Shown: positions 1 through 64,000 of the stretch, in pieces
Layout of the letters: every line of letters begins with the position of its first letter
Position numbering within the stretch: the stretch's first letter is position 1
Assembly (NCBI GenBank): GCA_949751835.1
Contig: CATKHK010000126.1
Span: 1-64,000, forward strand
Direction: 5' to 3'
Length of the DNA: 64,000 nt
Source: Blepharisma japonicum
Lineage: Eukaryota > Ciliophora > Heterotrichea > Heterotrichida > Blepharismidae
Notes under the pieces: generated by a model
Databases searched by the model: none
The model's input: only the letters and a program-made list of their open reading frames with translations
What the model was told of the DNA's origin: nothing
Program-made: the position numbers and the translations under genes

Positions 1-1
1 C

Positions 2-144
2 ATTGCTAAACTTCCAAATGGTGAGCTTCTGTTTCGGAGCAATTGCTATCCAGTTTCTGGGAATACTTTAATAATTGATAGCAATTATAATGTTCAATTG
101 CTTCCATCTGTGCTGAAAGATTATAATGAATTTAAGCACATATA
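2..144 (+). pseudogene. Truncated Kelch-type paralogue, 3' end only
   Basis: The frame opens at the window edge with IAKLPNGELL and runs 47 codons to a TAA. The same opening, IAKLPNGEL, lies in the intact Kelch-type gene at 5369-6430, and the following residues keep the same spacing of hydrophobic and Leu-Pro positions. In the intact gene about 210 more residues follow this point, whereas here the frame ends after about 40. It is therefore a shortened or broken duplicate whose 5' part lies outside the window. Whether it is a decayed gene or a short functional variant cannot be told from this fragment. Confidence 0.6.
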
Positions 145-2421
145 ACTGTACTGATTATATGACATAAGGACTTGTTGCTTATAAATTAAAAATGGTTCCA
201 CCATCATCTTTGAATCGAGGGATTGGCTAATAATTTAATAGCTAAGCATATGATGCTTCCAATACTTATAAAATTAAATTGAATTACCAAGACTAAATCT
301 ACGACTATTAAATCGATAAAGAAAAATAAAATACTTTGTAATAATTTGAAAACTCCAATTGCATAATTAGAGAAATTTTTGATTGTTAATTTTTCATATG
401 CATTAAAGGTGGTGAGCCTTCAATTCTCTTTACTCCGAAACTGACTCTGCAAGAGAACTTAGGGACCATAAAGAAGGAAGCATAGCATTAAGGAATGTAT
501 ATCCAGATAAATTAATCTTTTATTTTACAATGAAACTTAAATTTCCTAAATCCCCTCACTCATGAGCGTTACTTGACCATGAAAGATGCTAATCTTATAT
601 AAATTTTTCAAACCCAAACTCTTGCTAATAATTCTACCTATTCCATTATAACATAGAGTATTTTTGTTTTGGAAGTCCAGCTGTCATTTCTTGACGAATA
701 AAAACAAGAATTAAATATGAGATTAGTTGCAAAAGATATAAAAAGAGTGAATAAAATTAAAATGGTCTAAGAAGGTTCTTAATCATTTTAAATTTAGAAG
801 CAATATATTATAAATTTCTTCTAAGGGTTTTATAAATTTTGAGTTAAAATATAGCTGAATTTTTCACTTCATTGAAAAAATTTCAAGTCAAAAACTCACC
901 GAAGTTCATTAATTAATCAGAGTTAACAACTATCAAAAATCTCATTATTGAAATTTATCAAATTTCTAATGTCCAAAGACACAGCATCTAAAATAATAAC
1001 AATAAAAGAGTTCATAAAATTAGCATTAGAGCCCTGTGAAATGAACTTGAAAAATTCTATAACAGTTTTAACCCTGCAGCAATATCTGCAATTGAAATTT
1101 CTTTACTTTTAAGCTCTTCTCTATCTATATTCCATCACTAATTCTTGGAAAATATCTTTATAATAAGCTGATTTCTTGTGAGAGGTGTAGGAATTATTCT
1201 TAAATTATTTACAATTTTATTTTCTGCTTTGCTGCTATAAGGTGGATATAATAATTTGATGAAATATCACACTCCATTTTGATATAAAATTTCAATATTT
1301 ATTCAGCCCATGGCTTTTTAGATTAATGGGAATTGTGCCTGTGTAAGTGAGCATGATAGACCGATTCGAGTAAGGATGGATATTTACTACCCCATTAGAT
1401 GCTTATATTTTTTGATTCATTTATACAAAAATTCTATATAAAAATTTTTGTGATATGATGAGCGAATTTTATGAGATATAACAGATTCTTGCTTGAATCT
1501 GAATTCCTGAGCCTACAGAAAAAAACTATTTTCTGAGTTATTTACCATAAGATGAATATCTGAATGAGTTTCTATTCTACTGATTGAAATCTCATCTGTC
1601 CAATTAAAGTAGCTTCAGGTTGTGTTTGAATTTTTTGGAATTTGAAAGAGAATAAGTTCACTTGCTAATAAAAGGTGAGCTATCAGTAACTAAAAGGTGA
1701 AAAATAAAATTTTCCTTAGAAAACCTTGATTTTGATTTTGAAAGTTTAAATTGTTTGTGATGCCAAATATATAATATAGTTATGATTTCTTCTTTAAGTA
1801 TTGAAAAACTAACAGGTGAAACTTCAATATAGGATGGGATTGCTTATTTGTGATTTCATCAATTAGCCATCGATACTTATTATAAACTATATTACTTAAA
1901 TTATTAAGTTTGTGTGCTTTTTATTCGTAGAAAGTCAATATGAAATATTTTTGATAAATTTAGGATATATTTTTATAAACTTTAACACTATTTTTGAGAA
2001 GGAGAGTAAGTTGATACTGATTTATACTAAAAATAACATAGAATGTTAAAATAATTAATATATTTTTTATGATTAAAATGAAAATTTCAAAAATTCTAAT
2101 AATAAACTAAAACGAAAAAAATTGTGGATTAAACACCACATCTATTTCTTTATTAAAGCCCGCATAATACTTTGATTTTTTACAATACGTATTATTTTAT
2201 CATAAGTCTTCTGCTTAAATAGAGCTAAAATCTCAAAAATATTAAATATTTTCAATTTAAACATTATCATTATAGTCACTTATCATCTAGCTACTTTACT
2301 TATTTTAATTTGTTTTAAATTCATTAGGCATCGAAATTGCTATTTATACTTTGATTTAAAAAATAATACTATCTATACGATAGCAGAATTTTTAAGTCTA
2401 ATTATGAAAGTAATTACCTTA
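145..2421. other. Long AT-rich stretch with no supported gene
   Basis: I found no convincing coding frame on either strand, even with TGA read as Trp. TAA and TAG occur in all frames at roughly the density expected for such AT-rich DNA. Several frames between about 1200 and 2040 have low stop density, but more than one frame does so at once, which argues against coding. No tRNA-like box pair, tandem repeat or inverted repeat stood out. Confidence 0.5.
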
Positions 2422-3832
2422 TTAGGCTTGATTGAATATCAATTCAACTTCTATTGGAAGTTGACTTTCAGTAAGATCAACCGTGATAGTGCATTGCTTT
2501 GCACCTGCTAAGCAGGCATTAAGTGTCCATCCATTTGTTGAAATAGATGTAGAAGGGGTTGAGACTGTTTTAGCACTTAAAGAATCTTTGATCAAGTCAG
2601 CTGTAAGAGCACTTGCAAAGTGAAGTTCTATGTTTGGGCTGCTAAAACTAATTTGGAATCCAATGCTATCAGCTCTACAGGTATTTCCATCTTGCTTTAT
2701 AACTGTAGCGCAAGTAAAACACTGAGGACCTGGGCTGCAATTGGTGCAGGAGTCAGCGCAAGCTAAATAAAATTTACAAATACAAGATATTGTGCCTGAT
2801 CCATTGTCGTAAAGAAAGTAGCCTGCTGCACATAAAGTGCAAACATTTCCTAATAAGGGTGAGCAATCAAGACAATTAGTAAGAGAATTTGAACAACCTA
2901 ATATAAAAAATACAGTGATGATTTTTAAATGAGAATCCAGTCGAGCATAGTAAGCAGTAGAAGTTATAACTACGAAATGGCTGAATACAATTATCACACA
3001 AAGTTCCCGGAATACACTGGCATAATGTTAGAGAACTAATACAAAAGTTATTAGAATCGCATGTATCATCACTACAATCATAAGTGCAGGTGCTACTGCT
3101 CAATTTGCTAGAAGCATTGTTTTTGTCTGTCGTATATAAAGTTCTGTATTCTGTGCCTGTAAAAGAAGCAGATTTGACAATATAGGCAGCATAAAATTCT
3201 GCAGAAACTGACTTCCCGAAAAACATATAGCCGTAAGGAAGCTAGAAAGGTGAAGTCGATCCTGAAACAGAAGTGTAGGCAACTTTTCCTATTCCTGTAA
3301 TTAGAATATTTAACGTGACAACTGAAGTGCTAGTATCCTTTTTTCAATTAAATGCAATGAAGACAAACTTATCTATATAGCAATTACTCAAAGGGACTGT
3401 AAAATGAAAGTTGGTGGCTGAGTCAGCAGGCGTGCTAGCATCTTTATAAAACTTTCCATCGATAGCCCCATTTGCTGTTGAGGTAAAAACATAATGAGGC
3501 CCAGAGCTCTGTCCAAACTGAAAAATGTTGTCACTTAGAGTAGATGAAAATTTCACTGTATATACCACTGAATACTCTGTTAAACTAGATATTAGGGCGT
3601 TAAAATCGGCGTCTAAGGCCCAAGTCTCACCTTGCTTTGAAATTAAATGGCACATAGCAGCACTTGAAAGATCTTGAGATTGTGGATTTGGGTTTACATA
3701 AATTCCTGAACCACTTTTGTATTGGTTGTTGATAAAATACTCTATATGAAGCATTCAATTATCAATGAAGTTGCTTTCAGCAGCTGGTAAGAAGAAGGCA
3801 AGGATTGCAATTAGAGGTTCAATCAAACCCAT
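2422..3832 (-). CDS. Secreted Cys-rich protein, one 16-nt intron, one in-frame TAG
   Basis: The start at 3832 gives a signal peptide (MGLIEPLIAILAFFLPAAES). The frame then runs through TGA-coded Trp at codons 26 and 163. The C-terminal half is rich in paired Cys (motifs such as CDNC, CLLC, CLDC, CTLC, CTNC), like furin or growth-factor-receptor Cys-rich modules, so an extracellular or lumenal protein is likely. A 16-nt GT-AG intron (2913-2898) joins two frames within this region. Removing it leaves exactly 465 codons to the TAA at 2424-2422. One TAG (3244-3242, codon 197) interrupts the frame and no 15-16 nt intron covers it. The gene is either recently broken, making a 196-residue product, or is read through. 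Family not recognised beyond the Cys-rich layout; no membrane anchor is seen at the C-terminus. Confidence 0.62.
2898..2913 (-). other. 16-nt GT-AG intron
   Basis: On the minus strand the sequence is GTATTTTTTATATTAG. Upstream it follows a Cys-rich frame ending in NHH, and downstream it resumes a second Cys-rich frame beginning CSNSLTNC. Without excision the upstream frame soon reaches TAA. Its size fits the 15-16 nt introns known from Blepharisma. Confidence 0.8.
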
Positions 3833-4619
3833 ATTTATAAAGGATTTTTTTCAACTCAAATATTAGCTTGACGAAAAAATGGTGAAGCTAATTTAGCTAA
3901 AAATTCAAAAACCTTAATAAACTAGCTATCACCAAAAGGTTCTGCTAGCAATAAATATATAAAATTTTAAAATTATAAGCCTCAAAAAGCTTAAACTTTT
4001 CTCGACTATCGTAAAAAATTCTTGAGTCTTCAACAATTAACTCCTTTTGAAGTTTCCAGCTTAATCTCCTAAATAATCTAAAAGTTTAAAAATGCAAGCT
4101 GGCTTTCTCAGTCACTTCTTTATTTATTATAATTTAATGATCCATTTTAAGCACTTACAAAATAGGAAATTTTTTTCTCTTTGAAAGTTTAAAAGTTAGA
4201 AAGCTCCAAGTTTACTATAAAGAATGAGCATTAGGACTAAAAACTCAATAGATAAGCCTATTTCGCGAAGAAGTGCTAAAAAATATGCTCATATTAAGAA
4301 AGAAAAGATGTTTATTTATCCCTAGTGATTGAGTTTGTTATTTATTCATCATCAGACGTTAGAAGTTTTTTCGTCAATAAATGCTAAGACGAGAGCATTC
4401 AAGGAGCACAATAAATATTTAAACGCAATTTTTTTATAGCAAGTCTTGAGATTATTGCCTCTCCATGGAAAGAAAAGGCTGGATGTGTAAAATTTAGCTT
4501 CAGCAATTCATTATTTTTTAGTAAAGTGACAAATTTTATTTGGAAAGAGAATCCTAAACAATAATAATACTTAACATTTATTTCTAATTACTCCTCTTCT
4601 ATTAGTCACATTTTCATTT
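3833..4619. other. AT-rich spacer, nothing recognised
   Basis: This lies upstream of the Cys-rich gene start. It is AT-rich with frequent stops in all frames. It presumably holds that gene's promoter, but I see no identifiable element. Confidence 0.4.
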
Positions 4620-5307
4620 GTTGCCTAGGGCAAAAAATGGTCTATACCTCTGTGCTTCTATGATCCGTGTCTCCTAGAAGGCTCAGTGTGAGTTTTTTCA
4701 ATATGGTTGGTCTTTTTACTATATCCTTGAAATGTACAGTAGTAAATTCTGAATTATTTTCCGAAATAAAGAGTGCTAGGATAATTTTTGTTGAGCTGAA
4801 GAAATGAAGCAACCCAAGTAATTATTTCCAGCAAATTTCCTCTCTGGATTATGAATTTACGTCTACAAGATCAGAATAAGCAGATGACTTCTCCTGCTAG
4901 ATGAGCTGAAGCCCCAAAGCAGTCTCACACTGATACTCTTCATGACCTTCTGTTCCATCTTCGGCATCATCCCAAGGCTTGATTTTATCAGGCAATATCC
5001 TGTATGCTGCCTTGTGAGACTCTGTGTGGTCCCACCATCTTTCTATTTCAACTTTACAAGTTATGCTTTCAGCAATTCCTTCTGCATCATCTATAAATTC
5101 ACTTCATTACTCCAGCCTATACTACATCCACGCATTTAGAGCCCAAAGTGTGCAATTATTTCGCTTTCAAGTATCTCCCAAGTTTGGTTTCAAGACTATG
5201 ATTTGCTGCTTTCCCATACCTCCTAATAATGAATTATACATTAAGTGTTTCTGGATAATAAAACAAAAAGAGCTACCATAAGATTCATTAAATGTTAAAA
5301 TAAAAAT
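4620..5307 (-). pseudogene. Decayed or multi-exon minus-strand gene, family unknown
   Basis: Three protein-like blocks lie on the minus strand. From 5307 to about 5127 the frame is open and includes MYNSLLGGMGKQQIIVLKPN. In the same frame, after a TAG and a TAA, comes an acidic Trp-rich block (VEIERWWDHTESHK, KIKPWDDAEDGTEG) ending at a TAG at 4899-4897, then about 16 more open codons to 4850. A third block in another frame (about 4800-4630) contains FKDIVKRPTILKKLTLSLLG. A 24-nt GT-AG segment (5125-5102) holds both internal stops of the first join and would keep frame, but it is longer than the other introns here. Composition is clearly coding-like and less AT-rich than the flanks. I read it as a pseudogene or an intron-containing gene I cannot resolve; no function is assigned. 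Confidence 0.4.
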
Positions 5308-5368
5308 CTATAATTTACTGAATAATTTTATAAAACTAAAAATTAATGAAATTGCTGATAAATTGTAT

Positions 5369-6430
5369 ATGGACTTCAAAAGCCATAACCATGCCAATTT
5401 GCTTCTTAATTCTGTTATGCATAGCAACATACTTGAGGTAAACCAAGCCCAAAGTGATTCCAGCCAAAATACTATTAATCAGCCTATAACTCTGCAAGAA
5501 TTAAAAATCAAGAGGTCTAAGATTTTACAGATGACCAATAACGACCAGCAAATAGAGAAGGAGTTTAGAAGAATTTGCACGGTGTACTTAAATCAAAATT
5601 CAGGTTATGACTCAGAACTAAGACGAGCTTATCAGGAATATCTCAATGCTTACCATCAACTTGCATCTCTTTATGTTATTCATGATGACTCACATATCTG
5701 TACTTATTTTTATGTTTACGACACCGAATATGAAGAAGAAAAAGTAAAAATCTTAACGATTTATGATAAATTGAACTGTTGAGCCTGCATTGCTAAACTT
5801 CCAAATGGAGAGCTATTTTGTTTTGGCCTAGATAGCCCATTTTGTGGGCTTGCTGTAGTTGTTAGTAGTAGTTTTATAGCTCGAGACTTACCATCTGGAA
5901 CACCCTGCTATAATTCGTCAGCTATCTATTTCAATAAAAGTGTTTATTGCTTTGGAGGACAAGATGATAATTTTCAGCTTCTGACTCTTTCAGAAAGATT
6001 TGATTTAGAAAAAAACCTTTGGTTTAGCCTAGCTCCATTGCCAGAAGCTTGTGTTAGTTGTACAAGTGTAGTATTTAATGGGGATATTTTAATATCGGGG
6101 GTTAATAATAGAAATATTTTCATTTATTCAGTTGAGATTGACTCTTTTTCAAGAATTTCTTATGATTTTGCAAATGATAAAAAAAAGATATTGATAAATG
6201 CTGGAGAGAGACTTTATTTGATTGAATGTAAACAAGGGGTAATCTATGAAAGCGAATTTAGAGATAAGTATTTTTGGAGGAGAGTTGCAGATTCGATCAT
6301 TAGTGTTAATCCTTACCAAGTTTATTGCTCCTATAATAAAAGAGGATTCTATATATCAACCCAATATTTTAATACCTGGCATTATTATAAATTTGATTTA
6401 GATCAAAAAGCTTTGATCAATTTAGCATAA
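5369..6430 (+). CDS. Kelch-repeat-like protein, 353 residues
   Basis: The ATG at 5369 opens a frame that passes one TGA (5780-5782, read as Trp) and ends at TAA 6428-6430. The N-terminal 120 residues are charged and probably helical. The C-terminal part has Kelch-like blades: paired aromatic and Gly motifs (GELFCFG, VYCFGGQDD), then SERFDLEKNLWFSLAPLP with the usual W and LP spacing, and GDILISG. Kelch propellers usually bind proteins; no catalytic motif is seen. A truncated relative lies at the left edge of the window, so this is one of a family. Only about 60 bp separate its start from the open frame of the decayed minus-strand gene. Confidence 0.8.
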
Positions 6431-6554
6431 TTTGAGCATGATTGACGATTAAGATCTAATATCTTCTTTTTAGATAAACATTCATTATAATTCATTATTA
6501 GAATAATTTTATCGGTCGCATTAATTATTATTCCTTAATGCTCCTAATTTAAGA

Positions 6555-6807
6555 TTATAAGCTCCCTCAGGTCCCATGGGCCCTTTCTTCTCTCTCCTCA
6601 GTCCTGCTTGCTATCTTTTTTGCGTAGTAGCTTCTCCCGATTTCAGACTTGCACTCTAACTTGGAGTAGAAGTGGACTGGGCGACCGCACTGCGCGCATT
6701 CAGCATGGGTTTCACTCAGATAATTTGAAAAACGAATCTTTTTCTGTCTATTCACTTACCAGAGATGAGATTCGATTTTTCAGGAAAGAGGGTTCTTCTA
6801 TAGCTCT
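6555..6807 (-). CDS. Possible small spliced ORF with CxxC motif, incomplete
   Basis: The frame is open from 6807 to 6760, then a 16-nt GT-AG segment (6759-6744, GTAAGTGAATAGACAG) can be removed, and it continues to TAA at 6557-6555 with one TGA. Residues include ECAQCGRPVHFY and a basic, charged C-terminus. The intron-like segment contains a TAG and matches the intron size of this genome. There is no ATG in the upstream piece, so the 5' end is missing or lies in a further exon. A second frame of the same strand is also open if TGA is Trp, which weakens the case. The patch is notably less AT-rich than the DNA around it. It could be a gene remnant. Confidence 0.27.
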
Positions 6808-7348
6808 TTAAGTGAACGAAGAAATATATATAATGATAATAAGAATCGAAATAATGCCAAATAGCAAAAGACGCTGAGTGAGATACTCAAAAAATTGAAA
6901 TTTTTCACATAGCATCAGCTAAAACTAGTCTTGCTTAAGACGCCCTGGCTCTTCAGACAGACTCAAGCTATTTTAATAAAATATTTAAATAAAGAAATGC
7001 AGCTCATTTTACCCTCGACTTAAGACATATTTTTGCATTTGGTTTTATTAACACTAACTTTAGCTGGGAAAGCTATTCTCGATATCAAATAATTAACTCA
7101 AATTCATTTTATTATATGAAGCTTTAATATAAAAAATTAATCTAATGAGTAAAAGAAATTTATTTTCATAGCATATATCTTATAGAGAACTTAAGAGCTT
7201 TATAATAAGAAGTTTAATTTAATTTCAAAAATATTTAAAATAATATGAATAATGATTAGAATTACAAATAACAGCTTTTAATACATTTTTCAATAAATTC
7301 ATTTGATTCTTATAAAGATAATTATAAAATCTCATATATTTATCATAA
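6808..7348. other. AT-rich spacer before the TFIIF beta gene
   Basis: No frame or repeat was recognised. Very AT-rich sequence leads up to the ATG at 7349 and presumably contains its promoter. Confidence 0.4.
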
Positions 7349-8098
7349 ATGGAGATTGTATCAAAAGAGACAAACAAAGTAATGCTCTTAAAGCTACCTG
7401 ATTATCTTTACCAAACATTTCTAAGCAACTCTGATTTGGCAGCAAGTATCAAATTTGATCCTAAAACTTATCAGCTTGAAGTCGATCTTCCAAAATCAGT
7501 CGAAAGCTCTTCATATGGAGTCTTAACTTTTAAATCAAAAATCGAGCCAATAGATGAAGGCGATTTATCTGTCTTTACAGTTGACCAGCAAAGAAAAGCT
7601 ACATTAAAATCCCAAGTAGCTTACAAAGGAAACCTACTGCCTGAAAGGAATGAGCATTATATTAAATTAATCCAAAAACAAAGCGAACAAGTTAGCGATT
7701 TTAGCATTACAACTGCAGAGCCAAGGCGAGATGACAATAAAATTCAGCCGAGAATTTTTAGTTTGCATGAGGATCACAAGTACTTTGTGATGGCCAATCC
7801 AGAGCAAGCAAGAGAATCCAGTATCAGAAAAATGCATAAAGAAAAAAGAGTTAGAGAAGACCCAGAAAAAGTCAAAGCGATGCTGTTTGATTTATTTTCA
7901 ACGCAAAGATTTTGGAAATTAAAAACCTTGGCTGAGCATACTAGTCAGCCTGAATCATATTTAGCCGACATACTTAGGGAAATTGGGGAAAAGGGACCAC
8001 CTGGGCAGTATAAGAGCCAATGGCAGCTTAAAAGTGAATTTAGAGGGGCAGATGAAGGTGAGGAGGGTGGACCAACAAAAAAACCAAAAATAGTTTAG
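7349..8098 (+). CDS. GTF2F2: Transcription initiation factor IIF subunit beta (RAP30)
   Basis: This 249-residue protein matches the usual size of the small TFIIF subunit, which joins RNA polymerase II to the pre-initiation complex in the nucleus. The N-terminal half is the beta-rich dimerisation region (LKLPDYL, GVLTFKS). A basic linker (KMHKEKRVREDPEKVK) leads to the winged-helix domain, with AMLFDLFSTQRFWKLKTL and the family signature QPESYLADILREI. A C-terminal WQLKSEFRG follows, matching the WELKPEYR region of other RAP30 proteins. The tail ends in a basic KKPKIV. The gene needs no intron or TGA codon, ends in TAG, and faces ODR4 tail to tail across about 210 bp. Confidence 0.92.
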   Translation: MEIVSKETNKVMLLKLPDYLYQTFLSNSDLAASIKFDPKTYQLEVDLPKSVESSSYGVLTFKSKIEPIDEGDLSVFTVDQQRKATLKSQVAYKGNLLPERNEHYIKLIQKQSEQVSDFSITTAEPRRDDNKIQPRIFSLHEDHKYFVMANPEQARESSIRKMHKEKRVREDPEKVKAMLFDLFSTQRFWKLKTLAEHTSQPESYLADILREIGEKGPPGQYKSQWQLKSEFRGADEGEEGGPTKKPKIV

Positions 8099-8312
8099 AT
8101 AAAGATAGCATAATTGCTCATATAAAATTTAGAATTCGAGACAATTTAAAAATAATTTATCTGAATTTTTTAAATAAATATCAAAAGGCCTATATAAAGA
8201 AAACTAAATTTAGCAATCATAAAAATTATCAATACTTTTAATACGAATTGCTAATCATAAATTTAGAGTATTAATTACAATTCCAAAGTATAAAGGATTA
8301 TAATTTCGTTAA

Positions 8313-9470
8313 TTAATAGATAAAATAGGCTATTATGATTGCAATAATAATTGGAATCGCCAAAATAATTATGCCGATATTTGGTTTTTGTTGAGTCTGC
8401 TGGACTATTGGAATTACTTTCGAGTTAAACTGTGGAATTTCTTCAACTTCTTCTCCATTTTCGGGATTTGTGCCTAAAAGATAATTAAGTCTTTCTTTGG
8501 AATCAGCAATACTTTCGTCTGAGCAAATCATATCAGTTATGGCCATACCATTCTCGAAACTGAAGTAAATCCTTCTTGGCAGAGCGTATTCAAAAGACTC
8601 TGCTATTTTTTTGCACAGATCTTTAGTAGGCCATGATGTTTTCTCACTCAATAGGTCATATCTTATTCTCATGCTACTAATTAAATCCTCCTTGATTCAT
8701 TCTGCAACTCTTGGGGTGATTTTAGAGTTTTCTTGGCAAAGTCCAAAACATTCTACAAGTCCACTTAGTCTGACGGCTTTGGTTATGTCCCTTACATTTC
8801 CATGTTTTAACGATTTTGAGAAAATTTCACAGCTTTCCCCATTAGTTTTGACTGAAAAAGTTTCAGCCATTTTGGTTCAATTTGTTATTAGATCTTTTAT
8901 ATCATTCAATGGGTTGTCAGTAAGTTCTTTTTCAGCATAGAATCTTACTTTAGCCCTAACTGTTTTTAATTTTGGCAGTTGAGCAATCTCTGTCTTCATT
9001 ACATTGATTTTGAAATTTTTGGTATCAACTAATTTACAGATCTTTTCTCCAGAATTTCTTTGTAAATGCAAATGAAGTAGTTGAGCTGACTTGGAAGATT
9101 CATCATTCCTAAGAGATGCAAACAAATTATTAACTTCTTTAACTGCTGGGCTTACTAGTTTAGTGTTAAAGAATTCTTTGTCCTCAGAAACAGTTAAAAG
9201 CCCAATAATTGAAATTCCTCCAGGGAGGAGTCGTGATACTTGCCTTGCATGCTCCAAAATTCAATCTTTGTATTTTCCTTCTTCCGATTCTATATTAGAA
9301 TTCAGCAGTGGAACAATGGGCAATGAATAATCAACCTTTGCAATTGGAGTCTTTGCAAGATGATATCCATAAGCAATTTCTTCATCAATCTGCCCTATGA
9401 TAAGCCCAGTAAAATTTGTTTCGCAGTTTTGGATTAGCTGATATTCAGGACTAATACAAAACTTCATCAT
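8313..9470 (-). CDS. ODR4: ODR4 homologue, tail-anchored ER protein
   Basis: Three TGA codons (9263-9261, 8879-8877, 8699-8697) are read as Trp, giving 385 residues. The family hallmark WILEHARQVSRLLPGG is present, with its Trp encoded by TGA, preceded by TGLIIGQ and followed by GISIIGLLTVSED. A single hydrophobic helix (IGIIILAIPIIIAIIIAYFI) closes the protein, as in ODR4 proteins, which assist receptor trafficking and have been linked to UFM1 processing at the ER. The first usable ATG is at 9470, with another directly after it. That is only 13 bp downstream of the TAA of the coiled-coil gene on the same strand. A role in placing the nearby receptor proteins is possible but purely inferential. 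Confidence 0.88.
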
Positions 9471-9483
9471 ATTAATGGAATTA

Positions 9484-10368
9484 TTATTTAAGATTGCCAA
9501 TATTCAAAGTAATTGCTCTCTTTTTGATTAATTTTTGGGGACTGTCTCCCATGCCGTCGTCATCACTAATCATAGCCATCTCATCTCCAGCTTCTATCAG
9601 CCCTGACATTTCTTTGATAAACCCATCCACATTATTTTCAATTACTTCAAGCTTGTCTCTTAAATTTTGGTTTTCTCTTTCCAGCTCTCTAAGGACTAGC
9701 TCATTTTTAGATTTCTCAATTTTCTGCTCTGGGACTGCAGCTTTTAGCTCAGCGATGGCTTCCTTATACTTTTTTTCCCTAGCCAATTGAGAGGTTATTT
9801 GTTTTTCCAGTTCACACTGCTTGCTTATCAACTGAGAAACCATTCTATTCATCTGTGCAAGCTTAGTTTGATGGGCTTCTTCTTGGCGAATTTTATTTGT
9901 TTCCAGCTTCAATAATTGAGATTTTGCTTTTGAATTCAGAGCCCATTCAAAGAACACCTTTCTCTTTATAAAAGTTCTGGAGTTCCTGTATTGGTTTATC
10001 AGCAAAACAATTTTATTTTTTATTTTTCCTTTAATTTCATTTTTCTTCAATTTTTCTGCTGCATAAGCACTATTGACCCTCGCCTTCCATTTCATAAACC
10101 CTCCCAGCAAGGTTCCTTTCTTGGCTTTTTTAAGAGTCCTTGAGATTTGCACAATTAAAGTCAACAGCATATGGCCGGCAAAAGTTTGGGTATTCTTTTT
10201 GAATTCTTCTTGTTTCCCTTTATTTGGCTTAGTTTTAGGTGTGGCAGACAATGCAAAAGGGGAAGACTGGAAATTTTCTACTGGGGTAGCTGGCTTTTGC
10301 TCTTTATCTGGAGAAGTAGAGCCTGCCATAAATAATTCGTCGTCAATAAACATTGGGCTTTCAGACAT
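9484..10368 (-). CDS. Coiled-coil protein with Sfi1-like helical repeats
   Basis: The protein has 294 residues. Its N-terminal 60 residues are acidic then Ser/Pro rich. Residues about 65-150 are basic helices with aromatic-Trp motifs spaced along them (GGFMKWKAR, KVFFEWALN), reminiscent of the Sfi1 repeats that bind centrin at basal bodies. From about 160 to 250 comes a strong coiled coil (QKIEKSKNELVLRELERENQ), then an acidic patch (ISDDDGMGDS) and a basic end. A cytoskeletal or basal-body role fits a ciliate but is inference. The frame has no TGA and ends in a double TAA just before the ODR4 gene. Confidence 0.75.
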   Translation of the reverse strand: MSESPMFIDDELFMAGSTSPDKEQKPATPVENFQSSPFALSATPKTKPNKGKQEEFKKNTQTFAGHMLLTLIVQISRTLKKAKKGTLLGGFMKWKARVNSAYAAEKLKKNEIKGKIKNKIVLLINQYRNSRTFIKRKVFFEWALNSKAKSQLLKLETNKIRQEEAHQTKLAQMNRMVSQLISKQCELEKQITSQLAREKKYKEAIAELKAAVPEQKIEKSKNELVLRELERENQNLRDKLEVIENNVDGFIKEMSGLIEAGDEMAMISDDDGMGDSPQKLIKKRAITLNIGNLK

Positions 10369-10405
10369 TTCTTTGAATTTATATTAAGAAACTATTTATT
10401 CCAAT

Positions 10406-11203
10406 TTACTCTCTATTGAAAGTCAAGACTCGTCCTTGCGGAATCGGGGTTTTTGACACTTTTCTGTCGGTGGAAGGCTCACTGCGCGTTTTGAGTATTT
10501 GAGGACTTAGCATGCTCATAGGTTCTGTTGAAATTGATGTAATATCTAGCTCCAAATTTTGATTATTGCATTCCTCCAGCTTTTCTTTGGTTTCAAAGAC
10601 TTTTGGCTTTAAATTTAGCGACGATTTTTTAAGTAAAACTTTTTCTCTTGTCAGTTTTTTTGAAGTTTTCCCAATTTCTTTACTTGCACACTCAATATCT
10701 CTTTTCTCCACCTGTAGCTTTTGTCGTTCTTGCTTTAATTTTGCAAAGTCATGGCTTAACTGCGCCTTCAGCTTCATAAGATCTTCTTTCTCATGCTCAA
10801 TTTGCTCTTTTTCATGCATTACTTCTATTTCCTCCATTTGCAGGCTCTGCTCTCTTCGTTTCAAGCTTTCCCTGCATCTCTGGAGTTCTTCTTTGGCTTT
10901 TCTTAATTTCGCACTTTCTTTCTTGGCCCTTTCAAACAGATTTTTTAAATGCTCTTCTTTGTCTCGCAGCTTGGAGTTTTCAGTCGCTAAATCTTTTCGG
11001 ATTTTTTCAGTGCTTTCATCGTTATTGGCGAAGCATTGGGATTTGTGCTTTCTGGCGCTTGGGAATTGAATATGCAGCAAATCTTTGTTTGCTTCTAAAT
11101 CCACTTGTGAAGATATATCGACTTCACTTTTTAAACTTTCATAGGAATTTAAAGCAAAATCACCATCATATGCTTCTTCTATGCTGTCCCACATCTGTTC
11201 CAT
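10406..11203 (-). CDS. Coiled-coil protein, 265 residues
   Basis: The ATG at 11203 follows a short AT-rich gap, with an alternative Met at residue 4. After an acidic N-terminus, residues about 65-215 form one long charged coiled coil dominated by Lys, Glu, Leu and Arg (for example LKRREQSLQMEEIEVMHEKE). The final 45 residues are Ser/Pro/Thr rich (TKTRSEPSTDRK type, basic). No enzymatic or membrane motif is present. It lies 37 bp upstream of the Sfi1-like gene on the same strand and only 19-70 bp from the divergent gene at 11223. Probably a structural or scaffolding protein; family not recognised. Confidence 0.72.
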   Translation of the reverse strand: MEQMWDSIEEAYDGDFALNSYESLKSEVDISSQVDLEANKDLLHIQFPSARKHKSQCFANNDESTEKIRKDLATENSKLRDKEEHLKNLFERAKKESAKLRKAKEELQRCRESLKRREQSLQMEEIEVMHEKEQIEHEKEDLMKLKAQLSHDFAKLKQERQKLQVEKRDIECASKEIGKTSKKLTREKVLLKKSSLNLKPKVFETKEKLEECNNQNLELDITSISTEPMSMLSPQILKTRSEPSTDRKVSKTPIPQGRVLTFNRE

Positions 11204-11222
11204 CGTGTCACTTTTTATTTAA

Positions 11223-13538
11223 ATGGAATTAAAATTAAAGAAAAATTGGGATAATTTGGAAGTAATTTTTAATATGGATGAAGAAAACAAAAATTCGAAA
11301 GTTGCAAACCCTTCGAAAATCAAAAGCCCCGAAACTAAAGATGTTGGACTAGAAAAACATATGAATAGCAAGCTGTTTCAAAGATTTCTTAAAAAGGAAG
11401 GTGTCAAATTGCAAGACCCTTCATTGCGAGCAGCCCCAAAAGCAGATGAGAGACCTATAAAACCTGCAAATAGAACTAATCCTGCTCCAAAAATAGAGGA
11501 AACTCCTAAGAAGCCAATAGAAGACGATCCTCCAAATTTTACATATCAAGACAAGTTCAGAGATCCAGATCCAAAATTGAAATCTCCTGAACCACCTATT
11601 ATGGAAGAGGACGAAGAAGAACATTATTCAGACAAGCCAAGCCCACGATATGATCGGTATCCTCCACCACTAGAGCCTTTCGATAATTATGAAAAAGAAG
11701 AAGACCCTTACGACAAGATGTTTGAGCACCCTATCTTTTCCCCAAAAGAAAAGCCAGGAGAGCTAAAAAAGATTCCTGGGAATAAGTATTATTCTAGAGA
11801 GCAGTCTTCTGAAGAGTTATCTCCTTATGCTTCACAAAATTTTGAAAAAAATGAATATCAAGGAAGAGATCAGCAAGGAAATCTTACGTCAGGGTCAGGG
11901 AGATACCAAAGAGATGAGGACGAAATCGATTTCAGCCCTGAAGAGCGCATCCCAGACGACACTGGGAAGTTTACTAACCCTGATTATGAGCTTAAAGGTT
12001 ACTCAGAGCATTTGAATCCTGGAGAAAGCTATGCATACTATGATGAACCTTCAATCCGAAAACAAAACACCAAGCCTGCAGGCATTCCTCCTCCAAATAT
12101 CCCTGCTGCACAAGTCCCTCAGCTTCCTCAAGTGATGCCTCAATATCCAATACCACCTCACCCTTATATGGGATATTTTCCTATGTATTACCACCCAGGG
12201 ATGCCAGGCCCTGATTTTAAACCTTATGACTCAGTCCCTGACACACGCCGAAAAGACGAAACTGAGAAGCTTAAAAGCGACTACGAAGAGCTACTCAATA
12301 AAAAAGATGAAGAAATCAAAAAATTGAACCGGCACTTGGAAAATGCAAGGCTCGACTATGATGAGCTAGAAGAAAGAATGAACTCAGGAGGAGACCTAGA
12401 AAGGAGATTCACCAATATGAAGGTAGAAAGAGACATGCTGGACAGAAAACTGAGGGCTGCTGAAGAAGAAAATGATAATTTAAGACATCAGCTAGACAAT
12501 GCAAAAGAAGACCTTGAGGTCTTCAGAAGCCAAAATGAAGATGCAGAAAGGAGTATCAAGAATAAGACACAAGACCTAGAAAGAGAGCTGAGGGCATCCA
12601 AAGACACAATTGATGACCTCGATAGACAGCTCATTAAAGAAAAAGAAAAAAATATCAACATGACCAGAAAGCTAGCCAAGAAAAAAGACAAGCTTTATCA
12701 GCTGGAAAACGATTTAAAAAGAAGTGAGGCAACTATTCAGAGACTTGAAAGAGACTTGGAGTCAGCAAGAGATCAAGCAACTTATGATGCTCGGCAACAA
12801 AGACGAGAGATTGAATCCCTTCGTAGGCAGGTGGATTCTTTATCAAAAGAGCTTGAAAATGCTGATACTGATACAAGAAGAGAGGTAAGGAGCTCTAAGG
12901 TTTCAAGAAGTGCTAGAAATGAGACAGCAAGATATGCAAAAGAAGAGAAACCACTAAACGAGGACTGGTATAAAGAAGAAAAGCCAGCAAAATGAGATGA
13001 AAAGCCTCTGTCTGATCAATGATATAAAGAAGAAAAACCTGCAAAACGTGAAGAGCAGAAGCTGTCTGAAGCTTGGTACAGAGACGAAAAGCCAGCAAGG
13101 CGGGATTTCAGAGAAGATAGGCCTAAAAGTCCGCTCAATAGTTATGATGAAGCCCAGCCACCTCCAAATCAATCAAAAAAGATCTCTGAACAAGTAAAAG
13201 CCAGAATCGGGGCTACTGTTTCTACATCTGTCAGCAGCGCATTATCATGGGAAACCAATCAGACAGCCCCTCCTCCGCCTGCAAAAACCAAAAATGTGCG
13301 AGACCCAAACAAAGAACAAACTTTTAGGAATGAAGACTCCATTCTAAACTTAGAAGACAAGCTTCTGAACTTACAAATAGATAAAAAGAAGCTGGAAGAA
13401 GAATTCTCAAAGCTTCCTGAGCACGCCAAGAAGATTTCAATTATAAGGAGAAGAGAAGAGGTTGAGCAGGAGCTAAATCTCTTAAACTCGAATATCGTCA
13501 CAATCAAAAATAAAATAAGGCAACTGCAGTACCCATAG
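11223..13538 (+). CDS. Large coiled-coil protein with DxWYKEEKPAK repeats
   Basis: The frame gives 771 residues from 11223; a second ATG at 11274 may be the true start, because 11223 leaves only 19 bp to the divergent gene. The N-terminal third is acidic and Pro rich. Residues about 280-330 are Pro/Tyr rich (PPNIPAAQVPQLP, YPIPPHPYMGYFP). A long coiled coil spans about 340-560. Three copies of a W-Y-(K/R)-(E/D)-E-K-P-A repeat follow, with Trp encoded as TGG, TGA and TGG, so the gene itself shows that TGA is Trp. A second coil closes the protein (KKLEEEFSKLPEHAKKISII) before TAG. It may be a cytoskeletal or ciliary component; I do not recognise the family with confidence. Confidence 0.8.
12948..13103 (+). 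repeat. Three-unit peptide repeat with TGG/TGA Trp exchange
   Basis: The units read NEDWYKEEKPAK, SDQWYKEEKPAK and SEAWYRDEKPAR. The Trp codon is TGG in units 1 and 3 and TGA (13020-13022) in unit 2. Another TGA (12993-12995) lies between units 1 and 2. The shared positions give direct internal evidence for TGA as Trp. Confidence 0.88.
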
Positions 13539-13600
13539 TAATAATTTAATATCCCTTTAATGCTGTTCATGCCTAAATGATAAATTAATAAACATTACAC

Positions 13601-14500
13601 ATGGAAACTTGGAGAGAAAAATTCGAGAACCGCATTACAACAATCATCCTCTCTACCCTTGCTGTTGAGCTTCTGCTGCTCGTCGTGATGATTGCTCTCA
13701 TTTATAGCGAAATGTCAGCGAAATATATTTTTTATATTTTTTCAATCGTGGCTTTGATTGCGAGCACAATTTATTTTGCCTGGCATTCTTTAATAAAAGA
13801 AAATGCTTTCGAGCTGATTGCGTTTTTAATCATGTCCTCAATACTCAACTTCCACGGGATTTATATGGCGGTTCTTCATGCAAGGCCAATGCTGTTCACG
13901 GCTCTTTCATCACTGATTTTATCAGTCTGTCAGCTGTTTTATTATTTTACCTTTTATTTCGCATATCGCAAATTTGGATGAAGGATTGTAAACGCAATAA
14001 AGAATACTGATGCCAAAGTGATAACGGCTTTTAAGGTATATGAAACTTTTATATCAGTGATCAAGCTTGATTTTTTATTATACACACTCACTGTAGCTAC
14101 TTTTATTTATTACATAGCAGTAAACTGGAATAGCTTTATTCTGGGAGGGATGGTGATTTCCTTGATTTTTTATGCTTTTATGATTTGCTATTCTATTTTA
14201 GGAGTTTTTGGTGTAAAAGTTATATAGGTGACGAAAGAAAATAGATGTCTTCTATTCTCGTTTCTAGGGCTCTTGCCGATTCTAGCAGGCTTTAAGCTGT
14301 TTTTATTAGTAGCAATAGCAGCTGCTCCGGGGAAAAATATTGACCGTTTTATTTTAAGCCAAGCAATTGTGATTGCAATAGTTGATTTAATAATTGCCTG
14401 CACTATGGAAGTGCTTGGAGTTATTTGTTCTCAATCTTTTGGGCTGGGACTTGGAGCGATTCTTAGAAGAAACAGCGAGGTTTTGAAAACTTTGATATAA
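13601..14500 (+). CDS. Multi-pass membrane protein with 15-nt intron
   Basis: The ATG at 13601 opens a frame with one TGA-coded Trp (13979-13981). A 15-nt GT-AG intron at 14213-14227 carries the only in-frame TAG. Spliced, it encodes 294 residues ending at TAA 14498-14500. About eight hydrophobic helices are visible, starting with IILSTLAVELLLLVVMIAL and ending with AIVIAIVDLIIACTMEVLGV. The loops are short and basic on one side, and no large soluble domain is present. It is an integral membrane protein of unknown family. Its 3' end faces receptor copy A across about 58 bp. Confidence 0.78.
14213..14227 (+). other. 15-nt GT-AG intron containing an in-frame TAG
   Basis: The sequence GTAAAAGTTATATAG has consensus ends and is a multiple of three, so retention would end translation at its last codon. 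Its removal joins GVFG to VTKENR in the same frame, and both sides are hydrophobic membrane-protein sequence. The length is typical of Blepharisma introns. Confidence 0.82.
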
Positions 14501-14558
14501 TCGCATCAAGAGTATACAACTTTATTTATTAAATTAAATTCGATTATGTATATTTATA

Positions 14559-17500
14559 TTATCTTATTGAAATAAGAGAGCTGCTTACATCGAGATTTGA
14601 AGAATGCTCAATATTGCTATATTTTGCTGGGGCCTCAATACCCGCTTCTAAAGGTGTTTTTACAGAAAGCTGAAACCTGAATAGCTTTGTTATATAGTCT
14701 CCTTTTATACTACTTTCCAAAAATGATGGTAAATATTTGGCCTGATAAATAACTCCTATAACCCAAATAGTAATCCATCCGATTCCAATCAGGTATTGTG
14801 CCAAGAGGTTATTTATATTACTTCCCCTTTTTAGGAAACAACATATAATGAAAATTCTGATTATGTTAGCAAAACTGCAGCAGATTCAAAGCCAAATACA
14901 AGAGAATAAAAAAGCAATAAACCACATTGATGCTCTTTGATAGTTATAAGACTGTGAAAATAAGGAAACTAAAATAAAAATAGCTGTCAAGTTTATACAG
15001 TTGACATGAAAAAGTGTTTCTGAGGACTGATAAACAATCATTTTAAGGGAGATCAGTAGAATTTGAAAAATAGTCTTATAAAATGCATGAATAGGCTGCT
15101 GCCAAAAATGAAAACTCGAGAAAATTGTCTCATCATCCCATATAAGCCTATAATATAAAAAGGATGGTAAATAAAGGAAGAGGGCAACTGAAGAAATTGC
15201 TGCATAGTATGCATGCTTACCTTGCCAGCAAAATACATAGCAGTCTTGGCTGTGAAAGCTATCTTTAAAGCTATTTCCAGTGCTCTCTGTACACTGAAAT
15301 GTCAGAAATAAAGATAAAGTGATGGGAGTAAATAGAAATTCTCCTATAATAGGAAACAAGCATTTTCAGATTTCACTTGATAATATCGCCGACATTATTT
15401 TAAAATCACTGCCTAAGCTAAATATTCTTTGCAGACTCAAAAAGAATCAAGCAAATGAGAAGACAACTGCCATATCAATTTGTTTCCAAATATTTCAACT
15501 GCTATTTCAGTCCCTGAAATCAAGAATTGCTATCTTGGCTCACTGTGAAATCAGAGGCAAAATTTCAGAGAAATCAGGGCCTATAGCCATATATTGTAGA
15601 GATTCTACAGCAATTAGGGTATCGGATAATATGTCAAGCCAGTTCTCTTTTTCTTTTACTTCAAGCATGGGGAATTGCTTTAATAAGATTGAATCATAAT
15701 TTTTGCATAAATAATATATGGTAATACCAAAAGGAATAGCAGCTATAAATAGCAATATTAAATAGCCATATATGAAAGATTGAGTTTCGCTTGTTTTAAA
15801 TGGGCAAGGCCAGCCAGTTCTAATTAAATCACTTGGGATCTTTCCGTTTGCTAACCATGATATGCTTTGAAAAGTTTGATAAAGAATTGCTAAGCTTGGA
15901 GTATAAATCCCACATAATGCAATTTCTCACGCATTTTCCTTTTGGATTAAATTATACACCCCAACTGTGACAGTTGAAGCATCATTTCCATAAGTAGCGA
16001 CCTTGATATTCCCTGAGCATCCAGTAAATTTTACTTTTCTGGCCCATTCTTCAATCGTTTGGCTGTTTAAATTGACTCCATTTGAAATCATTTCCTCAAA
16101 TGTATATGCCCCTAAATAAACTGCATCATAAAACAAGCACATGTAATCATCTGCATAACCATAAGCAGCCATAAATTTCTCCTTTATTTTTTTCCCAAAT
16201 TCTTTGTAATATGACAAAAATGTAATATGAATCAATCCTTCCATGATTTCGCTCCGCTTTTGGTATATATCTTTGCTTATAAGTTTTGGGTCTAGCTCCG
16301 AGCTGTTTAACGATATGTCTCCAATAATGAGGAAAATATCTCCTTTTCTCATTCCTAAGTCATAAAAGTTCTCAATGACTGGGTAGAGTTCTGGCTCTGC
16401 TACTTCGAGAACCACAAATCTGGTTTGCAATTGGATGATTTCTTTTACCATGTTTAAGTCAGTCCCGTCATATCCTATAGGGATAATTTGTTGTTTGTTT
16501 AGGATTTCAACGCTATAGTATTTGGCATGCATGCTAAACTGTTTTTTGAAGTCTAAAGCCCATGAGCTATTCGAATACAATAATGAGCATTTTTTAATCC
16601 CAAGAAAATTGAGAAATAAAGCAATCGTAGCACCATTGTATATACTTGGATATGTTAGCCTGAAATATTGAGGAAAATACTCAATATCACTTAGGGCGGA
16701 AGAGGATTGGACTCCTAAAATTGGGGCTGAAATATTTAGATCTTTGAATACTCAGAATGTTCCTTGGGCCATTTCTGAGGTTACTGGGGCAATATGAAAA
16801 TATCCTATATCATAAGAATGGGCTTTAAAGCAATTATGGGCGTAATTGTAACTAAAGTAGGAAGCTCCACAGTCTGATATATTATACGCTGATATCTCAA
16901 AATGGCTTAAAATGTTTGATTCTAAGTTAATTTCATTTACTGCGAAGACAGATCCAAACTGCGATATAGCATTTCCAAAATATAAAGACCCGTCAGGATT
17001 AGAAATCCCTCCTTCAAAGCTAATTGGAAGCTTTATTATAGAATTATCAGGGATTTCTAGCGAATGTCCGGGAAAAGATATGTCAGCTCAAAAATCAACC
17101 TCATGATCAATTACTGACCCAACAAGATTTGTTTGATTATTTTGAATATTTTGCACCCACAGCATAGTTTTCCAAATAATGTTTCTTTTTTCATAATTAT
17201 TAAAGGTATATCCCGAATATACGCCTTGAGTCCTGTCAATATTTGTCATCATTAAAAAAAACGAGGTAACCATATTCACAAGATGGCTTGCATGATCTTC
17301 CATGCTATGAGGAATGTAATTGCTAAGCTCATTAATTAAAATTGATCCATCCAAATAAGCAGATCAAACGCTTTGATGAAGAAAAATGAAAACATAGCCT
17401 TTTTTATGCATATCAGCCTCAACAATTGCTCTCTGTATTAGGACAGAAGTCTCACAATTCGTTGCGATGATAATGACTTTGACTCCTAAAGGTTTAATTT

Positions 17501-18077
17501 GTTTTGATATAATAAGATATATTGTTTCGTAAGGGGTTGAATTAGGAATTGTAGTTTGAAAAATAATATTGACATCCATATTGTTTTGGAAATCGAATGA
17601 TATCAGCTCAGGACTGTAAATAGCAATTGCCCTTTTTCAGTCAAAATATTTAATTAAAGATACTGTAGAATCTCTAAATTCAATAAAAGAATAAGCAGAA
17701 AAATATGTGTTATCTTTAAAATTCTTGGGATCATAGCCATATACAAGCTGGATAAACCCTTCAGTAATTGCGAATCTATTTAACTGTGTAGTGATACTTA
17801 ATGAAAAAGTGCAATCAAATACAAGCTCGAAGTCTATAGATGATACAAGATTTTCAATATCTTGCTCTTCTTTTATTTCAAAGGGAATATAAAAAACATC
17901 ATAATTGGAATTGCATTTAGAAGAATTTAAGTCTGGGCAATTATAATTGGACTTAGTGAATTCTATAAATTGTCTTGGGGTGAATTGACTGTATAGAATA
18001 GGAACGTTGATAAATTGGCTTGAAACAACTGCAAGCCAATATCAGCGAACTTGTCATTGATAAATATATTGTTCCAT
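14559..18077 (-). CDS. Double Venus-flytrap nine-TM receptor, copy A
   Basis: With TGA as Trp the frame is unbroken for 1,172 residues and ends in TAA. The ATG at 18077 gives a short N-terminus rich in TGA-coded Trp (YQWQVRWYWLAVVSSQF) that could act as a signal peptide. Two ligand-binding modules of the ANF-receptor type follow. The second ends in CLFYDAVYLGAYTFEEM, then KFTGCSGNIKV. About nine helices come next, with shared landmarks ESLQYMAIGPDF, LTFQCTES, DCYVFCWQGKH and YNYQRASMW. The cytoplasmic tail ends in SSLISIR. It is the most divergent copy together with E and lies at the 3' end of the array. It is probably a plasma-membrane chemoreceptor; the ligand is unknown. Confidence 0.82.
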
Positions 18078-18218
18078 TCTAAGAGTTTTTTTTATAGACG
18101 ACTCATGAAAATTAGCAAATGATTTTTATAAATTGGGGCTATATAATATGTAATAATTAAAAAGAATAAATGTTGTATACAAAACTTTCAAAAATTTAGT
18201 TAAAAATAGCATACATTA

Positions 18219-18408
18219 ATGACCCTTATAGATATATAGTAAAGAGATTATTTTCTGATTTATGTTCAAAAATTCATTTTTATTTAGTTTTTACATGGAT
18301 TTTTGAAGTTTCGATCAGCCAAAGCAAACTTCCTTCTTCTGACTTTTACTTTCTGATGCTCTCAAGATGATTCTTTGACTTTCGGCCATAGTGATCTATA
18401 AGGGTCAT
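18219..18408. mobile_element. 190-bp inverted-repeat element (MITE- or IES-like)
   Basis: The ends are a perfect 15-bp inverted repeat: ATGACCCTTATAGAT at 18219-18233 and its complement at 18394-18408. TA lies just outside the left end and overlaps the last base of the right end, compatible with a TA target site. There is no coding frame inside. It fills about half of the 355-bp spacer between receptor copies A and B. Size and termini fit a non-autonomous DNA element or a TA-bounded germline-eliminated sequence. Confidence 0.6.
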
Positions 18409-18432
18409 AATGGTTTAATGGAACAATAATAA

Positions 18433-21400
18433 CTACTCTAGACAAGAGTTGTCACTGCATTTCAGATCTTCTTTTTGAATTTCTTCAACGTATTTATATT
18501 TTACTGATTTATCGATTCCAGCTTCAGAAGGAGTTCTCCTGGATAATTGGAATCTAAACAACTTGCGAATATCTTGGCCTTTAGGGCGATTTAAAAGTGA
18601 TGGTAGATACTTTTTCTGGAATCAAATTCCAGCTGCTATTGAGAATACTCATCCAACCCCCAAAAGACATTCAGCAAGAATTAGATCCAGCTGAGAAAAG
18701 ATATGGCAAATTCAAAACCAGAGGCAATCAGTCAAGCAGATAGAGTATCACATTGATGCTCGATGATAATTATAGGGCTTTTTGATAAATCATGAGGCAA
18801 ATGCAAATAAAAAAATTATGATTAGGCAGCATACATTATAGCTTATTTCGGATGCAGGCAAGAGAATAATGCGTAATACAATTAAGAGAATCTGCCAAAC
18901 ACTCTTAATGACTGAGTGAAATGGTTGTTCTCTGATATGAAATACTAAATCTTCAGTTTCGTCTTGCCACATTGGCCGAAAGTATAAACTAGCAGGCAAA
19001 TAGAATAGAAGAATGATGGAAGAGATGACCACATATTTAATATGCATCCCTTGCCAGCAAAAAACAGTGCAGTCTTGATCATGATAGCTATCCTTAAACT
19101 CATTCCCAATGCTCTTAGTGCATTGAAATGTAATAAGTAAAAAATTGATGATTGGTATAAATAAAACGTCTCCAATAATCGGCAAACAATATTTTCCAAG
19201 TTCGTCCATTGCTGTAATTAATAAAATCTTTCACTTTTCTCCAATATGAAAAACTCTTTGAATAAGCAAAATTATTCAAAATGCTGCTATGATATCTATT
19301 AGCTCTATTTGATCTCATATATCTCATTCACTATCTTTTGTCGGGCCCATGATATCAAGCATTGCAAACTTAGTGAATTTAGAAAATTCAGACAAGAACC
19401 CAGTGAAATCTGGCCCTATTGCCATATACTGCAAACTTTCTATGATCATCGCAATATAAATCCAAGTATCAAGAAGAGTCTCTTCCTGAACTTTCTCAAG
19501 CATAGGAAACTTTCTTGTAAATATGAAATCAGAATACTTTAAAGCTAGCAAGGCTCCTAAAAGAAGCGGAATTGTTCCAATTCCAGCCAATACCAAATAT
19601 CCATAGAGAAATGATTTGCTTTCACTCGATTTAAAAGGGCATTCCTTATCTTGCCCAACAATAGGACTTGGCAGAACTCCTTTATTTTCATAGAATCATG
19701 AAATAGAATAAATATGTTCATAAAATTTTGCACCATCAGGATTGTAGATACCGCACAGTCTCATGGTTCATGACGAATTCACTTGGACTAGATTATAAAT
19801 ACCAAATGCTATTGTTGATCTGTCATTTCCATACTTATCGATTTGGATTTTCCCAGTACACCCTGTGAATTTTATAGATCTTATTGCCTTTGCAATCGTA
19901 GAACTGTTTAAATTGATTCCTTGTGAAATTAAGGAACCCAAAGCATGAGCCCCTAAGTAAGCTGCATCGTAATATAAACACATTATATCGGGTGCTAGTC
20001 CATATGAGCTCAAAAATTCCTTTTTCACCCTTTCTCCGATAGAGCCATAATAAGTTAAGACTCCAAAATATAATAGCCCATCCATTAATTCTTTACGCTT
20101 TTTATAAGTATCACATCCAATCTCAGCTTCGTTTAGATTAACAACATCAATGACTAAGTCTCCAATAAATAAATATAAATCACCTTTTCTTGCTCCTGCA
20201 TCATAGAAAGCTTCAATCACATTAAGCACATCGGGGGAGGTGACTTCCATAACTAGATATCTTGACTTCAAGCTTATTATTTCTTCAATAAATGATTTAT
20301 CGGTCCCATTATACCCACTAGCAACTAGTCTATTTTCATTTAATATTTCGATATTATATTGCTTGCATGATTTTTCAAATTGTTCTTTAAAATCTGTTCC
20401 TCAAGTAGCGTTTGTACATAAAAGGGAAACTTTTTTAATTCCAAATGAATTAAGCATAATAGCAACAATTAGTCCAGTAATTATATTTGAATATGAAACT
20501 CGTGTATACTGAGGATAATAAGCAAGAGTACTTAAAGAAGCTGTAGTCTGAATTCCTAAAGCAGGAGTTGATAAGTTTAAATTATGAAATATTTCTAATG
20601 TGCCTTCAGCTATTATAGTCTCTAAGCCAGTTAAATGAAGATAGCCAATATTTTTTAAGTGTGCTTTTAGGCACTTATAGCAATAGTCATATTCAAAAAT
20701 TGATGCTCCACAATCTGAAATATTAAAAATTGAGAGCTCAAAATTCGACAATATATCAGATTTATTATTGATATCATACACAGCATAGATAGCTCCAATT
20801 AATCCAAGTGCATTTTCTTCATAAAAAGTGCCATCTGGATTTGATGCCGCTCCATAAGCACTAATAGGAATTTTAATCTTTTCATTATCAGGAACAATAT
20901 TTGAATTTCCAGGAAAAATTAAGGGTGAGTTGACTTCTGTGATATTTCCGTTAATAGACCCACAAAGAATTTTTTCACTGTTTTGAATGTTATAGAGATA
21001 TGATGTAGAGTTTATTTCAGCAGCAGTCTTCATATAATTATTGAGAATAAAAGTAGAAAATGATCCCTGGATCTGGCTAGTGTTCATGAAAGATACCAAA
21101 TAAAGAGAAAATGAGTCTATGAGATACTCTAGATAATCTTCTTGGTTTTTAGGGATATATTCATCATCTGCAATCAATATTGATCCATCTAAATGAGCTG
21201 TCCATACGCTATGATGGAGAAAAATAAATGCGTAATCTGCTTTATTCATGTCTGCTTCAAAAATTGCTTTTTGCACGAGCACTGCTGTGTCTTCATTTGT
21301 AGCAATGACTATGACCTTGATCCCAAGAGGCTTTATTTGATGTGAAAAAATTAGAAGAATTGCCTCATAAGAAATCAATGACGGGACTATGGATTGTAAA

Positions 21401-21894
21401 GCTATTTCGATTTCATTATTTACTTGAAAGTCCATGCTTTGAAATTCTTGACCTAAAAGGACTGCCACTTTCTGTCATCCACGCGATTCAATAAATGATA
21501 AAGCTGTATCTCTTAAAGAAACATATGAAGGCTCAGTATAGTAAATAAAATCTTGAACGGTTTCTGAGCTGTAGCCGTACACAAGATTAACAAATTCATA
21601 CGACTTCGCATAATCGCTAATAATAGATGTCATACTAAGCGAAAAAGTCCCATCAAAAGAGAAAGAAAAGTCAAGCTTTGATATCAAGATTTCTATGTCA
21701 AGAGCGCTATTAACTTCATACAAAACATAATATACAGTTGAATTTGTGCACTTCTTAGAGTTAATTTCAGGGCAATTATAATTGTTTGAGAAAGCTTCTA
21801 CTATTGAATTTGGAGTGAATTTACTAAATAGGATTGGAATAGTAATGTACTGGCTTGCCACAAAATAGAATAAGGCAGAAATTAGAAAATTCAT
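18433..21894 (-). CDS. Double Venus-flytrap nine-TM receptor, copy B
   Basis: This frame of 1,153 residues runs from ATG 21894 to TAG 18435-18433. About 13 of 19 Trp codons are TGA. Residues 1-17 form a signal peptide. Module 1 (about 20-330) has the family fold order: a Gly-Trp-x-Lys-Val motif (RGWQKVAVLLG) and a closing QGSFSTFILNNYMK segment. Module 2 (about 340-745) repeats the order: KKVSLLCTNATWG, PDIMCLYYDAAYLGAHAL, then KFTGCTGKIQIDKYGND. Nine helices occupy about 757-1095, including FLYGYLVLAGIGTIPLLLGA and LPIIGDVLFIPIINFLL. The tail ends in SDNSCLE. An outside N-terminus and odd helix count put the tail in the cytoplasm. It is close to copies C and D. Confidence 0.85.
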
Positions 21895-21954
21895 ACAGCA
21901 ATTAATTATTTAGATAATAAAAAATCGAAAATTCTCAAATTTTAAATTTATATG

Positions 21955-22185
21955 TTTGAGTTAAGTTCTCTCTTAGCATACTCAATGTTAAGCCAATTAT
22001 AGCTATTATTTTAGTTAACTGAATTCTTTCTCAGCAATCAGCACCTGAATATTTAGAATGTGCAGTGGTCCTTAGGTCAAAGAAATAGAGTAGCAAAAAA
22101 TAATGCTAATATATAACAAATAGAGGCCATAACTGATCAGCCAAATCTAATTGTGCACCTAACATGCTAAATCCTCTAAATATTT
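21955..22185 (-). pseudogene. Relic 3' end of an E-type receptor gene (B-C spacer)
   Basis: This stretch aligns by eye with the 3' end of receptor E and its downstream flank (31030-31310): the C-terminal tail, the region before it, and part of the last membrane helix. A good example is 22130-22180 against 31252-31305, where AACCAAATC-type blocks recur in order. Small insertions and deletions break any frame. It begins about 60 bp upstream of the start of copy B, as equivalent relics do for C and D. It does not resemble the B/C/D tails. Confidence 0.6.
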
Positions 22186-22747
22186 CAAGTTTTTTTACTT
22201 CAAACTTAAAATAAAAACTTTTATGGTAAACTTTAAATATTTCACCCAACCTCCCTCAGAATCTGCAAATGCCGCTCTCTCCAGCAAAATTTAAAGGAAA
22301 AGAAGGAAATTTCTTAAATCACCTTGAACCCGACAATTAATCACATGAAGAAAGAGCTTTAAACATCATGAAGAAAATTAATCGATCCTAATTAATTCAA
22401 TTTTACTAAATTTTATCTGATGATCTTAATATTTAGTTTTTATTTAAGGATTTTTGCAGCTTTTAGATCACTTAAACAGACGCATCTTTTGCTTTTTTTT
22501 TCGTCCTAAAAAACACTGTTCAATACAGGTCATCTTGAGCCCCCGCTTTACGCAAAAGGGGACAAAAGGTACAAACGTAATGATAAGATTGCATACATAA
22601 TTTTCTGAGATAAATATATTACTAAATTTCATAGGTCTTCTAAGTAAGAGTATTATTTTTTATGTTTTCGTATAGATATATAACTCATAAAAGAAGAAAT
22701 TATATAGGAAAATATAAACAAACTTATAAAACAATATAATGTGGCAG
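22186..22747. other. AT-rich spacer between copies B and C
   Basis: No gene is seen. A stretch near 22430-22490 (TTAGTTTTTA, GGATTTTTG) weakly resembles the interior of the inverted-repeat element at 18219-18408, so it may be a decayed relative, but no inverted ends were found. A short CCCC/GGGG hairpin near 22540-22562 is the only compact secondary structure noticed. Confidence 0.35.
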
Positions 22748-25700
22748 CTACTCTAAATAAGAGTGGTCGCTACTTCTCAGATCTTCTTTGTGAACCCCTT
22801 CTACATATTGGTATTTTACTGAATTATCGATTCCAGCTTGAGATGGAGTTCTTCGGGATAGTTGAAATCGGAATAATTTGTGAATATCTTGGCCTTTTGG
22901 GCGAACTAAAAGTGAAGGGAGATATTTTTTCTGGAACCAAATTCCAGCTGCAACAGAAAATACTCATCCAAGCCCCAAAAGGCACTGAGAAAAAATTATA
23001 TCTAGCTGCGAAAAGTAGTGACATATTCAAAGCCAGAGGCAGTCAGTTAAGCAAATCGAATATCACATCGACGCCCGATGATAATTATAAGGCTTTTTAA
23101 TAAATCATGAGCTAAATGCAAGCATCGAAATTATGACAAAGCAGCATATGTTATGGCTTATTTCTGATGCAGGCAACAGAATAATATGTAATTCAATTAA
23201 GAGAATTTGTCAAAAACTCTTTATGGCTGAGTGAAATGGTTGCTCTCTTATATGAAATACTAAGTCTTCAGTTTCGTCTTGCCACATTGGGCGAAAGTAT
23301 AAACATGCTGGCAAATATAGCAATAATATGGCAGAAGAACTAATCAAATATTTAATATGAGTTTTTTGCCAGCAAAAAACATGGCAGTCTTGATTATGAT
23401 AGCTGTCCTTAAACTTATCCCCAATGCTATTAGTACACTGGAAAGTCATAAGCAGAAAATAAACAATTGGTATAAATAAAAGGTCTCCAATGATTGGTAA
23501 GCAGTATCTTCCTAGCTCATCCATTACAGCAATTGACAAAATCTTAATATGAAAAATTCTTTGGATGAGAAAAATAGCTCATATTAAAGCTATAATGTAC
23601 ATAAACAATATCTGAGCCCAAAAATCTTTATTTGGACCTCTGATATCAAACATAGTGAATTTAGTAAATTCAGAGAATCCAGGCAAGAATTCGGTAAAAT
23701 ATGGTCCAATAGCTATGTACTGCAAGCCTTCTATAATTATAGAGATATAAATTCATGTATCGAGAAATGTTTCTTCTTGCACTGAGTCAATTATAGGAAA
23801 TTCTCTCATAAATATATAATTAAAATACTTTATAACTAAAAAGGCTCCAAAAAGAAGTGGAACTGTTCCAATCCCAGCCAAAAGCAAATAGCCATACAAA
23901 AACGACTTGATTTCGCTCTTCTTGAATGGGCAGTCAAAATCTGCGCCAACAATATCACTTGGCAAAATTCCTTGATTTTCATAGAATCATGAGAAAGGAT
24001 AAACAATTTGATAAATAGCCGCACTATAAGGGTTGTAAATACCGCACAATCTCATTTCTCATGAAGAATTTGCCTGTATCAAGTTATAAATGCCAAACAC
24101 TATGGAGGATCTATCATTTCCATATTTATCGATTTGAATTTTTCCAGAACATCCAGTGAATTTGATATTTCTTATTGCCTTTGAAATCATTGTGCTACTT
24201 AAATTAATTCCTAATGAAATTAAGGTGTCCAAAGCATGAGCTCCTAAATAAGTGGCGTCATAATATAAGCACATTATGTCAGGAGAAGTACCATAGGTTT
24301 CGAGCAACTTAGTCCTCAATCTTTCTCCAACTGAACCATAATAAGTAAGGACTTTGAAATATAAAGCACCATCCATCAGTTCTTTTCGCTTTATATATAT
24401 CTCTGTCCCAGTTTCAGTCTCATTGAGATGTGTAATATCAATAACTAAATCTGCAAGATAAAAATAAAGTTCTCCTTTTCTGACTCCTGCATCATAAAAA
24501 GTTTCAATCACACGAAGATAGTCAGGAGAGGTAACTTCCATTGCAAGATACCTTGACTTCAAGCTTATAATTTCTTCAATAAATGACTTATCAGTTCCAT
24601 TGTACCCTAGAGGAACTAACCTGTTTTTGTTTAAAATTTCAAGGCTGAATTGTTTGCCCTGACTTTCGAACTGTTCTTTGAAGTCTATGCCTCATGTAGT
24701 GTTTGTACATAAAAGTGAGACTTTTTTGATGCCTAAAGAGTATAGCATCCAAGCAACATATGATCCAGAAATTGTATTAGGATAGGAAACTCTCGAGTAC
24801 TGAGGGTAATAAGTTAGATTACTCATCGATGCTGCTGTTTGGGCTCCTAAAACAGGGATTGATAAATTTAAGCTTTGAAAAATTTTAATTGTGCCTTGAG
24901 TTATTGCTGTATTCAAATTACTCAGATGAAAATAGCCAATATTTTCTGCTAGGGCTTTCAGACAGTTATAGCAATATTCATATTCAAAGACCGATGCTCC
25001 ACAGTTTGAAATATTAAAAATTGAAAGCTCAAAATTTGATAATATTTCAGATTTGTGATTGATTTCATACACAGCATATATAGCTCCAGTTAATGCTAAT
25101 GCATTTTCTAGATAATAAGTGCCATCTGGATTTGATGCTCCTCCATAAGCACTAATAGGAATTTTTAACTTTGTATTATCTGGAGCAGTTAAGGAGCTTC
25201 CTGGGAAAATAAAAGGTGAGTCCACTTGCACCTCACTATCATTTATATATCCACAGAGAACTTTTTCACCGCTTTGAATATTGTACAGATAAGACTTAGA
25301 TTTTCTCTTAACAACATTTTTCATATAATTATTGACTGTGCAGCCTGAAAAAGCTCCTTGAATTTCGTTAACATACATCAAAGATTTAATTAGAAGCGAA
25401 AAGCTATCTATAAGATGCTCCAGATAGTTTTCTTCATTGCTGGCGACATAATAATCATTTGAGATCAATATTGATCCTTCTAGATATGCTTTCCAAACGC
25501 TATGATTTAGGAATATAAAAGCATAGTCTATTTTGTTCATTTCTGCTTCAATAATTGCTTTTTGCACTAGAATTGTTGTGTCTTCATTTGTAGCAATAAT
25601 AATTACCTTGACTCCTTGCGATTTGATTTGTTTTGCGAAGATCAGGAGGATAGCATCATAAGAAATTAATGAAGGAATTATGATTTGTAAAGCTATATCA

Positions 25701-26188
25701 ATTTCATTATTTACTTGAAAATCCATTCCTTGGAATTCTTGACTTAAAAGAACAACAATTTTCTGTCATCCACGCGATTCAACAAACAATAAGGCGGTGT
25801 TTCTGATAGAAATATAAGAAGGTTCAGAGTAGTGAACAAAATCTTGAATTTTTTCTGGGTTGTAACCATACACAAGAAGGACAAATTCATATGATTTCGC
25901 ATAATCACTAATAAGAGACGTCATACTTAGAGAAAATGTCCCGTCAAAAACAAAAGTAAAGTCTAGAGCAGCTATCAAGGCTTCTATGTCAGCAGGCCTA
26001 TTCACTTCATATAAAACATAGTTTACACCTGAATCTGCGGTACATTTCTGAGAGCTGATTTCAAGGCAATTATAATTTTTTGAAAATGCGCTTATTATTG
26101 ATTCAGGAGTAAATTTACTATGCAGGATTGGAACAGTAGTGTATTGGCTTGTCACCAAAAAAAATAAAACAGAAATCAGAAATGTCAT
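22748..26188 (-). CDS. Double Venus-flytrap nine-TM receptor, copy C
   Basis: The frame of 1,146 residues runs from ATG 26188 to TAG 22750-22748, again cut only by TGA. A signal peptide (MTFLISVLFFLVTSQY) precedes module 1, which includes SRGWQKIVVLL and CTVNNYMKN. Module 2 holds KKVSLLCTNTTWG, APDIMCLY-like PDIMCLYYDATYLGAH and KFTGCSGKIQIDKYGND. The nine-helix region keeps QTIGPYF in place of MAIGPDF seen elsewhere as a small change (IAIGPYF), LMTFQCTNS, DCHVFCWQ and YNYHRASMW. The tail ends in SSDHSYLE, as in copy D. An E-type relic lies about 57 bp upstream. It is probably a cell-surface chemoreceptor with unknown ligand. Confidence 0.84.
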
Positions 26189-26244
26189 GCAGCTATTAAT
26201 TATTCACTAGTAAAAATAAAATAAACAATTAGGCAATTATTAGA

Positions 26245-26475
26245 TTCTAAAATTTGTCTAATTGAAGAATTAGAATTAATTTTTATATTACATATTTAAT
26301 GCAATCAAATTGTGAACAGCATGATTGGTTATTCCAGCTTAAGCTTGCAATCTGAGAGAATATCATGACATGCAAAATAAAGCTGCTATATAAAGCCAAT
26401 AAACAGCAAAGCAGGCTAGCCAAACCATGAATTAATTTTATACATAAATTTATTAATTTAGCTATTAAAACAAAA
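26245..26475 (-). pseudogene. Relic 3' end of an E-type receptor gene (C-D spacer)
   Basis: This aligns with the tail and last helix of receptor E and with sequence just past its stop. The part farthest from copy C still reads as a membrane segment (FVLIAKLINLCIKLIHGLAS), comparable to IAKISKLAAQLVLGFGW in E. Later parts have lost the stop context and diverged. It sits about 57 bp upstream of the start of copy C, the same relative position as the other two relics. Confidence 0.65.
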
Positions 26476-26564
26476 AAAATTGAAACTGAGATCGAGTATT
26501 GCAAAAAGACTTAACTCGCGTTGGCGAGAGATCAAAACTTTTCCTCACTCACTATCTGATGCAA

Positions 26565-26800
26565 GATTAATTGAACGCACAAATATTAAATACATTTTGA
26601 ATATTGTAGATCATTTTTCTAGATATGCATGAAGTTCTTTACTCGTAAGCAAGAAATTTAGTACATTAGAGATAGAGTTAATAGGGATGCAAATGACTCA
26701 GACTGATAATGGGAAGGAATCATAACATAAGATTTAGTATGTTAAAAGCTATCTGGTTTAATCTATAAATTGTTCTTACTAGGCTAGTCAATGGCTAAAA
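26565..26800 (+). mobile_element. Fossil fragment of an rve-integrase element
   Basis: A short stretch reads as the retroviral-type integrase core, with IVDHFSRYAW followed at the expected distance by QTDNGKE, both hallmark motifs of the rve fold. No reverse transcriptase, capsid or terminal repeats were found. Only a scrap of about 0.2 kb remains, clearly broken and old, lying in the spacer upstream of copy C. It could derive from an LTR retroelement, a Polinton-like element or another rve-bearing transposon; the fragment is too short to decide. Confidence 0.6.
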
Positions 26801-26979
26801 TAAATTCTATTAAGCATCATAAAGCAAATTCTTGATATAATCATATAATTCTTTAATAAACTTAAGTAATATATAAATTATTAAATTTTTTACTTAGAGA
26901 TATATAATTAAAAGCATTAAAAATAGAAGAAAATTGCATAAAATATAAACGAAATTTCAAACATAATAGAGCAGCGCAA

Positions 26980-29900
26980 CTACTCTAAATAAGAGTGATC
27001 GCTACTTTTCAGATCTTCTTTGTGAACTCCTTCAACGTATTTATATTTTACTGATTTATTGATTCCAGCTTGAGAGGGAGTTCTTCGAGATAATTCAAAT
27101 CGAAACAATTTGCGAATGTCTTGGCCTTTTGGGCGGACTAGAAGTGATGGGAGATATTTTTTCTGGAACCAAATTCCAGCTACCACTGAGAATACTCATC
27201 CAACACCCAAAAGACACTGAGCAAGAATTATATCTAGCTGAGCAATGATGTGGCAAATCCAGAGCCAGAGGCAATCAGTCAAGCAGATCGAGTATCACAT
27301 AGATGCCCGATGATAGTTATATGGTTTTTTAATAAATCATGAGCTGAATGCAAATAAGAAGATTATTACAAAGCAGCATATGTTATAACTAATTTCAGAT
27401 GAAGGCAAAAGAATAATGTGTAATAAAATCAGGAGCAGCTGTCAAAAACTCTTTATAACTGAGTGAAAAGGCTGCTCTCTGAAATGAAACACTAAATCTT
27501 CAGTTTCATCTTGCCACATAGGGCGAAAGTATAAACTAGATGGCAAATATAGAAATAACATGATAGAAGAGCTGACTACATATTTTAGATGTATCCCTTG
27601 CCAGCAGAAAACAGTACAGTCTTGATTATGATAGCTGTCTTTAAACTCATCCCCAATGCTGTTAGTGCATTGAAAAGTCATAAGCAGAAAATTTAAAATA
27701 GGTATAAATAAAAGGTCTCCAATAATTGGCAAGCAGTATTTTCCTAGCTCATCCATTGCGGTAATCAATAAAATTTTGCACTTCTCTCCAATATGGAAAA
27801 TTCTCTGCATAAGCAAAATAATTCAAAAAGCAGCTACAATATCCATAAGTTCTATTTGATCCCAAATATCTCACTGGCTTTCTTTTGTTGGCCCTCTGAT
27901 GTCAAGCATAGCAAACTTAGTGAATTTAGAAAATTCAAGAAAGAAGCCAGTAAAATTTGGTCCGATTGCTATGTATTGTAAGGCTTCTATTATCATAGCA
28001 ATATAAATTCATGTATCGAGAATTGTTTCTTCTTGCACAGAGTCAAGCATAGGGAATTCTCTCGTAAATATAAAATTAAAATACTTTATAATGAAAAAGG
28101 TTCCTAAAAGAAGTTGAAGTATTCCAATTCCAACCAACAGCAAATAGCCATTCAAAAAAGACTTGCTTTCCTTCGGTTTGAATGGGCAATCAAGATCCGC
28201 ACCCACAATATCGCTTGGTAGAACTCCTTTGTTTTCATAAAACCACGACATAGAATGAACAGTTTGAAAAATATTTGCACCATCAGGGTCGTAAATACCG
28301 CACAGCCTCAATGTTCATGTAGAATTTATTTGAACTAAGTTATAGATGCCAAATGCTATCGTTGATCTGTCATTTCCATACTTATCAATTTGGATTTTCC
28401 CAGTACACCCTGTGAATTTGACATTTCTTATTGCTTTCGAAATCGTTGTGCCGTTAAGATTGATTCCTAATGAAATTAATATATCCAAGGCATGAGCTCC
28501 TAAATAAGTGGCATCGTAATCTAAGCACATAATATCAGGAGCCATCCCATAGGTGCTCAGTAGCTCAGATTTCAATCTTTCTCCAACAGAGCCATAATAA
28601 GTTAGAATACCAAAATATAATAATCCATCCATTAGTTCTTTTCGCTTTATATATGAATTATACCCAACTTCAGTCTCATTCAGATATGCGGGATCAATAA
28701 CTAGGTCTGCAAGAAATAAGTACAGATCTCCTTTTCTGATTCCTGCATCATAAAAATCTTCAATCACACGAAGATTGTCAGGGGAGGTGACTTCCATTAC
28801 AAGATACCTTGACTTCAAGTTTATGATTTCTTTAATAAATGATTTATCAGTTCCGTTGTACCCATGAGGAACCAACCTTTGCTGGTTTAAAATTTCAATA
28901 CCGTATTCCTTACTATTGCTTTCAAATTGCTCTTTGAAATCAGTGCCTCATGTAGCGTTTGTACATAAAAGAGAAACTTTTTTAATACCAAAGGAGTATA
29001 GCATGATAGAAATAATTGTCCCTGAAATTGTGTTAGGATAGGAAACCCGTGTGTATTGGGGATAATAGGTAAGATTACTCATAGAGGCTGTTGTTTGGAT
29101 TCCTAACACAGGAGTTGATAAATTTAAGCTGCTAAAAATTTCTATTGTGCCTTGAGTTATTATGGTCTGCAAGCCGGTTAGATGAAAATAACCGATATTT
29201 TCTAAGTGTGCTTTTAAACAGCTATAGCAATAGTCATATTCGAAGATAGATGCTCCACAATCTGAAATATTAAAAATTGAGAGTTCAAAATTCGATAATA
29301 TTTCTGATTTTCTATTTATATCATATACAGCATACATAGCTCCAGTTAAAGCTAATGCATTTTCAATAAAATATGTACCATCTGGATTTGATACTCCTCC
29401 ATATGCACTAATAGGAATTTTTATCTTTGTGTTATTAGGAGTAGCTAGAGAGCTTCCGGGGAAAATAAAAGGTGAGTCCACTTGCACCTCATTGCCATTC
29501 ATATACCCACAAAGAACTTTTTCACTGTTTTGAATGTTATACAAATAGGATGTGGAGTTTCCTTCAATAACGCCTTTCATATAATTATTGACTGTATAAG
29601 CTGAAAAAGCTCCTTGAATTTCGTTATCATTCATCAGATATATTATAAAATGAGAAAAATTATCAATAAGATATTCCAGATAATTTTCTTCACTGATAGG
29701 AACATAATCGTCATCTGAAATTAATACTGATCCTTCTAAATATGCAGCCCAGACGCTATGGTTGATGAAGATAAATGCATAGTCTGCTTTATTCATATCT
29801 ACCTCGATAATTGCTTTTTGCACTAGAACTGTCGTGTCTTCGCTTGTGGCAATAATGATGATCCTAACTCCAAGCGGCTTAACTTGCTTAGCCAAAATAA

Positions 29901-30444
29901 GGAGAATTGCATCATAGGAAATTAGTGGAGGGATAATGATTTGTAAAACTATATCAATTTCATTATTTACTTGAAAATCCATACCTTGAAATTCTTGGCC
30001 TAAAAGAACAACAGCTTTCTGTCATCCACACGATTTAACAAATGATAAAGTGGTGTCTCTGATAGAATTATATGAAGGCTCAGAATAGTAAACAAAATCT
30101 TGACTGGCTTCTGGACTATAGCCGTACACAAGATGAACAAATTCATATATTTTAGCATAATCACTAATAAGAGATGTCATGCTTAGTGAAAATGTTCCAT
30201 CGAAAGCAAAAGTAAAGCTCAATGATGATATCAAATCTTCTATATCAAGAGCGCTATTAACCTGATATAAAACATAAAATACGCTTGAATCTGCTGTACA
30301 TTTCTGAGATTTGATTTCAGAGCAATTATAATTTTTTGAAAAAGCATTCCTTATTGATTCTGGGGTGAATTTACTGTAAAAAATAGGAATAGTAGAGTAT
30401 TGGCTTGCCACAAAAAAAAATAAAACAGAAATCAGAAAATTCAT
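26980..30444 (-). CDS. Double Venus-flytrap nine-TM receptor, copy D
   Basis: The frame of 1,154 residues runs from ATG 30444 to TAG 26982-26980. A signal peptide (MNFLISVLFFFVASQY) is followed by module 1 (TLSFVKSCGW, AYTVNNYMKG) and module 2 (KKVSLLCTNATWG, PDIMCLDYDATYLGAH, KFTGCTGKIQIDKYGND). The membrane part contains IPILNFLLMTFQCTNS, DCTVFCWQGIHLKYV and PMWQDETEDLVFHFREQP, which are near-identical in B and C. The tail ends in SSDHSYLE. B, C and D clearly form a recent subgroup. One position in module 2 reads Asp where B and C have Tyr. The ligand is unknown and no kinase or G-protein motif is visible in the tail. Confidence 0.85.
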
Positions 30445-30499
30445 GCAACAATTAATAATTTAGCATAAATAAAATAAATAATAGACAATAAGCATTTCC

Positions 30500-30690
30500 A
30501 AATTAACCTATTTGAAATTGACGCTAATTCCATATCAGCATCTTCAATTACGGTTAAATTATATCCAGCAAGATGAATCTTCCCTACTTATACGAGTCCT
30601 ACTAGTAGGAATAATAAATAAAACAATAATATATAAGGCTAGCATCGATAAAAAATAGCCAGCCAAGTAGAGTATAATTGTATACTAACT
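30500..30690 (-). pseudogene. Relic 3' end of an E-type receptor gene (D-E spacer)
   Basis: This aligns with the E tail (30524-30590 against 31060-31115). It appears to lack about 50 bp relative to E before a further matching block near 30595-30690. It begins about 56 bp upstream of the copy D start. The intact E gene ends about 350 bp farther on, so this is an extra copy of that end rather than part of E. Confidence 0.5.
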
Positions 30691-31041
30691 TGCAGGTTTT
30701 GATAATAAGATAACTTCCTATGCGTGAAAGAAAATCAATAAAATGAAGCATAATTATTCAAAATGATAAACAGTTTCAATATCTTGAGCTTATTTCTAGG
30801 AAAAGTAAAATCAAAATTATTATTGGAGCAAGGGTTATAAACTGACAAAGGTGAATCAGCTGTATAAAAAAAATTTGATAAGAGGACTGCAATTCTAAAT
30901 TTAAAAACATTTATCACATAATATAGCTGCTAATTTATGAATGGAATTATTAAAACAAAAGAATTATTTATGAGAATAGATCTTACTGCAATTGAATCTT
31001 TTAGCCTAATAAAATTTAAAAAATCTCCAAATTTTTAAATT
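30691..31041. other. AT-rich spacer upstream of copy D relic
   Basis: A 60-codon minus-strand frame (30917-30735) is present but has no recognisable motif, so I do not call it a gene. Nothing else was seen. Confidence 0.35.
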
Positions 31042-34000
31042 TTATCTACTTGAAGAATAAGAGTTAATTTCTATATCAACATCTTCAATGCCAGCCAAAT
31101 TGTAACCAGTGTGTTTAATTATTCCTGCTTCTACTGGGGACTTATTTGATAATTGGAATCTGAATAATTTGAGGATATCAGGCCCTTTAGGCCCTACTAG
31201 CAGAGATGGCAAATATAATTGCTGATATATTATACCAATAGAGAGTAAAAGTACTCAACCAAATCCAAGCACTAATTGAGCAGCTAATTTGCTAATTTTA
31301 GCTATAGCGCAACAAATCCACAGCCAAAAGCTGCAAGAAATAAACACTACATATCACATAGACGCTCGATGATAATTATAAGGCAGCCTAAACAATGAAA
31401 AAGCAATTATAAAAATTAGCACAGCAACTCCGCAGCCGATAAAAACATATTCTGAAGCAGGGTAAACTACAGTGTAAAGTATAATTAAAATGGTTTGACA
31501 AAAGCTCTTATTTACTGCATGCACAGGCTGCTCTCGAAAGTTAAATAAAGCTTGCTCAAGGTTGTCTTGCCAAGTCGGCCGATGATATATGCTGGCAGGC
31601 AAGTATAAGAAAATTGCAGCTGAGGACAAAACCACAAAAATTAAATGCTTACCTTGCCAGCAAGAAGTTCAGCAGTCTTGGTGATGAAAACTCTCTTGGA
31701 AACCATCCCCATTGCTGCTTATACATTGAAAGGTTAGCCATAAGAAAAGGTTCATAGGCAAAAACAGGGCATCTCCAATATAAGGTAAAAAATACTCGCT
31801 AATTTCATCTATGACTCTAAGGAAAAATATCTTTGAAGTCTTACGCTTAAAGGTCCTCAGCATCAGTAAAATAAATCAAATTAGGGATATAAACTCAATC
31901 ATTCCTATTTGGTTTCAAATTGTTCAATGAGCGCTTTTATTTCACCCCCGGATATCGAACATAGAGATCCTGGTAAACACTGATAATTTTGGGAAAAAAG
32001 TAGTAAAATCTGGACCAACTGCCATGTATTGCAAGGACTCTACTATCATTATGACATAAGCAACAAAGTCTAAAATTGTTTCTTTCTTAACTGAAATTAG
32101 TAACGGAAATTCACGTCTAATCAAAAAATCTCAAGAGACAGCTAAAAAAGCGATGAGAAGTAATAGAGGAGAAAGTTCTATAATAGATATGATTATATAC
32201 CCAAATATAAATGGCTTAACTGCTTCTTCTTTAAAAGGACAGTCAAGATCAGCGCCAATTATGTCGCTGGGGACTTTCCCATCACTTTTCACTCATGAAA
32301 TCGTAGAATCAAGCTTCAGCATGACTTCAAGGTTTGGATTATACATCCCACAATATTTCATAGTCCAAGTTGAATTTATTTGCAGTAAATTATAAATCCC
32401 AAGCCTTATTGTCAGTCTATCATTCCCATATCTGCCTATTTTAACTAGGCCTGAGCAACCATTAAAAGTTACGCTTCTTGATAGATCTTCTATGGTTGAG
32501 CTGTTTAATTTTGTGCCTTGATTTAGCAAAGCGTCAATAGTATGGGCTCCAAGATAGACGGCATCATAAAATAGACACATGTAGTCATAAGCAATGCCAT
32601 ACTTTTCTAGTAAAGATGCCTTAACTCTTTTTCCTATGTCTCCATAAAAAGCTAAAAAGCTGATATAGATCAATCCATCCATGATTTCTATTCTCTTTGC
32701 ATAAGATTCACTTCCAATCTGTTTTTCGTCCAAATCATAGATGCTAACTGTGCCATCTCCCACTATAAGAAAAATATCTCCTTTCCTCATTCCCAGGTCA
32801 TAAAGCGCTTCTATTACATAAAACACATCTGGCTGATTCAGTTCAAGCACCACATATCTGCTTTTTGTGTCAATTATTTCTTGGATAATTGTTTTATCAG
32901 CTCCTACGTATCCAGGATTAAGAGCTCGATTTTTATTTAAAACCTCAATCCCATAAGATTTAGCTTGACTCACAAACTGGACGTTATAATCGTTTCCTCA
33001 AGTTGAGTTTGAGTATAGTAGTGAACACTTAGAAACTCCTAAAACAGATAGCAGCAAAGCAGCAGCTGAGCCTGTAAATGAGTTTGGAAAAGAAACTCTG
33101 GCATACTGAGGATAATAATTAAGATTACTCATTGCGCTTGATGTTTGGGTCCCAAAAATGGGCGTAGAAATATTGGCTGCTTTGAAAACTTGGACAGTCC
33201 CTTTAGCTATAGATGTTTGCAGCCCTGGGACATGAAAGTATCCTAAGTTTTCTGTGTGCCTTTTAAAGCAATCATAAGAAAAGTTATAATCGAAATAATA
33301 GCTCCCGCAGTCAGAAATGTTATAAGCCGCTATGTCAAAATTCTCCAAAAGCCCGTCCATAGAATTAAGTTCGCTTACAGCAAGCATGGACCCCATTTGA
33401 TTAATTGCATTTCTGGGATATATGAAGCCATTTGAGTTCGAAACGCCTCCATTGATACTGAAAGGAATTTCAAACTTCTCGTTGTCTGGGGCTTCTCAGC
33501 TTCCTCCAGGAAACAATAAAGGAGACATTATATTAACCACATTCTTTGATATAGTTCCCAACCTTGGCCTCGTCCCATTCTGCAACACATTATAAATTGA
33601 AAAATCAACTGACCAATTTAGCCCAATTTCTACATATTTATTGAAATAATAAGCTGAATAGGATCCTTGATATTGGTTATCATTAGTCATAGATAACAAC
33701 AAGGCAGTGGTTCATTGGATAATTGTATTTAAATAATCAATTATCCCAGTGTTAGAAATAGATTTCCCTTCAACTAAAATTGCTCCTTCTAGGTTTGCAG
33801 CTCAAGCACTCTGCTGAACAAATATATAAGCATAGCCACGTTTATACATTTCAGCCTCAATTAATGCTTTTTGTATAGAAACGGAAACGCTTTCATTTGT
33901 CATTATTAACATCAGCTTAACACCTAAAGGCTTTATTTCTTTCGTGATCATCAGAAAGATCGATTCATACGATGCAGCTGCTGACACGACATACTGCTGT

Positions 34001-34503
34001 ATGATTTTTATATCCTTGCTCTCTGTAAAATTTACTCCAATATATTCTGTGCTCAAAATTGCGACTGCTTTTTGCATTCCGTAATACTTCGCTAATGAAA
34101 TAACTGCTTCTCGGTACGTTTCAAAGGGAAAATCTGAATAATAAATATTTTTTGTGGGATTATCAGGGGAGTAAGCATACACAAATTGAATAAAACCGTA
34201 AAATCGTGCGAATTCGCTGATTAAATTGGTCATACTTAATGAGTAAGTCCCATCTAGAACGAAGGTAAAATCAGAATCTTCAAAAAAATTTTGAAAATCA
34301 GCCAGGTCGTTCACCTCATAAGGGATGTAAAACACAGGAGAATTAGGTTGACATCCAGGGGCATTTTTATAAGGACAATTATAGTAAGTTTTAAAGAAAG
34401 CAACTATATCTTTAGGAGTAAATTGACTGTACATAATTGGGATCGTGACGAATTGACTTGCGACTTTAAAAAAAACACATATCAAGATGAGGAGTATATT
34501 CAT
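31042..34503 (-). CDS. Double Venus-flytrap nine-TM receptor, copy E
   Basis: The frame of 1,153 residues runs from ATG 34503 to TAA 31044-31042. The signal peptide is MNILLILICVFFKVASQF. Module 1 shows TKEIKPLGVKLMLIMTNE and QGSYSAYYFNKYVE. Module 2 shows CSLLYSNSTWG, DYMCLFYDAVYLGAHTID and TFNGCSGLVKIGRYGND, closer to copy A than to B-D. The membrane region keeps ESLQYMAVGPDF, LTFQCISS, a Cys-Trp-Gln-Gly motif and YNYHRASMW. The tail is distinct and ends in NSYSSSR. It lies at the 5' end of the array in transcription order. Relics of its 3' end precede copies B, C and D. Confidence 0.84.
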
Positions 34504-35443
34504 TTGTAATCTTTAATTTTTTACACCTGAGATTAATGAATGATTTATTAATAAATAGCTATATAAGACAAATTAATTCAGCATTATGAGAGAGTGAGTG
34601 CGTTTTGAAAAGTTTTGTAAAATTTTAATTAGAAAGAAGCTTGTTTTTAAATTTTGATAATAAAAATTAAATATATAGCATATAAAAGCTTATAGCTAGG
34701 AGTTCTCCAGCTGATTTGGTGAAGTTGAGTTATCAAAGAAATTAGCAAGCTTTCCACTAAGTCTTTAACTCACACCAAACTATAAGCCAGGATGTGTTAA
34801 ATTATGGGAAAATAAAAAAATTGTACAGCTAAAGTCAAATAATTGTTGTTGTGCTGAAAATATTAGGGTTTAATAATCATTCTAAGAATTTCTCTCCAAG
34901 CTCATTCTGAAATTATAAATATGAAGTGGCTAATAATCCATGGTTTAAAAATAAATTTTGGCTGATCCAAAAATTTCTTAAAGTACCGCTAGGAAGATAA
35001 GCAGAGGCATTCTTACTTGAAAAGCAGATTTAAGATAAAAAAACTCTTTAAAATGACTATGAGAAAATAATAAAATTTTAAATTGCTTTCAGACATATGG
35101 AATAAATGCTTATTTTCGCCTATTAATTGGCGAATTTTTGTCGATCAAAAAACTGAGACATTATTACTACTACTTCAGTTCAAATGAGAAAATTCTAGTA
35201 AACTTGCATTATCAATTATTTAATTACTAGATTATTTAACTTCAAGAAAATAAGAGAAATTTTCATGCATATTTCTTAGATATACACAAGTCAATTAATA
35301 AATTTACCATATTAAAACTTACAACTAAAACTTTGCATATTTAAAATTATTATGGAAATATTACCATGATTATGAACATGAATAATTATAAGAAAATTTT
35401 CACTTATATTATGAAATAAAGCATTTCATATAAAAATAAATTA
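34504..35443. other. AT-rich spacer between receptor E and the ATPase
   Basis: No coding frame is supported on either strand. A short palindrome (TTCGCC and GGCGAA around 35115-35135) was noticed but is too small to classify. The spacer must hold the promoter region of receptor E near 34504. Confidence 0.4.
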
Positions 35444-38400
35444 TTAATAAAATGTGTTAGCTTCTATCCATCCTTTCTCTCCAGTTCCTCTATATCTAGC
35501 TTTTTCTCTCCTTAATAGAAACTTTCTTGATTCATCATAGATTATAAGTAAGATAAATGAAGGAATTGCAGGAAAGCCCCAATGCAAATATGGCAATGGC
35601 CTTCCTCCTAGTGCAGAATTAACTCCAGGCACATAGCAAAGCATCACTGCAAGAGCAGTCTCCAAAACCATGCTTCAATTTAATATCCAATTATGCAACC
35701 CCTGATCAATAAGACTCTGCTCTCTAGTCCTTACAATATGCAAATTCGCCCATTGCGTGACAACAATTGCTACAAAGAATGCACATTGTGCATAATGCAG
35801 CGCTTCACTTGTATAGCAAACATGATGGTCTGTGACAGGCGAAGTCAGCTCTTTATATTTGCAGTTAGACCAGGCATCATCTGAATAATTATAAAACCAT
35901 ATACGGAGATCATAATCCCCATCCCCATCAGTTAAATAATCAACAGTTTTGTGCTCATACTCCTTGAGCCCTATATGAGTATTTCCTTTATATTGAGAAT
36001 TTGAATCATAAATATCGTCTTTTGCAGGCTTAGTCCCTGAATCTGCATTAGCGAAAAACCAAAGTGTGGATGGCTCAAACCCAAAATCATATAAAACCGC
36101 AAAATAAGCTAAAAATCCTCCAAGCGCTTCAATCATTCCTGTCTGCATATAGGCAAAGAACAGAAGCTGATAACTCATAAGGTGGTCCACTTGAGCATTT
36201 CTGGGTTTTCTTTTCATAATATCAAGCTCAGGATCTTCATAGGCAAGAGAAACAGCAGGGACCATATCAGTTCCTAAATCAATTGCAAGCATTAATATTG
36301 TGGTGAGAGGGAGAGGAATTTGGAACGTTACAAAAGCTAAAAATGGCAGAATTTCAGGAATATTAGACGCCAAAACATAAGCAATTGTGCGCTTTAAGTT
36401 GTCAAAAATGACGCGTCCTTGCATAACTCCATTGATTATTGAGGCAAAATTATCGTCAAGTAGCAGCATATCTGCTGCATCTTTTGCAATATCGCTGCCA
36501 ACTATGCCCATTGCGATACCAATGTCAGCTTTTTTAATCGCAGGGCTATCATTAACACCATCTCCAGTGACAGCCACGACATGATTTAGTTTTTGATTTG
36601 CGTCAACAATCATATATTTTTGTGCTGGGGAGGTTCTTGCGAATACAATTTCTTTTTTTTGCAGCCATTTTGTCAATCTTTGTTTCCTGAAAGGGAGCTC
36701 TGAGTCTTCTGCGTGAGCTTTTGTAAGCATATCGCCGTGAATTACAATTGCATCACTATGCTTCATAGCCTTATTCCAAGACATGCCTTCATCGACTAAA
36801 TCGTTGACTGTTTTCGGGACGGTTATGATGTTTACTTGTCGAGCAATAGCAGCAGCTGTCAAAGGCTGGTCTCCTGTTACCATAATTACTTTGATTCCTG
36901 CATCTTTTGCACACATAACAGCTTCTTTTACGCCTTTTTTTGGAGGGTCCATTAAAGCTGTGAGACCAATAAATGTTAAATTAGTCAGTGGGAAATTCGG
37001 GCCGTCTTTATGATTTGGGTCGAATATGTAATCTGCAGGGTAATCATTTTTAGAAAGCCATGTGAAAGCAAAACCAAGCACCCTTTGGCCTTTGCTTCCG
37101 AAATACTTATTGGCCGTGTGAAAGTTTTCTGTTGCTTCTTCATCAATATGCTGATGCCCGTGAGGTGTAAGGATTTCTGAGCATCTGCCCCATAACTGCT
37201 CCGGAGCTCCTTTCATAAATAAAATACAATCGTTCTCATGTTTTTGGGTTGCCCAGCTTACAGGTCCATGTATAGTAACAGCATATTTATTGGCTGAGTT
37301 AAATGGAATTTCAGCTTTTACCCCATTTCTTATAAGGACAGGGGAATTTTTTCTATAATCTGCTATTTCTGATATAGGGTTGAAAAATTTAATTAAAGCG
37401 ATTTCAGAGGCATCTCCTCCTATTGTGGGCGTTTCCTCAATAGACTTCTGCTTAAGGAGTTCTTTATAGCTTGTTTTTATTCTAAAAATCATGGAATCTC
37501 TAAAAGAGAACCCACGGTCATCATGAAGCAAAGCGGATGGAGGCTCATAAGTGAATTGAGCCCTGTTGTTTAAAACTGCACACCTTAATAGCATCCAAAA
37601 TGTAGAATCTCCTAAATCATATCCAAGCTGTTCTCCCTCTTCTCTTTCTTCATAATTTACTACGTCTCTTACCTTTTTATCATACCACATGCTCACCACT
37701 TTCATCTTGTTTTCTGTCAAAGTTCCAGTTTTGTCAGAGCAAACACATGTGGTTGACCCAAGGGTTTCAACAGCTTCTAGATTTTTTACTAGAACATTTT
37801 TATCAGCCATCCTCTTAGAAGTAAGAGAAAGAGCAACAGTAACTTCAGCTAAAAGGCCTTCAGGGACATTAGCTACTATGATTCCAATAGCATTTACAAT
37901 ATTTATTAGTAATGGATATTGAAAAGCAAAGCCTAGGAAAAAGAAAGTGATGCCAAGACATATAGCGACACAACTGATGATTTTTACAAAGAATTGGAGT
38001 TCCTTATTAAGCGGAGTCTGCTCACTTGTAGTTGTGATTGCAAGACCTGCAATTTTCCCCATAACTGTATTATCTCCAGTAAAAATTACAACACCTTTTC
38101 CTTCTCCAGAGCTGCATATTGTCCCAAAGAACGCCAAATTTTCAGTTTCAAGCGGATTTGCTTCATTAGTACATTCTATAGTCCTTAATTGAGGTTCACT
38201 TTCCCCTGTAAGTGAAGAATTATCTACCTTCATATAATTAGATTCTAATATCCTAACATCTGCAGGGATTTTAGACCCTTGCTTGATTATGACAATGTCG
38301 CCTGGGACAAGCTTTATTGACTCAATCTCTTTTTTTTGTCCTTCTCTGACCACCATACATTTAAGAGGTATTAAATTTTTGAAGCCAGCCATAATGGCTT

Positions 38401-38869
38401 CTGACTTAGCCTGCTGAAAATAGCTGAAGCAGCCAGTCAATAAAACGGTAACAACAAGAGAGGTACCTAGATAAAAATTTGAAGGGTCTTCTGGGCTCAT
38501 ACCATATGCAGCATAGCATAAACCAGCTCCTGCTCACAAGAGAAGAGAAAAGAGGCCAGTCAGTTGCTTTATAAACTTGCAGTACCAAGGTAAGCCTTTC
38601 TTTTCGGAGAGCTTATTTTCTCCAAAGATCTTTAATTTTCCACGGGCTGATGACTCGTTGAGACCAGTGTCGTAGTTTGTTTCAAGCTTTCCAGCAAGTT
38701 CTCCCAATGATATTTTATGTTCTACCATTTCTCTGAAAGTTTCAGAATTCTTGATGGCTGTGTCAGTTCTGGAGCTTGATGTATCTTTTATAGTCTTTGA
38801 GTCAGGAGTAGTTTTGCTTAAAAGCTTCTCCTTATAAGGAGATGTGCTTGGCCTGAATGCTTTAGACAT
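35444..38869 (-). CDS. P2C-type cation-transporting ATPase (Na,K-ATPase alpha-like)
   Basis: The protein has 1,141 residues with two TGA-coded Trp (38536-38534, 35677-35675). P-type hallmarks in order: LTGESEP, the phosphorylated Asp in CSDKTGTLTENK, KGAPEQLW, MVTGDQPLTA and TGDGVNDSPAIKKADIGIAMG. Helix 4 has ANVPEGLLAEVTVALSL, helix 5 YVLASNIPEILPF and helix 6 AIDLGTDMVPAVSLAYE, keeping the Glu, Ser-Asn-Glu and double Asp ion ligands of Na,K pumps. Helix 5 has Ser where H,K pumps have Lys. Helix 8 reads TQWANL where animal Na,K pumps have VQWADL, and helix 9 reads VLET for FEET. The end is GWIEANTFY, resembling GWVEKETYY. A long acidic loop separates helices 7 and 8. It pumps monovalent cations across a membrane; exact ions are uncertain. 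Confidence 0.92.
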
Positions 38870-38985
38870 AAAATCTCAAATATTTTCAAATCAGCATGTT
38901 TTGGGTTAAATCTTTAAATTTCCGGTAAAAAATGACTGGCTATTTATTGCTATGATAAGGAGAATTAACCATTTTTAATGGCAAA

Positions 38986-39099
38986 TTAAAAAGGATAAAT
39001 TTTCATTCCTAAAGTAAGAGTAGTCCCAAAAGGAACTTCTTCAGAGTTGGCATTTGTATTCAATAGCCTTTTATTCATAATTGTTAAGTCATTGTACAT
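38986..39099 (-). CDS. Short ORF of 37 residues, possible remnant
   Basis: The ATG at 39099 opens a 37-residue frame ending in TAA, with a further six open codons before the ATG. The composition is protein-like (EEVPFGTTLTLGMKIYPF) and richer in GC than its surroundings. No family is recognised. It may be a fragment of an older gene in the divergent promoter region between the ATPase and the giant gene. Confidence 0.22.
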   Translation of the reverse strand: MYNDLTIMNKRLLNTNANSEEVPFGTTLTLGMKIYPF

Positions 39100-39264
39100 T
39101 TCACGATTTGCAGATCTTTAAATTGATTTAAATAAGCAAAGTATCTAACTAAAATTTTAATTAAAGTATAATTGCGATAAGCCTATAATTAACTTTGGAA
39201 ATTTAGTAGACAAAGCTGTTTTTATAATTTTGGATTCTTGCTCTTCCTCTAAGAATGAATAAAT

Positions 39265-39417
39265 ATGATAAAAAATTCTGGCGTCGAAATTTGAATGCCT
39301 GAAATTGATAGAATATTCAAGGATGGAGCTGCACAGAGGCTCAATGTGATGGTAGACCAGGGAAACCAGAAGAAAGTACGGAAAGCCACATGATGGCTAT
39401 TTGAAATTCAACGCTAA
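39265..39417 (+). CDS. Short ORF of 50 residues with TGA Trp codons
   Basis: The ATG at 39265 opens 50 codons to a TAA, with Trp encoded by TGA twice (EIWMPEIDR, KATWWLFEIQR) and TGG once. Its composition is mixed and charged and unlike the AT-rich flanks. No family is recognised; it could be a small gene or a remnant exon. Confidence 0.27.
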
Positions 39418-39759
39418 ATGATTATAAATCTAATTATAAAAAAAATCTAATAATTCAGTAGATTCACTTGATAAGGAAGAGAAGTATTTAGTATAGCCTA
39501 TAAAGCCTGTCTTTATGAATCCACACTCCAATTTAATAAAAAAATTTAATTTCGCTCAACGCTAATTTTCTGTAATTTTAAAATGAAAATTAAAAGAATA
39601 AAAATAATTTATTTGCTTCAAAAATTTGTAACAGATTATATGCTAAATTTTTATCAATTATAAATCAAGATTTTAGTATATTTTATTAAATTAAAATACA
39701 AATTTCATTTTATCTAAATATATTTAGCTCTAATCTTGAATTGATAACAACCTTTTATA
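39418..39759. other. Promoter-side spacer of the giant gene
   Basis: Very AT-rich, with no frame or repeat recognised. It ends at the ATG of the giant gene and presumably carries its promoter. Confidence 0.4.
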
Positions 39760-42700
39760 ATGTTAATAATCATCCTTTCCATTATCGCTTTGTCAGCCTG
39801 CGCATATGGAGGAAGCATCGATCCAGATCTTTCAAATCCAATCCAACTTCTTTGAAACAATGCAGGCGACACTACAAGATATATTTTTAATTTTCAGCTT
39901 ACAACTCAAATTCTTTCTGATGCCACATTGACAATCGATTTCCCTTCTCAATACGCAGCGAATTTAGGAATAACTAGCTGTTCAGCTTTCGAAATTTCCA
40001 ACAGTTCTCCTACCACACTCGCTTGCTCAGTTTCAAACAGAAGGGTCACTTTCCAATTCGGCAAAATCACAGCTGGCCAAAAATCAATAAAATTGCTTGG
40101 AGTTCAAAATCCAGCAACCTCCCAAGGCACAGGAGTATTCGGGATCCGAACCTGAAAAAGTGCGACAATAATTGACGAAAATGCCCTATACCCTTCTCTT
40201 GGAATTGCTGTAGCTCCTAGTGCTCTTACAGTGTCATTAATCTATGAAGGAGCATTATTAGCAAACTACTCTCCTTTATATAAATTCGTAATCACTGTAA
40301 CGTCAGCTTTCCCAGCTGGGTCCTGGCTGAGGATTTTACTGCCATCTACTTATACATTCGGAGAAAACCCAACTTGCTATGTGGAGAATTGGAAGACGTG
40401 AGTGAATTGTTCACAATTCGAAGATACCTCACATTTGTACTTTTCGTCCTTAGAAGAGGAACTGACATCAGGAAAATATAATATTAGTGTCTATGAAATT
40501 TATAATCCTGCTGTTACAGGAAATCCTGGAACAATTACTTTAGAAATTTTACAAGAAAACACTTTTACTGTCTTATCAAGAAATTCAGCTATTGCAACCC
40601 CAACAATTCTGGCTGGGACTATAAGCAAAGTTACCATTTCAGCGACCCCGCTGATACAAAACTCTCCAGCAAACTATACTTTTATTTTTCTGCCTTATAA
40701 TACAATTCCTCAAGGAGGGTCTATACAGATTCAGTTTCCTTCCACTTATAATGGAATTATTTCAGGAACCTGCTTTGCAGTTTCTGGACTAAGGCCAGTC
40801 TCAGGAGCTCAGCTAGTTTCCTGCTCGTCTACTACATCTATAGTAACCTTTACCGGTTTTCAAGCAGTTTCCCATCAATATTTAACACTTTTTGTAGCAG
40901 CTAGCAATCCAAGCAGTTCTGGAAATACTCCACAGTTCAGCATTTTTACATACGACAGCAACGGGATCCTAATAGACCAAAACTTAAAAGCAGGCTATGT
41001 GACTATTTCGACTGTGCAATACCCTCAAGGTTTCGACATTGACATGTTTTACGCAAAATCTGATAATCCCATAGGAAGCTATGGCCCAATTGATATTTTC
41101 CTGCACCCCAGAAACTACGTCCCTTGTACAGTCCCACCTTCTACTTATTTAGATATTTCTATTGATCTGCCAGGTTCGTTGACTTTGGCAAGTGGGTCGC
41201 TTTATTGCACATTTGGGTCAGACCAAGTTCCAGCCTCCAGTTGTGTTTATACATCAGGGTCGCCAAATGTAATTACTATTAGAACGCCAACCAGCACGGC
41301 TGTAGACTGCTGCCCTCTTTCAATTAAAATTACTACAGTCGGTGCTGTACCTGGAGGATTTATGATCCCTTCTAATTCATATGGAAATCAAATATTTACA
41401 GCCAAAGTTTACGACTCAACAGGGACTCAGCTTGAAGAAGCCCAATTTATATTCCAAACTCGTCCATCAGCATTTACTGCCTATACTTTAGATTACCTTC
41501 ATCATACAAGAGATGCGTGGAATGTCATAAGATTGACCTTTACTAATACTGTTGACATCCCTTCTAATGGCATGCTAGAATTTGAGTTTGTAACTGCAGA
41601 GCATAGCTTCCCAAGAGACTTGGGCTGGGGACTGGAGTCTTTTGTAAACCATCAGTTTTCGTGCATTTATCAGTCTAATTGGCCTGATTCTCCATCAGGG
41701 AGTATGTATTGTGATTTAACTACTGGCACTACTGTGACTTCTGCATTTGTAAGGCTAAAAGGCTTTACTTCAACAGTAACTGCAGGGACAAGTCGCTGGG
41801 TTACACTTTCTAATGTAAGAAATGCTCTATATGCAGGATTTGTGCCAACTTTAATAGTCAGGACAAAGGATTCAAACGGAATTGTGCTTCAAGAACAGAC
41901 TACAACATTGCCAGCGTTATTAGATTTGCCAACAGCCTCTATATCAGGTACTGTTACTACAAGTTCCACGACACTGGATGGCTCCAATGTTGAAATGGAT
42001 TTCAGCCTGCCTATGTCAGCAACAATTTCTAATAGTGGAGAAGTGTACTTTGTATTCCCATATGGCTACAAGTGGAATTATCCGAATCCTCAAGGAGGAT
42101 CTATTGGGACTTGCTCTTCAAGCACTTTGTATGGTGGTTCAACCAGATATAAAAAATTCACCCAATGGCAAGCAGCTGGGATGTTATATACCCAGCAGTC
42201 AGGAGATAGTGCATCTTCTCCTTTTAATACTTGCTTTCTAGCTGATCATCAGTCTTTATGGATTCAGACACCTACAATTACTGCTTATGTAGTGGCTAAT
42301 AAAGTAGTGCAGGACTATTATTTGATTTCTCACCCTTCTATTACCCAAACAGCTTCTGCTAGCTTTACTGGGGCAATGGAGCAGAAAGGACAATATGACA
42401 AAAGTACCACAAACTTGTGGGTTTTTAGATTTAATACAGGTAAAAGAATAACTCCAGGTGGTAGCGTCCAAGCAACTCTTCCAATTACTTATTTTTCAAG
42501 CATAAGCACCACCTGCTATAAAGTTGTAAACAGTGGGGTCACCTGTAAAGGGCAGCCAAACTGGTCTTCAAATTACCACAGAATTTTGATTTCTAATGTA
42601 GCTTCAAGCAGCACTCTTTCTCCCTCAGTCACTTTTGAAATCTGGATCTATGCGACTACAAGTAGCACTACAGGGACTGCCAATGTGGATCTCTACTCTG

Positions 42701-45700
42701 AAGATGAGGACACAAATGCTAATAAGAAGATCGAAGACTTAGTAGTGTCGCTTACAATAAGTGATTATGCTCCGCCTGCGTATATAACGATGGATTCCTT
42801 GACTTCAAATCTTATAGAAGCTTATGGGTCAACTGCTTCATATGATGAGTACGGCACGATTTTATTGATATTCAAGCCGAATAATATATTCCCTGAGGCC
42901 ACGACTTTATATAACACTTTTGTTACTATAACCTTTCCATATGATGGAACAACCCAGTTTTTCCCTAAAAACCCTTCAGGACTAATCCAGTGCAGAATGC
43001 AAAAATATCCACCTTTTATGCAATATGGTTATTTTGGAAGATTATGCCAATGGACAGCTGGACCACCTGACATAGTAACTTTTTATGTTCCCAAAGAACT
43101 TCGAGTAGACCCAAGCTTAGGACAGTTTCAAATAGAGCTCTCCACAATTGGTGTTGTTCCTCCTATAGAAAATGGCTTCTTATCTCCTCAACCGTGGGGC
43201 TACTACAGATTCATAATAAACTTAGACAAAAATTCAGGAGCCAACATAGAGCAAGCTGAGCCACTTCTGTATTTATCCGGAAACCGTCCAACTGTATTAT
43301 ATACCACTTCAGAGCACAAAGGTGCAGGACTTTGGAACGTCATGATGTTTAATTTCAAAGCTACCACTTCAATTCCCCCTTCAAATGACCCCACAACCCC
43401 TGGCTATATTTTTATAAAGTTCCCATTTGACTACTTTTCAACAGGAAAAGGGTGGAAATCCGACCTTGGGATGAATATGGCAGACGGCTCCAAAATTTCT
43501 TGCTTACAAGACTCTACTCTCCACACAGCTCCAGCAATGGACTGCTATTTAATGTACGGCTATGCAACCTATGTAACAATAAAAGTTACTTTTACGTCAA
43601 CTGTGAACGTTGGAGATTATATAAACTTGTACTTTGCCTCAATAGAAAACCCATCTGCAAATTTATACGATTTTGCTATTGAAATAAGCAGCCAATATGA
43701 AGATCTGTCGGCTTATGATGACCCAAAGTGGGTGATACTAGATAGAAAGGTCAATAGGTATGTGGAAACCTCATGGACGATTTCTCCTACTACTGGACAA
43801 AATTATCCCAGCTTTGACTGCTACTCAACTGTTGTCAATCCAGTGCAGTTTGTCCCAGGAGATACACTGACAGTAGAATTTTCGATATTTAATTCTCAAA
43901 ATATCCAGAGTGGTGAATATATTTGGCTAAAAATCCCTGACGAATTTACAGTCCCTACCACTTTAACTACTCTGCAGATTATTAAAGGAAGCCAAGGAGG
44001 GTCAACAGATTCTTCCTGCGTACCTGCTACGCCCTATTATGTGTGGCCAGAAAACAGATTCATTTCAATGAAAAATTGTCATAGCCCTCTAACAGTACGC
44101 ACATTTAATTGACCATCTCCAGGTCCACAAGACACTCCGAATCGAATTAGAGTTTCCTTATTGACCTTACCAAGCTGGCCAACAGCTGACGGACAGTTTA
44201 CAGTCTACCATTTAGTAGATAGAAAAGCGCAGCTTGCCCGCCCATCTACATTTCCTTGGGGCTATATGATCCCAACAGGAACTTGCACAGTAAACTACAT
44301 TGGAACAACTCTATATGGTGACTATGGGGCTACTGAAGACTATAATTTCCAATTTAGTTGTGATGACGTCATTCCTGTTGGAGGAGATATTGTAATCACT
44401 TTTCCCTCAGTTTTTAACACTAACTCAGCATCTATAAGTGCATCTGGGTGTACTTTTGGCAGCGGCTCAACAGTAACTATAGCTGGAGGAGCTAGCTGTT
44501 CATTGGTAAGAGGAATAGAGCTGCATATAAGTGGATTTACTACAGCTGTTTCTGCGAACGCACTTATTGATGTAACAGTTAGCGTTACAAATCCTTCTCA
44601 AGGGTCTTATTTAAGTCCAGGCAAATATTATCAATATACAATTGCAACTTATGATAGCACTACTACAACTCCAGGGAGTTTCAACATAATTGATTTAGTG
44701 ACTTCTGCTGATTATGCATGACTGACTGCATCCTCTCCTCGGTCTATCAGACCTCCAGTGATAACAACAGATTCCAATCTTATTTTATATTATCCACAAG
44801 ATCCTCTCATTGATCCAGGTCTCGCTCCAATTACATTTACTATCACAACTCCTACTCAAGTAACCCAGAAGACTGGCTACGTGATTATTTCTACCACACA
44901 AACAATATCTTTGCTAAACAATGGCCAAATTCGATGTGTCTGAATAACAGGAACCACTGAGCTGCTGGCAGATCAATGCACCTTTACCTCTGGATCCCCT
45001 AATAGCATAAAGATGTATGCTCCTACATATAATAACATTCCAGTCGCAACTCAATACACTATATACATCACGACAGTTTTTTCTGATGGAGGCTTAGAAG
45101 GTATCAAATTTGGCAGTGGGCTAGTGAAATACCCATTCTTTGTAGATATCCATGCCACAGGTGGATCCTCTACATCTGCTTCACTGGGCTACTTAGAAGA
45201 AGTCGCTACTCCTTTTCCTTACTTAGACATTATTTCTGACTGCTGGACACAAAATGAATACACCCGCCTCCGAGTAATAATCCAGGTTTCCTCTTCTACA
45301 TCTATACTTGCAAGTTCTTTGAATACCAGAATTGTAATCGAACTCCCTGCAAATAGTGGATTTTTCCCAACTGATCTAGGCCTTGGAATTAGTGAGAACG
45401 GAAAAGTTCCATGCCAAAGTGAATCAAGCACAACCGGGACTTTGACCTGCTACTTATTCCCTGGAACAACTACTCCAGCTACCCCTGACAAAATCGTGGT
45501 TTCTGGATATGGAAGCATGAGCTCATCTTCCAGCTATTATGAACTTGACTTCCCGAAAATCTATAACCCATCCACTGGAGGTGATGACAAAATAATAGAT
45601 GTAGTAGCTTATGCTTTAGATATAAACTCTGGGTGGCCAGGGACATTCATATACTGGAGGACAATAAAGAATGTATCAAGAATCAAGACAAATACTGTGA

Positions 45701-48700
45701 GCACACTGACATCAACTAATCAGATTACTGTGTCAGGAAATACAGCTGGCAGCACAGGCGACTATACATTTCCTGTAGACGTTACCTTGGCTGCTCAAGA
45801 CTACTTTGTGATCGAAATGCCAGGTTTAGTTTCTTTGAGTTCTTCAGCTCCAACATGCGAATCCAACTCAGGAGCAATCTTGACTTGCGTTTATTACGCT
45901 GATACAAATACAGTCTTCGTAACAGCGACAGGAGCACATACTTCAATTAAGATTGACTTGATTAACAACCCTCCAAATCCACTTATTCCATCTCAGTACC
46001 TTCAATTCTATGCGGAGTGGTGGAGCAAATTTGAGAAAAAGACGAAAATTACTTATCCTATACTGAACGAATCATTTGGAACTGCTGGAAGCACAATAAC
46101 AGTAACCATTCCAGATAAGCCGAGCGGCAATTACTATAAGAGTGATGTTACAGAGTATCGAATTGATGTATCAGTTGGGTACGAGATTCCTGCTGGAGGC
46201 TGTATTACCTTTGATTTCCCCACTGAGTACCCTAATCTTCCTGAGAGCACCTGCCAGCACTACCACCAAGGAACGATTTCTATGCTTACTGGAACTGTAA
46301 CTTGCTCAGTTTCCAACCTTAGAGTAGTTCTTACTGGATTTAATGTTGTTTCTATCGGCACAGCAGTCTCCATAAAGGTACTGGTGGAACACCCATCAAG
46401 CGCTTTGACGACCTCAAGTGGGATTGTTTACAGCTCTTACAGCTCCGGCTCTCCAGTTGCTGCAAATTTGATAGAGTCAGTGACATCCTCGACTTTTACT
46501 ATCATAAACACCCTAGCTCCTTCTTATTACTCTTTCCCACGCCAAATGATGGAACCTGTTGTGGTAGAAGTTGGCAAATATGGTCCTATAAGGATGTCTC
46601 TATCAGGATTAGGCACAATTATCAAAAATACAGGGTTTTTGAAAATCACTCTGTCGAGCTCATTTGGAAGTGTAGCTGCTGGCAGCCAGCTTGTGTGCTT
46701 ATGGAACAGTAGAATGAGCAGATGCTCCATTTCAGGGTCAGTTTTTACTGTGTATGCTCCTGAAAACGCTAATTGGTCGACTTATCCATTTCTATTAACG
46801 CTCACTACCACAAATGCTGATTCTATTGACCAAGTAGGAATCAAGCACCCAATCACAGCTGGGGAATATGGCATCCAAGTAAGTGCTGATTGTAATGGTG
46901 ATGGCTCACTAATTAATGAAGCCATTGACTACGTCCACGTCTTTCCTTCTTCATATTTGTCAACGTTTTCAGTGGATCCTGCTCACTATACAGCAAGCTT
47001 GGTCAATTTATTCAAAATCAATATAACTCCTACTAATAATATCCCTCAAGGAGGCTACGTAAGAATCTATTTTCCAACTGCAGACTACTGGGGGAATACA
47101 CTATTTGCAGATGATCTTGGTACTGGACTATCAGATGGTGAGTATATTTCTTGTCAAGAATCCCCATCTAATACCAATTTAAAACCAGTGTCAGGCCAGA
47201 TCATTAAATGCAAACTTTATCTTGGAAATTCAAGCATTGCTAAGCCAGCATATGTTGAAATGACTAATTTTCAAGATTTATTAGCTGCAAATGGAGTTTT
47301 CAAATTTGTAATTCATGGCGTCGAAAATCCTCCAAACACATATCCAGACGCAATAAATGTCGGCTTTATAGCACTAACTCTGGATGCAAGCTATGCAGAT
47401 TTAGATTACTTGGATTTAACCTGAGTTTATACGGTCATTGATGCAATTTCTTCAGATCCTGGAACTCCTTCATCACCTAATGATACGCCTTATGCGACTT
47501 CAGGCCAAGATGTGCTAGGAAGCTATGTGGAAATAAATATTCCTATGATGGACAATGTGGTTGCTATATCATCAGGGACAACTTATCTTATCGGTGTGCC
47601 TTATGAAATTCCTCTGACAGGTGTTACCATATCAAACTGCAATGTGTATGAAACCATTGGGCTTATAGAGTATTATAGTCCTCCATCTGGGCCTGCAGAT
47701 AGCTACCCGCTGATAACCTTTACCACACCAGTAAAAATAAATCAAAACTGGTCAAGCCCAGTCTTCTACTGTATTCAAATATTAAACAAAGATTGCATAA
47801 GGCAAGATGTATATAATGGAATGGCTAGCTTAAATACTCATCCTCTGACCATAGGAACTGTGACATTTTCAACAATAAAAAATCAAGATCTCATAGGTAC
47901 TGTTGCTATAACTACAGGAGTGATAATTCCTATTGATGGTCTAATTGTGGTAACTTATCCTACTGATTACACCATTGAAGGTAGCGACTGTGAAATTTCA
48001 GGACTTTCTACTATGACAAACTTCAAATGCACAGTCTCTGGACAGTCAGCAAGCATACAAGTCTATGAGTCAATTGCAAGTGGGACTACATTGAAGATTT
48101 CCGCATCCCTTTTGTCGCTGACTGAAGACGGCAGCAGCATGACAATAAGTACTTATTATGATTCAGCAGGGACAAGTATGCTGGAAACTGGTACGAGCAC
48201 TCCTACAGCGATATCTTCTACACCACCATGGCCTAATGCTTTTCAAGCCCCAGCTCAGTCGGTCACACTTACTTCTGCTTCAGTCAATCAGTACGCTCAG
48301 ATCAGATTTAAGCTAAAAACCAGCCTGACCATTTCCTATTCCAACTCAAAATATGTCCAAGTCACTTTGGCTACAGGATTCCAAGGAAAAAGCTCCAATG
48401 CCAATCTTTTCTGTACTATTGATAATAATCGATGCCCATGCGCAGAAACAACCGCAAACAAAGTCTATCAAATTTTCGCATCCAGTACCTATAGCATTTC
48501 TCCCAATGTGTGGCACGAAATCATAATATACACAAATGGAGCTGATGGAGACGTCAATGGATTCCAACTGTCTTCAAGCTTTTTCACTGAATCTATAACT
48601 GTGCTAGTAGATGATGGCTCCGGCACCAGCTCCACCAACCCTGTGACTGAAACGAGGCAGCTTTCAGTGCCTTCAGCAATTTATTCCCAATTGAAAATCA

Positions 48701-51700
48701 CTTATTTGCATACAACGGTTGACCAGTTCAACGTATTTTCATTTTCTTTTGTGACAGGTGTAGCAGTTGATGGGCCAAATGGAGATACTTTTACTATAGA
48801 ATTTCCTATGGAAGATTATAACCAAAATACGCTATTTAGATATGACTTAGGGACTGGTAGGATTTCAGGGGACACCTTTTTCTGTGACAATTTGTCATTG
48901 ACTGCTTCTCCAACTATTTCTTGTTATTTTACGCAGGGAGATACTACTTATAACAAGCCAGCTAAAGTGACCATTTCTGGGTTCAGCTATGTGAATGCAG
49001 GGATTACAGTAACATTTGATATCCCAAAGGTTAAAAATCCGCAAACTTCTGGAGTGTCAGTGGATGTGTCTATAAGAGTTGCATCAGTTAAAAGCACAGG
49101 TGTAATAATGGAAGAAAGAACAGTTGATTATCTCTTCTTAGTAACTTCAAATGCAGTCTCTTCTTCATGCTCTCTCACTGAACCTCTCCTTGGCTCTTAT
49201 CTCACATATACCACAACGACCACCACTCTATCATTTCTCTGTTGCGCAGCCCAAAATTTGCCTTCGGCTACAGGAAATTACTATATCCTGGAAGTCCCTT
49301 CAAAATACCCATTCCCCTCTGCTACTTCTCTAAATGGAGGAGGTGATTTTACAACAATTGTAAAAACATATGCATCAGCAAGCTGGGTGCTACTAGGATC
49401 TGCATCAACTGCCAATTGTAAGACAAGCAGTATATCGTCCACTTTTGCTACTGTGAAGAACCCAACCTCTACAGTTTCTGCTAACACCTTAGTATTTAAA
49501 GGCTATGCAATTTATCAGAGTCAAATGACTGATTTAATTTCTTATAGTTCAATTAGTACTGCAATCACACAAGCAGCAGTAACTGCCTTGTCCTGCAGTA
49601 TGTCATCTTCTTCGATTTCAATGCAGGAGTACAATATAAACGCAGTCAATCTGATTGATGTCTCATTTACATGCACTGGCAGCAATATCCCAGTAGGTGG
49701 CTCTTTAAATCTTGAAGTTTTGTCTGGAGGTAGCAGTGTGACAACTGACCCTTATTATTTTACAATCTACAAAGGCTTGGGAGCTGTCTGACACTATTCT
49801 CTTAGCGGAACAAAATATATCATCAAGGACTGAACATCAGCAATTACTTCTGGAACTTTGATGCGATTTTTAATCCCTGTCAAAAATCCCAGCACATCAG
49901 GGTCCACAATAACAATAACAGCATATGCATATGATGATAAGAGTAACTTAATGGGCTCTGCAACCGCCACTACACCTGCCGTAACAAGTGCAGGATATTC
50001 TTCTGTTTATTCTTTAAAAAGCCATTATTTGCAATTAAACAGTCTCAGCAACTCTCTGAGCACATCTATGACACTTTATTTAAATATCCCTAACTCTCTT
50101 ACAACATCCTCAACAGTAACAATCGAATTTACTGGCGGAATTCAAGCTCAGACTTCTGGGCAAGAAGATAGATATGGGAATTTTGATGGAACTCAATGTG
50201 AGCAAAGCTTAATCCCAACGTACATCAATAATTATTGTGGACAATCCATTTGAACGACAACTACTAAGATTCAATATTCGCTTGTTAATCCAAGCACCAT
50301 TTCATCAGGTGTCCACCAATTTAATTTTGCTGGATCTAATATTAACCACCTACACCTTGACTCTTCTAATTCAGGGGTGCATTTAATAAAGGTGACGATT
50401 ACATCGTCTGTTACTCAATACTACACCTTTTTGTACAGAACACCCACCTCCCAAGGCAGCACAACTCCGGACTGATATGGGCAGATCATTAATTATGAAA
50501 ATGTTGACCATGAATCTACAAGCACAAGTAATTCAGTGCACTATCTGCTCGCTGAGTATCCAGTTGCTTTTGGGTCACTGAATGGGTTTTCGAGTGACCT
50601 TGGATTCGGAGTTTCTGATGGTTCTGTTGTTACTGGAATAATTGCATACGGATCAACAGTCCTCAGAGACTGTGTGCTAAGACAATCTGCATTTGACAAC
50701 AGAGCTGGAGTTCTGTGCAGGTCTCCAGCAACGACCAATAACCCAGATCTTTATATTTTTTTAATTAAGAGCCCTTCAAGTGCAGTTACAGTTTATTATA
50801 GCGTTATGGCTCTGTTCCAAGATGACACTTCCAGTTATACCTGGCATTCAATGGGCCTGACGAGCCAGTATTTTCAATCAGGCTCAGTCACTACAGCCAG
50901 TGGCTCAATTAGCATTGCCAGCCCTACTACCCAAGCAACAAGCACGTGAGACTTCACAAATATGATTACAGCAAGCAATCTTGGCCCAAGCTACAATATG
51001 CTGATACAATTTACCAATTATCAAAGTGTCTATCAATTAAGCACATATGTGAATGTAAACTCAATTATCAGTGCTTATTTTCTTTATTCCGGCTTTATCT
51101 TCGCACGGGTAAGCGATGGAGGGACTCCCCAAGTCCAATTCAGCAATCCCTTATTTTCTCGGTCAGACTTTGCAGCCAAGTCCTGAACTTTTGGGAATAG
51201 TAATATTCTAAATACAATAAAATCAACTAGTACGATCACTATTACAACTGGGACTCTGTCATCAAAATCTATTATATCAGGCTCAACGCCTAGAGCTGGC
51301 TCTACTTCCAGCTTGACTTTTAAACTTACATTTGCAGACACAATTCCAGTTGGTGGGCAAATTCAGATTGTGTTCCCTACATCTTACTTTTCTGCAATCG
51401 ACTGCTCAATATGCACATCAGGCTTTACAGATCAAGACGCGAGTAATTCAGTAACTTATACTATTACAACAACAGCATCAAGCATTATTTTGATGATAAA
51501 TAAATTTCAGAAGGTGACTGCAGGCTCTTATAACATTTATGGTATTCATGCAACTTTCTCAGTAGCTGGAAGTGCAGGGATTGACATAAATACTTATTAT
51601 GACTCGACTACATCTTATCCTATTGATGCGGACACTGTATCTTTTACGATTAATACAGCATTGGCTGCTAGTCCAGTGATATCTTTGTATCCTAGGCTAT

Positions 51701-54700
51701 CATTTATGACTGGGTTTAAGAATCCAACTGCAGGGTCGTATTCAGACTTGGTTCTTTATTTTAACCCTACTGTAAACGTAGATCCATCTGCCAGCGGAAC
51801 TGTAAAACTGACGATGCCGAGTTCTTCTCATTGGTTTAATAATGATGGAGTCAGCAGCTTTTACTGCCTTATAAATGGAGATTTAACCACGATAACAACT
51901 ACTAGCAGCTACTATACAATTACACCTAACTCAGTTCTTAATGCAGGAACTCTTTATACTATCATTATTTCTGCGAGAAATGGAATACACGATGGTTTAT
52001 CCACTGCTTCTACGACTTCTTCTGATCTCATAACCCTAGAAGGATACACAGGTGCAACTCTTAACCAGCAAGCCACTTATTATATAAAAGTGAGCCCTAT
52101 CTTCACTCAGCTTAGCATAAACCCATATGTGAAAGGGTCAGGCTCAGATACTCTTTATCAATTAAACATTCAAACAGCTACAACAGTGAATGGCTCGAAC
52201 GGTGGAGCTTTTATAGTAGAGTGGCCGGTTTATTCGCTGTCTTCTTCTATGTCAATTTTCTCAAGCACTGTGGGGAGCACTCAGGTTTCTGGAACGTACT
52301 TCCCTTGTGAACTTTTCTCTACAGGAAGTAGTAAATATATCCCCATGACTGGTATAACCTGCATGCTAATTAAGGGCTATACGATTTCGTCACAAAGAAC
52401 TGTGCCGACCAAAATTGTTATGCTGCTAGGGAGCAATACGATTAACTCAGGTGTTTCAATCGTGATAGGTTTTCCAGGAGTGACGGTTCCAACAACTTCA
52501 AGAGGTCCAGATTTATATATATACAGCAGAGAGATTTCTAGTGGCTCTGAGGTGGTCAAGGACTATTTGAATTACAAATATGTTAGCTTTGCTCATTCTC
52601 TTAATAGTCCTGCTTCATATACTAAAAATTTCCAATCTAGTTTTAGTAACTCATACCTCATGTCAACATCTGTCTCATTTTCTATGAGTTTTCAGCCTGT
52701 AGTCTCAATTTCTACCTCAGACTACCTAGTTTTTACATATGATCCTACAATGATATCAGTTTCCACAGGATCAGCAGACTTATCATCGCCTTCCTATTCA
52801 TCACTTTTTTACTATACTACAGTTGGATGAATTGTAATTCATCCTTCTTCTACAATAGGATCTAGCTCAGCTACCACATTTACTTTTACAGGGATGAATA
52901 ATCCGAACTATATTTCAGGATCTTCAAAAGACTATATTTCTGCTAGACAATGGGACAGTTTTTCAAGTAGTTGGACTCCAGGGGTATGGGATTACACTTA
53001 CACATTTTCAGGGTCTGCTCCTAGTCCTCTCTATACCTTAGGCACAGTTACTCCTAGCTCATTAGGATCCTCATTTGGCTGCCTTACCTGCGCAAGCTCA
53101 GGGACATCAGTTCTTTCTAGTCAATACGTGATGTATAAGCTTACATTCCAGTACAGCTTAAACCTCCTTTCAGGAGCTATCTTTGAGCTTATCTTTCCTA
53201 AATCTACAAACGAGTACCAAAGTATTGCTAATAATTGTGAAGCCTCATCCTCAGGATTTTCAAGTCCAAATTCAGTTTACTGCTCAGCATACTCAACTCA
53301 AACCTTAAGGATTTATTATTTTGGGACTTATACACAAAATACAGATGTTGTTGTCTATATCAAGGCTTTGAATCCTCCTATAGCTTTTTCTACTACTTCT
53401 GGGCTTACTATAAACGTGTATTATGACACTTCAGGGACTTACAACATAGGCACAGACAGCACTAATAAATTTACAGTCACAGGGCTAAGTTCAGTTCCAT
53501 CTGGAACAATGAAAATTTATATACCATTCTCAAGTGAGTATATATCAGCGAGAACGACGTCAAATGCGCCACTTATCTTTATATTTAAAACAAGCACAAC
53601 AATAGCAAAAAATGCAGGCACTGTGTCCGTCAAAGTATCTTCAGGGACTTTTACCCAAGCTTCAGGAGGCACATTGATCTGCTATTTCATTGATACGACC
53701 AATAACAATCTGAAATACATTGCAAAGTCTTGCACTTACTCATCTAATGTATTTACCATAACAGCGCCAGTCTACACTGATATAGTGAGTGGCCAGAATT
53801 GGATAGTCAGCATATCGACATATGGGGCTACAAGTAATGGCCTTACATATCCATCAGCTGGAGGGACATTTATCAATGTGGATTTAAATACTATAGAGAT
53901 GTTTGACTATAATTATTATGTAGTTCCAACAGCTTTGCCAACTGCAAAAGTCATTTCTTATTGTAGGACAACGAGCTTTTCTAATGTTTTTCAAGTGTAT
54001 ATAGATGCTAGCACTATTAATAAATTCTCATCTGGTATGAGGATTGAGGCTGAGTTCGATGTGAATCAATTTAATAGCGATTTGGGCACTGGTATCAGTG
54101 ACGGAGATCCAATGGACTGCATAAGCAATATGGCAATGGAAACTTCTACTACTCTGCAATGTACCTTACATTATGGAAATGCTGGGTCTTATCCTTATAG
54201 GCCTCTGATGACTAAAGCTAGAGAGCATAACCAAGACACTAACTCCGGGAAATATTACTTGTCCTTCGCAAATGTTATAAATCCAAGCACCAGTGGTCAA
54301 AATGTGGCTATAAGAGTCAAATACTTCAGCATCTCATCTGGCACAGAAGTCTTCACTGGTGACGAGATGATATATTTTGTGCTTGGCTCTGTCTCAAACT
54401 CCTACACAACTGATAACGAAAACTCTTACATCGCTTCTATGAACAACAAAGCAGTCATGACCACAGGTGTGACCTTCAACGCCATCACAAATGTAGGATA
54501 TTACGCATTAACCTCTTCAAGCTATCTCTTCTGGAGATTCCCATATGGAATCGGCACTTCTATAACAATGACAGAAAATAGTTCAGGAAATTCTCAGACA
54601 ATTGATGGGATCTTAGGTAGTTCTCAGGCAGGAGGTGGCTTATTAGTCTCAACTCCTCCCTCTTCAGGCTCATATACAGGGACTGTTACATGGAATTTTG

Positions 54701-57700
54701 CAAACTTTGTGAATCCTCCTTATATCCCAACTTCTTATCCAATTCTGACAGCAGACATAGTTGTCCAAGGATTTTATGTGGAAAAAGTTGTATTTGACCA
54801 AAATCTAGCTAACCATATAGCTGCAGTAGTAACTGTAACCCATATTTGGGCTGGTGATGCTACAAATTATGGATACTTAGGTGGAAGAATTGATATGGAC
54901 TTATTGTTTACTGTGGCAATCCCAATTTCAAGCAGTTTCGTTATAGAAATTAGTTTTCCATCTACCTGGACTACAGACAAACACTGCACATTTTTAGGAA
55001 CTTTGCAGTCTCCAAATAATAAAGATTGGATCGAGTGCAACCAGGTTAACACCAATGCATTTCTTGTGACAAATATAAAAGCTTATACAATGAATGACAA
55101 TATAAATATTAACGGGTGGGTAACTTTGCCAAACGCAGTAGGTCCTCACACAGTGACTGTCACTGTTTACTCTAGTTATACTACTCAGGTTATTGCAGCT
55201 GGTACTGGGACTTATACAATTAATAATGTGCCTTATCATAGCCAGTTTTCAATGGGACGATTTGTATATAATGCTGCTGATATTTTTGTGCCTGCAAATG
55301 GGGTATCACCATTTCTTCTGTCAGTTCCTGTGCCTGCAACGTTGACCAAGAATGCTGGATATGTAAATATTGATTTTCCTGCGTCAAGCTGGACAACTGC
55401 GCTACCTTTGGTATGTATTTGGGAAGGAACTAGCACATGGCAAGCAAGCCAATGCAGCATTTCTGGCAATACCGTAACTATTGTAGCACCCGAATATAAT
55501 GATATTACCGCAGGCACATGGATAATCACAGTCAATACTTTTCAAGGAATAAGCTACAACGGCATCACTTTCCCTACTACAACTGAGGTGTGGACTTTGT
55601 CGACAAGTTATTCTAATGACGGTATAACAGGCCCTAATGTCATTTCCAGCACAATTTATATAAAAGTTCCTCTTGAACAATTTGCAACTGACTATGTGTT
55701 TACCTTTAGCAATATTAAAAATACCCATATTTTAGCAGAATTGGCTTTTTCCTGCACCAATTCATATACGAAAGGTGTTCCACAGCCTAGCGGGAGATCA
55801 TATCTTATAGTAAGATACCCGACCAAACTCAACGGAAACACTATTTTACAAGACGATTTTGGGAGAGGGTACAGTGATGGAAAACAAATCCCTTGCTTCC
55901 CTCTTACATCTTTTACGGCTGAAGACTGTTATCTAATATGGGGAAGTGGCACCTCCTCATTAGATGGTAAAATCTATATTAATAACTATACCCCTTCACT
56001 ATCTACAAGCACACAGTCTTTTTATGTTCCATGGTTAGTCAATCCAACTACCCAAGACACAATATTGCGATTAACAGTAGAACTCTGGGAGCTAAATACT
56101 TTATTAAAGTATGAACTAATGGAATACAAAGAAATCAAATACATTTATGCTGTCCTGAGCACTACAATTTCTACCAAAAATCCAGGCACCATAAATTATC
56201 ATAACACAAATATAAACCAGCAAGGAGATATAGACTTTACATTTGTACTGCCTAATAGTCTGACAGGGACATCTGATGAAGCTGTGGTGTGGCAGCTGGC
56301 TGAGACAGTGCCTACTTGGAGTTCTAATTTGTGCCCAAGCTCTCAGACGTGTGAAGACTTGCTGTCAGAGCATGTAATAGTTATGAGACATCCTTCAGGG
56401 TCTGGGACTATTAATAACGGAGACATTATTACTCTAAATAATGTAATGAATCCTGAAGATCCTTACATGACTCAAACATGAACCATTTGGATCTACAAAG
56501 GCTACACCATCCAAAAGAAAATCATTTATAACGCAAATATTCCATTCGTGTATCCTACCCCTAGCGATTTTAACTATGTTACGTGAAGGTTTGCAGACTA
56601 TAACGTTCCGAACCCGCTGACAAGCCGATATGACCAATACACACTGAGATTCAGAATTTCTCATACGATCTACTCAGGATACACAATAAAATTTGTTTTC
56701 CCTACAAGTCCTTCTTCTTCTGGAACTAGCTTTGTGGTTGACCATGACTGTGACTGGATCCATGGACTCTCAGGCAGCGGCTTAAGATGTGCAGCTACGA
56801 GTTCCTCAACGATTCAATGCACTGGGTTCAATACGTACTATCCTGACTACCCAGCTATTGTGATGACCTGCATGGCTACCAATCCTCCAGTATCTGGCAC
56901 TTCTAATGATTTTGAGCTGTACGTTTATGATGCCTCATCAAACCTTGTGTACTCAGATGTATCAATACAAACATTTGTCATAAGCTCAGCTCCAACTTTA
57001 TTAAACAAATACAGTGTAGGAGGCCCTTGGAGGACCAGAGAGCCTGCTTGTGAGAACACAAACTTTGCAGATATTACTATATATTTCACAGGCCAAAGGA
57101 CTGATATTACTTATCAATTTAAGGACAGGTTCAGCTTTTCTTTGCCAACTGGAGTAAGCCTTGCTACACTTCCGACACCTGATGGCGCTATTGAATGCAC
57201 ATTTAATAACATGGCAAATCAGACTCCTGGGGAGTACTGTACACTGTCTGGCAATAGAATTGATGTAGGGATTACTGACCAGCAAACACTTGTAGCAGGA
57301 ACTAATTACGTGATTCATGTGTATACAAGAGATGCGACTGCAGGGCTAGGGTATAATGGATTCCAGCTGCCAACTTTCCCTGAGTGGGAAAGCTGATATG
57401 TCCAGGCTTCAGCTGGTAGTAGTGGTGAGTCTTCCAAAGTGGTGCTTGAGGACTGTCCTGTTCCTTTTACTTCTTTATCTCTGACGCCTTATTCTTATAC
57501 AGTTCAAAAGTGGAATATTTATGATCTGACTTTTCAGCCTAGCAGAAATGTCCCTGTTGGCGGAGGAATTGCAATAGAATTCACCACTTATAATGAAATT
57601 GACCAAGTTTTCGACTTAGGGTTAGGCCTTAATATGGCTCCACTTGTTCCTAGCCAAGATATAAGCTGTAAGGTAGAAAGTGGGTTTGGCAGCCCATCAC

Positions 57701-60700
57701 CAGGGACTATTAAGTGTACTGTTTACAAGTCAAGCACAGTTTCTTATAAAACTCCTGTACTAGTAACAATAACAGGTCATACCACAGCGATTTCTTCAAG
57801 TTCTTCACATTCAATCAGACTTGTAAAGCTTTGAAACCCAATCCAGTCAACGTCTCCAATCCTCAATGAATCTCTCAGGGTCCATTTCAAGATATATTCT
57901 TTTAACACGAACACAAATTCATTTACAACTGACAGGGCCAAATACAATTTGCAGACTCTTTTGAGTGTTTATGACCCATGGGGTTCATCTATCTTAACAA
58001 ATCCTTCTCCAACTATAGTAAATCCGGAGCCTCAGCCAACTACCGCAGTGACAAATACTTATTCAGTGTTCACAAGTCCATTAATAACAAAGATTAACTT
58101 AGGCGTCACTTTAGACACGTCTACTGGTTTCGTAATTTATGAGTTTGATAATGCTTTTATTCTACCCACAACGGGATCGACTAGTGTCAAATGTAATGGG
58201 TCTACGTCTTTGTGCGAAGTCTACAAAGAAGCACAGTGGATTGTGTGGAGAACTAACCAATCCCCGAGTGCTTCGCTTTCTATTAGCTTCATGGACGCTG
58301 GTACTAATACTTTTAAGACACCAAATTATTATGCGACCAGCTATACTCTGTCAGCTTATATAATAGAAGCTGGGCAATGGAAAGAGGAGCATTACTTTAC
58401 CAATATGAACTCATTTGCAGCTGGAACCTTAGGCGTTTCATTCTCCCATAGGCTTTCGAGCTATCATCGGCTTACGTATGATGTCTGGACTATTACAATT
58501 ACTCCATCATTAGGCTCTACCATTGTTAAGAGAATTGATATTTATTTCCCTAGCGAGTTTAGCTGAATTGATGCAACATGCAAAACGACAGGATTGACTC
58601 AGACTTCGGCAAACTCAAACCCAATCAGCTGTATTTCGGACTGTTCTCAAGAGACCTGCACAAATCATATAACAATTACAAATTATGATCCATTATCAGC
58701 TGTTAGTACTATTTCAGTTATTATTGGTGCAATGAATCCTAAAAACGCAGTTATAACCTCCAATTTTAATATTTACTATTATGCATCAACTACTGACACG
58801 ACACAAATCATAGAAAAATACTCAGGAAATTCTTTGACTATTGACAACATCATCTATCCATACGATTTCTGGGTTGAACTACCTACTCAAAGCATTTATG
58901 ATAGAGGAATCCAACAAGGTGCTTATGGAGAAATTTGGATAAGAACCAGAAGCAGAGTGACACTTCCTGCAAATACTGGGTGGTATAAGGTGGTATTACC
59001 TAATAACTTTGACATAGCTGCAGCAGCTACTCCAAAATGCACTATTGTTCACACTGATGTGCCATTCCAGAACTGGCCTGATCGATCCACTGACTATTAT
59101 AACCACATTGTGGTCCCTAACTGTATATATAGTAATGGCGTACTCAACGTTATGTTCCCTGGGACAATTTTGCGTCAATTTTATGGAGTAAAATCAGGAA
59201 TCTGCACATACTTAGTCCTAACAACCTATCCATCTCCAGTCTCAGGACAGTCTGGTTTCCGTGCTCCCTTACTTTCTGGCTGCTCCCAATTCCAATTTTA
59301 TGCCATGGACGGTGCAACAGTCCTTGAAGAATCCATTACAAATCTCTGTATTAGTGGAAACACTCCTACAAACCTTCAGATATACCCAAGCACTATTGAC
59401 ACTAACACGAACTCCATTTACATGTTCTCCTTCATAACAAGTTCCTATGTCCCTAACTCTTATTTCTATTATTCCGGCACATACCCAGGCCCTCAGTCTG
59501 CCATACAAATTTCTTTCGAAAGCTACCAAAGTTTCCAATTTGACTTAGCTGGGCAATATGACTCTTATATGCAGGTTTTCTGCCAACAAATAACAGGAAT
59601 TTCTCCGCCTTCTGGGGAATATTTATCGTGCAAACTTACTTTGGGCTCAACGACATCTTCTCCTACGTTTACGCATTATCCAGCAATTATTACTATTACA
59701 AACTTTAATAGTATCCCACTAGGTACCCAAGTATCATTCCATTTGCCTGTCATAAGAAATCCAAGCACTAACAGTTGGGTCCCACAGATAACGGTAGGGA
59801 TATATCAAGTGGATTATTTAGGTTTGAAGTCATGGATAGAAGATGAACAAACCATAGACCTTACAGCGGTGACAGCATCAACAGCTTTATCCGTTGTTAG
59901 CGTATGCACAGCTCCTACAACCGCTTGCTGGGTTACTAATAAAGCAGTTAAATCGAGAACTATGCTTAATTTGTATTTCAAAGCACAATCAATTACTCTG
60001 AATGGAGGATCTATGATCGTGATACAGTTTCCAAGCCAGTATGAGGATATTCCTATTAGTGGGGTTAGTGCTTATATACAGAGAAACCCAGTGACCAATA
60101 CAGGGACTGATACTTTTATAATACAAGGCATCACAGTGGTGACATATCCACTAGCGAAAATGGTAGCTTTGACGACCCCTTCAGGAAGCTTTATTTATGT
60201 AAATCAGGACTGTACAATTTCTCTATTGAACTTTATAAATCCGTCATATATAGACTCCTGCTCTAATTGCAAGATCAGCTATTACTCCATTTCTCCATCA
60301 CAGAAAATCGTGGACCAATACCAAACAGACGACATTTATAATATTTTTGGGTTTACCACGGTCTCTTTTTCATTAAACCCTATCTCTTTATCCTCAGTCT
60401 TTGCAAACTCAGCTGATGTGACTCAAACCTATATATTTTCCCCTCTTTCCACTTTGGAATCAGGCTCACAGACCAAGATTGTAATCCCTTCAACTTTTCC
60501 AGACGTCTCAACTTTAACTCCAGTGCCTACCTGCTCTCTTAATATTACTGCCACTTGTGCTATTTCTTCCCACTCAGTCATAATTTCAGGATACTCAGAC
60601 ATTTCTCCAGGCACAAAAGTTCAGCTTATGCTTTCTGGGACTTTAAACCCTACTTCAGCCTTGCTAACTACACAGTCTCCAAGTGGCTTTTATATACAAT

Positions 60701-63700
60701 CCCAAAATTCTAATGGTAAACAAATAGCTTATTCTGAGTTCCCAGTTCTCCGTATCAATGGTCCAAATCCTGTCACCAGAATCCAAGTAAAAATAATCAC
60801 GACCTTCCCTAACTCCAAAGCCCTCTCTGCTTATACATTTAATATAAACTCAATGCAAGGAATTCCAAAAGGGTCTAATATTGTCATAACTTTCCCATCA
60901 GAATACTCCTCTCTCCCTACAAATGAGCGCTGCTTTGTATCAGGAAAATTGATATCTTTTACATCCTGCTCAATAAGTGGGTTGACAATGACGATTTCTA
61001 CTAATGAGGATATAGCAAGATATGAGAGCTTAAATATAACGATTCCTAATGTGCTGAACCCTACAATAACTACTCCAGACAGCAATGGAGGGCAATATAC
61101 ATCAGCATTTACAGTTAATACTTATTTTGCTGGACAACTTATTGATGAGATTGACCCAAGTGACACAGATTCAAAGGTTTATATTAAAGCAGCCCCATCA
61201 AGTTTGATAATTACCCAAACTGAGCTTATGCCTCAGTCTGAAGGGGAGATGGCTTTATATTCCTTCTGGGTAACAAATCCTGTGTATATTTCCAATAATG
61301 ATGACATTTCTATGATATTCCAGTTTCCTATAGAATACAGCTACCAATTGACATCTTCATATATTGACTTATTCTGCTATAGCTCTCCAGAATATGTATC
61401 TTGCAACTTAAACTTCCCTCGTATCATAGAATTCCGCACCCTTTCTCCCTATACAGTTCAGCTGACCATGCTTTTCAAGATTTTCGCAATCACAAATCCA
61501 GTCCAAGGCACCACAAATCCAATAGGTATTTATCTATATAACAATAAAGAAAAAACCTTAATTGGCTACAACAATACTATTACTTTTGTGACAAAGGCAA
61601 TTCCTTCTATTCTCAGCATGTACTCAGTAGAATCCTCATCATTGATTACCCATACTTATGCTGACTATAAGTTTAACTTTACTATTATAGATAAAGGTGT
61701 AGACGATGATGGTGGTATTTATGTGGATTGGCCTGGAAACTACTATAAGCTGTTTTATGAGCCGAATTATACTTGTAGCTATATATATCCAACTGACCAA
61801 ATTTTAACGTCCCCATCATGTCTATTTTTACTACCTACTGGGTATAGGAGAACTGCAGTTTCTATAGCTACCCCAATTCCAACGAATTATGGAGATATGA
61901 GCATTGAGTTTAATAATGTCCCTACATTACAGCAGGAAGGCTTATCTGGCAGCTTTATTATGAGGATTTATGATAATGATATATATGCAGTTACAGCGAG
62001 ATCTTATCCAAACCTTACCCCTTACTCTAATCTATATTTCCAAAATATAGGCTACAGGATCTTTGTGAATACTACAGTAGTTTATGTCTATAAAGGAAGT
62101 TACTCCTACCCTATAAAGCTTACCTTAGAAAAGCCTTGCCAAACAGGATTGCAGGTTATCCCAAATATTGTGGAAGGAACTGTTGGAGTCGACCCTAAAA
62201 TTCTATATTTCCAATATGAGTACACAAAAGTGCTTACTTTTAGAGTTTACGCCCCGATGACTTCGAATGCTACTACATATACTTTGCACTTCGAGAAAAA
62301 TGAGACTTCAACTGATCCAGCGCTTAGAGAATATAAACCAATGGTAGATATTCCTGTCATAGTATTAGACCCGAACAAAAATATAGGGGTCTATACAGAA
62401 GATATTTCTCACATCCCTCTTTCAGGGACAAGCTTGCCTGTAAGAATGTGGCTGGATAAACCAGCATATGATGAGCTAAACGTAACTTTATCGACATCCA
62501 CCCCAGAACAGCCAGATTATGTATTTTTCAACCCAAGTGTCATTACCTTCAAAAATGGAAAGCAATCAGACTATTTTACAGTGACTTTGGTACAAGGTGC
62601 TATAAGTGGCTATATAAAGTTTACCTTATCTGGAAATGCTTCTGCTAGCTATAAGCTGATTAGACAGTCTATTACTTTCCAAACTCTTCCTTTAGATGTC
62701 TCAAGCCCGGTGGTAAAATCTGCCAGATTATATTCTATTACAAGGACTTCTGCTTCAGTTTATATTCAATCTTCTAAGGTTGGCCTAGTTCATTATATAT
62801 ATACAGCTGCAGGGACATCGCCTCCTATTATGCAAATGCTTGTAAATGGTGATACTATGTGGGGTGATGCTTTACAAGTATATGGAAAGGTCTGGACAGA
62901 TATAGATAAAGGAGTCGCGATAATCCCAATGACAGGCCTTACTGATAATACTGCTTATACGCTGTATTACACTGTGCAGTCTAGGTCAAATCATACCACA
63001 GTCAATGTAGAAACTTATAATTTTAAGACCTTACCTACATATTTGCCAGCGAAATTCAGGATTTATGTGACTGCGTTATCATCAGTCGAAGAAGTCAATG
63101 TTGGGGTTGCGAAGGCCTTAGCATTCCCATTATCAAATGTCTTGGCGACAGGAACTGATCCAGCATTAGGCATTACTAGAAGAATGTTGCTGCAAAACAG
63201 GCAGCTATATTATGAGTTTACACTGTTTGTAAACAGAGACTCTTCAATGGATAAACCAATCACGTATGTCAATAATCTTGACAATAATATAGACAGACTC
63301 ACAAAGTACGTACCCAACTTCAATACTTCTTCAACTGTTTCGGCACACTCAAGTGAATATTCTTATCTTAATGCTGAGTTTACTAATGAAATTACAGTTG
63401 TGTCAGACGCTAATGGTACACTCAATGCATCTACAATTCTAAATGTGGCGGGAACTGTTTATGGGATTTTATTGGGATCAGATAAAAAAGCACCAAATAG
63501 TGTTCAGATACGAAATGGATTGGACGCCCATAATGTAAAGGTAAAGCAAGGAAGGTATTCTTATATGAGTGTGGAGTATGGACAGACAGCTTTATTGAAC
63601 TTTACTGGGCTTTTGAATCATGCTGAAATGGTTTTGTATTTAACAGCTGAAAATGCACTACCTGGAAATCCTGACTTGATGGAAGATGAGTTTACGATAG

Positions 63701-63813
63701 CTAAATCGGTTGTGGTTGGGAGTGCATTGGACACAACTTATGTTTATGTCTTCAAATATCTCAATTCAGCTGCTTTTATATCAATTTCAGTGATATTAAT
63801 CTTAATAATCTAA
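39760..63813 (+). CDS. Giant secreted repeat protein, 8,017 residues
   Basis: One frame of 8,018 codons runs from ATG 39760 to TAA 63813 without an intron. By eye about 19 Trp are TGA (first at 39853-39855) and about 79 are TGG. A signal peptide (MLIIILSIIALSACAYG) leads into beta-rich modules. These share the motif IPxGGxIxIxFPxxY, then a Cys, a second Cys, an I-x-G step and a V-x-NP-S turn. A longer unit of about 590 residues carries DLGxGxSDG-x-C and recurs about twelve times. Residues past about 7,440 differ and include Ig/fibronectin-like beta segments. The last 18 residues (YLNSAAFISISVILILII) form a hydrophobic tail after small residues, fitting a GPI signal or a single anchor. Probably a cell-surface adhesin or coat protein; family not recognised. 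Confidence 0.88.
41590..61430 (+). repeat. About twelve super-repeats of ~590 residues in the giant gene
   Basis: The marker DLG-G-(S/x)DG followed by a Cys occurs near 41615, 43460, 45375, 47115, 48845, 50595, 54075 and 55855, with weaker forms near 52255, 57615, 59545 and 61330. Spacing is about 555-640 codons. Clear examples are DLGLGISENGKVPC, DLGTGLSDGEYISC, DLGTGISDGDPMDC and DFGRGYSDGKQIPC. Each is preceded by an N/V-rich strand and followed by C-x-L-x-x-G and I-x-NP-S-(T/A) segments. The units are well diverged at the DNA level, so the array is old. Confidence 0.75.
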
Positions 63814-64000
63814 GCTTTTATGCTAAAATTGCATTTTAAATAATTATTTAATGTTTTAAAGTCTTAAAAAATACAATAGTAATTTGGAATAATATATAAT
63901 TATTATAATCACCCTCTCTTTGAGTGAACAATTTTTTTAATGAAAATTTTGAAGTAAATATGATCTTATGATTTAAATTATCAATTGTTTGAAATTTAGC

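Follow-up and report, generated by a model that had tools for sequence, protein, structure and literature searches.

A large, apparently undescribed family of double-flytrap receptors with a nine-helix membrane half remotely related to TmcB in Blepharisma japonicum

The window analyzed here, a stretch of 64,000 nucleotides on contig C126 of the Blepharisma japonicum assembly (45.2 Mb in 224 contigs), contains a tandem array of five receptor genes whose products carry two successive type 1 flytrap modules followed by nine predicted membrane helices. They belong to a real, large, and apparently undescribed family in which known flytraps are joined to a membrane core of a kind new to flytrap receptors. 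We class these proteins with the flytrap receptors, and as neither class C GPCRs nor TmcB proteins. They probably represent a heterotrich family of cell-surface chemoreceptors in which closure of a flytrap drives a TmcB-type membrane core, and this may be an undescribed way for single cells to taste their surroundings.

The array occupies the minus strand at 14559-34512, where five open frames of 1152-1188 amino acids each are found when TGA is read as Trp.

14559..18125, minus strand: receptor copy 1, a frame of 1188 amino acids from stop to stop with the first Met at 18077; domain matches (minus strand) are module 1 inside 17031-18023, module 2 at 15981-16946, and the membrane part at 14577-15884
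18433..21909, minus strand: receptor copy 2, 1158 amino acids; module 2 at 19789-20793, membrane part at 18436-19722
22748..26206, minus strand: receptor copy 3, 1152 amino acids; module 2 at 24080-25090, membrane part at 22751-24013
26980..30459, minus strand: receptor copy 4 (P0001), 1159 amino acids; the copy used for structure prediction
31042..34512, minus strand: receptor copy 5, 1156 amino acids, first Met at 34503; module 2 at 32389-33384, membrane part at 31060-32289

The initial annotation had described five genes in tandem ending at 34503, which is the first Met of copy 5, and the five frames bear this out. Wherever TGA occurs in one copy, the codon most frequent in the others at that column was noted: it is TGG in 18 cases, followed by the Phe codon TTT (6) and Cys codons (2), with the rest scattered; because TGG is the commonest codon at these columns, TGA most likely encodes Trp. 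The genome paper on Blepharisma stoltei describes a nuclear genome of 41 Mb that is 66% AT and in which UGA is Trp (PMC9942806). Overall pairwise identity among the five copies is 43-78%, with copies 2-4 at 72-78% to each other and copies 1 and 5 at 43-46% to the rest. The receptor copies are under purifying selection: the three close pairs formed by copies 2-4 have dN/dS values of 0.11-0.26 (with dS 0.46-0.90), and the distant pairs do not exceed 0.29, their dS being near saturation or not estimable. The five open frames, the selection, and the presence of orthologs together exclude the array as a product of chance.

Several other genes lie close by. A P-type cation-transporting ATPase at 35444-38905 (minus strand) directly adjoins the array, and a small hydrophobic protein, probably multi-helix and with no Pfam match, is encoded beside copy 1 at 13592-14227 (plus strand). 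A single open frame of 8021 amino acids, neither half of which matches Pfam, extends over 39748-63813 (plus strand). About 5 kb from the array, at 8313-9527 (minus strand), is an ODR4-like gene (PF14778, E 4e-35). ODR-4 proteins of Caenorhabditis elegans help odorant receptors to reach the cell surface. The genome has three ODR4-like places, so the nearness of this one to the array may be due to chance, and a partnership with the receptors is no more than a possibility. Beyond the window, contig C126 carries about nine or ten more receptor loci at 65431-104539; TAA or TAG stops interrupt two of their matches, and some of the loci lie in split frames, suggesting decaying copies or short introns.

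The Pfam ANF_receptor profile (PF01094) matches all five copies, each in two stretches, and together with structure prediction this establishes the presence of the type 1 bilobed flytrap domain. The AlphaFold2 model of the whole of copy 4 (mean pLDDT 86.7, pTM 0.61) includes both flytrap modules, as opposed to a single one, and nine helices. The parts of copy 4 are as follows.

29425..30402, minus strand: flytrap module 1, residues 20-345, from the AlphaFold2 model
28255..29424, minus strand: flytrap module 2, residues 346-735
28156..28254, minus strand: linker, residues 736-768, with a Cys at 758 in 76/76 rows of alignment A3
27154..28155, minus strand: nine predicted helices, residues 769-792, 813-832, 865-887, 897-927, 956-985, 997-1016, 1022-1042, 1050-1073, and 1077-1102
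26983..27153, minus strand: C-terminal tail of 57 amino acids, predicted to be cytoplasmic, rich in Lys and Arg

When aligned to each other with hhalign, modules 1 and 2 give a probability of 82.9, an E value of 9e-6, and a score of 47.1, compared with 22.2 for the best of 30 local shuffles. The claim of two successive type 1 binding modules is thus upheld by the paired Pfam stretches, by this comparison, and by the model. Module 1, when excised alone, scores 12.9-34.3 bits against the Pfam profile and exceeds the cut-off (25.4 bits) in only one of the five window copies, and it is above the cut-off in all three of the other family members tried. A profile built from nine module-1 sequences matches the amino-terminal domains of the NMDA receptor subunit GluN1 (E 2e-11). 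Module 2 resembles the flytraps of class C GPCRs and of plant GLR proteins, with a match to AtGLR3.4 at E 7e-27. Two positions that, by our own reading of the alignment, may correspond to the lobe-1 amino-acid site are Ser or Thr in only 58/76 and 42/76 rows, and for this reason the site does not settle the ligand class.

The membrane half, when modeled alone, has a mean pLDDT of 88.3 and a pTM of 0.85, and nine long helices are present both in this model and in that of the whole protein. The hydropathy averaged over 33 relatives has eight peak regions, the last of which (1060-1092) could hold two helices; the earlier estimate of about nine helices is consistent with both approaches. The charges of the loops mostly agree with an N terminus outside and a C terminus inside, the exception being the loop of five residues that connects helices 6 and 7, which is predicted to be outside and has a net positive charge. 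The tail contains a mean of 8.6 Lys and Arg as against 4.4 Asp and Glu (76 rows of A3). From the hydrophobic N-terminal stretch, which is weaker in copy 1 than in copies 2-5, the odd number of helices, and most of the loop charges, we infer that the flytraps face the outside of the cell and that the tail is in the cytoplasm. Positions invariant over the 76 rows of A3 include Asp815, Gln828, Pro920, Cys931, Cys948, Cys952, His957, Arg979, Tyr1049, and Arg1051. Cys931, Cys948, and Cys952 are in the loop between helices 4 and 5, which is predicted to be outside, and these three, together with Cys758 of the linker, are Cys in 76/76 rows. The sequence landmarks reported at the outset are conserved in part: CW is present in all five copies, copies 1 and 2 have exactly ESLQYMAIGPDF where copies 3-5 have altered forms, and YNYHRASMW is exact in copies 2-5 and reads YNYQRASMW in copy 1.

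In searches of the five copies no Pfam domain besides the flytraps was found, nor any match to Lig_chan, a cyclase, or an NCBIfam family. The class C membrane model 7tm_3 matched neither the five copies nor a set of 28 membrane halves, and it does match other places in the same genome. The search with the membrane half alone therefore identified no recognizable seven-helix class C domain. At the level of the PDB, no relative of the copy 4 membrane half was found by sequence at E up to 10, and a profile of the 28 membrane halves had no match at E up to 1. The Foldseek lists for the membrane half contain no significant row, the best having an E value of 1.9 and one OSCA chain an E value of 5.0, and a family missing from these lists is not thereby argued against. 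A few Pfam matches among the 28 membrane halves, to Oxidored_q2 (2/28), Rnf-Nqr (1/28), and Zn_peptidase_2 (1/28), are weak and were taken to be chance matches of hydrophobic helices.

These results bear on two other explanations of the family. The receptors might be class C GPCRs of a divergent kind, with two additional helices and an output by way of G proteins, a reading that we regard as decidedly unlikely. A class C membrane domain is rejected by sequence; the fold lists give a class C bundle no support but are too weak to exclude it. Candidate components of a G-protein route occur in this genome: a single frame of 676 amino acids (G000 C42:11919-12683) scores 89 bits for G-alpha, and an RGS domain lies behind one 7tm_3-like stretch. 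The remaining G-alpha matches fall short of the cut-off, and some or all of them may represent small GTPases. The 7tm_3 matches are three, in small frames (L065, L066, and L067), one of them above the Pfam cut-off; of two frames that were scanned, one continues into the RGS domain. Alternatively, the proteins might have no signaling role and serve in solute uptake, with the flytraps feeding a nine-helix transporter. This is the least probable of the explanations considered, since the five copies gave no match to an ATPase or a transporter family and the Rnf-Nqr and Oxidored_q2 matches are weak and confined to one or two of the 28 members. The two tethered flytraps, the large and diversified family, and the kinship to proteins with TPR and PAS parts appear to fit sensing better than uptake.

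This kinship had been suggested in the initial annotation as a possible resemblance of the membrane part to proteins of the Tmc type, and it is supported, as a remote relationship, by comparison with TmcB (tiny macrocysts B, PF25474). The comparison set combined TmcB proteins encoded in this genome with relatives from the databases, of which 38 were found and 33 were taken into alignment A6. Helices 2-8 align with the TmcB membrane module in hhalign with a probability of 95.7, an E value of 9.2e-9, and a score of 70.8; the reversed profile scores 14.7 and 80 local shuffles score at most 26.2. An ordinary TmcB HMM misses the receptors (best E 1.6), and the homology of helices 2-8 to the TmcB module is accordingly described as remote and as resting on profile-profile comparison. 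The shared features are an IE..Q helix in the core, with Gln in 26/38 TmcB rows, an LFIP motif, with Pro in 38/38, and a pair of loop Cys at the counterparts of residues 931 and 952, both being present in 35 of the 38 rows and neither in the other three. In contrast, the Cys pair 758/948 of the receptors has no TmcB counterpart, and the receptors have an extra helix 1 ahead of the shared part. TmcB proteins contain TPR_TmcB and, in some cases, PAS domains, whereas Pfam identifies neither in the receptors; even at E up to 1 none of the five copies was matched by TPR_TmcB (PF25474), and conversely the flytrap profiles matched none of six TmcB loci read in this genome. The TmcB-type proteins, too, form a very large family here, as TPR_TmcB matches at least 146 places in this genome (for example L059-L064).

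This last number is of interest for a further explanation, in which the receptors are sensors that assemble with TmcB proteins, whose TPR and, in some, PAS parts relay the signal inward. The homologous membrane module offers a like-with-like contact, potential partners are abundant, and the receptors themselves have only flytrap Pfam domains and a tail of only 57 residues. Remote similarity does not, however, imply co-assembly, and we consider this arrangement unlikely.

Matches to the family are numerous in the genome. Those listed comprise at least 106 for the ANF profile and at least 99 for the membrane part, and they merge into at least 143-144 candidate loci on 42 contigs; at least 114-115 of these loci are on contigs that carry three or more. 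The family probably numbers on the order of a hundred genes, in a clustered expansion like those of chemoreceptor families. Among the matches listed, 54/106 ANF and 54/99 membrane matches pair, the membrane match lying 64-163 bases downstream of the ANF match; the rest are unpaired because the samples differ or the partner was not scored. Outside the window, module 1, module 2, and the membrane part occur in that order in all 26 complete ORFs examined. Eight of these ORFs represent all of L001-L008, the best ANF loci, and the other 18 come from L039-L058, a set of 20 loci in which L044 and L058 are each divided between two frames; L009-L038, for which the sequence is incomplete, were left out of the count. 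Six short frames of 178-439 amino acids, which lie at locus ends or in split genes, match the membrane profile without module 2.

Database relatives, the nearest named ones being from the heterotrich B. stoltei, carry PF01094 in 87/87 cases in one search and in 10/10 in another. The 87 comprise 65 named B. stoltei and 22 from environmental or transcriptome sources, and the further 10 comprise nine from B. stoltei, giving 74 for this species, and one unnamed ENA entry. The B. stoltei proteins are labeled only as unnamed product or as receptor ligand binding region domain-containing. No named relative from Stentor coeruleus is among the 97, in searches that reach only relatives with shared short exact words; a Stentor TmcB did surface in the search for TmcB relatives. 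Alignment A3 took 71 of the 97 relatives and A4 took 74, those omitted being mainly shorter proteins and some B. stoltei paralogs. Counterparts in B. stoltei were found for copy 2 (P0003, 84% identity), copy 3 (P0004, 82%), copy 4 (P0002, 85%), and copy 5 (P0009, 92%); the best identity for copy 1 is at most 46%. P0002, P0003, P0004, and P0009 share the same longest-contig figure, 763135 bases, suggesting that the array itself is conserved. In a tree of 31 proteins from this genome, 51 from B. stoltei, and 20 others, 11 of the 31 tips from this genome each have a single B. stoltei protein as their sister and the other 20 do not. Copy 4 has no one-to-one partner there, since the tree was built without its ortholog P0002, a shorter protein. 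The branching shows a one-to-one correspondence of the two species in some lineages and multiplication within one species in others, as in chemoreceptor families.

A literature search, in which subscription journals and preprints were mostly outside coverage, returned no description of the family and no paper on TmcB-type membrane modules or tiny macrocysts. A survey of ciliate GPCRs made its selection by 7TM families or similar models and, in the text available, reports no family C; the word ANF is absent from its main text (PMC9960496). The 7tm_3 matches in the present genome contrast with the lack of family C in that survey (PMC9960496). A GPCR study of animal relatives describes a search of other proteomes, including those of ciliates, for glutamate-type receptors with the 7tm_3 profile (PMC12716839). 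The B. stoltei genome paper does not use the word receptor in its main text (PMC9942806). If our reading is correct, a large receptor family of single cells can be missed by surveys based on 7TM models, and TmcB-type membrane modules gain a plausible role as signal transducers. To our knowledge, no receptor for a Blepharisma gamone is known. Gamone 2 is an amino-acid derivative, and a paper of 2024 on gamone 1 speaks of putative gamone 1 receptors (PMC10892320). Flytraps bind ligands of the kind to which gamone 2 belongs, and the family supplies candidate receptors for the gamones.

In the mechanism that we propose for the chemoreceptor family, module 2 would close on a small ligand, for which an amino acid or a related metabolite is the likeliest identity, and module 1 would be a dimerization or modulatory unit like the amino-terminal domain of GluN1. 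By way of the linker, closure would act on helix 1 and on the large loop that joins helices 4 and 5. A putative disulfide between Cys758 and Cys948 may act as a clamp that ties the linker to this loop; the pairing is proposed because the other pair of the loop (931, 952) has TmcB counterparts and 758/948 does not. The core would then signal, and the output is the weakest point of the proposal. A putative ligand-gated conductance is our first choice and has about an even chance; it is preferred because there is no catalytic domain, the intracellular loops are of 7-20 residues, and the tail has only 57. Coupling to a cytosolic or TmcB-type partner is possible and has a clearly smaller chance, and classical G-protein coupling is less likely again. 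A bolder and quite tentative extension is that the family represents a third wiring of flytrap to membrane, neither GPCR nor iGluR, in which double flytraps drive a nine-helix core of the TmcB type that matched no solved structure in our searches. The output would probably be a ligand-gated conductance, Blepharisma-like heterotrichs would have in this family their main chemosensory repertoire, and the gamone 2 receptor would be among its members.

The receptors share features with several known systems. Class C GPCRs (mGlu, GABA(B), T1R, and CaSR) have a flytrap ectodomain in most members but differ in having one flytrap where the receptors have two, seven helices as compared with nine predicted here, and a 7tm_3 domain, to which the receptors have no match by sequence; the layout thus looks distinct from class C, as had been claimed, with two modules and no recognizable class C 7TM domain. 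The iGluRs are similar in their flytraps, module 1 resembling the amino-terminal domain of NMDA GluN1 and module 2 that of plant GLR (AtGLR3.4), but their pore domain, Lig_chan, has no match in the five copies. Elsewhere in the genome there are three Lig_chan matches, two of them above the cut-off. In the bacterial sensor kinase EvgS, tandem flytraps likewise precede the membrane but, in the account consulted, the output is a histidine kinase (PMC8174306). The receptor adenylate cyclases of trypanosomatids, as described in the available text, also have two extracellular flytraps and form a protist family proposed to sense the environment, but these are joined to one helix and a cyclase domain, whereas the Blepharisma receptors have nine helices and no catalytic domain (PMC6027212).
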